Shown here: positions 1-64,000 of the stretch, piece by piece
Layout: each line of letters opens with the position of its first letter
Position numbering within the stretch: the first letter of the stretch is position 1
NCBI RefSeq assembly: GCF_045679555.1
Contig: NC_092091.1
Coordinates: forward strand, 91,716,190 to 91,780,189
Source of the DNA: Salvelinus alpinus
Lineage: Eukaryota > Chordata > Actinopteri > Salmoniformes > Salmonidae
Reading direction: 5' to 3'
Length of the DNA: 64,000 nucleotides
The notes under the pieces: generated by a model
Told to the model about the DNA's origin: nothing
The model's database searches: none
What the model saw: the letters and a program-made list of their open reading frames with translations, nothing else
Translations under genes and position numbers: made by a program

Positions 1-45
1 GCCTGATAGTGTAATAACCATGTCGTAGCCTGATAGTGAAGGGCA
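1..45. repeat. End of 27-bp minisatellite, copy 1
   Basis: About one and a half units of the GATAGTGTAATAACCATGTCG-type repeat seen in full at 35233-35870. The window opens inside this array, which marks the left edge of the duplicated 5' region of NLR copy 1. Confidence 0.85.
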
Positions 46-328
46 GGCTAACTGCAATAAAGAGAGGAGGGAAACTCCGTTCAAAGACACTTTAATATTT
101 AGACTGTATTCAGCTAAAACTGATCATTCAGACTTTATATACTAGAACATGTTATAATAGTGCATGAAGTGTCCTTCTAGAACAGACTGGATGTTAAACT
201 GCTGAAGCTTCTAAGTGAAAGCATCAGACTCAGACTGCAACAGACCACTGACTGCTCACTGCTGTAGATCATTCATTCAGCAAGCAGCCTGGAAACTCCA
301 GAGAGAAGTTCTGCATCATAGTTAACAC

Positions 329-398
329 GTCATTACATTACATTTACATTTATGTCATTTAGCAGACGCTCTTATCCAGAGCAACTTACAAGTTGGAG
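329..398. mobile_element. Short fish repeat fragment present only in copy 1
   Basis: The stretch CATTTAGCAGACGCTCTTATCC followed by CAGAGCAACTTACAAGTTGG-like sequence resembles a short repeat scattered in many teleost genomes. Copy 2 (36120-36140) lacks it and reads straight through, so it is a later insertion or a loss from copy 2. No target duplication could be fixed because the flank is CATTA-rich. Confidence 0.6.
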
Positions 399-917
399 AT
401 TATAACTCCTGTAGCTTTTAGTAGACCGACCGACCGGCTTCATTCATGATGCATGAATGAAATGATAGTCATTGCCCGGGACTAAACTAACTGGGGAATG
501 TTCACTGAACAGGACCCAACGTTTTGGAACGTTCAGATGTTATGAACAAACATGCCTCTCTGACATTTAGAATAGTGATTCAGGTCGGCTCTATCTCTGG
601 TAATTATATTTGTAACATTCGACAACGTTTGGCGACTGAACGTTGCCCTAAATGTGTATTCATTAGGAACCAAACGAACAGAAACGGAAACAGGGAGGGA
701 CTAACCTGAACTTGTCCAGTGAGAAATACTCCTTTTTGTTGCAAAACGTTTTGCTACGATCTGCACGATTGAATACACCCATGGGAAGTATGAGACAGCT
801 TACCTGCTGGTGACGACTACAACAAAACCATTTTCAGTAGCCAAACGCTGTCGAATGTGGCAGATAGAAATGTCATGCATAGACGTGATTCCTTCTTCTA
901 AATGTCCGAGGCATGTT
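399..917. other. No gene seen; duplicated 5' flank
   Basis: Non-coding sequence shared with 36140-36636. It contains one unit (about 872-904) of the motif that is expanded about 16-fold in copy 2. Short open frames here have no recognisable product. Confidence 0.6.
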
Positions 918-1245
918 TGTCTACTTGTTACCGGAAACCCTGTTACTGAAGGCATATGTATCTATAATCCGTTGTTCATCAGGCCGGATTGTGTGTGGAT
1001 ATCTTTAGAAAATACTGTATAGAAACCGTCTGAACAGAACTTTTCTCCAAACCGGCACCTATAACTGCTGTATTAGGCTACGAGGAAGTGCGTATTGAGC
1101 GCTGTCTACCAAAGCCAAGGTGCCGGTTTGGAGAAACGTTCGGTTCAGACGGTTTCTATAGGTCTACAGATATCCACACATGATAGAACCCTGACCGACG
1201 GACAAGGAGTTACGGATGATCGATATTCAGTAACAGGATTTTAGG
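918..1245. repeat. Long imperfect palindrome, copy 1
   Basis: The inner arms 1018-1060 and 1118-1160 are almost perfect reverse complements (43 nt each, 57-nt spacer), starting TATAGAAACCGTCTGAAC and ending with its complement. Weaker complementarity extends outward to about 918 and 1245, for example GTGTGGATATC against GATATCCACAC. The same structure lies at 37663-37990 in copy 2. It may be an old MITE-like element or a hairpin near the promoter. Confidence 0.75.
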
Positions 1246-1322
1246 AAACAAGTAGCCTACCCGCCTACATAATTTTGCCAGTTATTTTCCAGGCTTCACA
1301 TTGTAGCCACCGAGGACGCCAA

Positions 1323-1435
1323 TGCACGCATGCGCAGCGTCCTATATCGGGGTAACCATAGAAACAAGAATGTATTGAAGATCGTCTCCATTCAAGTCAA
1401 TGACGTCATAATGGGTGGACTGGCGGCCATTTTGA
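1323..1435 (+). promoter_or_regulatory. Promoter-like block of NLR copy 1 (NRF1-, CRE- and YY1-type sites)
   Basis: CACGCATGCGCA (about 1325-1336) fits an NRF1 site. TGACGTCA (1401-1408) is a perfect CRE/ATF palindrome. GGCGGCCATTTTG (about 1423-1434) reads as a YY1 site on the other strand. All three are kept at the same spacing in copy 2 (38060-38172). The motifs are seen; that they drive the downstream NLR gene is inferred from position and conservation. Confidence 0.45.
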
Positions 1436-1445
1436 GTGTTCCCAT

Positions 1446-1500
1446 GGTTCAGAATGTACAGGTTCGGAATGTACAGGTTCAGAATGTACAGGTTCAGACA
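1446..1500. repeat. 15-bp tandem repeat
   Basis: Three to four copies of GGTTCAGAATGTACA. Copy 2 has one unit fewer (38177-38220). Confidence 0.8.
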
Positions 1501-1673
1501 AGAGGATTATAATATCCCATAACTCTTTGTGCTACTAGTTTAAATAATCTACAGCTACTTTACCACTGGTCACGTTTTCAATGTTTATCTTATAGAATCC
1601 AGCAATGGTGATGGTCCCATTCATTAGATCATTTTCAAACGCTTCCGTATTTACTTTGTCTGGATCTTCCCAT

Positions 1674-2205
1674 CTTCAACCTGACCAGCTAGCTATGTCA
1701 GCTATGTATGAATAAGATGTGTCTTGTATGCTAAAATTAGCTAGCAGGCTAGATGGTTGTCTTCAACCTGACCAGCTAGCTATGTCAGCTGTGTATGAAT
1801 AAGATGTATCTTATATGCTAACGTTAGCTAGCAGGCTAGATGGTTGACTTCAACCCATCTTCAACCTGACCAGCTAGCTATGTCAGCTATGTATGAATAA
1901 GATGTTTCTTATATGCTAACGTTAGCTAGCAGGCTAGATAGTTGTCTTCAACCTGACCAGCTAGCTATGTCAGCTATGTATGAATAAGATGTATCTTATA
2001 TGCTAACGTTAGCTAGCAGGCTAGATAGTTGTCTTCAACCTGACCAGCTAGCTATGTCAGCTATGTATGAATAAGATGTGTCTTATATGCTAACGTTAGC
2101 TAGCAGGCTAGATGGTTGTCTTCAACCCATCTTCAACCTGACCAGCTAGCTATGTATGAAAAAGATGTATCTTATATGCTAGCGTTAGCTAGCAGGCTAG
2201 ATGTT
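1674..2205. repeat. 87-bp minisatellite, copy 1 (about 6 units)
   Basis: Units begin CTTCAACCTGACCAGCTAGC and contain the palindrome GCTAACGTTAGC. The spacing between the first two units (1674 and 1761) is 87 bp, and some units carry an extra CCATCTTCAAC. The paralogous array (38405-40567) has about 16 units. Confidence 0.9.
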
Positions 2206-2349
2206 GTCTTTTTTCTGACATTCTCTTATGATCTGCTTCTGACCGCTTGCCTCCCGTCCCTGTCCCCCAGCAGACAATTACCCTGCCCCCACCCCAACGG
2301 ACATGTATTATTATCTGTTGCTGCTTTTTACTTCCTGGCATGGGTCTGA

Positions 2350-2423
2350 ATTGAAGACGGGAAGGTTAACAATGTCATAATAATGAGGAGGCTCAGGCGT
2401 TGTAGCTACGCTGCAGCGTAGCT
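2350..2423. other. Inverted segment relative to copy 2, with palindromic junction
   Basis: Read on the minus strand, this stretch matches 40613-40722 of copy 2 (shared GCAGCGTAGCTACAACGC, CCTCCTCATTATT and TTAACCTTCCC). On the plus strand it lies in the opposite orientation. It ends in the perfect 20-nt palindrome AGCTACGCTGCAGCGTAGCT (2404-2423). Next to it, copy 1 lacks about 3.7 kb present in copy 2, including the CARD exon. Confidence 0.75.
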
Positions 2424-2740
2424 TTATTATGATGGCATGTTAAATAGAGATTTGTGTCATCGTGTTCCTTGACGAAGGCTATGCTAAAACGTGTCAGAGT
2501 TTTTATACATATTGTTCTATTGAACATGCTATCATAACAAATGCATTGTAACTTCTTTTCAGTGTTTTTAGTGCCCCTCGGTCCTTCTTGTTTTTGATGA
2601 CCATTTATCCCCAAAATATCACCTTCAATCTATGAAGATCTACCAGTGTATCCTTGTAGCTTTCTATCCTGATTTTCTCTAGTCCTTTAGATTGGCTTTG
2701 ATTTGGTGGCACAGTGCATTTACATTTACTCTCTCTTCCC
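2424..2740. other. No gene seen; shared intron sequence
   Basis: Matches about 44406-44716 upstream of the NACHT exon of copy 2. It contains an imperfect inverted repeat (TGATGGCATGTT near 2431 and AACATGCTATCA near 2522). Confidence 0.6.
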
Positions 2741-5700
2741 TTAAAACCTTTTCTCAATATAGGGGGTGCTGTTTCCAATATCGTCTCCAAATTAAACTGC
2801 CTCGTACTCAATTCTTGCTCGTACAATATGCATATTATTATTACTATTGGATAGAAAACACTCTCTAGTTTCTAAAACCGTTTGAAATATTTCTCTGAGT
2901 GAAACAGAACTCGTTTGGCAGCGAAATTCCTGACGGGTACTGCAAAATCTGAAAATGTTGACTCTGTTCTAGGATCAGTTTAAAACTCTGTATGTATCCT
3001 ATGGGTCGACATGAACTGCATGCACCTCCCCCTGGATGTCAGTAACCAATGAGAATTGGAATGGAGTTTCTAGGCAGATCTGAGACCTTATAAAAGCCCA
3101 TGGAATGGGGGGTGCACTCTTTTCAACTTTCTTCATGACGCAGAAGAGGACCTTAGGATGGCGTTTTGAAAAGCTCACGTTATAGGCCTTAGATATATCC
3201 TGCTCTGATTTTATTCGGTATAGGTGTTAGAAACATCATAACGAAGTTATTTTAAACCAAGTTATATCAGTTTATGTGATTATATTGCGATTTTCGGAAT
3301 TTGATTTTTGTTGCGTTTTGAAGATTTGGGCATGTCTGCGCCACATGGCTAATGTTTGCGGCTATTTCCAAAGTTGAAGAGGACGTTCTTCAACCGAGCA
3401 ACGATTATTTTGGACAAAGGACAACTTGCCCAAGATTCTGATGGAAGCTCGTCCAAAAGTAAGAGCTATTTATGATGTTATTCGTATTTCTGTGGAAAAA
3501 TGTAAAAGGATTTGTCCGCCATTAATTTCGGCACTGGTCTGGCTGTAACGCACACTGTATGTCTAGTAACGTTAATTTTAAAAATCTAACACAGCGGTTG
3601 CATTAATAACTAATGCATCTTTCATTTGCTGTCCAACCTGTATTTTTTAGTCAAGTTTACGATTAGTTATCGATTAGATTAGGTGCCTCTCCAAGATGGC
3701 GCCGGCCAGAATGCCTGAAATGTTGCTACTGATCACATTGTATAACCACGATTTGTGCTGCTAAATATGCACATTCTCGAACAAAACTTATATGCATTGT
3801 GTAATATGATGTTACAGGACTGTCATCTGATGAAGTTTATCCAGGTTAGTCAAAAATAATATATCTTTTGCTGGATTGTTACGATCGCTAACCTTTGCTG
3901 CTGGTAAATTGCTTGTGTTTCTGGCTATTGTGGTAAGCTAATATAATGCTATATTGTGTTTTCGCTGTAAAACACTTAAAAAATCTGAAATATTGGCTGG
4001 ATTCACAAGATGTTGGGCTTTCATTTGCTGTATGCTGTGTATTTTTCAGAAATGCTTTATGATGAGTAATTAGGTATTTGACGTTGGTATCTGTATTTAT
4101 TCTGGCTCCATCAACGCTATTTCAGATTGCAGCTGCAATGTAGAACTGTGATTTATACCTGAAATATGCACATTTTTCTAACAAAACATATGCTATACAA
4201 TAAATATGTTATCAGACTGTCATCTGATGAAGTTATTTCTCGGTTAGTGACTATTTATATCATTATGTGGTCGAAATTGTGATAGCTACCTATGCAGGAA
4301 AAAAATGGTGGACAAAAAAAAGATGTGTCTTTTGCTATCGTGGTTAGCTAATAGATTTACATATTGTGTCTTCCCTGTAAAACATTTTAAAAATCAGAAA
4401 TGATGGCTGGATTCACAAGATGTGTATCTTTCATCTGGTGTCTTGGACTTGTGATTTAACTTTTACTGCCTCAGAAACCCGGATCCGGGAGCACCCCCCA
4501 CCCCCCACACACTGATTAGCATAGATAGCATAGCTTCAGAAGTAGATAGTAGCATCTAAATATCATTAAATCACAAGTCCAAGACACCAGATGAAAGATA
4601 CAGATCTTGTGAATAAAGCCACCATTTCAGATTTTTAAAATGTTTTACAGGGAAGACAAAATATGTAAATCTATTAGCTAAACACGTTAGCAAAACACAC
4701 CACTATTCTAACTCCATCAGTTTCTTACTCCTTCAGGTGCTATCACCAATTCGGCTCAACTAAGATATTGATAGCCAATAACCTATAAAAAAAACCATCA
4801 GATGACAGTCTGATAACATATTCATGGTATAGGATAGTTTTTGTTAGAAAAAAGTGCATATTTCAGGTAGAAATCACAGTTTACAATTGCACCGACCATC
4901 ACAAATCCACTAGAATTACTAGATAGAGCAACGTGTATGACCAATTTACTCATCATAAAACATTTCATAAAAATAGACAAAGCATAGCAATGGAAAGACC
5001 CAGTTCTTGTGATTTCAGACCATATTTCAGATTTTCTAAGCGTTTTTCAGCGAAAACACAATAAATCGATAAGTTAGCATACTACATGTTCCAACGTTAC
5101 CAGAGCATCGATTCCAGCCAAAGAGCGCTATAACGTAATCACCGCCAAAAGATATTAATTTTTTCACTAACCTTCTCAGAATTCTTCCGATGACACTCCT
5201 GTAACATCATTTTACAACATACATATACAGTTTGTTCGAAAAGGTGCATATTTAGCCATACAAAACCGTGGTTACACAATGAAAATACTAGGAAATCAAG
5301 CCTCAATATGTCTGACGTCATCTATCAGAGTGATCTAGTTTAATTAAAAGCTAATCATATACTTGACTAAAAAATACAGGGTTGACAGGAATCGAAAGAC
5401 AAATTAGTTCTTAATGCAACCGCTGATTTACATTTTTAAAATTATCCTTACTTTTCAATACAGGGTTGGCCAAGTGAAGCTATACCAAACAAAATGGCGA
5501 TATATACGTTTAAAATATTTCGACAGAAACACGGTTTATCATATTAAATATTGCTTACTTTGAGCTGATCTTCCATCATATTCTTGGGCAATGTATCCTT
5601 TCTATGTTATAAACGTCTTTTGGTCGATAGATGTCCTCTGTCCTTCGAAATGTCCACTAACAACGACCGAGACCGCGAAACGTTCCCAAAGCTAGAAAGT

Positions 5701-6397
5701 GCACGACAAATAAATTCCTCAGAATCGCACTAAACGGATATAAATTGCTATAAAACGGTTAAAATTCACTACCTTATGATGTTTTTAACAACTATAACGA
5801 CTGAAAACATGACCGGAGAAATACTGCTGGTTAGAAAACGATTTGGAACGAGGCAGGTCCGATGGCCTTCACGCTTGAGGCGCACGTTGAGAAAGAGGGG
5901 TCTCTGTACATTTTTGTCATTTATAATGGCTCTGAACGTCCCATAGACTTCATTGAAAACGTGATGACGTACAGACACCCAGAGGAAGACGTAGGTAGTG
6001 TCGGTTTCTTCATAGCATTCACTGTGGCCTTATAAACAGACCCCAGATCAGAGGTAAAAATTTCTGAAATCTGAACCCTGTCATGAAAAGTGCTGTAGAA
6101 ATTGTTCTGTACCACTCAGAGACAAAATTTCAACTCCTATAGAAACTATAGACTGTTTTCTATCCAATAATAATAATAACAATAATATGCATATTGTACG
6201 ATCAAGAATTGAGTACGAGGCAGTTTAATTTGGAAATGTAAAAAAAAAAATAATGCTAACAGCTCCCCCTATTGACAAAAGGTTAATGATATTTTGATGC
6301 TAGTATTTACTTGTGGCGCTATGCTAGGCTATGCTAGTCAGCCTTTTTACTGATGAGGGTGCTCCCGGATCCGGGATGAGTACCAAGTAGAAGTTAA
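2741..6397. mobile_element. TTAA-flanked foldback element with very long inverted arms
   Basis: Copy 2 (44716) reads straight through at a TTAA where copy 1 carries this 3.65 kb insert between TTAA (2741-2744) and TTAA (6394-6397). A third TTAA lies at 6283-6286. The ends are inverted: AACCTTTTCTCAATATAGGGGG on the left against CCCCCTATTGACAAAAGGTT on the right. The arms stay complementary through most of the element and meet near 4500. Each arm also holds diverged internal repeats (CAGACTGTCATCTGATGAAG, CACAAGATGT). No transposase is seen, so it is non-autonomous. TTAA use is typical of piggyBac-type elements, but that assignment is inference. Confidence 0.75.
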
Positions 6398-6411
6398 TAC
6401 CCGTATTTTAG

Positions 6412-6863
6412 GTTCAAAACCCTGTCACAGATATCAGACACAGCTGAAATGTGAAGCACGGAAGATCACAGAGGGTGCATGGAAACAAAGCTGTAGTCTC
6501 CTACCAGAGAGATGTAGAAATGAGGGGACTTTTTCTTACACCCCTCTTGTGTTAGATACAGACGTGCATTCATCTGACTCTGAAATTAAAATGAAGAATA
6601 AAATATGCAAGAAAGCTCGGCCTAAAAAGCTAAAGAGCTTCATCCCCATGTCCAAACAGGAAACATCACCTGCTGAGCTGCTAAAAACACATGAGAAAAA
6701 AATCCTCCTTTTTGGAAAACCTGGAATTGGAAAAACAACAGTCGCCCATCAAATGTTGAACCTCTGGGCAGAGAAATATCACAGAGAACTAGATTACATG
6801 GTTTTTTTTGGTGTGAGAGACATTTCACACAGAGAACCCATGAGCCTGGAGGACCTTCTCTTT
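6412..6863 (+). CDS. NLR copy 1, NACHT exon, 5' piece (FISNA-like region and Walker A)
   Basis: The exon opens after the acceptor TTTTAG at 6411. Its first codon is completed from the previous exon, as in copy 2. The reading frame passes through a FISNA-like linker rich in Lys and Arg, then the P-loop GKPGIGKTT and the NACHT strand ending in the motif EDLLF. It is cut by the LINE within AGGACCTTCTCTTT (6850-6863). After the insertion point the frame runs into the LINE's poly-T tract and stops at 6894-6896. Copy 2 (44733-45180) shows the uninterrupted form. Confidence 0.85.
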
Positions 6864-7132
6864 TTTTTTTATAATATGTTTATTATTTTCCAATAAAAAT
6901 AAAGTAAAAAAGACAGCAATACAAACAATGACATTCATTGTACTGTTGAATGGGATGGCCAGTTTAGAGGACAAAACAAAAGTTAACTCACACATACACA
7001 AAATAAAACAAAATCCTATTAGGTGGTACATGTATAAGAAGACAGCATATAGTCATTACAAGCAGTGTAGTTCAGCCAAAAATAAATATTGAGTGGAGTA
7101 CAGCACAGAGTAGCAGCAGATCGTCAGCCCAG

Positions 7133-10100
7133 TTATGAAGCGGGGCTAGACCATTTATCCAGTATCGGCTGCCATATTTTGTAAAACAATGGACTTCTAT
7201 TGGAGGTGTTGTATCGAATCTTTTCCATATGTATTACATTCCCTAAATCCCGTAACCACATTTCAAAGGTAGGTACAGTCTCCAATTTCCAAAATTGCAA
7301 TATGAGCCTTTTGGCTAATAGAGTACACAGAGAGACAGCTTTCCCTTCCTGGTTATTCCCATCAACTGTACCAAACAGAGCGATCAATGGGTCTGGGGCT
7401 AGAACTCTATCAAAGGCCTTAGATAAGTAATCAAAAATGAGAGCCCAGTAAGCATGTAATTTAGGGCATGTCCAGAATAAGTGGGTCAACGTCCCCTCAT
7501 CCTGCTTGCACCTCTCACACAGTGGTGAGGTGTCCGGGAATATTTTATGCAGTTTTACTTTTGAGTAGTGTAACCTGTGTATCACCTTAAACTGTACAAG
7601 GTTGTGTCTGGCATTCACTGAACTGTGGTTTATATTCCTGAGAGCTTCTATCCAGTCCTCATTTGAGATTTCTGAACCAAGTTCTTGTTCCCAAGCCCTT
7701 TTAATGGTGTCTGTGGATACCTCTATGTGGGCCTGTAGCACATCATACAGTCTAGAGACCGACCCTTTTGAATGGGGTTTGACAAGTATCAAGCTATCTA
7801 ATGTAGGACTATTGGGCTTAATGCCATACTGTGGGATATGTGTCCTTAAGAAATTCCTGATTTGGAGGTATCTGAAAAAATGTGTTGTTGGCATGTTGAA
7901 CTTTGCCTGTAATTGTTGAAATGAAGCTAACTGACCATCTATGTATAAATTACCAATTGTTGTGAGCCCCTTCTCCCTCCACTGTGAAAACACCACATCA
8001 TCCAATGCAGGGTGGAAAGCATGATTCAGGCTAATCGGGCTGTCTATGTAAACAGTGGGTATGTTAAGAAAATCCCTAATCTGTTTCCAGATCCTAAGCG
8101 TATGACAAATGACTGGATTGGAGTCATAAGTGGGTTTTTTTCACATATGATGGGCTATTAACAAGTGCAGGGAGTGAGGAACGTTGACAGGAGGCCTGCT
8201 CGATCAAAAGCCATGAAGGCATATCCTTCTGTCTCATCGCAGGTAAACTTTCCCTCCAGAAAGACACAATGTTCAGATTAGCAGCCCAATAATACAGTTT
8301 GAAGTGAGGAAGGCCAAAGCCCCCCTCTATCTTGTACTTGCATAAATGCTTCTTTGAAATTCTGGCTGCCTTGTTATCCCATAAAAATGGAGTTACTATT
8401 GAATCCAGTTTCTTAAAATAGCTTTGTGGTATGAAATTGGGTAGACATTGGAAGAGGTAAAGAAACCTGGGTAGGACAACCATTTTAATAGCGTTTATAC
8501 GACCAACCAAGGAAATAGGCAGAGTTTTCCAGAAATCTATATTTTGTTTAAGCTGATATATTTTCATGTCCCAATTCACTTTCAATAGCTGGTCAAGGTC
8601 TCTTGTCACTACAATGCCAAGGCTTGTGAACTTGTCCCTCACTGTTCTAAACGGGGTAGATTGCAGAAATTGCATATCCACAGGCCGTGATATTGGCATC
8701 AACTCACTTTTTTGCCAGTTTATCTTGTAGCCAGAGAAGGAGCCGAATGTGTCTATCAAGTTAAGTAATGGTGGAATAGAAGTTTTAGGCTTAGACAAAA
8801 ACAAAAGAACATCGTCTGCATATAGGGAAATTTTGTGCTGTGTGTCTTTTATTTTAACAGAAGCTATATCGGCACATGCCCGAATGCGAGTAGCAAGGGG
8901 TTCCATGGCTATAGCGAAGAGAGCAGGCGAAATAGGGCACCCCTGTCGGCACCCCTTGAACAGGCGGAATGACTGCGACATTTCCTGATTGGTCACAACG
9001 GACGCCATTGGGTGTGCATAAATAATTCTTATCCAATTAATAAATTCCTTTCCAAATCCGAAATGCTCCAGAACCGACATCATATACTTCCACTCAATCT
9101 GATCAAACGCCTTCTCTGCATCAAGAGCTATTACCACTGCCTCAACTTTATGATCATGATACATTACGTTGAAAAGGCGTCTCAAATTGTAGTATATATG
9201 TCGGCCCGGGATAAAACCTGTCTGGTCAGGGTGTATGATGTCGGAAATATATTTTTTCAATCGGTTTGCCAATATCTTTGTCAACACCTTGTTTTCTATG
9301 GGGAGTAACGACACGGGGCGATACGACGACATCTCCATGGAATCTCTATCTTTTTTCAAGATCAGGGCTATTGTAGCCTCATACAGTGTTTGCGGGAGTT
9401 TGGTATTTTCTTTGGATTGATGAAACATTCGCAGCATAAGTGGAGATAGACTAGCGCAGTACTTCTTATAGAATTCTATTACATATCCATCGGGCCCAGG
9501 GGCCTTGCTGTTTGGAAATTGTGCTATCGCTGTGTTAATTTCATCTAAGGTTATCCCTGCATCGAGTGCGGCAGCTGCCCCCCTGTCTAGTTTAGGAAGT
9601 TCACATTCAGCGAGAAAGCGTTCCATAGTTTGTGGATCAGTAGCATCGCATTTTGATTGGTATAGCTCTGAGTAAAACTGCGCAAAGCATTTATTAATGT
9701 CCTGCGGATCTGTTACTATTTTACCCTTCTTGTCTTTTATTTTGTGAATAGCTCTAGATGCTTGTACCTGCCTTAGCTGTCTTGCTAATAATTTATGTGG
9801 TTTGTCCCCCAGTTCAAAATAACTTTGTTGCGTTCTAGCAAGTAAAGAGCCCACCCGTTTCGAAAGGATGGTATTGTATTCATACTTTAACTTTGTGATC
9901 TTCTCAAGGACTGTATACGAGGAATTTGTCCTAAAAACGTTCTCCTGTTCCCCTAACTCTCTTTCAATTTCTCTCAGCCTAGTATTGGCACGTTTCTTCC
10001 TCTCTGATGTATAAGAAATAATGTAACCTCTAATCACCGCCTTTAGAGATTCCCAAAGGGTGGAGTCGTCAACATCCCCCGTGTCGTTAGTACTGAGGAA

Positions 10101-10940
10101 AAAGGCAATCTGCTCCTTCAAATACTGACAAAAAGCCTCATCTTTCAACAGGTATGCGTCTAAGCGCCACGATCGCCGACCTGTCGACATATTGTCGAGT
10201 TTCAGCACCATGGACAGAGGAGAGTGGTCCGTAATTAGAATGGGGTGATAGGTAACCGACTCAGCTGCTGAAATTAGTTTGTAGTCCAACAAAAAAAAGT
10301 CAATTCTGGAATATGATTTATGAACTGATGAAAAGAAAGAATAATCCCTGTCTGTTGGGTGCGTCAGTCTCCAAATATCGACAATGTTAAGGTTTGTCAT
10401 CAATGTATTTAGACAGACACTGGCATTTGATTGTTGAAGTGACCTTGATAGCTGTTTATCTAAAAGAGGATCTAACGTACAGTTAAAGTCACCTCCAACA
10501 ATAACACTTGTATCCGAGATATTTGGTATGGCCTTAAATACCCTTTGAAAAAATAATGGATCATCGAAGTTGGGTCCATATAAATTGACCAAGGTTATTG
10601 GTTTTGAATTCAGTGTACCAGCCACAATAATATACCGACCATTAGGATCTGAAATCGAGGTTGAGTAAACAAAAGGAATGTTTTTCCTTATCAGGATTGC
10701 TACCCCTCTCGCTTTTGCATCAAAGTTAGACTGGTATATCTGACCGATCCAGCCGACTCGTAGCTTGGCCTGCGCGGAGCGTTTAATATGAGTTTCTTGA
10801 AGAAGCACTATGTCAGCACCCAGTGATTTAAGATGAGAAAAAACCTTAGCTCGTTTCACGACATGCCCTAATCCATTACAGTTCCAGCTGACTATCTTTA
10901 TTCCACCTGGTCTACTCTGTGCTCGGTCACTATGTGGCAT
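7133..10940 (-). pseudogene. LINE ORF2: endonuclease-reverse transcriptase
   Basis: The protein copies element RNA at nicked target DNA. The first frame (10940-8124, 938 codons) has an APE-type endonuclease (SWNCNGLG, QETH, GGDFNC, TDHSPL) and a reverse transcriptase with NSKAPGPDG, GCRQGCPISP and the catalytic SLYADDVLLF. The second frame (8005-7133, 290 codons) carries the C-terminal region, including the zinc-knuckle-like CERCKQDEGTLTHLFWTCPKL. The frames are offset by one base. The shift lies in the A run near 8116-8124, after which translation soon stops. Confidence 0.9.
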
Positions 10941-11419
10941 TTCTTATTTTAAAGCAAATTGCTGCTGTCAAACAAAACCCTGAAGAAAAACGTCCCGCCG
11001 TGCGGGAGCTTGTCATGCCACCTGTACTAATAAACGTGAACATAAAACACAGACCCCATCCCCCCTCCCGTCCCTCCACCCGTCCCTTTACTGAGTGACT
11101 TCCCCAAACGAAGCGCTCCTTGACTAACACACAAACCTTAGGGTGTCTAGACATAAAGCTTGAACTAACTCGTCGTCTATAGATGCTCCGCATATAAACT
11201 AATATTAAATAACACTTAACTTAACTCTCACGTTAGGGGGTGAGTGGCGTTAAAACATGACATGCCAAACAATGCTATATTAGCCACAACATCTCACCTA
11301 TCATATAAGTCCCAATTTCTGATCTTCTGATCGAAAAGACATAGGCCGGAAATTCAATTCACACACATTCCTGGCCTGTATTTGGCCATTTAGCCTGCTG
11401 GCACAGCCGTTCTGTATCC

Positions 11420-12285
11420 TCAGCCGGGGAGCTTGCTTGTCAAGAACAGATCGGCCTCTTTTGCGTTGTCAAACGTACGTGTTGATCCCTCGACTGTCAC
11501 CTTAAACCGGGCTGGGAAGAGGAATCCATATCGGATGTTGGCCGCCCTGCATTTGTTGCGTACCTCATCATACTCTTTCCGTTGGTTCCTCACCTCCAAG
11601 GTAAGATCTGGGTAGAAAGACACCCTGGCTCCGTTGTAGTTAAGGGGGAACTTTTGACTAGCCAGCTTGAGGATGAGATCCCTGGTGTGGGGATAGTGCA
11701 GCCTTACAATGAATGGCCTTGGTGGCCCGCCCTTGGCCGGCTTCGTTGCCTGTGCTCTGTGTGCGCGGTCGATCAGGATGGCCGTTTTGAAGTGTTCACT
11801 CCCAGCAATGCCGGTATCAGCTCCGAGACAAATTCAGTGGGTTTCCCTTTCTCAGTGTCCTCCTGGATCCCACATATTCGGATGTTCTGGCGTCTTGAAT
11901 GCGACTCGAGCATTTCCAGTCGGGCCTTCAGGGTTTTGTTGTCATTTTTGAACGTTGCGCACTGTTTCTCTATGTCCTGTAGCCTGGCCTCGTGATCGAT
12001 TGTCGTCTGCTCAACCTCGTGCACCCTTCCCTTAGTTGCCTTCACAGTTTCGGCCAAAGTCCCAATACTCTTTGAGATATCAGCCAACCTTGTGTCCACC
12101 TTCTTGCTTAGTGCGTTTATGGCAGCCAGTATGTCACTTTGAGTAGGTTCTGTGGGGAACTCTTGGAAGCTAGCCTCTTCAGCTAGCTCCTCGTGGGTCG
12201 GCGACGTTGAAATTGGTTCGTTGTCTATCTCATTCCAATTATCTTGTTTAGCGCCCCCTTTTTTGTTGCCTTTTCCTTTTTTCAT
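11420..12285 (-). pseudogene. LINE ORF1: RNA-binding coiled-coil protein
   Basis: The first frame (12285-11773) begins with a Lys/Gly-rich tail. It continues into a heptad-like coiled coil (about residues 50-130, LSKKVDTRLADISKSIGTLA) and the start of an RRM-like region (SRRQNIRICG). The rest of the domain is in another frame, ending at 11420 (LFPARFKVTV, AKEADLFLTS), so a frameshift near 11770-11780 splits it. Family members form trimers that coat element RNA. Confidence 0.8.
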
Positions 12286-12413
12286 ATTTGTTTGAAGTTA
12301 TAGGTTGTGAGAGGTTAAGATAAATATTAATTTGTTTCAAAATTGAGCGGAGCTCTAGCAATGCACGTCTACTCCATAGCACGCTCTCTAGCGCCCCCCA
12401 GGACCTTCTCTTT

Positions 12414-13636
12414 AACATGAACAGTGAGCCAGAAGAAAGCAAAGAAGAAGTGTTACAGGATATTAAGAAGAACTCTGAAAACGTTGTCATCATATTTGAT
12501 GGAATCACAGACCTCTCCTATCTGTCGGTAGTAAAGAACCTCATGGAGAACCTCCTCCCTGATGCAAAGATTGTGACCACATGCAGACCAGATCAATCTG
12601 AAGACTTCCTGACAGACTGGCCCACAGACTGGTTCAGAGTGGAGGTCAAAGGGTTCAGTGATGAATCCATCAGGGCTTACTTAACACACATGCTGAGTGC
12701 TGAGCCTGACTACTTGAGCAGTGTGTTAAACAACCTAGAGTTGTTCAGTCTCTGCCATGTCCCAATCTATGCACTGATGGTGGTTGCTTGCAGTTATTAT
12801 TCTACCCTAGCGGATTCTAAGCAGCCATGTTCTACAACTAAGATGTACATCAACATCCTCCGTCACTGCATCCAAAAACACAGTGCCAAACGAATGAAAG
12901 ATCATGACAAGTGTCTCATAAAAAACAGAGAGAAAATATTGTCTTTGGCAGAAATTGCTTTTGATGCAACAAATGAGAAAAATATGAACTTGACAACACT
13001 GAGTTGTGAAGAAAGCAGTGTCCATTTTGCATTCTTGGGGGCACTTATGGTTAAGGTTGCACCCACAGCGTCAGACACTTACTCTGCATTTCTCCACTAC
13101 ACAATGCAGGAGTTCTTTGGTGCCCTTTGGCTCTTACAGAATCCAGACAAAATCAGAGAGGTTCTAGAGAAGTGCCAGACTGAAGAATGGAAACACACAA
13201 AACACTTGATTCCTTTCCTGTGTGGGCTTCTGAATGAGAGGAATATTAGATTGGTTAACAGTCTAGTTCCAGCTCAACAGATCAAGAAGACGTCAGATTG
13301 GTTCTTCAAGGAAATGGTGAACACATTTCTTCCATCTCAAACAAACCAAGATCATGCAGAAGGTGGTGCTCCTGAGTCTGATAAAGATCTTCTGTTTTTG
13401 TGCCAGTGCTTGTATGAATATCAGTCTACTGAGGTCTGTCAGCTTCTCCTGTACAAACTGGACTATCATCTAGACCTGAGTGGAGAACATCTTGATCCTC
13501 ACCAGTGCTGTGCAGTCTCTTATGTGACCAGTCAGTCTGCAGAGAGAAAGGTTGGCTTGGACCTGAATGGCTGCACTGTGTCAGACCAAGGAGTAAGGCT
13601 GATACTGGGCTCTCTGAAGAACGTCAGACATCTTGG
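12414..13636 (+). CDS. NLR copy 1, NACHT exon, 3' piece
   Basis: Open frame from the LINE's right target duplication to the donor at 13637 (ATCTTGG|GTAATA). It carries the Walker B-like strand VVIIFDGITD, the sensor/arginine region (TTCRPDQSED), the winged-helix part (FSDESIRAYL) and the NACHT-associated helical part (FLHYTMQEFFGALWLL). It ends with a first LRR (VGLDLNGCTVSDQGV). It would be in frame with 6412-6863 if the LINE were absent, as copy 2 shows. Confidence 0.88.
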
Positions 13637-13836
13637 GTAATATTTGTGTTGTCTAATTCACCAGTTTATTGCCAATTAACAAGTAAAAGAAAGAGATATT
13701 GGGATGAAGCAACCCATCTTTAAAAAAATATCTCTTATATTCTCTTCCCTTCAGATACTGAGTTATAAACACTTCTGTGTCATGCTACTTTGAAATAATC
13801 AGTATAATATAATTTATAACCTGTTCTCGTTTAAAG

Positions 13837-14451
13837 ACCATCCTCTGATGATTCATCTGACCCCTCAATGTTGTGTCAACTCTGGACAACTTTGCTGAGA
13901 AGTGAGGCAGAGATGGACTTCACCACTTTACTTGGTCTCTGTGGAAATGAATTGCACCTTCCAGTCCAGGGTGAAAGACGAGTGTTTGAGAGAGCAGCAG
14001 AAGTGATGAAGCAGAGTCTAGAGAAGGTTCATCTCTGTCTACACTGGGATCAGAGAACTGTTCTCAGTGAAGGTCTCAGGGATCAGAGAACTGTTCTCAG
14101 TGAAGGTCTCAGGGATCAGAGAACTGTTCTCAGTGAAGGTCTCAGGGATCAGAGAACTGTTCTCAGTGAAGCTCTCAGGGATCAGAGAACTGTTCTCAGT
14201 GAAGGTCTCAGGGATCAGAGAACTGTTCTCAGTGAAGGTCTCAGGGATCAGAGAACTGTTCTCAGTGAAGGTCTCAGGGATCAGAGAACTGTTCTCAGTG
14301 AAGGTCTCAGGGATCAGAGAACTGTTCTCAGTGAAAGTCTCAGGGATCAGAGAACTGTTCTCAGTGAAAGTCTCAGGGATCAGAGAACTGTTCTCAGTGA
14401 AGCTCTCAGCAAAACCATTTTAAAGTGTCTACCAAATATCAACAAGCTCAG
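13837..14451 (+). CDS. NLR copy 1, LRR-region exon with 33-bp internal minisatellite
   Basis: The exon runs from the acceptor TTAAAG to the donor CTCAG|GTGAGTG. It encodes a helical stretch ending in LPNINKLR. Eleven tandem in-frame copies of an 11-residue unit DQRTVLSEGLR (third-from-last residue G, A or S) occupy about 14048-14410. Copy 2 (51905-52189) has a single unit, so ten units were gained here without breaking the frame. Confidence 0.9.
14048..14410 (+). repeat. 33-bp coding minisatellite, 11 copies
   Basis: Unit GATCAGAGAACTGTTCTCAG plus TGAAGGTCTCAGG. Unit-to-unit identity is very high, pointing to recent slippage or unequal exchange. Confidence 0.95.
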
Positions 14452-14694
14452 GTGAGTGCCAATATGAACAAATAATAACACTTTACTATAGAATACTACA
14501 GTACTTACTATATAATTAGTAAAGTTTTTTTTAACAACAGTAAAGTCTGCGTTCTAGAATATTAGTATTTTTTTTAAACAAGACATTACAACAACACAAG
14601 ATAGACATGACAACAGTGATCATTCTATTAAAGAGGCAGCAGTCACATTCTCCCTGCTTCTATCTGAACATAGACACTGTTTTATGGGTCACAG
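14452..14694 (+). other. Intron of NLR copy 1
   Basis: Non-coding between donor 14452 and acceptor 14694. The right part matches 52290-52439 of copy 2. Confidence 0.8.
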
Positions 14695-15123
14695 GTTTAC
14701 CCCTCTAAAACATCAGAGAGGATCCCCTGAAAAACTGGAGACAGAAGAGAAAGCAGTCCTACTAGATTTGTGTCTACAAGCAGCACTAGATCACAGATAT
14801 ACAGTCCAGAGAACTGTGAACACACTGCTGTCATTGTTCTCTGTGTATCAAACTGAGAGATACGACATCCTGCTGGATCTGTACTCTCATGTGAAGTACA
14901 ATAGGAATCAAACAGCCAGGAGTGTCCTTCCATCATTGAAGCCACTTTACCAGCCAGCTCCTGCAGTCTGGTCCATAGACCTCTCAGAGAGAAAGGCCTC
15001 CCTCCTCCTAGAAGTGCTGAAACTCCAACCAGAGAAGAAACCAGTAGAGCTGAAGGGCTGGTCAGATGAAGAGAGTGAAGTGAGGAGTTTCCTTCAGTGT
15101 CTGCCCTACATCTCACAGCTGAG
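14695..15123 (+). CDS. NLR copy 1, LRR cassette exon A
   Basis: Acceptor GTCACAG|G, donor CTGAG|GTGAGTT. It encodes a helical part (LLDLCLQAALDHRYTVQRT) and two LRR-like strands (VWSIDLSERKASLLLEVLKL and VELKGWSDEESEV), ending LPYISQLR. It is phase-symmetric, so it can be duplicated without a frameshift. The pair in copy 2 is 52440-52868. Confidence 0.88.
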
Positions 15124-15406
15124 GTGAGTTGGATCAGTACAGTTCAGAGGTTGTAGTTGTCTGTCCCTGTATTTCTCTTTAGAGAGGAAGTTTGTAGCTT
15201 CCTGCAATAACTTAATAAACGATTTATACACATACTGTTTAAAAAGATGCAATCTTACTTTGTGGTCAGGATTTTAAGGAACAATTTAAGTGGATAATGA
15301 TTTTAGAAAGATAGTCATTGTATTTTATCCACCATAATGTGACCTTCAGAAATACATATCATATCTCTCACATATTCATCTATTTGTTGTTAAATTGTTC
15401 TTGCAG

Positions 15407-15835
15407 TTTTACTCCACCACAGGATCAGAGAAGATGCCCTAAAGAGAGGACAAGGAGAGAGAGGACATTCCTACTGAATCTGTGTCTTCAAATAGCTCTT
15501 CATGAGAGAGGAACCATACAAACAACTGTAGAGAAAGTGTTGTCATTGTCTGAAGTATATCACTATCAGAAATGTGGTTTCCTGCTGGATCTGTACTCAC
15601 ATGTGAAGGACTATGAGACTCAAGGCAGGAGTGTCCTTCCAGCATTACAGCTAGTTTACAAGTCAGCCAGTCCTGCAGTCTGGTCCTTAGACCTCTCAGA
15701 TAAAAAGGCCTCCCTCCTCCTAGAAGTGCTGAAACTCCAACCAGAGAAGAAACCAGTAGATCTGTGGGGCTGGTCAGATGAAGAGAGTGAAGTGAGGAGT
15801 TTCCTTCAGTGTCTGTCCTACATCTCACAGCTGAG
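15407..15835 (+). CDS. NLR copy 1, LRR cassette exon B
   Basis: Same cassette as exon A (LLNLCLQIALHERGTIQTT, then VWSLDLSDKKASLLLEVLKL), ending LSYISQLR at donor 15836. Acceptor TTCTTGCAG. The pair in copy 2 is 56155-56583. Confidence 0.88.
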
Positions 15836-17269
15836 GTGAGTGAGTTTATCCAACAAGAGTCCATATGTCATTTAACTGGTGTAGATAGTATTTGTTTTAC
15901 GCTGTCTTTGTCTTTTTAATACATGCACATATGAAGATTCTGTAGAAACTGTAATTCAGTAGGAATTGAAATTGAACACAATTCCAATTCATAGTTGTAT
16001 TGTTTTTAAAGATGGAGTCAAATCAAATCAAATGTATTTATATAGCCCTTCTAACATCAGCTGATATCTCAAAGTGCTGTACAGAAACCCAGCCTAAACC
16101 CCCAAACAGCAAGCAATGCAGGTATAGAAGCACGGTGGCTAGGAAAAACTCCCTAGAAAGGCCAAAACCTAGGAAGGAACCTAGAGAGGAACCAGCCTAT
16201 GAGGGGTGGGCCAGTCCTCTTCTGGCTGTGCCGGGTGGAGATTATAACAGAACATGGCCAATATGTTAAAATGTTCATAAATGACCAGCAGGGTCAAATA
16301 ATAATAATCACAGTAGTTGTCGAGGCTGCAGCAAGTCAGCACCTCAGGAGTAAATGTCAGTTGGCTTTTCATAGCCGATCATTAAGAGTATCTCTGCTGT
16401 CTCTAGAGAGTTGAAAACAGCAGGTCTGGGACAGGTAGCACGTCCGGTGAACAGGTCAGGGTTCCATAGCCGCAGGCAGAACAGTTGAAACTGGAGCAGC
16501 AGCACGGCTAAGTGAACTGGGGACAGCAAGGAGTCATCATGCCAGGTAGTCCTGAGGCATGGTCCTAGGGCTCAGGTCCTCCGAGAGAGAGAAAGAAAGA
16601 GATAAAGAGAGAATTAGAGAGAGCATACTTAAATTCACACAGGACACCGGATAAGACAGGAGAAGTACTCCAGATATGACAAACTAGACCCTAGCCCCCC
16701 GACACATAAACTACTGCAGCATAAATACTGGAGGCTGAGACAGGAGGGGTCAGGAGACACTTTGGTCCCATCCGATGATACCCCCGGACAGGGCCAAACA
16801 GGAAGCATATAACCCCACCCACTTTGCCATAGCACAGCCCCCACACCACTAGAGGGGTATCTTCAACCACCAACTTACTATCCTGAGACAAGGCCGAGTA
16901 TAGCCCACAAAGATCTCCGCCACGGCACAACCCAAGGGGGGGCGCCGACCCAGACAGGAAGATCACGTCAGTGACTCAACCCACTCAAGTGACGCACCCC
17001 TCCTAGGGACGGCATGAAAGAGCACCAGTAAGCCAGTGACTCAGCCCCTGTAATAGGGTTAGAGGCAGAGAATCCCAGTGGAGAGAGGGGAACCGGCCAG
17101 GCAGAGACAGCAAGGGCGGTTCGTTGCTCTAGAGCCTTTCCATTCACCTTCACACTCCTGGGCCAGACTACACTTAATCATATGACCCACTGAAGAGATG
17201 AGTCTTTAGTAAAGACTTAAAAGTTGAGACCGAGTCAGCGTCTCTCACATGGGTAGTGTCAATCGAATC

Positions 17270-18065
17270 TGGTATCAGATTAAAAAATAACTAAATAACT
17301 AAAAAATTCACGTATTTAGTGAAAACTCAGAAAACAAAACTTCTAATATTCCATATGTGAGTGTATCCCTTTAAGATATCTTGTCGCTGGGAAACATGGA
17401 AATCCCCTCAAACCCAAACGTTTACTACAAACAAAACCTAATAATTATAATAAATATATAGTACTCCCTCAAATTATTAGTTTTAAATTTCCTTAATGGT
17501 TATATCTAAAACCCATTCAGTCTCTCTTCAAACAGTCTCCCTAAAATGCTTGATAGGAGTACCCTGCCATTAGACACACACAACTGTGATGCACGTCCCT
17601 TTAACATAAAATCAGCGGCTGTACCCGAACAACTGTCAAATCCATTTGAGTACCGTTATGGTGTATTCTACTTTATGACACAGTTTCACGTTAGTACTCA
17701 ATGATATCACAACGTTAGTTAGCAACAACCCAACCTGCCTCCTGCAATTTACCCCCTACTCAAACCGAGCTCCGCTTTAAGTCTATCGCAAGCTTTCCAA
17801 CTTTCTCTACTCCAAATTTTAAAAGTACCATGTACTTCGATAAATTTACAACGTTAGTCAGTCAATCCATAAGAATAATAACATTTCGATAGGCACAACT
17901 CTATCATAATTGTCACTTCGTTATTATTTAGAATTCATTAGATTTAGGTAACTGTCTCTCCTATGATTCAGTATTTTAAATACGACTCCATTCCCAATAC
18001 GTTGTTCCAGCGGACCATTGACAACGCATTCCATCGAAATCGCCCCGCTATTATTTAGAATGGAT
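17270..18065. other. Unidentified AT-rich insert inside the L2 fragment
   Basis: The flanking L2 3' sequence appears to break at about 17270 and resume near 18065. The insert is AT-rich, contains repeated TTATTATTTAGAAT-type motifs near 17925 and 18050 and has no long ORF. I do not recognise it. Confidence 0.4.
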
Positions 18066-18252
18066 TAGTCTTTCAATTTAACAGGAAGCCAGTGTAGGGA
18101 GGCTAGCACTGGAGTAATATGATCAAATTTTTTGGTTCTAGTCAGGATTCTAGCAGCCGTATTTAGCACTAACTGAAGTTTATTTAATGATTTATCTATG
18201 TAGCCGGAAAGTAGAGCATTGCAGTAGTCTATACTAGAAGTAACAAAAGCAT

Positions 18253-20344
<2,092 letters not shown>

Positions 20345-20588
20345 TCAGAGGACAACCCATTCACAGAGACAAACTGATATCTTTCCGACAGATAAGATCT
20401 AAACCAGGCCAGAACTTGTCCGTGTAGACCAATTGGGTTTCCAATCTCTCCAAAAGAATGTGGTGATCGATGGTGTCAAAGGTATCGAGTCATATGGTGC
20501 TATTCGTTTTCAGTACCCCAACTCTGTTACTCATATCAGTCCTCATCACTCACCTGTGTATCATCTGTGTTTTAAACTGTTTGTGCAG

Positions 20589-21008
20589 ATTTCTTCCACT
20601 GATGGATAATAAAGAGAGGAGAAAGAGAGAGAAGACATTCCTACTGAATCTGTGTCTTCAAGCAGCTCTCCATGAGAGAGGAACCATACAAACAACTGTA
20701 GAGAAAGTGTTGTCACTGTCTCAAGTATATCACAATCAGAAATGTGATTTCCTGCTGGATCTGTACTCGCATGTGAAGGACTATGAGACTCAAACAGGCA
20801 GGAGTGTCTTTCCAGCATTACAGCCAGTTTACCAGTCAGCCAGTCCGGCAGTCTGGTCCATAGACCTCTCAGAGAGAAAGGCCTCCCTCCTCCTAGAAGT
20901 GATGAAACTCCAACCAGAGAAGAAACCAGTAGAGCTGAAGGGCTGGTCAGATGAAGAGAGTGAAGTGAGGAGTTTCCTTCAGTGTCTGCCCTACATCTCA
21001 CAGCTGGG
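20589..21008 (+). CDS. NLR copy 1, LRR cassette exon C
   Basis: Acceptor TTTGTGCAG, donor CTGGG|GTGAGTG. Same cassette as exons A and B (LLNLCLQAALHERGTIQTT, VWSIDLSERKASLLLEVMKL). One base change turns the usual CTGAG end into CTGGG. Confidence 0.87.
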
Positions 21009-21289
21009 GTGAGTGAGTTTTTCAAACAAGTCCATATGTCATTGAACTGGTGTAGATAGTATTTATGTTTTACACTGTCTTTATCTTTTTAATTCATGCA
21101 CATATGAAGATGCTGTAGAAACTTTAATTCAGTAGGAATTGAAATTTGACAAAATTCCTATGAATAGTTGTATTGTTTTAAAAGATGGAGTCATATGGTG
21201 CTATTCATTTTCAGTTCCCCAACCCTGTTACTCATATCAGTCCTCATCACTCACCTGTGTATCATCTGTGTTTTAAACTGTTTGTTCAG

Positions 21290-21707
21290 ATTTCTTCAAC
21301 TGATGGATAATATAGAGAGGAGAAAGAGAGAGAAGACATTCCTACTGAATCTGTGTCTTCAAGCAGCTCTCCATGAGAGAGGAACCATACAAACAACTGT
21401 AGAGAAAGTGTTGTCACTGTCTAAAGTATATCACAATCAGAAATGTGATTTCCTGCTGGATTTGTACTCACATGTGAAGGACTATGAGACTCAAACAGGC
21501 AGGAGTGTCCTTCCCACATTACAGCCAGTTTACCAGTCAGCCAGTCCGGCAGTCTGGTCCATAGACCTCTCAGAGAGAAAGGCCTCCCTCCTCCTAGAAG
21601 TGCTGAAACTCCAACCAGAGAAGAAATCAGTAGCTGAAGGGCTGGTCAGATGAAGAGAGTGAAGTGAGGAGTTTCTTTCAGTGTCTGTCCTACATCTCAC
21701 AGCTGAG
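21290..21707 (+). pseudogene. NLR copy 1, LRR cassette exon D with 2-bp deletion
   Basis: Nearly identical to exon C including its flanking intron, so exons C and D are a recent tandem duplicate. Compared with CCAGTAGAGCTG in exon C, it reads TCAGTAGCTG near 21629, a loss of AG that shifts the frame to a TGA at 21651-21653. The splice sites remain (acceptor TTGTTCAG, donor CTGAG|GTGAGTC). Confidence 0.88.
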
Positions 21708-21991
21708 GTGAGTCTGAATATGTGTGGTGGTTAGTGATAATATGACGCAAGTGATTACTGTCTTTTAGAAACATTTGACATAAAGCTTAGTGTTGGTTTA
21801 ATCTGGTAACATTTATCTGCCGATTTCCTGACATAACAAATGTTGCATTACCAAATGTCACAAAGAATTTGTGAACATTTTGTGATGCTAAACATTTGTC
21901 TTTTAGATATCTTGTGAATTTTATCTTTCAGAAATCTTCTAACATGAAACCTGAAAGTTTATACTCAGAATAGCTACTCTAGAGAACCAAA

Positions 21992-24664
21992 TGTCATGTA
22001 TATTATGGAATCACGTTTCAGGAGAAGACCAAGATGCAGACAGTGTCGAAGTAACAGAAGTTTATTTCAAAAGCAAGATGGCAGGTCAAGGCCAGGCAGA
22101 GGTCAGTAATCCATTTCAGAGTCCGAAATGTACAGAACGGCAGGCAGTCTCAGGGTCGGCGCAGGCAGAGGTCAATAATCCAGGATGGTGTGACAAGGTA
22201 CCGAATGGCAGTTCAGGGCAGGCAGGTCAAACCGAGAAATCTAGAAAATAGGAACTTTAGAAAAGACAGGAGAAAAGGGGCAAACCGCTGGTAGAATTGA
22301 CAAACAAAACTAACTGGCAACAGACGAACAGAGAACATAGGTATAAATACACTGGGGATAATGGGGAAGATGGGCGACACTTGGAAGGGCATGGAGACAA
22401 TCATAAAGACATGTGAAACAGATCAGGGTCTGACAGTACCCCCCCCCCCCCCCCTCTATAGGCACTACCTGGTTTTCCGGCGTTGGAAGCAGGAGACAAA
22501 GGGCTGTGAGACATGGGTTTGATCCTAGAAACATGAAAAGTGGGATGTATACGGAGGGTACGGGCAAAAGAAGACGAACAGCATAGTGGATAATGATCTT
22601 GGAGATGGGGAAAGGACCGATAAACCAGGGGGAAACCAGGGGGACTTCACCCGGAGGAGCAGATCTCGGGTGAACAGCCATACCCTCCGTCTGAAGACGT
22701 GCTGTATCATGAGCTGGGCCATCTCTTTGGCGGAGAGGAATGAAGTGGGCGGCTTTGGAAAATCAGGATGGTGGGGTTTCCAGGGAAAGACCCGTGAGAA
22801 AGTCCAGGGATATGTGAGACCAGGGACAGTGAGGGACAAGCATAGGTTGGAGGAGACCAGCTGGAGCTTGCCGATGAGCTTGTTCTGCGCACAAATCGTG
22901 CAGGTGGCGACGAACGCGGAGACGTCAGGAACCATTGTAGGCCACCAAAAGCATTGTCGCACAAAGGCCAGTGTCCGGTGGGAGCCCGGGTGGCAGGCAA
23001 GCCTGGAGGAGTGGGCCCACTCCAGGACCGAGGAGCAGACAGCGTCAGAACAAACATCCGATTATCTGGGGCCCTCCGGTGTTCGGCTGGGAATGCTGCG
23101 CCTCCCGGACCTGCTTCCCTATTCCCAACTGAATGCCGTCGCCATGCAAGACGTGGGAAGGATGGTTTCAACTTCCGGGGGAGTAGCCGCGGGGTCTGTC
23201 CACACAATGAACGAATGTTCCACCCCCTCCAGCCAGTGCCTCCTCCAATACCATCTTCACTGAGAGAAGCTCACGATTCCCCACATCGTAATTCATCTCC
23301 GTGGCATTGAGGTGATGGGAGAAGAAGGTGCAGGAATGTAACTTGAGGTCCAGGGCCAAATGCTGGGAAAAGGACCACCCCCACTCCGACATCCGAAGCA
23401 TCGGCCACCACCACAAACTGGCGGGACGGGTCAGGATGAACCAAGATGGGAGCTGTGGTGAAATGGTGTTTGAGGTCCCTGAACGCCCGGTCCGCAGCTG
23501 GGAACCATGTGAACGGAACCTTGGATGCAGACAGGGGGGAAGTCAGGGTGCCCTAAAACCGGAATAAGCGGCGATAGAAGTTGGTGAATCCCAGAAAATG
23601 TTGCAGCTGCACTCTGGACGTAGGCTGGGGCCAAGCCACCAGAAGACGAGGATGTTGTTGAGGTGGACAAAGACGAACCAGATCCATCTTGGAGAACACG
23701 ATGGCCCCCTGGAGCGGCTCGAAGGCCGAGTAGATGAGTGGTAACGGGTAGCGGTTTTTCGCCATGATGTCGTTGAGACCCTGGTAGTCGATGCACGGGA
23801 GCAGGGTTTTGTCCTTCCACAAAGAAGAACCCTGCGCCGGTGGGGAGGCAGAAGGACGGATGAACCCGGCAGCTAGGGAGTCCTCAATATAGGTCTCCAT
23901 AGCCTTGGTCTCTCGACCCTACAGTGAGTACAGTCATCCCCGGGTCGGAGTGGTGCCTAGGAGAAGGTCAATCCCACAGTCATGGGGTCGGTGCCGCAGA
24001 AGCAAAGTGGCCTGGTCATAATGAACACCCCCCGGAAGTGCTGGTACTCCACGGGAAATGCGGAGAGGTCCGGGGCAACTTTCGTGGCCCCAGGAAGACA
24101 TCCCGGTGCAGGGAGCACTGACTTCAGGCAATTTGCGTGGCAGAATGGGCTCCAGCTCATGATGGCACCAGCAGACCAGTCAATGAGGGGATTGTGTCGA
24201 TGGAGCCAAGATATTCCCAATACCACGGGACCCTGAGGAGACTTAATTAGCAGGAATTGGATCGTCTCGCTGTGGTTCCCTGACACCCGTAGGTTTATGA
24301 GAGTAGTATTATGAGTGACCCGGCCTATAGAGCGCCCATCCAGCGCTCCAACGTGAATGGAATGGGTGGGGATGTTCAGTTCAGACAGTTTAGCGTCCAT
24401 GAAACTCTCAACAGCCCCAGAGTCGATGAGTACCTGGAGAGATTTCGACTGGTTCCCCCACAGCATGAAAAGGGTTGTGAGAGTCTCTGACTCTTCGTAT
24501 GTATGTTTCGCCGTTCGGCTAGAGACAGCCCTGCCTAGTTGCATCGGCTCGGGAAGAAGAGATGAATCGGCAGATTTTGGAGACACTCGGGGGAACTCGG
24601 TAACGGAGCCGTCTGGAACTTTCCTGGGATGCCTCGGAGGCGAAACAGATCAGGGTGTGACTGT
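21992..24664 (-). mobile_element. Decayed Ty3/Gypsy retrotransposon
   Basis: The left end is a 444-bp 3' LTR (21992-22435; on the minus strand TGTCAGACCC to ATACATGACA) next to a G-rich polypurine tract seen as a C run (22438-22454). On the right only about 24 bp of 5' LTR start remain (24641-24664), joined directly to pol, so gag and most of the 5' LTR are deleted. The pol remnants are full of frameshifts. Confidence 0.8.
22525..24586 (-). pseudogene. Gypsy pol remnants (protease, RT, integrase pieces)
   Basis: 24586-23957 holds an aspartic protease with LIDSGAVESF. 23900-23553 holds the RT start ([16 protein letters not shown]). 22962-22707 holds the integrase zinc region ([25 protein letters not shown]). 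Fragments lie in different frames. Compare the intact element at 46345-49734, which belongs to the same broad lineage. Confidence 0.82.
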
Positions 24665-25091
24665 CAGGTGAACTGTTTAGTACATAGTCCACCCATTTTA
24701 GTGAACTACAAGTATTTGGATATGTGTATTAAAGTAATCAAACGTTTAGTATTTGGTCCCATCTTCCTAGAACAGAATGACTACATCAAGCTTGTGATTC
24801 TACAAACTTGTTGGATACATTTGCTGTTTGTTTTGGTTGTGCTTCAGATTATTTTGTGCCCAATAGAAATGAATGGTAAATAATGTATTGTCATTTTGGA
24901 GTCACTTCTATTGTAAATAAGAATAGATTATGTTTCTGAACACTTCTACACTAATGTGGACGCTACCATGGTTACAGATAATCCTGAATAATGATGAGTG
25001 AGAAAACTACAGAGACATAAGTATCATAACCTCCAAAGAAATGCAAATGCTAAGGTGATTGGTTAGCATGTCTTGGGATATTAAATGCTAA
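24665..25091 (+). other. Intron sequence, no gene seen
   Basis: Intron of NLR copy 1 with a repeated GGTTAGCATGTCTTGGG motif at its right end. The motif recurs at about 26544 and 26610. Confidence 0.6.
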
Positions 25092-26515
25092 TGTCATGAC
25101 GTTGGCCTGGGGGTATGTTTATGACAGTCATAAATACCTCCTTCCCCCCCGTTCCTCTCCCTACTCTACTGATGTGACATTAGAAAGCCCCTTTGGTTAA
25201 CATAGAGATTCTTGGAACATCAGACGTTAGGGGGGGGATTGAACTATATTCTGGTAATCCGACCAACTGAACATGCGGTGGTACTTAAGGTATATTATGT
25301 CAGTTCGGTTGCCCTCTGGCACATTCTCATCAATGATAGAATGACATAAACTCTACTGTGGAAAGTCTAAACATCAGAGGTATCGGATTCACATGGAATT
25401 GTTGTTTAATTCAAATGTTTGAATATTAAATTATTTGTGAAGAGATTAAATGTAATTTTAGCTTCCAAATGAGAGATTTGGGTTTTCATAAGGTTAGGCC
25501 TCTGCTCAACCAGTGGCCCGCCCCTGTGAAGAGACATAGGTAATAAACTTTTCAGACACACCCCTCTCCCTCCACTATATAAGCCATTGACGAAAATTTT
25601 ACCTTCTGTTCCGAGGATATTAGGGTGACGATCACATGTCAGAATGGTTCAGGTAATAACTACAGAACTAAACCAACCTCAGCATGAGCTTTGGTTGCGA
25701 CTGGTATGAACTTTGAAATCTTATTCACTACAGAAGTGATACCTCCTAGCCTTTGAGTTAGCAACAGCTGCTACAAACGCAGGTTAGGAAGGACAGTCAG
25801 AGTAAACCGTCTACTACACAACGACGTTACTACAACGTATCCAGTGAGCAACAGACATTCTTCAAAGGACAAAGGACCCAGTTGGGCAACACGGTCTTCC
25901 ATCTACCACCAACCTACCGAAGCGCAGCTCAGAGTAAATATTTATTGCATTTTCCTTTTCCAAATGGCCGGTAATTTAGAATGCATAATATATTGTATTT
26001 ACGATAGCACAGCTCCTTCCTTTGTTACTGAGTCTTCCCGCTCTTTCACTCAAACCCAGCCCCTTTTATTTTATGTAACAAGCTGTCATATCTGTTCTGG
26101 CCGCTATGGACGTTTTCCTTTATGACGTAATTTGTAATCAAGGTATGATTCCTTCTGTGTATATGTAATTCTGTGTGATTTAGTTAGGTATTTAGTAAAT
26201 AAATAGTTAAACCCAATTTTGTATTGCTGATTCAACTTGTTAGCCAGGATTCTTGCAGATAACCAAGGATTTACAACTTTCAGATGAGACTGAATGAGAT
26301 GACGATTAATATTGACTGCTATGGATGTAAAATATTACTAGGTCCTTAAGAGTTTATTCGGAAGATAACAGCTCTATAAATATTATTTCGTGGTGCCCCT
26401 CCTCTAGTTAATTATATTTACATGATTAGTTCAATCAGGTAATATTAATTACGGAGAAAGTATTTTATAGAATAGCATGTCATAACACTTAATCCGGCAT
26501 TACAAAGACACGAGA
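25092..26515 (+). mobile_element. Solo LTR B (1424 bp)
   Basis: Inverse orientation to LTR A. Starts TGTCATGACGTTGG and ends CACGAGA, where the usual final CA has mutated. The 4-bp target duplication CTAA is at 25088-25091 and 26516-26519. It contains a TATA-like CTATATAAG at 25574-25582 and AATAAA near 26198, as expected for an LTR promoter and polyadenylation signal. Confidence 0.82.
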
Positions 26516-26748
26516 CTAACATCTCCCTGTTAGTGATGAGAGGTTAGCATGTCTTGGGGATATGATATAAAATGCTAACCCCTCCATGTTATTGTAATGG
26601 TGAGAGGTTAGCATGCATGATATTGGTGCCTCTAACTTTCTCACTCATCATTATTCACGTTTCACTTTAACCTCATAGTCATTTAATAATTTCAAAGTGC
26701 TGGGGTACAGATTCAAAAAGTGACTTGAGTTTTGTCTTTTCATTAAAG
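26516..26748 (+). other. Intron with short GTTAGCATG repeats
   Basis: Two more copies of the motif flanking LTR B, then the polypyrimidine region and acceptor CATTAAAG of the next exon. Confidence 0.6.
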
Positions 26749-27006
26749 GCTGAATGTGGGTATGGCAGTGAAACTGTCCAGACTGGTTATGAGGACAGAG
26801 AGAGGTGCTACTCCACTGACTGTCCCAGAACTCTCCTTGGTCCTAAAGAGCAGCCAGGCACCAGAGAGAGTGTTATCCAGGGCTCTGAGTAGTGTGGCGT
26901 CCCTGCTGAGACTCTGGAGGGTTCAGTGTCTGGACCTGACTGACTTATGCATCCAGGGTCACTCTCTCATCACACTGCTGTGTCACCAGGGATCTCTCTC
27001 TCTCAG
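26749..27006 (+). CDS. NLR copy 1, LRR exon E
   Basis: Acceptor TTAAAG, donor CTCAG|GTCAGT. It encodes a helical/LRR region (LSLVLKSSQAPERVLSRAL, VQCLDLTDLCIQGHSLITLL). Phase 2 at both ends. Confidence 0.82.
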
Positions 27007-27104
27007 GTCAGTCTGGAGCTGATGTTTTTTAAAAGTAGAAATAGTAACTTCATTCATGTGTTTTTCTTCATATTTCTGACTGCCTGTATGTTCCAACCTC
27101 CTAG

Positions 27105-27350
27105 ACTGAACTCAGACACTCTGCAGCAGCTGACTGTAGTTGTGTATGAAGCTCAGGACAAGGACTTGACTCAGTGGTTCCTGGAGAAGGTTGGTGGAGA
27201 CCTGACCTCCTGCAGGCTGGACTGGGAAGTGCTTCTCTCTCTGCTGCAGCATTCAACCCACAACATCACTGTGGACCTCAGGAAGAACAGGCTTCTAGAG
27301 AAGAACATCTCAGATCTTCTCCCCTTTCTGGGAAGGATTACTCTCAAGAG
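27105..27350 (+). CDS. NLR copy 1, LRR exon F, donor hit by L2 insertion
   Basis: Acceptor CTCCTAG. It encodes LTVVVYEAQDKDLTQWFL and ITVDLRKNRLLEKNISDLL and ends CTCAAGAG|GTGG. The L2 element begins 4 bases into the intron. Its target duplication TCAAGAGGTGG repeats the donor at 30937. Confidence 0.82.
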
Positions 27351-27354
27351 GTGG

Positions 27355-30300
27355 TTCAAATCAAATCAAATCAAATTTTATTAGTCACATACACATGGTT
27401 AGCAGATGTTAATGCGAGTGTAGCGAAATGCTTGTGCTTCTAGTTCTGACAATGCAGTAATAACCAACAAGTAATCTAACCTAACAATTCCACAACTACT
27501 ACCTTATACACACACAAGTGTAAAGGGATAAAGAATATGTACATAAAGATATATGAATGAGTGGTGGTACAGAACGGCATAGGCAAGATGCAGTAGATGG
27601 TATAGAGTACGGTATATACATATGAGATGAGTACTGTAGGGTATGTAAACATAAAGTGGCATAGTTTAAAGTGGCTAGTGGTACATGTATTACATAAAGA
27701 TGGCAAGATGCAGTAGATGATATAGAGTACAGTATATACATATGAGATGGGTAATGTAGGGTATGTAAACATTATATTAAGTGGCATTGTTTAAAGTGGC
27801 TAGTGGTACATTTTTACATAATTTCCATCAATTCCCATTTTTGAAGTGGCTGGAGTTGAGTCAGTATGTTGGCAGCGGCCGCTAAATGTTAGTGGTGGCT
27901 GTTTAACAGTCTGATGGCCTTGAGATAGAAGCTGTTTTTCAGTCTCTCGGTCCCTGCTTTGATGCACCTGTACTGACCTCGCCTTCTGGATGATAGCGGG
28001 GTGAACAGGCAGTGGCTTGGGTGGTTGTTGTCCTTGATGATCTTTATGGCCTTCCTGTGACATCGGGTGGTGTAGGTGTCCTGGAGGGCAGGTAGTTTGC
28101 CCCCGGTGATGCGTTCTGCAGACCTCACTACCCTCTGGAGAGCCTTACGGTTGTGGGCGGAGCAGTTGCCGTACCAGGCGGTGATACAGCCCGACAGGAT
28201 GCTCTCGATTGTGCATCTGTAGAAGTTTGTGAGTGCTTTTGGTGACAAGCCGAATTTCTTCAGCCTCCTGAGGCTCACGACGCTGTCTGTGTGGGTGGAC
28301 CAATTCAGTTTGTCCGTGATGTGTACACCGAGGAACTTAAAACTTTCCACCTTCTCCACTACTGACCCGTCGATGTGGATAGGGGGGTGCTCCCTCTGCT
28401 GTTTCCTGAAGTCCACAATCATCTCCTTTGTTTTGTTGACGTTGAGTGTGAGGTTATTTTCCTGACACCACACTCCGAGGGCCCTCACCTCCTCCCTGTA
28501 GGCCGTCTCGTCGTTGTTGGTAATCAAGCCTACCACTGTAGTGTCATCCGCAAACTTGATGATTGAGTTGGAGGCGTGCATGGCCACGCAGTCGTGGGTG
28601 AACAGGGAGTACAGGAGAGGGCTCAGAACGCACCCTTGTGGGGCCCCAGTGTTGAGGATCAGCGGGGTGGAGATGTTGTTACCTACCCTCACCACCTGGG
28701 GGCGGCCCGTCAGGAAGTCCAGGACCCAGTTGCACAGGGCGGGGTCGAGACCCAGGGTCTCGAGCTTGATGACGAGTTTGGAGGGTACTATGGTGTTAAA
28801 TGCTGAGCTGTAATCGATGAACAGCATTCTCACATGGGTATTCCTCTTGTCCAGATGGGTTAGGGCAGTGTGCAGTGTGGTTGCGATTGCGTCGTCTGTG
28901 GACCTATTGGGTCGGTAAGCAAATTGGAGTGGGTCTAGGGTGTCCGGTAGGGTGGAGGTGATATGGTCCTTGACTAGTCTCTCAAAGCACTTCATGATGA
29001 CGGAAGTGAGTGCTACGGGGCGCTAGTCGTTTAGCTCAGTTACCTTAGCTTTCTTGGGAACAGGAACAATGGTGGCCCTCTTGAAGCATGTGGGAACAGC
29101 AGACTGGGATAAGGATTGATTGAATATGTCCGTAAACACACCAGCCAGCTGGTCTGCGCATGCTCTGAGGACGCGGCTGGGAATGCCGTCTGGGCCTGCA
29201 GCCTTGCGAGGGTTAACACGTTTAAATGTTTTACTCACCTCGGCTGCAGTGAAGGAGAGCCCGCAGGTTTTGGTAGGGGGCCGTGTCAGTGGCACTGTAT
29301 TGTCCTCAAAGCGGGCAAAAAAGTTGTTTAGCCTGTCTGGGAGCAAGACATCCTGGTCCGCGACGGGGCTGGTTTTCTTTTTGTAATCCGTGATTGACTG
29401 TAGACCCTGCCACATACCTCTAGTGTCTGAGCTGTTGAATTACGACTCGATTTTGTCTCTGTACTGGGACTTAGCCTGTTTGATTGCCTTGCGGAGAGAA
29501 TAGCTACACTGTTTGTATTCGGTCATGCTTCCGGTCACCTTGCCCTGGTTAAAAGCAGTGGTTCGCGCTTTCAGTTTCACGCGAATGCTGCCGTCAATCC
29601 ACGGTTTCTGGTTTGGGAATGTTTTAATCGTTGCTGTGGGTACGACATCGTCAATGCACTTCCTAATGAACTCGCTCACCGAATCAGCATATTCGTCAAT
29701 ATTGTTGTTGGACGCAATGCGGAACATATTCCAATCCGCGTGATCTAAGCAGTCTTGAAGCGTGGAATCAGATTGGTCGGACCAGCGTTGAACAGACCTG
29801 AGCGCGGGAGCTTGTTGTTTTAGTTTCTGTTTGTAGGCTGGAATCAACAAAATGGAGTCGTGGTCAGCTTTTCCGAAAGGGGGGCGGGGGAGGGCCTTAT
29901 ATGCGTCGCGGAAATTAGTATAACAATGATCTAGGGTTTTTCCAGCCCTGGTAGCACAATCGATATGCTGATAGAATTTAGGGAGTTTTGTTTTTAGATT
30001 AGCCTTGTTAAAATCCCCAGCTACGATGAATGCAGCCTCAGGGTGTGTGGTTTCCAGTTTACAAAGAGTCAGATAAAGTTCGTTCAGGGCCATCGATGTG
30101 TCTGCTTGGGGGGGAATATATACGGCTGTGATTATGATTGAAGAGAATTCCCTTGGTAGATAATGCGGTCGACATTTTATTGTGAGGAGTTCTAGATCAG
30201 GTGAACAGAATGACTTGAGTTCCTGTGTGTTGTTATGATGATCACACCACGTCTCGTTAATCATAAGGCATACCCCCCCGCCCCTCTTCTTACCAGAAAG

Positions 30301-30929
30301 ATGTTTGTTTCTGTCGGCGCGATGCATGAAGAAACCAGCCGGCTGCACCGACTCCGTTAGCGTCTCTTGAGTTAGCCATGTTTCCGTGAAACAGAGCACG
30401 TTGCAATCCCTGATGTCTCTCTGGAATGCTACCCGTGCTCGGATTTCATCAACCTTATTGTCAAGAGACTGGACATTGGCGAGTAGTATGCTAGGGAGTG
30501 GAGCGCGATGTGCCCGTCTCCGAAGCCTGGCCAGGAGACCGCCTCGTTTGCCCCTTTTACGGCGTCGCACAGGGTCGCCGGCTGGGATCAGATCCATTGT
30601 ATTGGGTGGAAGGCAAAACACTGGATCCGTTTCGGCAAAGTCATATTCCTGGTAGGAACGATGATGAGTTGACGTTAATCGTATATTCAGTAGTTCCTCC
30701 CGACTGTATGTAATGAAACCTAAGATTACCTGGGGTACCGATGTAAGAAATAACACATAAAAAAACAAAATACTGCATATTTTCCAAGGAACGCGAAGCG
30801 AGGCGGCCATCTCGTTTCGGCGCCGGATGAAGTTCTTTCTCTGATCAGACTTTCTAGAAAGAAGAAAATAACTTTGTATCCAGTGACATGTTGTTCTGAG
30901 TTTTCCTCTGTATTATCATTAGGTTTTAT
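27355..30929 (-). mobile_element. L2-type LINE, nearly complete, at a splice donor
   Basis: 3.58 kb in reverse orientation with the tail CAAATCAAATCAAATC at the left end. The 11-bp target duplication TCAAGAGGTGG is at 27344-27354 and 30930-30940. Its 3' UTR (27355-27890) contains repeated GTATATACATATGAGATG segments. Confidence 0.9.
27889..30810 (-). pseudogene. L2 LINE ORF2: endonuclease-reverse transcriptase
   Basis: One continuous frame of about 970 codons interrupted only by two nonsense codons (TAA at 29437-29439 and TAG at 29020-29022). The N-terminal half is an APE-type endonuclease (ANVQSLDNKVDEIR, CFTETWL, VAGDFNKAN, KADHDSILL). The middle has the usual linker motif NPRKAAGPDGIPSRVL. 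The RT follows, with [30 protein letters not shown] and the catalytic [10 protein letters not shown]. The C-terminus has [13 protein letters not shown]. The hydrophobic N-terminal stretch of this frame may be a leader artefact. Confidence 0.9.
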
Positions 30930-31033
30930 TCAAGAGGTGGGAGATATTTATTCAAAATTTATAGACTTTAATTATTCATATCTTTATAAAACCTTGACAT
31001 AACCACAACAATCCATTCTCCATGTTTGCTCAG

Positions 31034-31288
31034 GTCCAGTTCCAGCTTTGTAAAGTCCACCATCAGACAGATCTATGACAGAGCCAGTGACTGTGTGTCC
31101 AGTTTGTTGAGGTCTTCAGACCATTGGATCAACCTGAACAGCAGAGAGCTGGACAGAGTGGACTGTACTGCTCTGTGTTTTACCCTGCAGCACAGCCACC
31201 AAGTCAAAGTCAACCTGCTGTGGACCTCCATACCACCGGGGGAGATAGAGAGCATCCTGCCTTTTCTGGACAGAGTCTCCCAACTCAG
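31034..31288 (+). CDS. NLR copy 1, LRR exon G
   Basis: Acceptor TTTGCTCAG, donor CTCAG|GTTTAG (a weaker donor). It encodes DHWINLNSRELDRVDCTALC and VKVNLLWTSIPPGEIESILP, LRR-like strand-helix repeats. Confidence 0.82.
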
Positions 31289-31499
31289 GTTTAGTTGGCA
31301 CTCTTTGACCCTGCTAGAATGGATATAACTATGAGGCTTTCCACTTCCTGACTGATTTAACCTCTAACCCTAACCTTGGTGTAATGTACTAACCTTAACC
31401 TCAGCTAGGGGTGGAATTGAAGGGGAACGCCTGGGAGTTGACCTGATAAACAGAGTTGTAGTGTGTTAATCAGTGTTTTAATGTGTGATGGTGTGTAAA

Positions 31500-31763
31500 T
31501 AAGTCTCTCTCTGTCTCTCTCTCTGTCTCTCTCTCTGTCTCTCTCTCTGTCTCTCTGTCTCCCTCTGTCTCTCTCTCTCTCTGTCTCTCTCTCTCTCGGT
31601 CTCTCTCTCTCTCTGTCTCTGTCGCTCACTCTCTGTCTGTCTCTCTGTCTCGCTGTCTCTGTCTCGCTGTCTCTCTGTCTCTCTCTCTCTCTGTCTCTGT
31701 CGCTCACTCTCTGTCTCTCGCTCTCTGTCTCTCGCTCTCTGTCGCTCTCTCTCTGTCTCTCTG

Positions 31764-31794
<31 letters not shown>

Positions 31795-31940
31795 ATCTTT
31801 CTCTCTCTGTCTCTCTGCCTCTCTCTCTGTCTCCCTCTCTCTCTGTCTCTCTCTCTCTGTCTCTGTCTCTGTCGCTCACTCTCTGTCTCTCGCTCTCTGT
31901 CGCTCTGTCTCTCTGTCTCCCTCTATCTCTCTCTCTGTAG
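31500..31940. repeat. TCTCTG/CT-rich microsatellite
   Basis: About 440 bp of CT-rich simple sequence merging into the polypyrimidine tract of the acceptor at 31940. It produces spurious Arg-rich ORFs on the minus strand. Confidence 0.95.
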
Positions 31941-32279
31941 TGTTGACAGGAAGTTACTGTTGAGTTTCCTCCAGTGCTGTGCTGCCTCTCAGGTCCAGGA
32001 GGGGGCACCATCACCACCAATAGCAGTATGGCTGCTCAGGTCTCTGCACTACAGGCTGGACTTCTCCTGCTCCTCCTCTGTGGACCTGTCAGCTCAGGAC
32101 CAGGAGAAGGCTCTGTGTCTGACCACTGACCACTGCAGGGCCATCAACTCTGTTCTGAAGCAGAACCAACACAGCACCCAGCTGGTCCAGAACCAGGTCC
32201 AGCTCATCCTAAGAGACTGTGAGGTGGAGGACAGAGCACTGAGGGAGCTGCTTCCCATCCTGCATATCGTCAAGCTGAG
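31941..32279 (+). CDS. NLR copy 1, LRR exon H
   Basis: Acceptor CTCTGTAG, donor CTGAG|GTTAGAC. It encodes YRLDFSCSSSVDLSAQDQEK and VQLILRDCEVEDRALRELLP. Confidence 0.82.
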
Positions 32280-32377
32280 GTTAGACACACAGAGACAAAC
32301 ACTTGACCAACTAGTTTATCAGTAGGAGTTAAACCTACTCTGTGTCATGATGTTGTCTCTGCTTCTTGTCCTCTCAG

Positions 32378-32647
32378 TCCCAGCAAAGCTCTGCTACTTC
32401 AGCTGCTGGACCTTGTGTGTGAGGGGATTGAAGAGGGGCTGCTGAGGCACACAGAGTCCCTGTGGAGAGCCCTGGATGGGGAGCTGGACCTCAGTGAGAC
32501 CAGGCTGGACCAGAAGGCCTGTGGATCTCTGTCCCTGGTTCTGGAACACTCAGAGGGTCTGTCAGAACTGGACCTCAGCCACTGTCAACTCACAGACCAC
32601 CACCTACAGCCCCTGATCACACACCTGCATAAAGTACAAGTCCTGGA
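32378..32647 (+). CDS. NLR copy 1, LRR exon I (canonical LRRs)
   Basis: Acceptor CCTCTCAG, donor CTGGA|GTGAGT. Two clear LRRs: ELDLSETRLDQKACGSLSLV and LSELDLSHCQLTDHHLQPLI. Confidence 0.85.
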
Positions 32648-32663
32648 GTGAGTGGCTTTCCCT

Positions 32664-32806
<143 letters not shown>

Positions 32807-32849
32807 ACTAGATTACAAATGTCTCTCTCTCTCTCTCTCTCTGTTGTAG

Positions 32850-32933
32850 CCTGAGCCACAATGACATCACTGATGCTCTGACTGACAGAATACTCCAACT
32901 GGTCTCTACTTACACTTCAATACACACCGTACG
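32850..32933 (+). CDS. NLR copy 1, LRR exon J
   Basis: 84 nt: acceptor TTGTAG, donor GTACG|GTAAGG. It completes the LRR started in the previous exon (LSHNDITDALTDRILQLV). Confidence 0.82.
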
Positions 32934-33072
32934 GTAAGGGTGTGTGTGACGGTGAGCAGAGCATGTGTGTGTGAGATCATATGGGTGTGTCTGTTGCTGG
33001 GGGCAACTGTTGGAGGATGGAGATGTGTTGTCTAATGATGTAATAATGATTAATAATAATCATGTTCTATAG

Positions 33073-33139
33073 ACTCTTCAACAACAGAATCCAGGACAGA
33101 AGACCCTTCTTGACAGACAAGAGGTTTGACATCTGGTGA
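33073..33139 (+). CDS. NLR copy 1, last coding exon with stop
   Basis: Acceptor TTCTATAG. It encodes LFNNRIQDRRPFLTDKRFDI then Trp and the stop TGA at 33137-33139. Most of the exon lies inside the first unit of an 88-bp minisatellite. Confidence 0.8.
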
Positions 33140-33650
33140 AACAACATCAGGTCTTAGTCCAGGAAGAGAAGGCTGAATCCAGGACAGAAGACCCTTCCTG
33201 ACAGACAAGAGGTTTGACATCTGGTGAAACAACATCAGGTCTTAGTCCAGGAAGAGAAGGCTGAATCCAGGACAGAAGACCCTTCCTGACAGACAAGAGG
33301 TTTAACATCTGGTGAAACAACATCAGGTCTTAGTCCAGGAAGAGAAGGCTGAATCCAGGACAGAAGACCCTTCCTGACAGACAAGAGGTTTAACATCTGG
33401 TGAAACAACATCAGGTCTTAGTCCAGGAAGAGAAGGCTGAATCCAGGACAGAAGACCCTTCCTGACAGACAAGAGGTTTAACATCTGGTGAAACAACATC
33501 AGGTCTTAGTCCAGGAAGAGAAGGCTGAATCCAGGACAGAAGACCCTTCCTGACAGACAAGAGGTTTAACATCTGGTGAAACAACATCAGGTCTTAGTCC
33601 AGGAAGAGAAGGCTGAATTCAGGACAGAAGACCCTTCCTTACAGACAAGA
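33087..33650. repeat. 88-bp minisatellite over last exon and 3' UTR
   Basis: Units start at 33087, 33175, 33263, 33351, 33439, 33527 and a partial one at 33615, each beginning GAATCCAGGACAGAAGACCC. The first unit contains the stop codon and the others form the 3' UTR. Confidence 0.95.
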
Positions 33651-35232
33651 TAATGTTGTATAATAACACTATAATGTGGAACATAAACTGATGGAACATT
33701 TTAATACAAAAGACACACAACAAACTGGTTGTTCCAGCTGGAACAGTCCGATCATTTATAAACTATAGTCAACAGACTCATTAAAGAGATTCTCTGCTAC
33801 TTTTTGTGTACTTTATAGCCAGTAGTGCTGATAGTAACACTTACAAGACAAAAGTGGTCCCCGAAAATGTTGTACATCACATATGTGCACCACGTCATTG
33901 CTCTCTCTCTCTGCTGTGGCCCGCCCTGCAACCTCATTGGATAACCCTGGGCTGGCTTCTTGCTAGCTGTCACTCAGATACGAGGGGCTGAAGCTCATTA
34001 GATAGAACTCTAATTGCCCATGTGGAGGGAAATGGAGGGAAAATGGCGCGGCACAGCTTCAACAAAAGTCGCTTTCCAACTTGGGATTTTGTGGCTTTTT
34101 GATGTAAGACAGTGATTATGTATGAATTAGCTACATATTGAAACATCCAGCCCAAAGTGTGAGATTTAAAAAAAAACACACGTTCTTAGTGGCTAAAGTA
34201 CCGGAGCATCTCTTTAAGATCCTTGTACCTCCATTTGTTGTAAATATTAGAGGTAAATATGTATTCCATTTGATCTAACTGTAGCCTATGACATTTGTTT
34301 TGTGCATATAATTGTGATAATGTAACGATAATGTAATGATAATGTTGTGATAATGTCACTTTAATAACTCTAACTCATGTACATATTATCTCAATTACCT
34401 CAATTAACCTCCTCATTGACTCTGTACCGTAATACCCTGTATATAGCCTCCACATTGACTGTGTACCGGTAACCCCTGTATTTTGCCTCTCTATTGTTAT
34501 TTACTGCTACTACACCTGTTGTATTCAGCATTTCACTGTAAGTACTACACCTGTTGTGTTCAGCATTTCACTGTATGTTCTACACCTGTTGTATTCAGCA
34601 TTTCACTGTAAGGTTCTACACCTGTTGTATTCAGCATTTCATTTTTAAGTTCTACACCTGTTGTGTTCATGTGACTAATAAAGTTTGATGTGATTATCAG
34701 TTGATGATGTATTACTTTCCCTTTGTTTCCATAACAACCATCTAGGGACAGGTGTTGGAAATGAGTTTAGGCTGGAAACACTATAGTGCATCTGAAGATT
34801 GTTTAATGTGTTGATGTGTTGGTCCTTGTCTCTATCAAAATAAAACAAAAGAAAAACGTTTTAAGTCTTTATTTTCTGATATCAAAACAGAAAAACCTCC
34901 CAAAAGTTTACTTTTTTTGACCGTGTAAATCATTTATGAATATTTAGTATTTGTGTTTTTAATAAATGAACCATAAGACACATGATGGATGTTTGTTACT
35001 GTGTTTTCTCTGTAGGTTGAACTCATTACTAGTAAAACATCACTTTCAGGTTATTGCTGTGTATCAAGTGTGTATCTTTTCATGACGATGTAAAAGTTGT
35101 TAGTTGAAGACGTCTCCCTCTGACAGGCCGATCTCGGGAAAGCCGGACCCGTCCATTTACCAGGAAGCACCATATTAGGTCAATGACGTCAACAGAATCT
35201 CCTTTTGGAACGTTCCATTTCTTGGAAAGTTC
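33651..35232. other. 3' flank of NLR copy 1, no gene seen
   Basis: Non-coding. Between about 34380 and 34690 it holds a salmonid-type repeat (TGACTCTGTACCGTAATACC, then three to four copies of CTACACCTGTTGTATTCAGC, ending ACTAATAAAGTTTGATGTGA). AATAAA-type signals near 34840 could end the NLR transcript. Confidence 0.6.
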
Positions 35233-35870
35233 TAAGGTCTGATAGTGTAATAACCATGTCGTAGCCTGATAGTGTAATAACCATGTCGTAGCCTGATAGT
35301 GTAATAACCATGTCGTAGCCTGATAGTGTAATAACCATGTCGTAACCTGATAGTGTAATAACCATGTCGTAGCCTGATAGTGTAATAACCATGTCGTAAC
35401 CTGATAGTGTAATAACCATGTCGTAGCCTGATAGTGTAATAACCATGTCGTAACCTGATAGTGTAATAACCATGTCGTAACCTGATAGTGTAATAACCAT
35501 GTCGTAGCCTGATAGTGTAATAACCATGTCGTAACCTGATAGTGTAATAACCATGTCGTAGTCTGATAGTGTAATAACCATGTCGTAACCTGATAGTGTA
35601 ATAACCATGTCGTAGCCTGATAGTGTAATAACCATGTAGTAGCCTGATATTGTAATAACCATGTCGTAACCTGATAGTGTAATAACCATGTCGTAGCCTG
35701 ATAGTGTAATAACCATGTCGTAGCCTGATAGTGTAATAACCATGTCGTAGCCTGATAGTGTAATAACCATGTCGTAACCTGATAGTGTAATAACCATGTA
35801 GTAGCCTGATAGTGTAATAACCATGTCGTAGCCTGGTAGTGTAATAACCATGTCGTAGCCTGATAGTGTT
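35233..35870. repeat. 27-bp minisatellite, copy 2 (about 23 units)
   Basis: Unit CCTGATAGTGTAATAACCAT plus GTCGTAG. It marks the start of the second duplicated 5' region. Confidence 0.95.
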
Positions 35871-36636
35871 CGGCAGGCTAACTGCAATAAAGAGAGACTG
35901 TATTCAGCTAAAACTGATCATTCAGACTTTATATACTAGAACATGTTATAATAGTACATGAAGGGTCCTTGTAGAACAGACTGGATGTTAAACTGCTGAA
36001 GCTTCTAAGTTATAGCATCAGACTCAGACTGCAACAGACCACTGACTGATCACTGCTGTAGATCATTCATTCAGCAAGCAGCCTGGAAACTCCAGAGACA
36101 AGTTCTGCATCATAGTTTACACGTCATTAAGATTATAACTCCTGTAGCTTTTAATAGACCGACCGACCGACCGACTTCATTCATAATGCATGAATGAAAT
36201 GATAGTCATTGCCCGGGACTAAACTAACTGGGGCATGTTCACTGAACAGGACCCAACGTTTTGGAACGTTCAGATGTTATGAACAAACATGCCTCTCTGA
36301 CATTAAGAATAGTAAATCAGGTCGGCTCTATATCTGCTAATTCTATCGACAACGTTTGGCAACAGAACGTTGCCCCGAGGCGTATTCATTAGGAACCAAA
36401 TGGAAACAAACCGTCAGAAACAGGGAGGGACTAACCTGAACTTGTCAAGAAAGAAACGCTCGTTCTTGTTGCAAAACATTTTGCTACGATCTGCACTATT
36501 GAATACACCCCTGAAAAGTATGAGACGGCTTACCTGCTGGTGACGACTACAACAAAACCATTTTCAGTAGCCAAAGATTGTCGAATGTTGCCATTAAAAA
36601 TGGCAAGAATAGAGCTGACGTGATTCCTTATTCTAA

Positions 36637-37143
36637 ATGTCATGAATAGATGTGATTCCTTATTCTAAATGTCATGAATAGACGTGATTCCTTATTCTAA
36701 ATGTCATGAATAGACGTGATTCCTTATTCTAAATGTCATGAATAGACGTGATTCCTTATTCTAAATGTCATGAATAGATGTGATTCCTTATTCTAAATGT
36801 CATGAATAGATGTGATTTCTTATTCTAAATGTCATGAATAGATGTGATTCCTTATTCTAAATGTCATGAATAGATGTGATTCCTTATTCTAAATGTCATG
36901 AATAGATGTGATTCCTTATTCTAAATGTCATGAATAGATGTGATTCCTTATTCTAAATGTGATGAATAGATGTGATTCCTTATTCTAAATGTCATGAATA
37001 GATGTGATTCCTTATTCTAAATGTCATGAATAGACGTGATTCCTTATTCTAAATGTCATGAATAGACGTGATTCCTTATTCTAAATGTCATGAATAGACG
37101 TGATTCCTTATTCTAAATGTCATGAATAGATGTGATTGCTTAT
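36637..37143. repeat. 32-bp minisatellite (about 16 units), single unit in copy 1
   Basis: Unit ATGTCATGAATAGATGTGAT plus TCCTTATTCTAA. The paralogous position in copy 1 (about 872-904) has one unit only. Confidence 0.95.
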
Positions 37144-37662
37144 TTCTAAATGTCTGAGGCATGTTTGTCCTACATAGTGTATTTTATATCTGTTCAAAAA
37201 CATTGCGTCTTGCTGAACCGCCCCCAATAATGTTTCTATACACGGAAGTATAAGTGAAAGTAAAATAGGTATATCGACACACAAGGTAACTGTAGCAGCA
37301 GACAACTAGTAGATGTAGTTGTCGATAGGAGATGACAACACATTTACAGTCTAGTTTGATGTGTGTCCTAATATCCTTTCAGGTTGTATTACTATCATCC
37401 AGTGATCCACATAATATTAGGATGAATCCTGCTATTCTCCACTCAGGTGGAGGGAGAGAGACGATACAACGATAAGGTAGGCAACAATCTGCAATATAAC
37501 TGTTCAATGGCCATTTAATTTAACGATTCATGAAGAATATAATTTATAAAGACCTCATCTGTGCCCAGTATAGCCCTATATCGGACGCTGCGCATGGCGT
37601 CCTACAGTAGGTGGCTACAATGCGGTGCCCGGAAAATAACAGGTGAAATTCTTTAGGGGGGG

Positions 37663-37990
37663 TAGCCTACTTGTTTACGAAAACCCTGTTACTGAAGGCA
37701 TATGTGTCTATAATCCCTTGTCCGTCGGACCGGATTGTGTGTGGATAACTTTATAGAAACCGTCTGAACCGAACTTGTCTCCAAACCGGCACCTATAACT
37801 TCCCTGTATTAGGCTACGAGGAAGGGCTTCTTGCGCGCTGTCTACCACAGCCAAGGTGCCGGTTTGGAGAAAAGTTCGGTTCAGACGGTTTCTATAGGTC
37901 TACAGATATCCACACATGATAGAACCCTGACCGACGGACAAGGAGTTACGGATTATCGATATTCAATAACAGGATTTGGGAAACAAGTAG
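37663..37990. repeat. Long imperfect palindrome, copy 2
   Basis: Inner arms 37752-37794 and 37854-37896, the counterpart of 918-1245. Confidence 0.72.
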
Positions 37991-38057
37991 TCTACCCGCC
38001 TACACAATGTTGCCAGTTATTTTGCAGGCCCCGCATTGTAGCCACCGAGGACGCCAA

Positions 38058-38172
38058 TGCACGCATGCGCAGCGTCCTATATCGGGGTAACCATAGAAAC
38101 AAGAATGAATAGAAGATCGTCTCCATTCAAGTCAATGACGTCATAATGGGTGGTCTGGCGGCCATTTTGAGT
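38058..38172 (+). promoter_or_regulatory. Promoter-like block of NLR copy 2 (NRF1-, CRE- and YY1-type sites)
   Basis: CACGCATGCGCA (about 38060-38071), TGACGTCA (38136-38143) and GGCCATTTTG (about 38159-38168), the same set and spacing as 1323-1435. Transcription from here would reach the CARD exon at 42871. Inferred. Confidence 0.45.
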
Positions 38173-38404
38173 GTTCCCATGGTTCAGAATGTACAGGTTC
38201 GGAATGTACAGGTTCAGACAAGAGGATTATAATATCCCATAACTCTTTGTGCTACTAGTTTAAATAATCTACAGCTACTTGATTACTAGATGTCCAGATC
38301 ACTGGTCACGTTTTCAATGTTTATCTTATAGAATCCAGCAATGGTGATGGTCCCACTCATTAGCTAATATTCCACATGGAATGATTACTTTGTCTGGATC
38401 TTCC

Positions 38405-40567
38405 CATCTTCAACCTGACCAGCTAGCTATGTCAGCTGTGTATGAATAAGATGTGTCTTATATGCTAACGTTAGCTAGCAGGCTAGATGGTTGTCTTAAA
38501 CCTGACCAGCTAGCTATGTCAGCTATGTATGAATAAGATGTATCTTATATGCTAACGTTAGCTAGCAGGCTAGATGGTTGTCTTCAACCTGACCAGCTAG
38601 CTATGTCAGCTATGTATGAATAAGATGTATCTTATATGCTAACGTTAGCTAGCAGACTAGATGGTTGTCTTCAACCCATCTTCAACCTGACCAGCTAGCT
38701 ATTCAGCTATGTATGAATAAGATGTATCTTATATGCTAACGTTAGCTAGCAGGCTAGATGGTTGTCTTCAACCCATCTTCAACCTGATCAGCTAGCTATG
38801 TCAGCTATATATGAATAAGATGTATCTTATATGCTAACGTTAGCTAGCAGGCTAGATGGTTGTCTTCAACCTGACCAGCTAGCTATGTCAGCTATATATG
38901 ATTGAGATGTATCGTATATGCTAACGTTAGCTAGCAGGCTAGATGGTTGTCTTAAACCCATCTTCAACCTGACTAGCTAGCTATGTCAGCTATATATGAT
39001 TGAGATGTATCGTATATGCTAACGTTAGCTAGCAGGCTAGATGGTTGTCTTCAACCTGACTAGCTAGCTATGTCAGCTATGTATGAATAAGATGTATCTT
39101 ATATGCTAACGTTAGCTAGCAGGCTAGATGGTTGTCTTAAACCCATCTTCAACCTGACTAGCTAGCTATGTCAGCTATGTATGAATGAGATGTATCTTAT
39201 ATGCTAACGTTAGCTAGCAGGCTAGATGGTTGTCTTAAACCCATCTTCAACCTGACTAGCTAGCTATGTCAGCTATGTATGAATGAGATGTATCTTATAT
39301 GCTAACGTTAGCTAGCAGGCTAGATGGTTGTCTTAAACCCATCTTCAACCTGACCAGCTAGCTATTCAGCTATGTATGAATGAGATGTATGACTTGCAGA
39401 TGGTGATGTGCAAGTAGAGATACTGGGGTGCAAAAGAGCAACAACAACAAAAAATAACAATATCGGGATGAGATAGTTGGGTGTGCTATTTGGAGATGGG
39501 CTGTGCACAGGTACAGTGATAGGTAAGCTGCTCTGACACCTGATGCCTAAAGTTAGAGAGGGAGATATAAGTCTCCAGCTTCAGTGATTTTTGCAATTCG
39601 TTCCAGTCATTGGTATCAGAGAACTGGAAGGAAAGGCGGCCAAAGGAGGTGTTGGCTTTGGGGATGACCAGTGAAATATACCTGCTGGAGCGCGTGCTAA
39701 CGGTGGGTGTTGCTGTGGTGACCAGTGAGCTGAGATAAGCCGGGGCTTTACCTAGCAAAGACTTATAGATGACCTGTAGCACTGGGTTTGGCAATGAATA
39801 TGTAGCGAGGCCCAGCCAACAAGAGCATACAGGTTGCAGTGGTGGGTAGCATATGGGGCTTTGGTGACAAAACGGATGGCACTGTGATAGACTACATCCA
39901 ATTTGCTGAGTAGAGGTTTGGAGGCTATTTTGTAAATGACATTGCTGAAGTCAAGGATCGGTAGGATAGTCAGTTTTACAAGGGTATGTTTGGCAGCATG
40001 AGTGAAGGAGGCTTTGTTGTGAAATAGTAAGCCGATTCTAGATTTCATTTTGGATTGGAGATGCTTAATGTGAGACTGGAAGGAGAGTTTACAGTCTTCA
40101 ACCTGATCAGCTAGCTATGTCAGCTATATATGATTGAGATGTATCGTATATGCTAACGTTAGCTAGCAGGCTAGATGGTTGTCTTAAACCCATCTTCAAC
40201 CTGACTAGCTAGCTATGTCAGCTATATATGATTGAGATGTATCTTATATGCTAACGTTAGCTAGCAGGCTAGATGGTTGTCTTCAACCTGATCAGCTAGC
40301 GATGTCAGCTATGTATGAATAAGATGTATCTTATATGCTAACGTTAGCTAGCAGGCTAGATGGTTGTCTTCAACCCATCTTCAACCTGACCAGCTAGCTA
40401 TGTCAGCTATGTATGAATAAGATGTATCTTATATGCTAACGTTAGCTAGCAGACTAGATGGTTGTCTTCAACCCATCTTCAACCTGACTAGCTAGCTATG
40501 TCAGCTATGTATGAATAAGATGTATCTTATATGCTAACGTTAGCTAGCAGACTAGATGGTTGTCTTT
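38405..40567. repeat. 87-bp minisatellite, copy 2 (about 16 units), split by a LINE
   Basis: About 11 units before and 5 after the inserted LINE fragment (39391-40095). Several units share variants (TATATATGATTGAGATGTATC), showing recent local duplication. Confidence 0.9.
39391..40095 (-). mobile_element. LINE 3' fragment (RT C-terminus)
   Basis: Reverse-strand frames 40048-39752 and 39794-39486 encode the C-terminal LINE segment (KASFTHAAKHTLVKLTILPI, YHSAIRFVTKAPY, ANTSFGRLSFQFS) seen in fish L2/Rex-type elements. They are offset by a frameshift. It is truncated at both ends. Confidence 0.8.
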
Positions 40568-40699
40568 TTCTGACATTCTCTTATGATCTGCTTCTGACCG
40601 CTTACCTTCTGCCGAGGCAGCGTAGCTACAACGCTTGAGCTGGTCCAATGGTTGAATCAGAGCGGTAGAACCTCCTCATTATTGTGACGTTGTTGTCTT

Positions 40700-41045
40700 A
40701 ACCTTCCCATCTTCAATCTAGACCAGCTATTCCCAAGCTGGCAATGCCATCAGGGGTACGCCAAATAAAAATGTGGTTCACATTTACAAACAGTCCATTT
40801 AGATTTTCCAACGGGGCTATACATTTAGGTTCTGTTTCGTTTCTTATCTGAGTAGCCTCGTTTCACTGCCAAAAATACAATTAAACCATCTAGTTTTTAG
40901 CGAAATAACAACACAATGTGAAATACAAGTAGCCTAGTCAAATAATTAACATCCAATCACATTAATGGTAATTCCACTAAAAGTCCGTATGTAGCCAAAC
41001 GTAGCTGCTGCTCATTCTACTCGAAAATTGATAAAGGATAAAAAA
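40700..41045. other. No gene seen; possible old repeat
   Basis: Contains AGGGGTACGCCAAATAAAAA, which resembles a fragment of old fish DNA-transposon sequence, but I cannot place it firmly. Confidence 0.4.
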
Positions 41046-41047
41046 TT

Positions 41048-42502
41048 ATCCTCCACTGATTATCCTCCACTGATTATCCTCCACTGATTATCCTCCACTA
41101 ATTATCCTCCACTGATTATCCTCCACTAATTATCCTCCACTAATTATCCTCCACTGATTATCCTCCACTAATTATCCTCCACTGATTATCCTCCACTGAT
41201 TATCCTCCACTGATTGTCCTCCACTGATTATCCTCCACTAATTATCCTCCACTGATTATCCTCCACTGATTATCCTCCACTGATTATCCTCCACTAATTA
41301 TCCTCCACTGATTATCCTCCACTAATTATCCTCCACTAATTATCCTCCACTGATTATTCTCCACTAATTATCCTCCACTGATTATCCTCCACTGATTGTC
41401 CTCCACTAATTATCCTCCACTGATTATCCTCCACTGATGATCCTCCACTGATTATCCTCCACTGATTATCCTCCACTAATTATCCTCCACTGATTATCCT
41501 CCACTGATTATCCTCCACTGATTATCCTCCACTAATTATCCTCCACTGATTATCCTCCACTAATTATCCTCCACTAATTATCCTCCACTGATTATTCTCC
41601 ACTAATTATCCTCCACTGATTATCCTCCACTGATTGTCCTCCACTAATTATCCTCCACTGATTATCCTCCACTGATTATCCTCCACTGATTATCCTCCAC
41701 TGATGATCCTCCACTAATTATCCTCCACTGATTGTCCTCGACTAATTATCCTCCACTGATTGTCCTCGACTAATTATCCTCCACTAATTATCCTCCACTA
41801 ATTATCCTCCACTGATTGTCCTCCACTAATTATCTTCCACTAATTATCCTCCACTAATTATCCTCCACTGATTGTCCTCCACTGATTATCCTCCACTAAT
41901 TATCCTCCACTAATTATCCTCCACTGATTATCCTCCACTGATTATCCTCCACTGATTGTCCTCCACTAATTATCTTCCACTAATTATCCTCCACTAATTA
42001 TCCTCCACTGATTATCCTCCACTGATTGTCCTCCACTGATTGTCCTCCACTAATTATCCTCCACTAATTATCCTCCACTGATTATCCTCCACTGATTATC
42101 CTCCACTAATTATCCTCCACTGATTATCCTCCACTGATTATCCTCCACTGATTATCCTCCACTAATTATCCTCCACTGATTATCCTCCACTGATTATCCT
42201 CCACTGATTATCCTCCACTGATTGTCCTCCACTAATTATCCTCCACTAATTATCCTCCACTGATTATCCTCCACTAATTATCCTCCACTAATTATCCTCC
42301 ACTGATTATCCTCCACTGATTATCCTCCACTAATTATCCTCCACTGATTATCCTCCACTGATTATCCTCCACTAATTATCCTCCACTGATTATCCTCCAC
42401 TAATTATCCTCCACTGATTATCCTCCACTGATTATCCTCCACTGATTATCCTCCACTGATTATCCTCCACTGATTATCCTCCACTAATTATCCTCCACTG
42501 AC
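41048..42502. repeat. 14-bp minisatellite (about 100 units)
   Basis: Alternating TGATTATCCTCCAC and TAATTATCCTCCAC units over 1.45 kb with higher-order blocks. It is absent from copy 1, where this region is deleted. Confidence 0.97.
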
Positions 42503-42870
42503 CCACAGATCAGTTATTTTCTGAAAAAATGAATTGCTAGATATATCATATGTGTAATATGAGTAGTATTTTAATATCCTACTCCAGGAGAAGTACTGTT
42601 ACTGATATGCATGGAAGAGATCATGTCCAACAACGTTCAGGTAACCATAGTGCAGTTAACTTAACTGAATCAGTTCAACTGTCATCCATCTTTTATCTGA
42701 CCCCATCAGAACCCCAAATATACTCTTGTTTTACTCCATTGTCATAGATACAGTCACATGTAGTTGGTGTATGTTTATTTACATGGGATAAAAAGTTAAA
42801 TTTAATAAATAAACCTAATCATTACTTGATTGTTCTACTATTGACTGACTATGTACTGTCTTCTTCCAGA
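42503..42870 (+). other. Sequence upstream of the CARD exon
   Basis: No convincing gene. It ends in the polypyrimidine acceptor TGTCTTCTTCCAG just before 42871, so an untranslated exon must lie further upstream. Confidence 0.55.
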
Positions 42871-42920
42871 GATCCTACGTGTTGAAACATACCAGTGATG
42901 CTGCAGAAACAACCTGAGAC

Positions 42921-43257
42921 ATGGCTTCTACAAGACAATCTGCTTTAGAGTACATTACAAATGGAAGGTTACGTCTCATTGGAAGGCTCCAGAATCTGCC
43001 CCTCATTGTGGAAAACCTGTTCCAGCGCAAGGTTCTTCACGAGGAGGAAGTCAGTAAAATTCAGGCTGAAGTTGACCGTTTTGACCAAACCAGAAGAATT
43101 CTGGACTGGGTCTCAGCCAAAGGAGAGGCTGCATGCTACGAGTTACTGATGATTCTCGACATCACAAGGAAGAGGACCTTAGGCGACGCTGACTTACAGC
43201 AATGGATCAGCTGCTTCCCCTTCGAGGAAGACCCAGAGATGACAGACTACCTTGTTG
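42921..43257 (+). CDS. NLR copy 2, CARD exon
   Basis: Starts at ATG 42921 after 50 nt of 5' UTR in the same exon; donor GTTG|GTAAGT at 43258. About 112 residues form a six-helix CARD pattern: RLRLIGRLQNLPLIVENLFQ, KVLHEEEVSKI, RRILDWVSAKGEAACYELLM. No equivalent exists in copy 1. Confidence 0.87.
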
Positions 43258-43297
43258 GTAAGTGATTGTATAGTATCCTATTAGTATACACTATATA

Positions 43298-44190
43298 CAG
43301 TTGAAGTCGGAAGTTTACATACACCTTAGCCAAATACATTTAAACTCAGTTTTTCACAATTCCTGACATTTAATCCTAGTAAAAATTCCCTGTCTTAGGT
43401 CAGTTAGGATCACCACTTTATTTTAAGAATGTGAAATGTCAGAATATTAGTAGAGAGAATGATTTATTTCAGCTTTTATTTCTTTCATCACGTTCCCAGT
43501 GGGTCAGAAGTTTACATACACTGAATTAGTATTTGGTAGCATTGCCTTTAAATTGTTTAACTTGGGTCAAACGTTTTGGGTAGCATTCCACAACCTTCCC
43601 ACAATAAGTTGGATGAATTTTGGCCCATTCCTCCTGACAGAGCTGGTGTAACTGAGTCAGGTTTGTAGGCCTCCTTGCTCACACAGAGGTTTTCAGTTCT
43701 GCCCACAAATGTTCTATAGGATTGAGGTCAGGGCTTTGTGATGGCCGCTCCAATACCTTGACTTTGTTGCCCTTAAGCCATATTACCACAACTTTGGAAG
43801 TATGCTTGGGGTCATTGTCCATTTGGAAGACCCATTTGTGACCAAGGTTTAACTTCCTGACTGATGCCTTGAGATGTTGCTTCAATATATCCACATAATT
43901 GTCCTTCCTCATGAAGCCATCTATTTTGTGATGTGCACCAGTCCCTCCTGCAGCAAAGCACCCCCACAACATGACGCTGCCACACCCGTGCTTCACGGTT
44001 GGGATGGTGTTCTTCGGCTTGCAAGCCTCCCTATTTTTCCTCCAAACATAACGATGGTCATTATGGTCAAACAGTTCTATTTTTGTTTAATCAGACCAGA
44101 GGACATTTCTCCCAAAAGTTTGATCTTTATCCCCATATGCAGTTGCAAACCGTAGTCTGGCTTTTTATGGCGCTTTTTGGAGCAGTGGCT
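43298..44190 (-). mobile_element. Sleeping Beauty-type Tc1 element, truncated
   Basis: The left inverted repeat CAGTTGAAGTCGGAAGTTTA follows a TA target (43296-43297), and the inner direct repeat is at 43488-43518. The other end is missing: homology fades near 44190 and no right repeat is found. It sits in the CARD-NACHT intron of copy 2. Confidence 0.88.
43679..44160 (-). pseudogene. Tc1 transposase fragment (Sleeping Beauty-type)
   Basis: The open part (43996-43679) carries the catalytic-domain motifs KHGCGSVMLWGCFAAGGTG and VFQMDNDPKHTSK with the second Asp, then [15 protein letters not shown] with the final Glu (DD34E group). The N-terminal DNA-binding half is absent. Confidence 0.88.
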
Positions 44191-44732
44191 GAAAATAGCA
44201 GACATGTTGAAATTTGTCTTTCAAATATTATTTTAGGTGTGGTTAATTTAGCTTACTGTGCGACTCAGTGAACAGGGTTTGTACTTTTGGCACTATTCCT
44301 TTGGTTCCATGGTGCTGGGGAAGCTATTTGAAGAGCACATTGAAGGGGGGTTAATGTACCTTTTTAGATTCAAAAACAAGGACGACCAATGTCCTTTTCA
44401 TGAAGTAAAAAACCTTCATTATGATGGCATGTTCAATAGAGATTTGTGTTATTGTCCTCCTTGATGAAGGCTATGCTGAAACGTGTCAGAGTCTTTATAG
44501 ATATTGTTCTATTGAACATGCCCATCATAATACATTTTAACTTTGTTTTTAGTGCCCCTTGGTCCTTCTTGTTTTTGATGACCATTTATCCCCAAAAGAT
44601 CACCTTCAATCTATGAAGATCTACCAGTGTATCCTTGTAGCTTTCTATCCTGATTTTCTCTCGTCCTTTAGATTCGCTTTGATTTGTTGGCACAGTGCAT
44701 TTACTCTCTCTTCCCTTAATACCCTTATTTAG
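44191..44732 (+). other. Intron before NACHT exon of copy 2
   Basis: The right part (44406-44716) is shared with 2424-2740. It ends in the acceptor TTATTTAG. The uninterrupted TTAATACCC at 44716 shows the pre-insertion state of the foldback element in copy 1. Confidence 0.7.
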
Positions 44733-45819
44733 GTTCAAAACCCTGTCACAGATATCAGACACAGCTGAAATGTGAAGCACGGAAGATCACAGAGGGTGCA
44801 TGGAAACAAAACTGTAGTCTCCTACCAGAGAGATTTAGAAATGAGGGGACTTTCTCTTACACCCCTCTTGTGTTAGATACACATGTGCATTCATCTGACT
44901 CTAAAATTAAAATGAAGAATAAAAGATGCAAGAAAGTTCGCCCTAAAAAGCTAAAGAGCTTCATCCCCATGGCCAAACAGGAAACATCCCCGGCTGAGCT
45001 GCTAAAAACACATGAGAAAAAAATCCTCCTGGTTGGAAAACCTGGAATTGGAAAAACAACAGTCGCCCATCAAATGTTGAACCTCTGGGCAGAGAAAGAT
45101 CACAGAGAACTAGATTACATGTTTTATTTTGAGGTGAGAGACATTTCACATAGAAAACCCATGAACCTGGAGGACCTTCTCTTTAACATGAACAGTGAGC
45201 CAAAAGAAAGCAAAGAAGAAGTGTTACAGGATATTAAGAAGAACTCTGAAAACGTTGTCATCATATTTGATGGAATCACAGACCATTCCTATCTATCGGT
45301 AGTAAAGAACCTTGTGGAGAAACTCCTCCCTGATGCAAAGATTGTGACCACATGCAGACCAGATCAATCTGAAGACTTCCTGACAGACTGGCCCACAGAC
45401 TGGTTCAGAGTGGAGGTCAAAGGGTTCAGTGATGAATCCATCAGGACTTACTTAACACAGATGCTGAGTGCTGAGCCTGACTCCTTGAGCAGTGTGTTAA
45501 ACAACCTAGAGTTGTTCAGTCTGTGCCATGTCCCAATGTACGCACTGATGGTGGTTGCCTGCATTTATTTCCCTACCTCAGAGGCTCCTAAACAGACATG
45601 CACAATAACTGAAATGTACATTAACATCCTCCGTCACTGCATCCAAAAACACAGTGCCAAACGATGTAAGGATACCGACAAGTGTCTCAAAGAAAACAAA
45701 GAGAAAATATTGTCTTTGGCAGAAATTGCTTTTGATGCGACAAATGAAAAAAACATGAACTTGACAACACTGAGTTGTGAAGAAAGCAGTGTCCATTTTG
45801 CATTCTTGGGGGCACTTAT
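44733..45819 (+). CDS. NLR copy 2, FISNA-like and NACHT exon, 5' piece
   Basis: Carries the linker CHRYQTQLKCEARKITEGAW, the basic stretch KKVRPKKLKSFIP, Walker A GKPGIGKTT, the Walker B-like VVIIFDGITD and the winged-helix start. It is cut at CTTAT (45815-45819) by the Gypsy LTR. It matches copy 1 closely and shows what the two halves of copy 1 looked like before the LINE hit. Confidence 0.9.
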
Positions 45820-46332
45820 TGTTATGCTGATGAATGAGGACCCAAAAGCGACGTAATAGTAACAGAGTCTTTATTCCAGTATAAAACAAATAATGATTCT
45901 CCTGGATATAATCAATGGTAATCCAAAACAGGAAACTGAAATCCTCTCGTCAATAGAGAGGAACGCCTGGAGACGCGACCACAGACTGCAGGTCGCTTCG
46001 GGAAGGCACTGGCCGTAGCTGACATTGACACCTGCTCACACGCAGCATCTGAAGAAGGCAATGAACACGACAGGGCGAAACAAGGACACAGGAACAGCAA
46101 ACATCAAACAAGAATCCGACAAGGACAGGAGCGGAAAACAGAGGGAGAAATAGGGACTCTAATCAGAGGGCAAAATAGGGGACAGGTGTGAAAGAGTAAA
46201 TGAGGTCGTAGGGAGAATGAGAAACAGCTGGGAGCATGAACGGAACGATAGAGAGAGAGAAAGAGAAATAACCTAATAAGACCAGCAGAGGGAAGCACAG
46301 GGACAAGACATGATCAAAGACAAAACATGACA
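45820..46332 (-). repeat. 3' LTR of the Gypsy element
   Basis: 513 bp, TG...CA on both strands (TGTTATGCTGATGAATGAGG to AAACATGACA on plus). Confidence 0.95.
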
Positions 46333-46344
46333 GTACCCCCCCAC

Positions 46345-49300
46345 TCACCGAGCGCCTCCTGGCGCACTCGAGGAGGAACCCTGGCGGCAACGAAGGAAAT
46401 CATCAATCAACGAACGGTCCAGCACGTCCCGAGATGGAACCCAACTCCTCTCCTCAGGACCGTAACCCTCCCAATCCACTAAGTACTGGTGACCACGTCC
46501 CCGAGAACGCATGTCCATGATCTTCCGTACCTTGTAAATAGGAGCGCCCTCGACAAGGACGGGGGGGGGGGAGGGAAGACGAACGGGGGCGCGAAGAAAA
46601 GGCTTGACACAGGAGACATGGAAGACAGGGTGGACGCGACGAAGATGTTGCGGAAGAAGCAGTCGCACAGCGACAGGATTGACGACCTGAGAGACACGGA
46701 ACGGACCAATGAACCGCGGAGTCAACTTGCGAGAAGCTGTCGTAAGGGGAAGGTTACGAGTGGAAAGCCACACTCTCTGACCGCGACAATACCTAGGACT
46801 CTTAATCCTACGTTTATTGGCGGCTCTCACAGTCTGCGCCCTGTAACGGCAAAGTGCAGACCTGACCCTCCTCCAGGTGCGCTCACAACGTTGGACAAAA
46901 GCCTGAGCGGAGGGAACGCTGGACTCGGCGAGCTGGGACGAAAACAGAGGAGGCTGGTAGCCAAGACTACTCTGAAACGGGGACAGCCCGGTAGCAGACG
47001 AAGGAAGCGAGTTGTGAGCGTACTCAGCCCAGGGGAGCTGTTCTGCCCAAGACGCAGGGTTTCGAAACGAAAGGCTGCGTAAAATGCGACCAATCGACTG
47101 ATTGGCCCTTTCTGCTTGACCGTTAGACTGGGGATGAAACCCGGAAGAGAGACTGACGGAAGCACCAATCAAACGACAGAACTCCCTCCAAAACTGTGAC
47201 GTGAATTGCGGACCTCTGTCTGAAACGGCGTCTAACGGGAGGCCATGAATTCTGAACACATTCTCAATGATGATTTGTGCCGTCTCCTTAGCGGAAGGAA
47301 GCTTAGCGAGGGGAATGAAATGTGCCGCCTTAGAGAACCTATCGATAACCGTAAGAATCACAGTCTTCCCCGCAGACGAAGGCAGACCGGTAATAAAGTC
47401 TAAGGCGATGTGAGACCATGGTCGAGAAGGAATGGGAAGCGGTCTGAGACGACCGGCAGGAGGAGAGTTACCTGACTTAGTCTGCGCGCAGTCCGAACAA
47501 GCAGCCACGAAACGACGCGTGTCCCGCTCCTGAGTAGGCCACCAAAACCGCTGGCGAATAGAAGCAAGCGTACCCCGAACGCCGGGGTGGCCAGCTAACT
47601 TGGCAGAGTGAGCCCACTGAAGAACAGCCAGACGAGTAGAGACAGGAACGAACAGAAGGTTACTAGGACAAGCGCGCGGCGACGCAGTGTGAGTGAGTGC
47701 TTGCTTTACCTGTCTCTCAATTCCCCAGACAGTCAACCCGACAACACGCCCTTCAGGGAGAATCCCCTCGGGGTAGGTAGAAGCCACAGAAGAACTAAAG
47801 AGACGGGATAAGGCATCAGGCTTGGTGTTCTTATTTCCCGGACGATAGGAAATCACGAACTCGAAACGAGCGAAAAACAACGCCCAACGAGCTTGACGTG
47901 CATTAAGTCGTTTGGCCGAACGGATGTACTCAAGGTTCTTATGGTCAGTCCAAACGACAAAAGGGACGGTCGCCCCCTCCAACCACTGTCGCCATTCGCC
48001 TATGGCTAAGCGGATGGCGAGCAGTTCGCGGTTACCCACATCATAGTTGCGTTCCGATGGCGACAGGCGATGAGAAAAGTAAGCGCAAGGATGGACCTTA
48101 TCGTCAGACTGGAAGCGCTGAGACAGAATGGCTCCCACGCCCACCTCTGAAGCGTCAACCTCGACAATGAATTGTTTAGTGACGTCAGGAGTAACAAGGA
48201 TAGGGGCGGATGTAAAACGCTTCTTGAGGAGATCAAAAGCTCCCTGGGCGGAACCGGACCACTTAAAGCAAGTCTTGACAGAAGTCAGAGCTGTGAGAGG
48301 GGCAGCCACTTGACCGAAATTACGAATGAAACGCCGATAGAAATTAGCGAAACCGAGAAAGCGCTGCAACTCGACACGTGACTTAGGGACGGGCCAATCG
48401 CTGACAGCCTGGACCTTAGCGGGATCCATCTGAATGCCTTCAGCGGAAATAACAGAACCGAGAAAAGTGACAGAGGAGACATGAAAGGCGCACTTCTCAG
48501 CCTTCACGTAGAGACAATTCTCTAAAAGGCGCTGGAGTACACGTCGAACGTGCTGAACATGAATCTCGAGTGACGGTGAAAAAATCAGGATATCGTCAAG
48601 GTAAACGAAAACAAAAATGTTCAGCATGTCTCTCAGTACATCATTAACTAATGCCTGAAAGACAGCTGGAGCATTAGCGAGACCGAACGGCAGAACCCGG
48701 TATTCAAAATGCCCTAACGGAGTGTTAAACGCCGTTTTCCACTCGTCCCCCTCTCTGATGCGTACGAGATGGTAAGCGTTACGAAGGTCCAACTTAGTAA
48801 AGCACCTGGCTCCCTGCAAAATCTCGAAGGCTGACGACATAAGGGGAAGCGGATAACGATTCTTAACCGTTATGTCATTCAGCCCTCGATAATCCACGCA
48901 GGGGCGCAGAGTACCGTCCTTCTTCTTAACAAAGAAAAATCCCGCTCCGGCGGGAGAGGAAGAAGGCACCACGGTACCGGCGTCGAGAGAAACAGACAGA
49001 TAATCCTCGAGAGCCTTACGTTCGGGAGCCGACAGAGAGTATAGTCTACCCCGAGGGGGAGTGGTCCCCGGAAGGAGATCAATACAACAATCATACGACC
49101 GGTGAGGAGGAAGGGAGCTGGCTCTGGACCGACTGAAGACCGTGCGCAGATCATGATATTCCTCCGGCACTCCTGTCAAATCACCAGGTTCCTCCTGAGT
49201 AGAGGGGACAGAAGACACAGGAGGGATAGCAGACATTAAACACTTCACATGACAAGAAACGTTCCAAGATAGGATAGAATTACTTGACCAATTAATAGAA

Positions 49301-49734
49301 GGATTATGACATACTAGCCAGGGATGACCCAAAACAACAGGTGTAAAAGGTGAACGAAAAATCAAAAAGGAAATGGTCTCACTGTGGTTACCAGATACTG
49401 TGAGGGTTAAAGGTAGTGTCTCACATCTGATACTGGGGAGAAGACTACCATCTAAGGCGAACATGGGCGTGGGCTTCCCTAACTGTCTGAGAGGAATGTC
49501 ATGTTTCCGAGCCCATGCTTCGTCCATAAAACAACCCTCAGCCCCTGAGTCTATCAAGGCACTGCAGGAAGCAGCCGAACCGGTCCAGCGTAGATGGACC
49601 GACAAGGTAGTACAGGATCTTGATGGAGAGACCTGAGTAGTAGCGCTCACCAGTAGCCCTCCGCTTACTGATGAGCTCTGGCTTTTACTGGACATGACAT
49701 GACAAAATGTCCAGCAGAACCGCAATAGAGGCAA
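46345..49734 (-). CDS. pol: Gypsy Pol polyprotein (protease, RT, RNase H, integrase, chromodomain)
   Basis: 1129 codons, uninterrupted. Aspartic protease [10 protein letters not shown] (about residues 60-69). Reverse transcriptase with [14 protein letters not shown] and catalytic VYLDD (about 378-382). RNase [16 protein letters not shown]. Integrase zinc region ([18 protein letters not shown]) and catalytic core ([25 protein letters not shown]). C-terminal chromodomain ([20 protein letters not shown]), which targets chromatin in chromoviruses. The frame overlaps gag by 70 nt, so expression needs a frameshift or re-initiation. Confidence 0.95.
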
Positions 49735-50585
49735 AGGCGGTTGGTGATTCTCCGTTCCCTCTCCTTAGTCGAGATGCGAATACCTCCCAGCTGCATGGGC
49801 TCAGTCTCAGAGCCGGTGGGAGGAGATGGTTGAGATGCGGAGAGGGGAAGCACCGTTAACGCGAGCTCTCTTCCACGAGCTCGATGACGAAGATCTATCC
49901 GTCGTTCTATGCGGATGGCGAGTGCAATCAAAGAGTCCACGCTGGAAGGAACCTCCCGGGAGAGAATCTCATCCTTAACCTCAGCGTGAAGTCCCTCCAG
50001 AAAACGAGCGAGCAACGCCGGCTCGTTCCAGTCACTGGAGGCAGCAAGAGTGCGAAACTCTATAGAGTAATCCGTTATGGATCGATCACCTTGACATAGG
50101 GAGGCCAGGGCCCTGGAAGCCTCCTTCCCAAAAACTGAACGATCAAAAACCCGTATCATCTCCTCTTTAAAGTTCTGATAATCGTTAGAACACTCAGCCC
50201 TTGCCTCCCAGATAGCTGTGCCCCACTCCCGAGCCCGACCAGTAAGGAGTGATATGACGTAAGCGATCCGAGCTCTCTCTCTTGAGTACGTGTTGGGCTG
50301 GAGAGAGAACACAATATCACACTGGGTGAGAAAGGAGCGACACTCAGTGGGCTGCCCAGAGTAACATGGTGGGTTATTAACCCTAGGTTCCGGAGACTCG
50401 GAAGACCAGGAAGTAGCTGGTGGCACGAGACGAAGACTCTGAAACTGTCCAGAGAGATCGGAGACCTGAGCGGCCAGGGTCTCAACGGCATGACGAGCAG
50501 CAAACAATTCCTGCTCGTGTCTGCCGAGCATTGCTCCCTGGAACTCGACGGCAGTGTTGAGAGAATCCATAGTCGCTGGGTCCAT
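49665..50585 (-). CDS. gag: Gypsy Gag
   Basis: 306 codons starting only about 16 nt from the 5' LTR. It has an N-terminal coiled coil ([20 protein letters not shown]), a capsid-like core ([40 protein letters not shown]) and one CCHC zinc knuckle ([14 protein letters not shown]) near the C-terminus for RNA binding. Confidence 0.93.
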
Positions 50586-50601
50586 CTTGGTCGGATTCTT
50601 C

Positions 50602-51114
50602 TGTTATGCTGATGAATGAGGACCCAAAAGCGACGTAATAGTAACTGAGTCTTTATTCCAGTATAAAACAAATAATGATTCTCCTGGATATAATCAATGG
50701 TAATCCAAAACAGGAAACTGAAATCCTCTCGTCAATAGAGAGGAACGCCTGGAGACGCGACCACAGACTGCAGGTCGCTTCGGGAAGGCACTGGCCGTAG
50801 CTGACATTGACACCTGCTCACACGCAGCATCTGAAGAAGGCAATGAACACGACAGGGCGAAACAAGGACACAGGAACAGCAAACATCAAACAAGAATCCG
50901 ACAAGGACAGGAGCGGAAAACAGAGGGAGAAATAGGGACTCTAATCAGAGGGCAAAATAGGGGACAGGTGTGAAAGAGTAAATGAGGTCGTAGGGAGAAT
51001 GAGAAACAGCTGGGAGCATGAACGGAACGATAGAGAGAGAGAAAGAGAAATAACCTAATAAGACCAGCAGAGGGAAGCACAGGGACAAGACATGATCAAA
51101 GACAAAACATGACA
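50602..51114 (-). repeat. 5' LTR of the Gypsy element
   Basis: Nearly identical to 45820-46332. Confidence 0.95.
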
Positions 51115-51707
51115 CTTATGGTTAAGGTTGCACCCACAGCGTCAGACACCTACTCAGCATTTCTCCACTACACAATGCAGGAGTTCTTTGGTGCCCTTTG
51201 GCTCTTACAGAATCCAGACAAAATCAGAGAGGTTCTAGAGAAGTGCCAGACTGAAGAATGGAAACACACAAAATACTTGATTCCTTTCCTGTGTGGGCTT
51301 CTGAATGAGAGGAAAATTAGATTGGTAAACGGTCTAGTTCCAGATCAACAGATCAAGAAGACGTCAGAATGGTTCTTCAAGGAAGTGGTGAACACATTTC
51401 TTCCATCTCAAACAAACCAAGATCATGAAGAAGGTGGTGCTCCTGAGATTGAGATAGATCTTCTGTTTTTGTGTCAGTGCTTGTATGAATATCAGTCTAC
51501 TGATGCCTGTCAGCTTCTCCTGGACAAACTGGACTATCATCTAGACCTGAGTGGAGAACATCTTGATCCTCACCAGTGCTGTGCAGTTTCTTATGTGACC
51601 AGTCAGTCTGCAGAGAGAAATGTTGGCTTGGACCTGGACAGCTGCACTGTGTCAGACCAAGGAGTAAGGCTGATACTGGGCTCTCTGAAGAACGTCAGAC
51701 ATCTTGG
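51115..51707 (+). CDS. NLR copy 2, NACHT exon, 3' piece
   Basis: Resumes at the second CTTAT. It encodes the NACHT-associated helices (FLHYTMQEFFGALWLL) and first LRR (VGLDLDSCTVSDQGV). Donor ATCTTGG|GTAATA at 51708. Confidence 0.9.
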
Positions 51708-51904
51708 GTAATATTTGTGTTCTCTAATTCACCAGTTTATTTCCAATTAATTAGCCAAAGAAAGAGAAATGGGGATGAAACAACCCATCTTTAAAAAAAA
51801 ATATCTTATATTCTCTTCCCTTCAGATGCTGAGTTATAAACACTTCTGTGTCATGCTACTTTGAAATAATCAGTATAATCTAATTCATAATCCATTATTT
51901 AAAG

Positions 51905-52189
51905 ACCATCCTCTGGTGATTCATCTGACCCCTCAATGCTGTGTCAACTCTGGACAACTTTGCTGAGAAGTGAGGCAGAGATGGACTTCACCAGCTTACT
52001 TGGTCTCTGTGGAAATGAGTTGCACCTTCCAGTCCAGGGTGAAAGACGAGTGTTTGAGAGAGCAGAAGAAGTGATGAAACAGAGTCTAGAGAGGGTTCGT
52101 CTCTGTCTACACTGGGATCAGAGAATTGTTCTCAGTGAAGCTCTCAGCAAAACCATTTTAAAGTGTCTAACAAATATCAACAAGCTCAG
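51905..52189 (+). CDS. NLR copy 2, exon with a single 33-bp unit
   Basis: Acceptor TTTAAAG, donor CTCAG|GTGAGTG. Same exon as 13837-14451 but with one DQRIVLSEALS unit: the ancestral form. Confidence 0.9.
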
Positions 52190-52439
52190 GTGAGTGTTTC
52201 CACAGCCAATGTATATTTACTCAATGTCTTTGTGACTATTAATTTATTTAAGTCAAATGAGAACGTATTGTTCTTATTTCCAATGACAACCTATCAAAAG
52301 GCTAAGACGGACAAACAAGACATTACAGCAACACAACAAGATAGACATGACAACAGTATTCAGTCTGTAAAAGAGGCAGCAGTCACATTCTCCCTGCTTC
52401 TATCTGAACATAGACATTCTTGTGTTTTATGGGTCACAG

Positions 52440-52868
52440 GTTTACCCCTCTACAGCATCAGAGAGGATCCCCTGAAAGACTGGAGACAGAAGAGAAAGCA
52501 GTCCTACTAGATTTGTGTCTACAAGCAGCACTAGATCACAGAGATACAGTCCAGAGAACTGTGAACACACTGCTGTCACTGTTCTCTGTGTATCAAACTG
52601 AGAGATATGACATCCTGCTGGATCTGTACTCTCATGTGAAGTACAATAGGAATCAAACAGCCAGGAGTGTCCTTCCATCATTGAACCCGCTTTACCAGCC
52701 AGCTCCTGCAGTCTGGTCCATAGACCTCTCAGAGAGAAAGGCCTCCCTCCTCCTAGAAGTGCTGAAACTCCAACCAGAGAAGAAACCAGTAGAGCTGAAG
52801 GGCTGGTCAGATGAAGAGAGCGAAGTGAAGGGTTTCCTTCAGTGTCTGCCCTACATCTCACAGCTGAG
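52440..52868 (+). CDS. NLR copy 2, LRR cassette exon A
   Basis: Partner of 14695-15123 (LLDLCLQAALDHRDTVQRT, VWSIDLSERKASLLLEVLKL), open throughout. Donor CTGAG|GTGAGTT. Confidence 0.9.
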
Positions 52869-53262
52869 GTGAGTTGGATCAGTACACTTCAGAGATTGTA
52901 GTTGTCTGTCCCTGTTGTCGTGTCTTTGCTATGCCGGATTAAGTGTTATAACATGCTATTCTATAAAATACTTTCTTCGTAATTAATATTACCTGATTGA
53001 ACTAATCATGTAAATGTAATTAACTAGAAAGTCGGGGCAACACGAAATAATATTTATAGAGCTGTTCTCTTCCGAATAAACTCTTAAAGACCGAGTAATC
53101 AATAGCAGTCAATATTAATCGTCACCTTATTTCAGTCTCATCTGAAAGTTGTAAATTCTTGGTTATCTTCACGAACCCTGGCTAACAAGTTGAATCAGCA
53201 ATACACAATTGGGTTTAATTATTTATTTACCAAATACCTAACTAATCCAACAGAATTACATA

Positions 53263-54863
<1,601 letters not shown>

Positions 54864-56154
54864 TATACACGGAAAGAATCATACCTTGATTACAAATTAC
54901 GTCATAAAGGAAAACGTCCCTAGCGGGCGGAACAGATATGACAGCTGGTTACACAAAAGAAAAAGGACTGGGTTTGAGTGAAAGAGCGGGAAGCTGGAAC
55001 AGAGGCGAAGCTGTGCTATCGTAAATACAATATCGTATGCATTCTAAATTACCGCCCATTTGGAAAAGGAAAATGCAATAAATATTTACTCTGAGCTGCG
55101 CTTCAGTAGGTTGGTGTTAGATGGAAGGCCGTGTTTCCCAACCGGGTCCTTTGTCCTTTGAAGAATGATGTCTCTGGTGGTCAATTGGATAGTTGTGTGG
55201 TAGACGGGATACTCTGTCTGTCCTATCCTAATTTATGTTTGCAGCTGCTAACCCAACGGCTAGGACGTATCACTTCGGTAGTGAATAAGAGTTCAAAGTT
55301 CATACCATTCACAACCAAAGCTCATGCTGATGTTGGCTTCGTTCTGTAGTTATTACCTGAAACATTCTGACATGGGATCGTCATCCTAATGTACCCGGAA
55401 CAGAAGGTTAAATCTTCGTCAATGGCTTTTATAGTGGAGGGAGAGGGGTGTGTCTGAAAAGTTTATAACCCATGTCTCTTCACAGGGACGGGCCACTGGT
55501 TGAGCAGAGCACTAAACTTATGAAAACCCAAATCTCTCATTTGGAAGCTAAAATTACATTTAATCTCTTCACAAATAATTTCATATTCAAACATTTGAAT
55601 TAAACAACAATTCCATGTGAATCCGATACCTCTGATGTGCAGACTTTCCACAGTAGAGTTTATGTCATTCTATCATTGATGAGAATGTGTCAGAGGGCAA
55701 CCGAACTGACATAATATACCTTAAGTACCACCGCATATGTTCAGTTGGTTGGATTACCAGAATATAGTTCATTTCCCCCCAACTTCTGATGTTCCCAGAA
55801 TCTCTATGTTAACCAAAAGGGGTATTCTAACGTCACATCAGTAGAGTAGGGAGAGGAAAGGGGGGAAGAGGTATTTATGACTGTCATAAACCTACGCCCA
55901 GGCCAACGTCATGACACTGTATTTCCCTTTAGAGAGGAAGTTTGTAGCTTTCTGCAGTAAATTAATATACTAAACAGACACTTAGTGTTTAGAAAGATGC
56001 AATCTTACTTTGTGGTCAGGATTATAAGGAACAATTGAAGTGGATGATGAGTTTAGAAAGATAGTCATTGTATTTTACACACCATAATGTGACCTTCAGA
56101 AATACATATCATATCTCACATATTCATCTATTTGTTGTTAAACTGTTCTTGCAG

Positions 56155-56583
56155 TTTTACTCCTCCACAAGATCAGAGAAGATCCCCTGAAGAGAGGACA
56201 AGGAGAGAGAAGACATTCCTACTGAATCTGTGTCTTCAAGCAGCTCTCCATGAGAGAGGAACCATACAAACAACTGTAGAGAAAGTGTTGTCACTGTCTG
56301 AAGTATATCACAATCAGAAATGTGATTTCCTGCTGGATCTGTGCTCACATGTGAAGGACTATGAGACTCAAACAGGCAGGAGTTTCCTTCCCACATTACA
56401 GACAGTTTACCAGTCAGCTCCTGCAGTCTGGTCTATAGACCTCTCAGAGAGAAAGGCCTCCCTCCTCCTAGAAGTGCTGAAACTCCAACCAGAGAAGAAA
56501 CCAGTAGAGCTGAAGGGTTGGTCAGATGAAGAGAGTGAAGTGAAGAGTTTCCTTCAGTGTCTGCCCTACATCTCACAGCTGAG
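56155..56583 (+). CDS. NLR copy 2, LRR cassette exon B
   Basis: Acceptor TTCTTGCAG, donor CTGAG|GTGAGTG. Open cassette (LLNLCLQAALHERGTIQTT, VWSIDLSERKASLLLEVLKL), partner of 15407-15835. Last NLR exon seen before the viral element. Confidence 0.9.
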
Positions 56584-56770
56584 GTGAGTGAGTTTATCCA
56601 ACAAGAGTCCATATGTCATTTACCTGGTGTAGATAGTATTTATGTTTTACACTGTCTTTATCTTTTTAATACATGCACATGTGAAGATGCTGTAGAAATT
56701 CTAATTCAATAGGAATTGAAATTGAACAAAATTACAATTCATAGTTGTATTGTTTTAAAAGATGGAGTCA

Positions 56771-57138
56771 GAGAGATTAAAGTAGATGTGACGTGTCAAA
56801 ATTTTGATTGATGACCCTATGTGAACTCTATGTGAACCCTATGTAGTGATGACGTGTGCATGTCTTCTGGTCAGGCAAGCCTGGTTAGGTGGGGGCTATG
56901 GGGTGAGTAAGGGTCCATTTGACAGGTCAACCGTTAATGATTGATGACCCTAAGTCCAGCTGTCAAAAAAATGATTGATGACCCTATGTTCTGCTGATGT
57001 TCTGCTGACGCGTGCAAGCCCAGGGTTTCCTGTCCTGACCCCCCTTTTGGTTTGAGGGGGGTGGGGTGGTTGGGTAAGTGACCAGGTGTCAGGTCACCCT
57101 GTTACTGTTTCTCACGGTTTGGGGTTGGTTAAGGCCCC
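56771..57138 (+). promoter_or_regulatory. Left end of viral element, with repeated GATTGATGACCCTA motif
   Basis: No gene. TGATTGATGACCCTA occurs at about 56805, 56938 and 56974, with related GACGTGTGCATG and GACGCGTGCAAG boxes, followed by G-rich tracts. It probably contains terminal-repeat or upstream control sequence; the partner end is outside the window. Confidence 0.5.
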
Positions 57139-57147
57139 TTATAAAGC
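57139..57147 (+). promoter_or_regulatory. TATA box of the first viral gene
   Basis: CTTATAAAG about 50 bp upstream of ATG 57195. Its place inside the longer frame opening at 57078 argues for the later start. Confidence 0.5.
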
Positions 57148-57194
57148 CGCTGAACAATTCCTGTTTAAGAGTGCACAAGATCTTAAGAATAACC

Positions 57195-57932
57195 ATGGAA
57201 TTTGGGATCGGTACCAAAGAAGTGATGACGGTAACAACTGAAGCAGGCCCTCGGGTTGCCCATAGAGCAAGGGCAAAGTATCAACCAGCAATATATGATG
57301 CGCCAAAAAAACGTTTTTTAAATGTGTATAGAACCCAAATACCGCCAGCAAATGCTCTGACAGATCAAGTGTTGATGTCTAATGGCCAGCAGTGGGGGTA
57401 TCGGTTTGATTACCTGGCCTGTAGAGTGACCCTCTATACGGTAGATGAAGGAGAAGAATATACAGACCAGACTGTAGGCTTGGAATATGGTGTTGAAGAC
57501 TGGTCGGTTTTTCGCAAGGTTGTGTGTCCTGAACTGAGCCTTATCACCAAGGGGTATAGTGTGTTCACGGGCCACGAGACCCGTTGGGAAGGTACCCCTG
57601 ACTCCTCAGGACAAATATTTCACAGGGTGAAAATACAAAGACAGAATGGCCGACCGTGCGGCAGCGTGGAGTTCTATATCGGCACCGAGGCAATCCGAAA
57701 CCACAACCTTAGGGGTGGTGGCCTGACTGGGGATACCCGACTGCGTCTGCTTATTCCTTTTAAGAGTTGGGATGTACTGGAATTGAAAATGTTGCAGCCT
57801 TTGGATGCTCTCTTTGTACAGAGCCAACAGCGGCAGAGCCTTGTTCATTTAAAGAAGTGCATAATATATACGAATCGTAAAGATTACGATGCAAAAGAGC
57901 CTCAAGAAGATACAGCGTCAGAAGAAAACTAA
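57195..57932 (+). CDS. Viral element ORF, unrecognised protein (245 aa)
   Basis: The frame is open from 57078, but the Met at 57195 (ACCATGG context) lies just after a TATA box and is preferred. The protein looks beta-strand rich, with GYRFDYLACRVTLYTV and CGSVEFYIGTEAI, and an acidic tail (KEPQEDTASEEN). There is no signal peptide from this start. I do not recognise the family. As the first gene of the element, it may be an accessory or structural protein. An AATAAA lies downstream at about 57985. Confidence 0.6.
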   Translation: MEFGIGTKEVMTVTTEAGPRVAHRARAKYQPAIYDAPKKRFLNVYRTQIPPANALTDQVLMSNGQQWGYRFDYLACRVTLYTVDEGEEYTDQTVGLEYGVEDWSVFRKVVCPELSLITKGYSVFTGHETRWEGTPDSSGQIFHRVKIQRQNGRPCGSVEFYIGTEAIRNHNLRGGGLTGDTRLRLLIPFKSWDVLELKMLQPLDALFVQSQQRQSLVHLKKCIIYTNRKDYDAKEPQEDTASEEN

Positions 57933-58028
57933 GTAAGCGGATGCTTTAACCCCGCCCCCCAGATACCCAATGGCCTTGTTCTACAATAAAAAGAAAAAAG
58001 CAGCCAGTTCTTCATTTCAGCATACACC

Positions 58029-58615
58029 ATGGATCTCCAGACCATCTACGAGGAAGCCACTACGTCATGGGGGCCCGACACTAAAGACTCTATGCCACGA
58101 AGCCCGACACTCTACGCACCCCTGGCAAGACCCGTGACACCCCCGACATTTACCCAGCCTGAGGATGTGTTTGATGGGGTGGCCAGTACTATTTTTGTGG
58201 ACACCATCAAGGCCTCTGTAGCTACACTTTTAAACGTGGTGATTGGCGAATATATATACGATAAAAATGCATCGGCTGTGAGATCAATCATCCCAGCCAG
58301 CGTCGTCATCCTTGCCTCTACGACCCGCCTAGATACTACTTTTTCAATCATTCTGAGGAGCTGGTGAAAAGACTGTGGTCCTGCCGTTTTATACCAGCGC
58401 TGGTCATCGCCCTGGAGTCTATGGGTCTTGTGCCGTCTATCCCTAGAGTTTACGGGGTAACCGAAGCCTTCCTACATGAACTGAAGGAGGCCATCTTCAT
58501 CCACGAGAAACTCAAAGAAATCCGACACACCCTGGTGGACGACAACAAATACAGGGAAGCTGTGGTGTCTGATGTGATGCTTTTCTGGCTCAATAAATCC
58601 CAAGAGACCGAGTGA
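58029..58615 (+). pseudogene. Viral element ORF pair, probably one gene with a frameshift
   Basis: The first frame (58029-58367, ATG in good context) encodes a Pro/Thr-rich start then ASTIFVDTIKASVATLLNVV. The second (to 58615) is open from about 58266 and encodes SCRFIPALVIALESMGLVPS and LKEAIFIHEKLKEIRHTL. The frames overlap by about 100 bp and differ by one base. Their helical character and tight spacing suggest one protein of about 195 residues broken by a one-base indel, although a programmed shift or two proteins cannot be excluded. Family unknown. Confidence 0.5.
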
Positions 58616-58634
58616 CATTTTGTTATTTAGAGCT

Positions 58635-59114
58635 ATGGGTAACTATGTGTCTACGATGTTTGAGCGAATAAATACCTTTTTTCTTTTGAGAGACCTTACA
58701 TATGTTATGCATCAGATTATTGAAAATAAAGTGAACAAGGGATCGTTCTACACGACACACAATACCTGGGCTAATGTAGAGCGTTTGCTGAAAATGGAGC
58801 AAATCATGAAACATGTCCGACATACGGGCGAGAGTTTACAATGGTCACATATGGTATCAAGGCTTGTTGAGGATTCTGAAGAACTAGAAAAAACTTTGGC
58901 TAAGATTTTACATTATTTGTTTGAACCACCCTTTAATGTGAATGTGTATCATATTTGTTGTTTATATACTTATATATCAGACGTGTGTGTTTTAAAAATT
59001 CAGCGAAACAAACCTGTAAATCTAAACAATATATACAGGGTGTTGCATGCTGTGATTGTTGAGAAAACGGGGACTTGTATCTTGCAACAAATCCTGAATT
59101 GTCTGTATACTTAA
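58635..59114 (+). CDS. Viral element ORF with N-myristoylation-like start (159 aa)
   Basis: From ATG 58635 the protein begins MGNYVS, fitting an N-myristoylation signal (Gly2, Ser6). The rest looks all-helical (LLRDLTYVMHQIIEN, LVEDSEELEKTLAKILHYLF, YHICCLYTYISDVCVL). Length, helicity and the hydrophobic central helix recall Bcl-2/E1B-19K-type regulators, which some related elements carry, but no diagnostic BH1 motif is seen. That is a weak guess. Confidence 0.55.
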   Translation: MGNYVSTMFERINTFFLLRDLTYVMHQIIENKVNKGSFYTTHNTWANVERLLKMEQIMKHVRHTGESLQWSHMVSRLVEDSEELEKTLAKILHYLFEPPFNVNVYHICCLYTYISDVCVLKIQRNKPVNLNNIYRVLHAVIVEKTGTCILQQILNCLYT

Positions 59115-59153
59115 TAATTGTTGCATTCTTAAAATAAAAATTCACAAACTGAA

Positions 59154-60321
59154 ATGTTGTCGTTATATGAAAGTGGCTCATTAACGTTATTGTACCTCCG
59201 AGAGGCAAGAAGGATGGCTGAGCAGCTGTTGAAAAACATATATTATAATCCCGCTAACCCCGGGTCTTATGGGGGTAAAGAGCGTTTACAGAGAGCTATA
59301 GTCGAAGAAACAGGTAGTCTGTTAAGCGATGCTAAAGTGAATGAATGGTTATCAGAGCAAGATGCCTACACTCTACATAAACCTGTAAGAAAACAATTTC
59401 CAAGAAATAGAGTTTTTTTCTACGCATCCATTATCCCAATTTCAGGCGGATCTATGTGACATGCAGTCCCTTGCCGATAAAAATGATGGAAATCGCTACA
59501 TGCTAACTGTTATAGATATTTTCTCTAAATTAGCCTATGTAAGGGTGTTAAAAAATAAGAGCGGGGCAGAGGTGACCAGGGCCTTTGAATCGATCTTGAA
59601 GGCAGGAGGCGCACCCAAGAAAGTGCAGACGGATGGCGGAAAAGAATTTTTTAATAAAACATTTCAGAAGCTAATGAATAAGTATAATATAGTACATTTT
59701 GCTACAGGCTCTGATTTGAAAGCTTCGGTTGTGGAACGCTTTAATAGGACTTTGAAAGAGCGGATGTGGCGATATTTTACAGCTCACAACACCAACAGAT
59801 ATACAGACATAGTTCAGGATTTAGTAAACGGGTACAACCACAGCTACCATAAGACTATACGTATGAAGCCCTCTGAGGTCTCTTCGGAAAACTCTTTTCA
59901 AGTCTTTAAAAATATGTATGGTTTGTTCCCACTTCGCCGTAAGAAAAAAATGACTTTTAAATTCCTAGTGGGTGACTTGGTGCGTATATCAAAGTTGAGG
60001 GGTGTTTTCGACAAAAAATACGAACAAGGCTTTAGCTCGGAGTTGTTTACCGTTACCGAATGTCTGCCACGCATTCCGCCGGTCTACAAATTAAAAGATT
60101 ATGACGGGGATCTTATAGAGGGATCTTTTTATGAGAAGGAATTACAGAAGGTCCAGTTGGGTAAAGACAAAGTCTTTCACGTGGAGGAGATTCTAGATCA
60201 GAAGAGAGAAAAGGGTAAAAAATGGTTGCTGGTCCGCTGGAAAAACTGGCCTCAAAAGTTCAACAGTTGGGTATTGGAGCAGGATGTGGTGGAGGCAACG
60301 GGGATTAATTTAAACCCCTAG
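59154..60321 (+). pseudogene. Polinton-type integrase with chromodomain, single frameshift
   Basis: The 5' frame (59154-59459) holds the N-terminal zinc-less domain typical of Polinton integrases (YYNPANPGSYGGKERLQRAI, SEQDAYTLHKPVRKQF). The 3' frame (open before 59461 to 60321) holds the catalytic core. The first Asp falls in the few codons just before the Met at 59461, then VQTDGGKEF (D58) and SVVERFNRTLKERM (E92). A C-terminal chromodomain (VEEILDQ, WLLVRWKNWP) ends it. The shift most likely lies in the seven-T run at 59413-59419. The family joins element DNA to host chromatin. This copy is inactive unless that run is a sequencing error. Confidence 0.9.
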
Positions 60322-60365
60322 TCATGATAACTAGCGCATCATTCGCGTGTACACAGTTGGGCATC

Positions 60366-61118
60366 ATGGAACACAGCGGCTTCTACCTGACTCTCCCCAG
60401 TAATGCGTCGGCACAGATATATCGTAATAATCAGAGTTCGAAGTATACAACCAATTTTCCAAAGCCTATAGAGTTATCAGAGGCTTGGGAAGTAGGTCTC
60501 AGCGAGATTACATACCCCCATAGTTGGTATAATATCAAAGCTAAGGACCGTGATTTTTATTGCAAAAGGTTATCGGAACCTGCGAAACTTATTAAGCTTA
60601 AAAAAGGTTTCTATAGAACCGTCGACAGGATCGTCTCAGAGTTGAATGAACACCTAACCCTGAACAAGATGGAAATATTCCTATTCTACAATCCAATCCA
60701 TAAAAGGATACAAATCTCAGGGCCTGCTAACGGAGGTATAAAGACCAGCGGTAATTTATCCTACATGTTGGGGATGGGTCCCAATAAATGGACGTATGTG
60801 AACGATAAATTATTCCCATTCCCTGCGGATATACATGCAGGCTTTTACAACATATTTGTCTATACCGACATCATAACCTATCAAAGGGTCGGAGACAGCT
60901 GTGTGCCCCTCCTGCGAACAGTTCATATAGACGGCAAGGATGGGGACATCGTCACTGTCAATTATGACAAGCCGCACTACGTACATGTCAGCAAGAACTA
61001 TATTGAAAACATTCTGGTTGAGCTTAAAACGGATCAGAACGAAAACATTGAATTTACTTATGGTAAAACGATTGTAAAACTCCACTTTAGACCCACCAAA
61101 ACCTCTCTACATATATAA
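60366..61118 (+). CDS. Penton-like minor capsid protein (250 aa)
   Basis: The frame opens at 60324, but the Met at 60366 (ATCATGG) precedes the conserved start EHSGFYLTLPSNASA. The pattern LSEAWEVGLSEITYPHSWYN, beta-rich with no transmembrane helix, is that of the Polinton/adintovirus minor capsid (penton) protein, a single jelly roll at the capsid vertices. Gene order (right after integrase, before the major capsid) agrees. Open throughout. Confidence 0.75.
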   Translation: MEHSGFYLTLPSNASAQIYRNNQSSKYTTNFPKPIELSEAWEVGLSEITYPHSWYNIKAKDRDFYCKRLSEPAKLIKLKKGFYRTVDRIVSELNEHLTLNKMEIFLFYNPIHKRIQISGPANGGIKTSGNLSYMLGMGPNKWTYVNDKLFPFPADIHAGFYNIFVYTDIITYQRVGDSCVPLLRTVHIDGKDGDIVTVNYDKPHYVHVSKNYIENILVELKTDQNENIEFTYGKTIVKLHFRPTKTSLHI

Positions 61119-61160
61119 TAGCTGTATTATATTTATAAACATAATACAAATAAAAGAGTT

Positions 61161-61613
61161 ATGGAGCACCATCAGCTCGACCCTAACCGTTATGTTTCAT
61201 ACTATGTGGATCAAGTGGGTAATGGACTACCAGGATATCATGGAGCGCCGACAATGTATGGTTCGGGGATAGGAGGTATATTCCGTAACCTCTTCAGGAT
61301 GGTTTTACCGTTTATGAAGAGAGGCTTCAGCATAGCCAAACCACATTTAAAATCAGCGGCTAAAAATATAGTAAGTGAGGTTGTAGCCAATGCTATGACC
61401 CGAAGGGCGTCACCAGAGGTGGAGCATCAAGAAGGCTCGGGGCTTATGATATTGTCTCGAAGGCCAAAAAAGAGACCCCCTGGTTTAAGGCGTAGGCCGG
61501 CACCTAAAAAGCGGCGGTTAACTGTTAAAAGAACCTCAGTAAGTCAAAGACGGGGTAAAGTGAGGAGGTCTGTACCAAAACAGGCTAAAAGAATACTAGG
61601 AAGTATTTTCTAA
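61161..61613 (+). CDS. Small basic virion-like protein (150 aa)
   Basis: The N-terminal half has a Gly-rich, membrane-active-looking stretch (GSGIGGIFRNLFRMVLPFMK, SIAKPHLKSAAKNIVSEV). The C-terminal half is very basic (RRPKKRPPGLRRRPAPKKRR). This composition matches the small core/minor proteins of adintoviruses, analogous to adenovirus pVI/pX, which bind DNA and help membrane penetration. The role is inferred from composition and position. Confidence 0.65.
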   Translation: MEHHQLDPNRYVSYYVDQVGNGLPGYHGAPTMYGSGIGGIFRNLFRMVLPFMKRGFSIAKPHLKSAAKNIVSEVVANAMTRRASPEVEHQEGSGLMILSRRPKKRPPGLRRRPAPKKRRLTVKRTSVSQRRGKVRRSVPKQAKRILGSIF

Positions 61614-61626
61614 AAGAATAAGTGAC

Positions 61627-62940
61627 ATGGCTCTTTTACATCGAATGTCCTCTGAAGCTATAAAGACAGAACTCGATCTTTTCACGGCACCGTTAACGCA
61701 GCATTCAATAGATAGATCCAGTTATGTGGAGATTGCCCCTCTCTCTGCTATTACCGATAACGGGCCTATCGAATTTTTCATACCAGGCCACGGTGACAAC
61801 TATCTGGACCTCAACAACACCTTGGTGCATTTACGTCTAAAAGTGACCAAAAGAGATGGGTCTAATATTGCAGGCGATGCCAAAGTGAGTCTCATTAATT
61901 ACCCAGTGGCCACCATTTTCTCCCAAGTTGATGTGACTTTGGGTGAACGCCTAATCAGTCAAAGCAGCGCTACATACCCTTATAGAGCCATCATGGAGTG
62001 TTTACTAAACTACTCCGAAGACACTCTCAAAACCCAATTTAGCGCCGGGCTGTTTAGCAAGGATACTGCAGGAGCCTCTATGGAATCGACAGACCCTTCC
62101 ACCGGTGCAAACAAAGGACTAGCGGCACGAGCTCGCTACTGCGCCGAATCTCGAGAGTTTCATTTGCTAGGCCCTATACACTCTGACATTTTCTTTCAAG
62201 AACGGTTACTCTTAAATTCGGTTGATTTAAGATTAAAATTAACCAGGGCCAAGGATGATTTTTGCCTGATGTCTCCCCAAGACGGGGATTTTAGTTTGAA
62301 AGTGTTGGGGGCAACCCTTTTTATTAAAAAAGTATCTGTATCTCCGGCCGTGCGCCTGGGTCACTCACATGCTTTGATGAAAGGAAATGCCCTTTACCCT
62401 CTCCAAAGAATTACCATGAAAACCTTTAGCATACCTGTGGGCAGTAGAATCTGCAGTCAAGAAAACCTATTTCTAGGCCCTTTACCTAGATATGTGGTTA
62501 TAGGTCTGGTTGATCACGCCTCTAATACGGGCAGTTTAGATAAAAACCCCTTTAATTTTCAGCACTTCAATGCAGAGTATGTAGCGCTCTGTCAGGACGG
62601 ACGTCAGGTTCCGGCGAAGGCTTTCCAACCACAATTTAATAACAACATATCTGTGCGAGAATTTTACAATCTATTCCTGGCTACAGGGCGACATCTAAAA
62701 GATCTCTCTTTACCTATTGACAGAAATGATTTTGCAGAGGGTTACACGTTGTATGCTTTCAATTTATCCCCTGATGATGACACCTCAGGAAATCTGTCTG
62801 TGGTGTCCCAAGGGAACCTCAGGCTGGAAATGCGTTTCCGTACACCTTTAGCCTGTACAGTTAGCATGATTGTTTATGCATGCTCTGATTCAATCTTGGA
62901 AGTGAATGCCCGAAGACAGGTCTTAGTGGATTATTATTAA
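61627..62940 (+). CDS. Major capsid protein, double-jelly-roll type (437 aa)
   Basis: The N-terminus has IKTELDLFTAPLTQHSIDRS and the conserved IPGHGDNYLDL (residues about 52-62), followed by many beta strands to the end. Length and motifs fit the Polinton/adintovirus hexon-like capsid protein, which forms pseudohexameric trimers. It starts 13 nt after the stop of the preceding gene and is open throughout. Confidence 0.82.
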   Translation: MALLHRMSSEAIKTELDLFTAPLTQHSIDRSSYVEIAPLSAITDNGPIEFFIPGHGDNYLDLNNTLVHLRLKVTKRDGSNIAGDAKVSLINYPVATIFSQVDVTLGERLISQSSATYPYRAIMECLLNYSEDTLKTQFSAGLFSKDTAGASMESTDPSTGANKGLAARARYCAESREFHLLGPIHSDIFFQERLLLNSVDLRLKLTRAKDDFCLMSPQDGDFSLKVLGATLFIKKVSVSPAVRLGHSHALMKGNALYPLQRITMKTFSIPVGSRICSQENLFLGPLPRYVVIGLVDHASNTGSLDKNPFNFQHFNAEYVALCQDGRQVPAKAFQPQFNNNISVREFYNLFLATGRHLKDLSLPIDRNDFAEGYTLYAFNLSPDDDTSGNLSVVSQGNLRLEMRFRTPLACTVSMIVYACSDSILEVNARRQVLVDYY

Positions 62941-62958
62941 GGACCTTTGAACAAAGAC

Positions 62959-63435
62959 ATGAATACCCAAGAGTTGGACGGGCTCATGAGCCGCTTGATT
63001 GGAAAACAATTTTGTGGAGTGTTGGCTTGTGATGAATTACCTATTGAGATATGGCCTGAGAGGCCTGCAATGTTTATTGTCAATACCCATCCTAAACACA
63101 TGCCGGGTGAACATTGGCTAGCTATGACATTAGAACAGGAAGGTGGAAGAAAAATCTCAACTTTTTTTGATTCCTATGGCTTTCCCCCCGGTTTTTCCCA
63201 TTTCCCTAAATCTATTAAAGATTTGACCCTAAACGGTTCAAAGATCTACTACAACATCAAACAAGTGCAAGATAACCTTTCCACTACATGCGGTCACCAC
63301 TGTGTATTTTACCTGTGCCAAAGAGCCCGGGGAGTTTCTTTTGAAGATGTAATGTCTCTTTATAAGGATGATTTAAGAAGTAATGAGCTTGTTTTGTTAG
63401 AAAATATCAAAAGTGTTCAAATGTGTGTCCTTTAA
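62959..63435 (+). CDS. Adenain-type cysteine protease (158 aa)
   Basis: Capsid maturation protease. Counting from ATG 62959, catalytic residues are His52 (GEHWLAM), Asp71 (FFDSYGFP), Gln104 (KQVQDN) and Cys111 (STTCGHHC), the order seen in adenovirus protease and Polinton PRO. The length is somewhat short for adenain but usual for Polintons. It is intact and follows the capsid gene by 18 bp. Confidence 0.88.
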   Translation: MNTQELDGLMSRLIGKQFCGVLACDELPIEIWPERPAMFIVNTHPKHMPGEHWLAMTLEQEGGRKISTFFDSYGFPPGFSHFPKSIKDLTLNGSKIYYNIKQVQDNLSTTCGHHCVFYLCQRARGVSFEDVMSLYKDDLRSNELVLLENIKSVQMCVL

Positions 63436-63551
63436 GAACGCGTAATCAAGGCTCACGTCATATGTTTCAAGAATGTCACAAATGTTAAAATGCTTATCTT
63501 TTCAAATATTTTTTTTTATTGAATTTAATCATAGTCATTCAAAAGTCATTT
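63436..63551. terminator. Gap between converging viral genes
   Basis: AT-rich, with TTTTTTTTTATTGAA near 63510. Read on the minus strand this gives AATAAA, a likely polyadenylation signal for the converging gene. Confidence 0.4.
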
Positions 63552-64000
63552 TCAAAAGGCTAACCACCCCGAGAGATCGGGATTAGGAAAAGGTCCTGAG
63601 ACGTTCAGGGGAGTAAATGAGTTATCATCATCGTTTTCATAGGGTGGAGGTGTTGTTGGGTCATCTTTAGGGGTGCTGTATCTCGTTGAAGGCTTTTGTT
63701 TTAAAGCTTGAATCTGTTGACGAAGCTTATGGTTGGGTACACCCGAGAGGGGAATGTTGAGGATTGCCAGGGCCTTAAGAAACTGACGCCATCCTGGAGG
63801 CCTTCGGTCCTCAGCAACCTTGTGGGCAGCCGTGGTACTTTTAAGCAAGTCCTGCATATGGGACCCCCTAACCACAGAGCCCTGAAGGATAAACTCTCCA
63901 GAGTCGTTCCAAGCAGCTACCCCCTTTGAGTCTTTTATCTTGTTCATAATGTATTTAACATTCTTCCTGTTACGTAACGGCACATGTGTCAGTAGGTCAT
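63552..64000 (-). CDS. Viral element reverse-strand ORF, partial at window edge
   Basis: No stop is met before the window edge, so the start (upstream of 63983) lies outside. The visible part has a basic region (PLRNRKNVKYIMNKIKDSK), GEFILQGSVVRGSHMQDLLK, RRPPGWRQFLKALAILNIPL and a Pro/Asp-rich tail (TTPPPYENDDDNSF) with a PPPY motif, which in viral proteins can bind WW-domain ubiquitin ligases. I cannot name the family. It converges on the protease gene. Confidence 0.6.
   Translation of the reverse strand, partial: DLLTHVPLRNRKNVKYIMNKIKDSKGVAAWNDSGEFILQGSVVRGSHMQDLLKSTTAAHKVAEDRRPPGWRQFLKALAILNIPLSGVPNHKLRQQIQALKQKPSTRYSTPKDDPTTPPPYENDDDNSFTPLNVSGPFPNPDLSGWLAF

Follow-up and report, generated by a model that had tools for sequence, protein, structure and literature searches.

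Evidence for the left part of a partly decayed fish Maverick beside a degraded NLR copy in Salvelinus alpinus

The stretch of DNA that we analysed (the window) comprises 64,000 nucleotides of the Salvelinus alpinus genome. Towards its right-hand end, between roughly 57.2 and 63.4 kb, the plus strand carries a run of long open frames (Table 1), which the initial annotation had interpreted as the compact gene block of an adintovirus- or Polinton-like element. Between 56770 and 63460, the longest stop-to-stop frames measure 446, 310, 284, 269 and 178 codons. In order-1 Markov simulations of the same interval (n=300), the longest frame reached at most 229 codons and the fifth longest at most 118. 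Each of the top four observed frames thus exceeds any simulated longest frame, and the observed fifth exceeds the largest simulated fifth.

Table 1. Features of the element and its left flank, in window coordinates
Feature	Position	Strand	Basis or remarks
Candidate target-site duplication, left copy (GGAGTC)	56764..56769	.	Six bases before the edge; 6-bp rule in the text of PMC8097293
Left terminal region	56770..57194	+	AGAGAG start; three TGATTGATGACCCTAWGT-type repeat copies; left terminal inverted repeat presumed inside
Accessory ORF1, 245 aa, function unknown	57195..57932	+	16 homologs
Accessory ORF2	58029..58615	+	Frames 58029-58367 and 58265-58615 overlap; apparent change of frame
Accessory ORF3, 159 aa, weakly Bcl-2-like	58635..59114	+	PF00452 below cut-off
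Integrase, presumed N-terminal part	59154..59459	+	Position and frame overlap with core
Integrase catalytic core and C-terminal chromodomain	59389..60321	+	Pfam and PDB matches, D/E residues
Minor capsid (penton-like, PX) candidate, 250 aa	60366..61118	+	Position between integrase and PW/MCP, following the text of PMC8097293
Small basic protein (PW position), 150 aa	61161..61613	+	Named from position
Major capsid protein (PY, hexon-like), 437 aa	61627..62940	+	Homologs, AlphaFold2 fold, double-jelly-roll matches
Adenain-type cysteine protease, 158 aa	62959..63435	+	PF00770, weak PDB matches, catalytic residue order
Minus-strand ORF, continuing past the window end	63552..64000	-	Fits PZ, first gene of the opposite module in the architecture described in the text of PMC8097293

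The core frame of the integrase matches the integrase core family PF00665 (E 8.3e-12) and, at residues 263-302, the chromodomain family PF00385 (E 2.5e-8), both over the Pfam cut-offs. The frame carries the D and E residues, the second D being separated from the E by 33 residues, and its matches in a PDB sequence search are chromobox proteins and retroviral integrases. The integrase core is also the only part of the element with PHROGs matches at E<1e-3 (five families named transposase and two of unknown function). The preceding frame, presumed to encode the N-terminal part, has no Pfam match. The integrase at 59154-60321 is split over these two frames, which overlap at 59389-59459.

The protease matches PF00770, the adenovirus endoprotease family, with an E of 4.8e-5 and a score of 23.6 bits, over the cut-off of 21.3. 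In the PDB it has weak matches to the S273R protease of ASFV (E 0.022) and to adenain (E 0.33). Its His, Asp and Cys residues stand in what we take to be the order expected of adenain. Cleavage-type motifs were also sought in 11 translated pieces with the generally known adenain consensus, and were discarded as a candidate signal: the few single matches were near shuffle expectation (in the basic protein, 1 against 0.17).

The 437-aa major capsid protein has 1,100 homologs at E<=0.01 among 7,993 scored, the nearest of them about 96-97% identical. In the 120 homologs listed of these 1,100, the names present are those of fish, two of them also bearing a ferret name. The protein has no Pfam match, and searches of PDB sequences gave no match with either the single sequence or a 36-row profile. 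The structure predicted by AlphaFold2 from this protein and 35 homologs (mean pLDDT 74.1, pTM 0.75) matches the double-jelly-roll capsids of PBCV-1, mavirus, Sputnik, iridovirus and adenovirus as well as predicted viral capsids. One of the fold matches, labelled Adintovirus sp., is 12% identical to the window's protein. The major capsid candidate is thus predicted to be a double jelly-roll protein; the initial annotation had named a different fold of its capsid candidates as grounds for dropping its reading, and for the major capsid the prediction goes the other way. The penton-like gene proposed there is present as an ORF in the expected place, but its sequence gives no backing, since all Pfam families fell below cut-off and the PDB sequence search gave no match. 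The basic protein between the two capsid genes, which has no Pfam match, is indeed rich in basic residues (32 K+R and 7 D+E from residue 2 onwards).

According to the text of PMC8097293, vertebrate Mavericks carry integrase, minor capsid, PW, MCP and protease genes on one strand and a PolB module on the opposite strand, both pointing inward; they have accessory regions at their ends, and their sizes range from 12.7 to 24.6 kb. The plus-strand block in the window is consistent with this gene order, with the minor capsid and PW placed by position only, and is adjoined by an opposite-strand ORF (the minus-strand ORF gave no match in a Pfam search). Further likenesses to vertebrate Mavericks/Polintons, as these are described in the texts of PMC8097293 and PMC4028283, are the accessory ORFs at the end, the (AG)3 motif and the double jelly-roll capsid. 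The (AG)3 motif is present as AGAGAG starting at 56770, at the left end of the element, and (AG)3 is among the 6-bp end motifs given for vertebrate Mavericks in the text of PMC8097293. Of the features that mark a vertebrate Maverick/Polinton, the window has an rve-type integrase, a capsid predicted to be a double jelly-roll, an adenovirus-type protease and an (AG)3 motif at the left end. There are also differences. The integrase of the window's copy, unlike that of intact Mavericks, lies in two frames, the element is known here from its left 7.2 kb, and ORF1 and ORF3 match no curated family above cut-off.

The window contains a predicted capsid fold, integrase/chromodomain and protease domains, a gene order, a left edge and an end motif. 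We are confident that this 7.2-kb block forms the left part of a Maverick (also called Polinton), an endogenous DNA virus resembling adintoviruses, which inserted into fish DNA just downstream of an exon of a degraded NLR copy. The Maverick/Polinton (adintovirus-like) identity proposed at the outset is borne out: the order of the genes, the integrase with its chromodomain, the adenain, the capsid with its predicted double jelly-roll and the motif at the left end all agree with the vertebrate Maverick plan in the text of PMC8097293. Of the compact block of genes, the open plus-strand frames, integrase, protease and double-jelly-roll capsid stand, and the penton is placed by position only. That this is an ordinary fish Maverick, partly decayed, is well supported. 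Elements of this kind are already well known from fish genomes, and only the extra genes at the left end are less familiar. Several points weigh against the Maverick reading: the window, which ends inside the element, does not contain PolB, the ATPase, the right terminal repeat or the right target duplication; the penton candidate is without sequence matches; the integrase lies in two frames; and scans of viral-contig and genome-contig collections returned no relative.

Several features further liken the element to adintoviruses as described in the texts of PMC11071296 and PMC10812802: a retrovirus-type integrase with a C-terminal chromodomain, which is one of the marks of the group in PMC11071296 and corresponds here to the PF00385 match, and an adenovirus-like capsid and protease. 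Adintoviruses are defined, in the text of PMC11071296, by a PolB with an N-terminal OTU-like domain and a hexon reciprocally recognisable by BLASTp. Membership hinges on PolB, and the element is known here from its PolB-free left part. A Polinton-type insert beside a salmonid gene is described in the text of PMC2584663 (2008), namely Polinton-1 upstream of gh1 in Chinook salmon, although this lies at another locus, has a 10-kb palindrome and is likened to our element by description.

The left edge of the element is set by comparison with NLR paralogs elsewhere in the window. NLR intron paralogy to 15752-16020 and to a third paralog at 20925-21193 stops at 56770. Since base 56770 is common to both paralogs, paralogy by itself leaves 1 bp of the edge undecided; the edge, initially given as 56771, is corrected to 56770. 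In both paralogs, the shared sequence also ends at the same base as in the element-bearing copy. Beyond this shared end, one paralog continues into different sequence and the other into the next tandem exon unit. Given this common end point, which is a point against the reading of the edge, 56770 could mark the boundary of a duplication unit as well as the Maverick edge. By the 6-bp rule in the text of PMC8097293, GGAGTC is a possible left copy of the target duplication, the left copy being the one that falls within the window. The value of the locus is mainly that of an annotated Maverick copy whose left junction is sharp and adjoins a duplicated NLR cluster, where paralog introns help to place the edge.

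The adjacent NLR copy (44716-56770) is collinear with another at 6394-16020, in six pieces that are 92.0 to 97.6% identical. It carries NACHT and HD2 pieces separated by a Gypsy-type element with reverse transcriptase, RNase H, integrase, chromodomain and gag domains; in the other copy, HD2 and part of NACHT lie within one open frame (12324-13640). The LTRs of the Gypsy-type element (45820-46332 and 50602-51114) are 513 bp long and 99.8% identical. The exon nearest the Maverick finishes at about 56583 and is followed by GTGAGT, which we read as a putative splice site. A location of the Maverick inside an NLR intron is plausible; the window holds the left exon, and no exon to the right of the element falls within it. 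We considered that the Maverick had struck a working NLR gene and rejected this for the present copy, whose main exon is broken by the Gypsy-type element with its nearly identical LTRs.

The copy itself presents a mixed picture. The initial claim that most of its genes are open applies to the capsid, protease, ORF1 and ORF3, but not to the integrase, which lies in two frames, and ORF2 is also apparently frame-changed. By the rule in the text of PMC8097293 that an intact Maverick has all core ORFs open, the difference in frame between the presumed N-terminal part and the core of the integrase places this copy outside the intact class. Given an integrase in two frames in the assembly, the copy has probably lost the ability to move on its own. 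It is possible that the frame changes in the integrase and ORF2 are assembly errors. As a measure of decay, we counted departures from the near-invariant columns of each protein family. The capsid protein departs at 1 of 109 such columns (0 to 8 departures in the 35 other rows), ORF1 at none of 25 (0 to 4 in other rows) and ORF3 at none of 17 (0 to 3 in other rows), the last two being small column sets. With so few departures, nothing suggests protein-level decay in these three. The suggestion that the insertion is recent or constrained thus agrees with the capsid but not with the integrase.

An open capsid, protease, ORF1 and ORF3 beside a disrupted integrase, with no departures in ORF1 or ORF3, could also indicate that a decayed Maverick had its visible capsid and accessory genes kept by the host, rather than being a recent insertion. 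We regard such exaptation as very improbable. The same picture would result from a young insertion that carries one or two frame changes, or from assembly errors, and the adjoining NLR copy is broken too. Moreover, the window's capsid protein differs from its nearest homolog at 16 positions; the family's majority residue is retained by the homolog at 7 of these, by the window at 4 and by neither at 5, and this gives no hint of a special constraint acting here. Still less credible is a free adintovirus or other DNA-virus contig mis-assembled onto fish DNA without true insertion: the wholly open capsid gene, its single departure among 109 near-invariant columns and a nearest homolog about 96% identical would fit this, but the junction joins a known Maverick end motif to NLR intron sequence, and an integrase in two frames is as found in decaying endogenous copies (96% of vertebrate loci are degraded, according to the text of PMC8097293).

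The accessory ORFs at the left end are less easily assigned. ORF1 has its homologs at E<=0.01 among 201 candidates, and 0 of the 16 carry precomputed Pfam domains. For ORF1 itself, all Pfam families were below cut-off, the PDB sequence search gave no match, and the predicted structure (mean pLDDT 37.8) is too low in confidence for a usable fold. The two frames of ORF2, which overlap at 58265-58367 and gave no Pfam match when searched singly, presumably represent one gene. ORF3, with 14 homologs among 19 candidates, touches the Bcl-2 family PF00452 at E 0.0014 (19.5 bits, under the cut-off of 31.4); 6 of 15 ORF3 family members touch PF00452 at E<=1, this E value being the best. PDB sequence searches with ORF3 returned no Bcl-2 chain. 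The protein starts with MGNY..., which we take to be a myristoylation pattern, so it is possibly directed to membranes.

We tentatively propose, at somewhat less than even confidence, that the accessory genes at the left end form a host-interaction cassette restricted to one group of fish Mavericks, with a conserved ORF1 and an ORF3 that would be a diverged Bcl-2-type death inhibitor. The homologs of ORF1 and ORF3 presumably reside in other Mavericks. If the proposal is true, interference with the death pathways of the host, as practised by full viruses, would extend to Mavericks. The text of PMC11071296 mentions anti-apoptotic homologs and/or candidate oncogenes in most mammal-associated adintoviruses, and that of PMC10812802 mentions anti-apoptotic gene homologs for the adintovirus group in general, so a Bcl-2-like ORF3, even if correctly assigned, would be an expected kind of gene. 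As conserved and nameless genes, ORF1 and ORF3 are testable targets for studying the effects of Mavericks on their hosts.

Judging from the families involved, the life cycle of the intact element could have run as follows. A protein-primed DNA polymerase, whose gene would lie past the window, would replicate the linear genome, starting at the (AG)3 ends. A virion would be built from the double-jelly-roll capsid protein together with the penton and the basic protein, and would be matured by the adenain-type protease; the chromodomain integrase would insert the element's DNA with a 6-bp target duplication. The left-end accessory genes would probably act on the host cell, with ORF3 perhaps serving as a Bcl-2-like blocker of cell death.

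The initial annotation further raised the possibility of a salmonid lineage not yet described. We find this unsupported, as the text of PMC8097293 already describes orthologous loci in salmonids and assigns Salmoniformes, together with Esociformes, to two clades. We built a capsid tree by a quick method from 58 rows, namely the window and 57 of the 120 listed homologs (1,100 were found). The window's capsid pairs with protein P0017 (97% identical) with a support of 100, on a branch of their own. The named rows in the group beside this pair are, as we take them, mainly percomorph. The tree is compatible with the salmonid host assumed in the initial annotation. Host groups are mixed across the tree, with Sardina and Pangasius rows on the window's side and one Epinephelus and one Coilia row on the other.

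The window contains two collinear NLR copies, both of which are interrupted. In the degraded copy at 44716-56770, which adjoins the Maverick (a Polinton/adintovirus-like element reaching from 56770 to beyond the window end), the NACHT/HD2 exon is broken by a Gypsy-type element that is young and whose 513-bp LTRs are 99.8% identical to each other. In the copy at 6394-16020, the NACHT region is split by a stretch at 6863-12400, which is LINE-like and contains a minus-strand ORF encoding an endonuclease and a reverse transcriptase.

Transposable elements within the degraded NLR copy
Element	Coordinates	Basis
Gypsy-type element	45820-51114	LTR pair and domain matches
Tc1-type transposase pieces	53568-54481	Sleeping Beauty HTH and DDE_3 matches

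The two copies also differ in a 33-bp unit encoding peptides of the DQRTVLSEGLR type. In the first copy, one NLR exon (14046-14409) holds 11 of these units, in tandem and in frame; the second copy shows one (51903-52193). Among three NLR exon copies, intron homology ends at the identical base (16020, 21193 and 56770), and beyond these positions each copy continues into different sequence.

For the AlphaFold2 model of the Maverick major capsid protein (61627-62940, plus strand, double jelly-roll), the lowest-E match in the viral structure library was an uncharacterized protein assigned there to a wasp bracovirus; its identity is 33% and its E 9.1e-32, but its TM-score is just 0.38. This protein is perhaps the product of a Maverick capsid gene within wasp DNA.

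GC skew is strong at 40001-44000, where the values (-0.36 and -0.23) are the lowest among the window's 32 bins.
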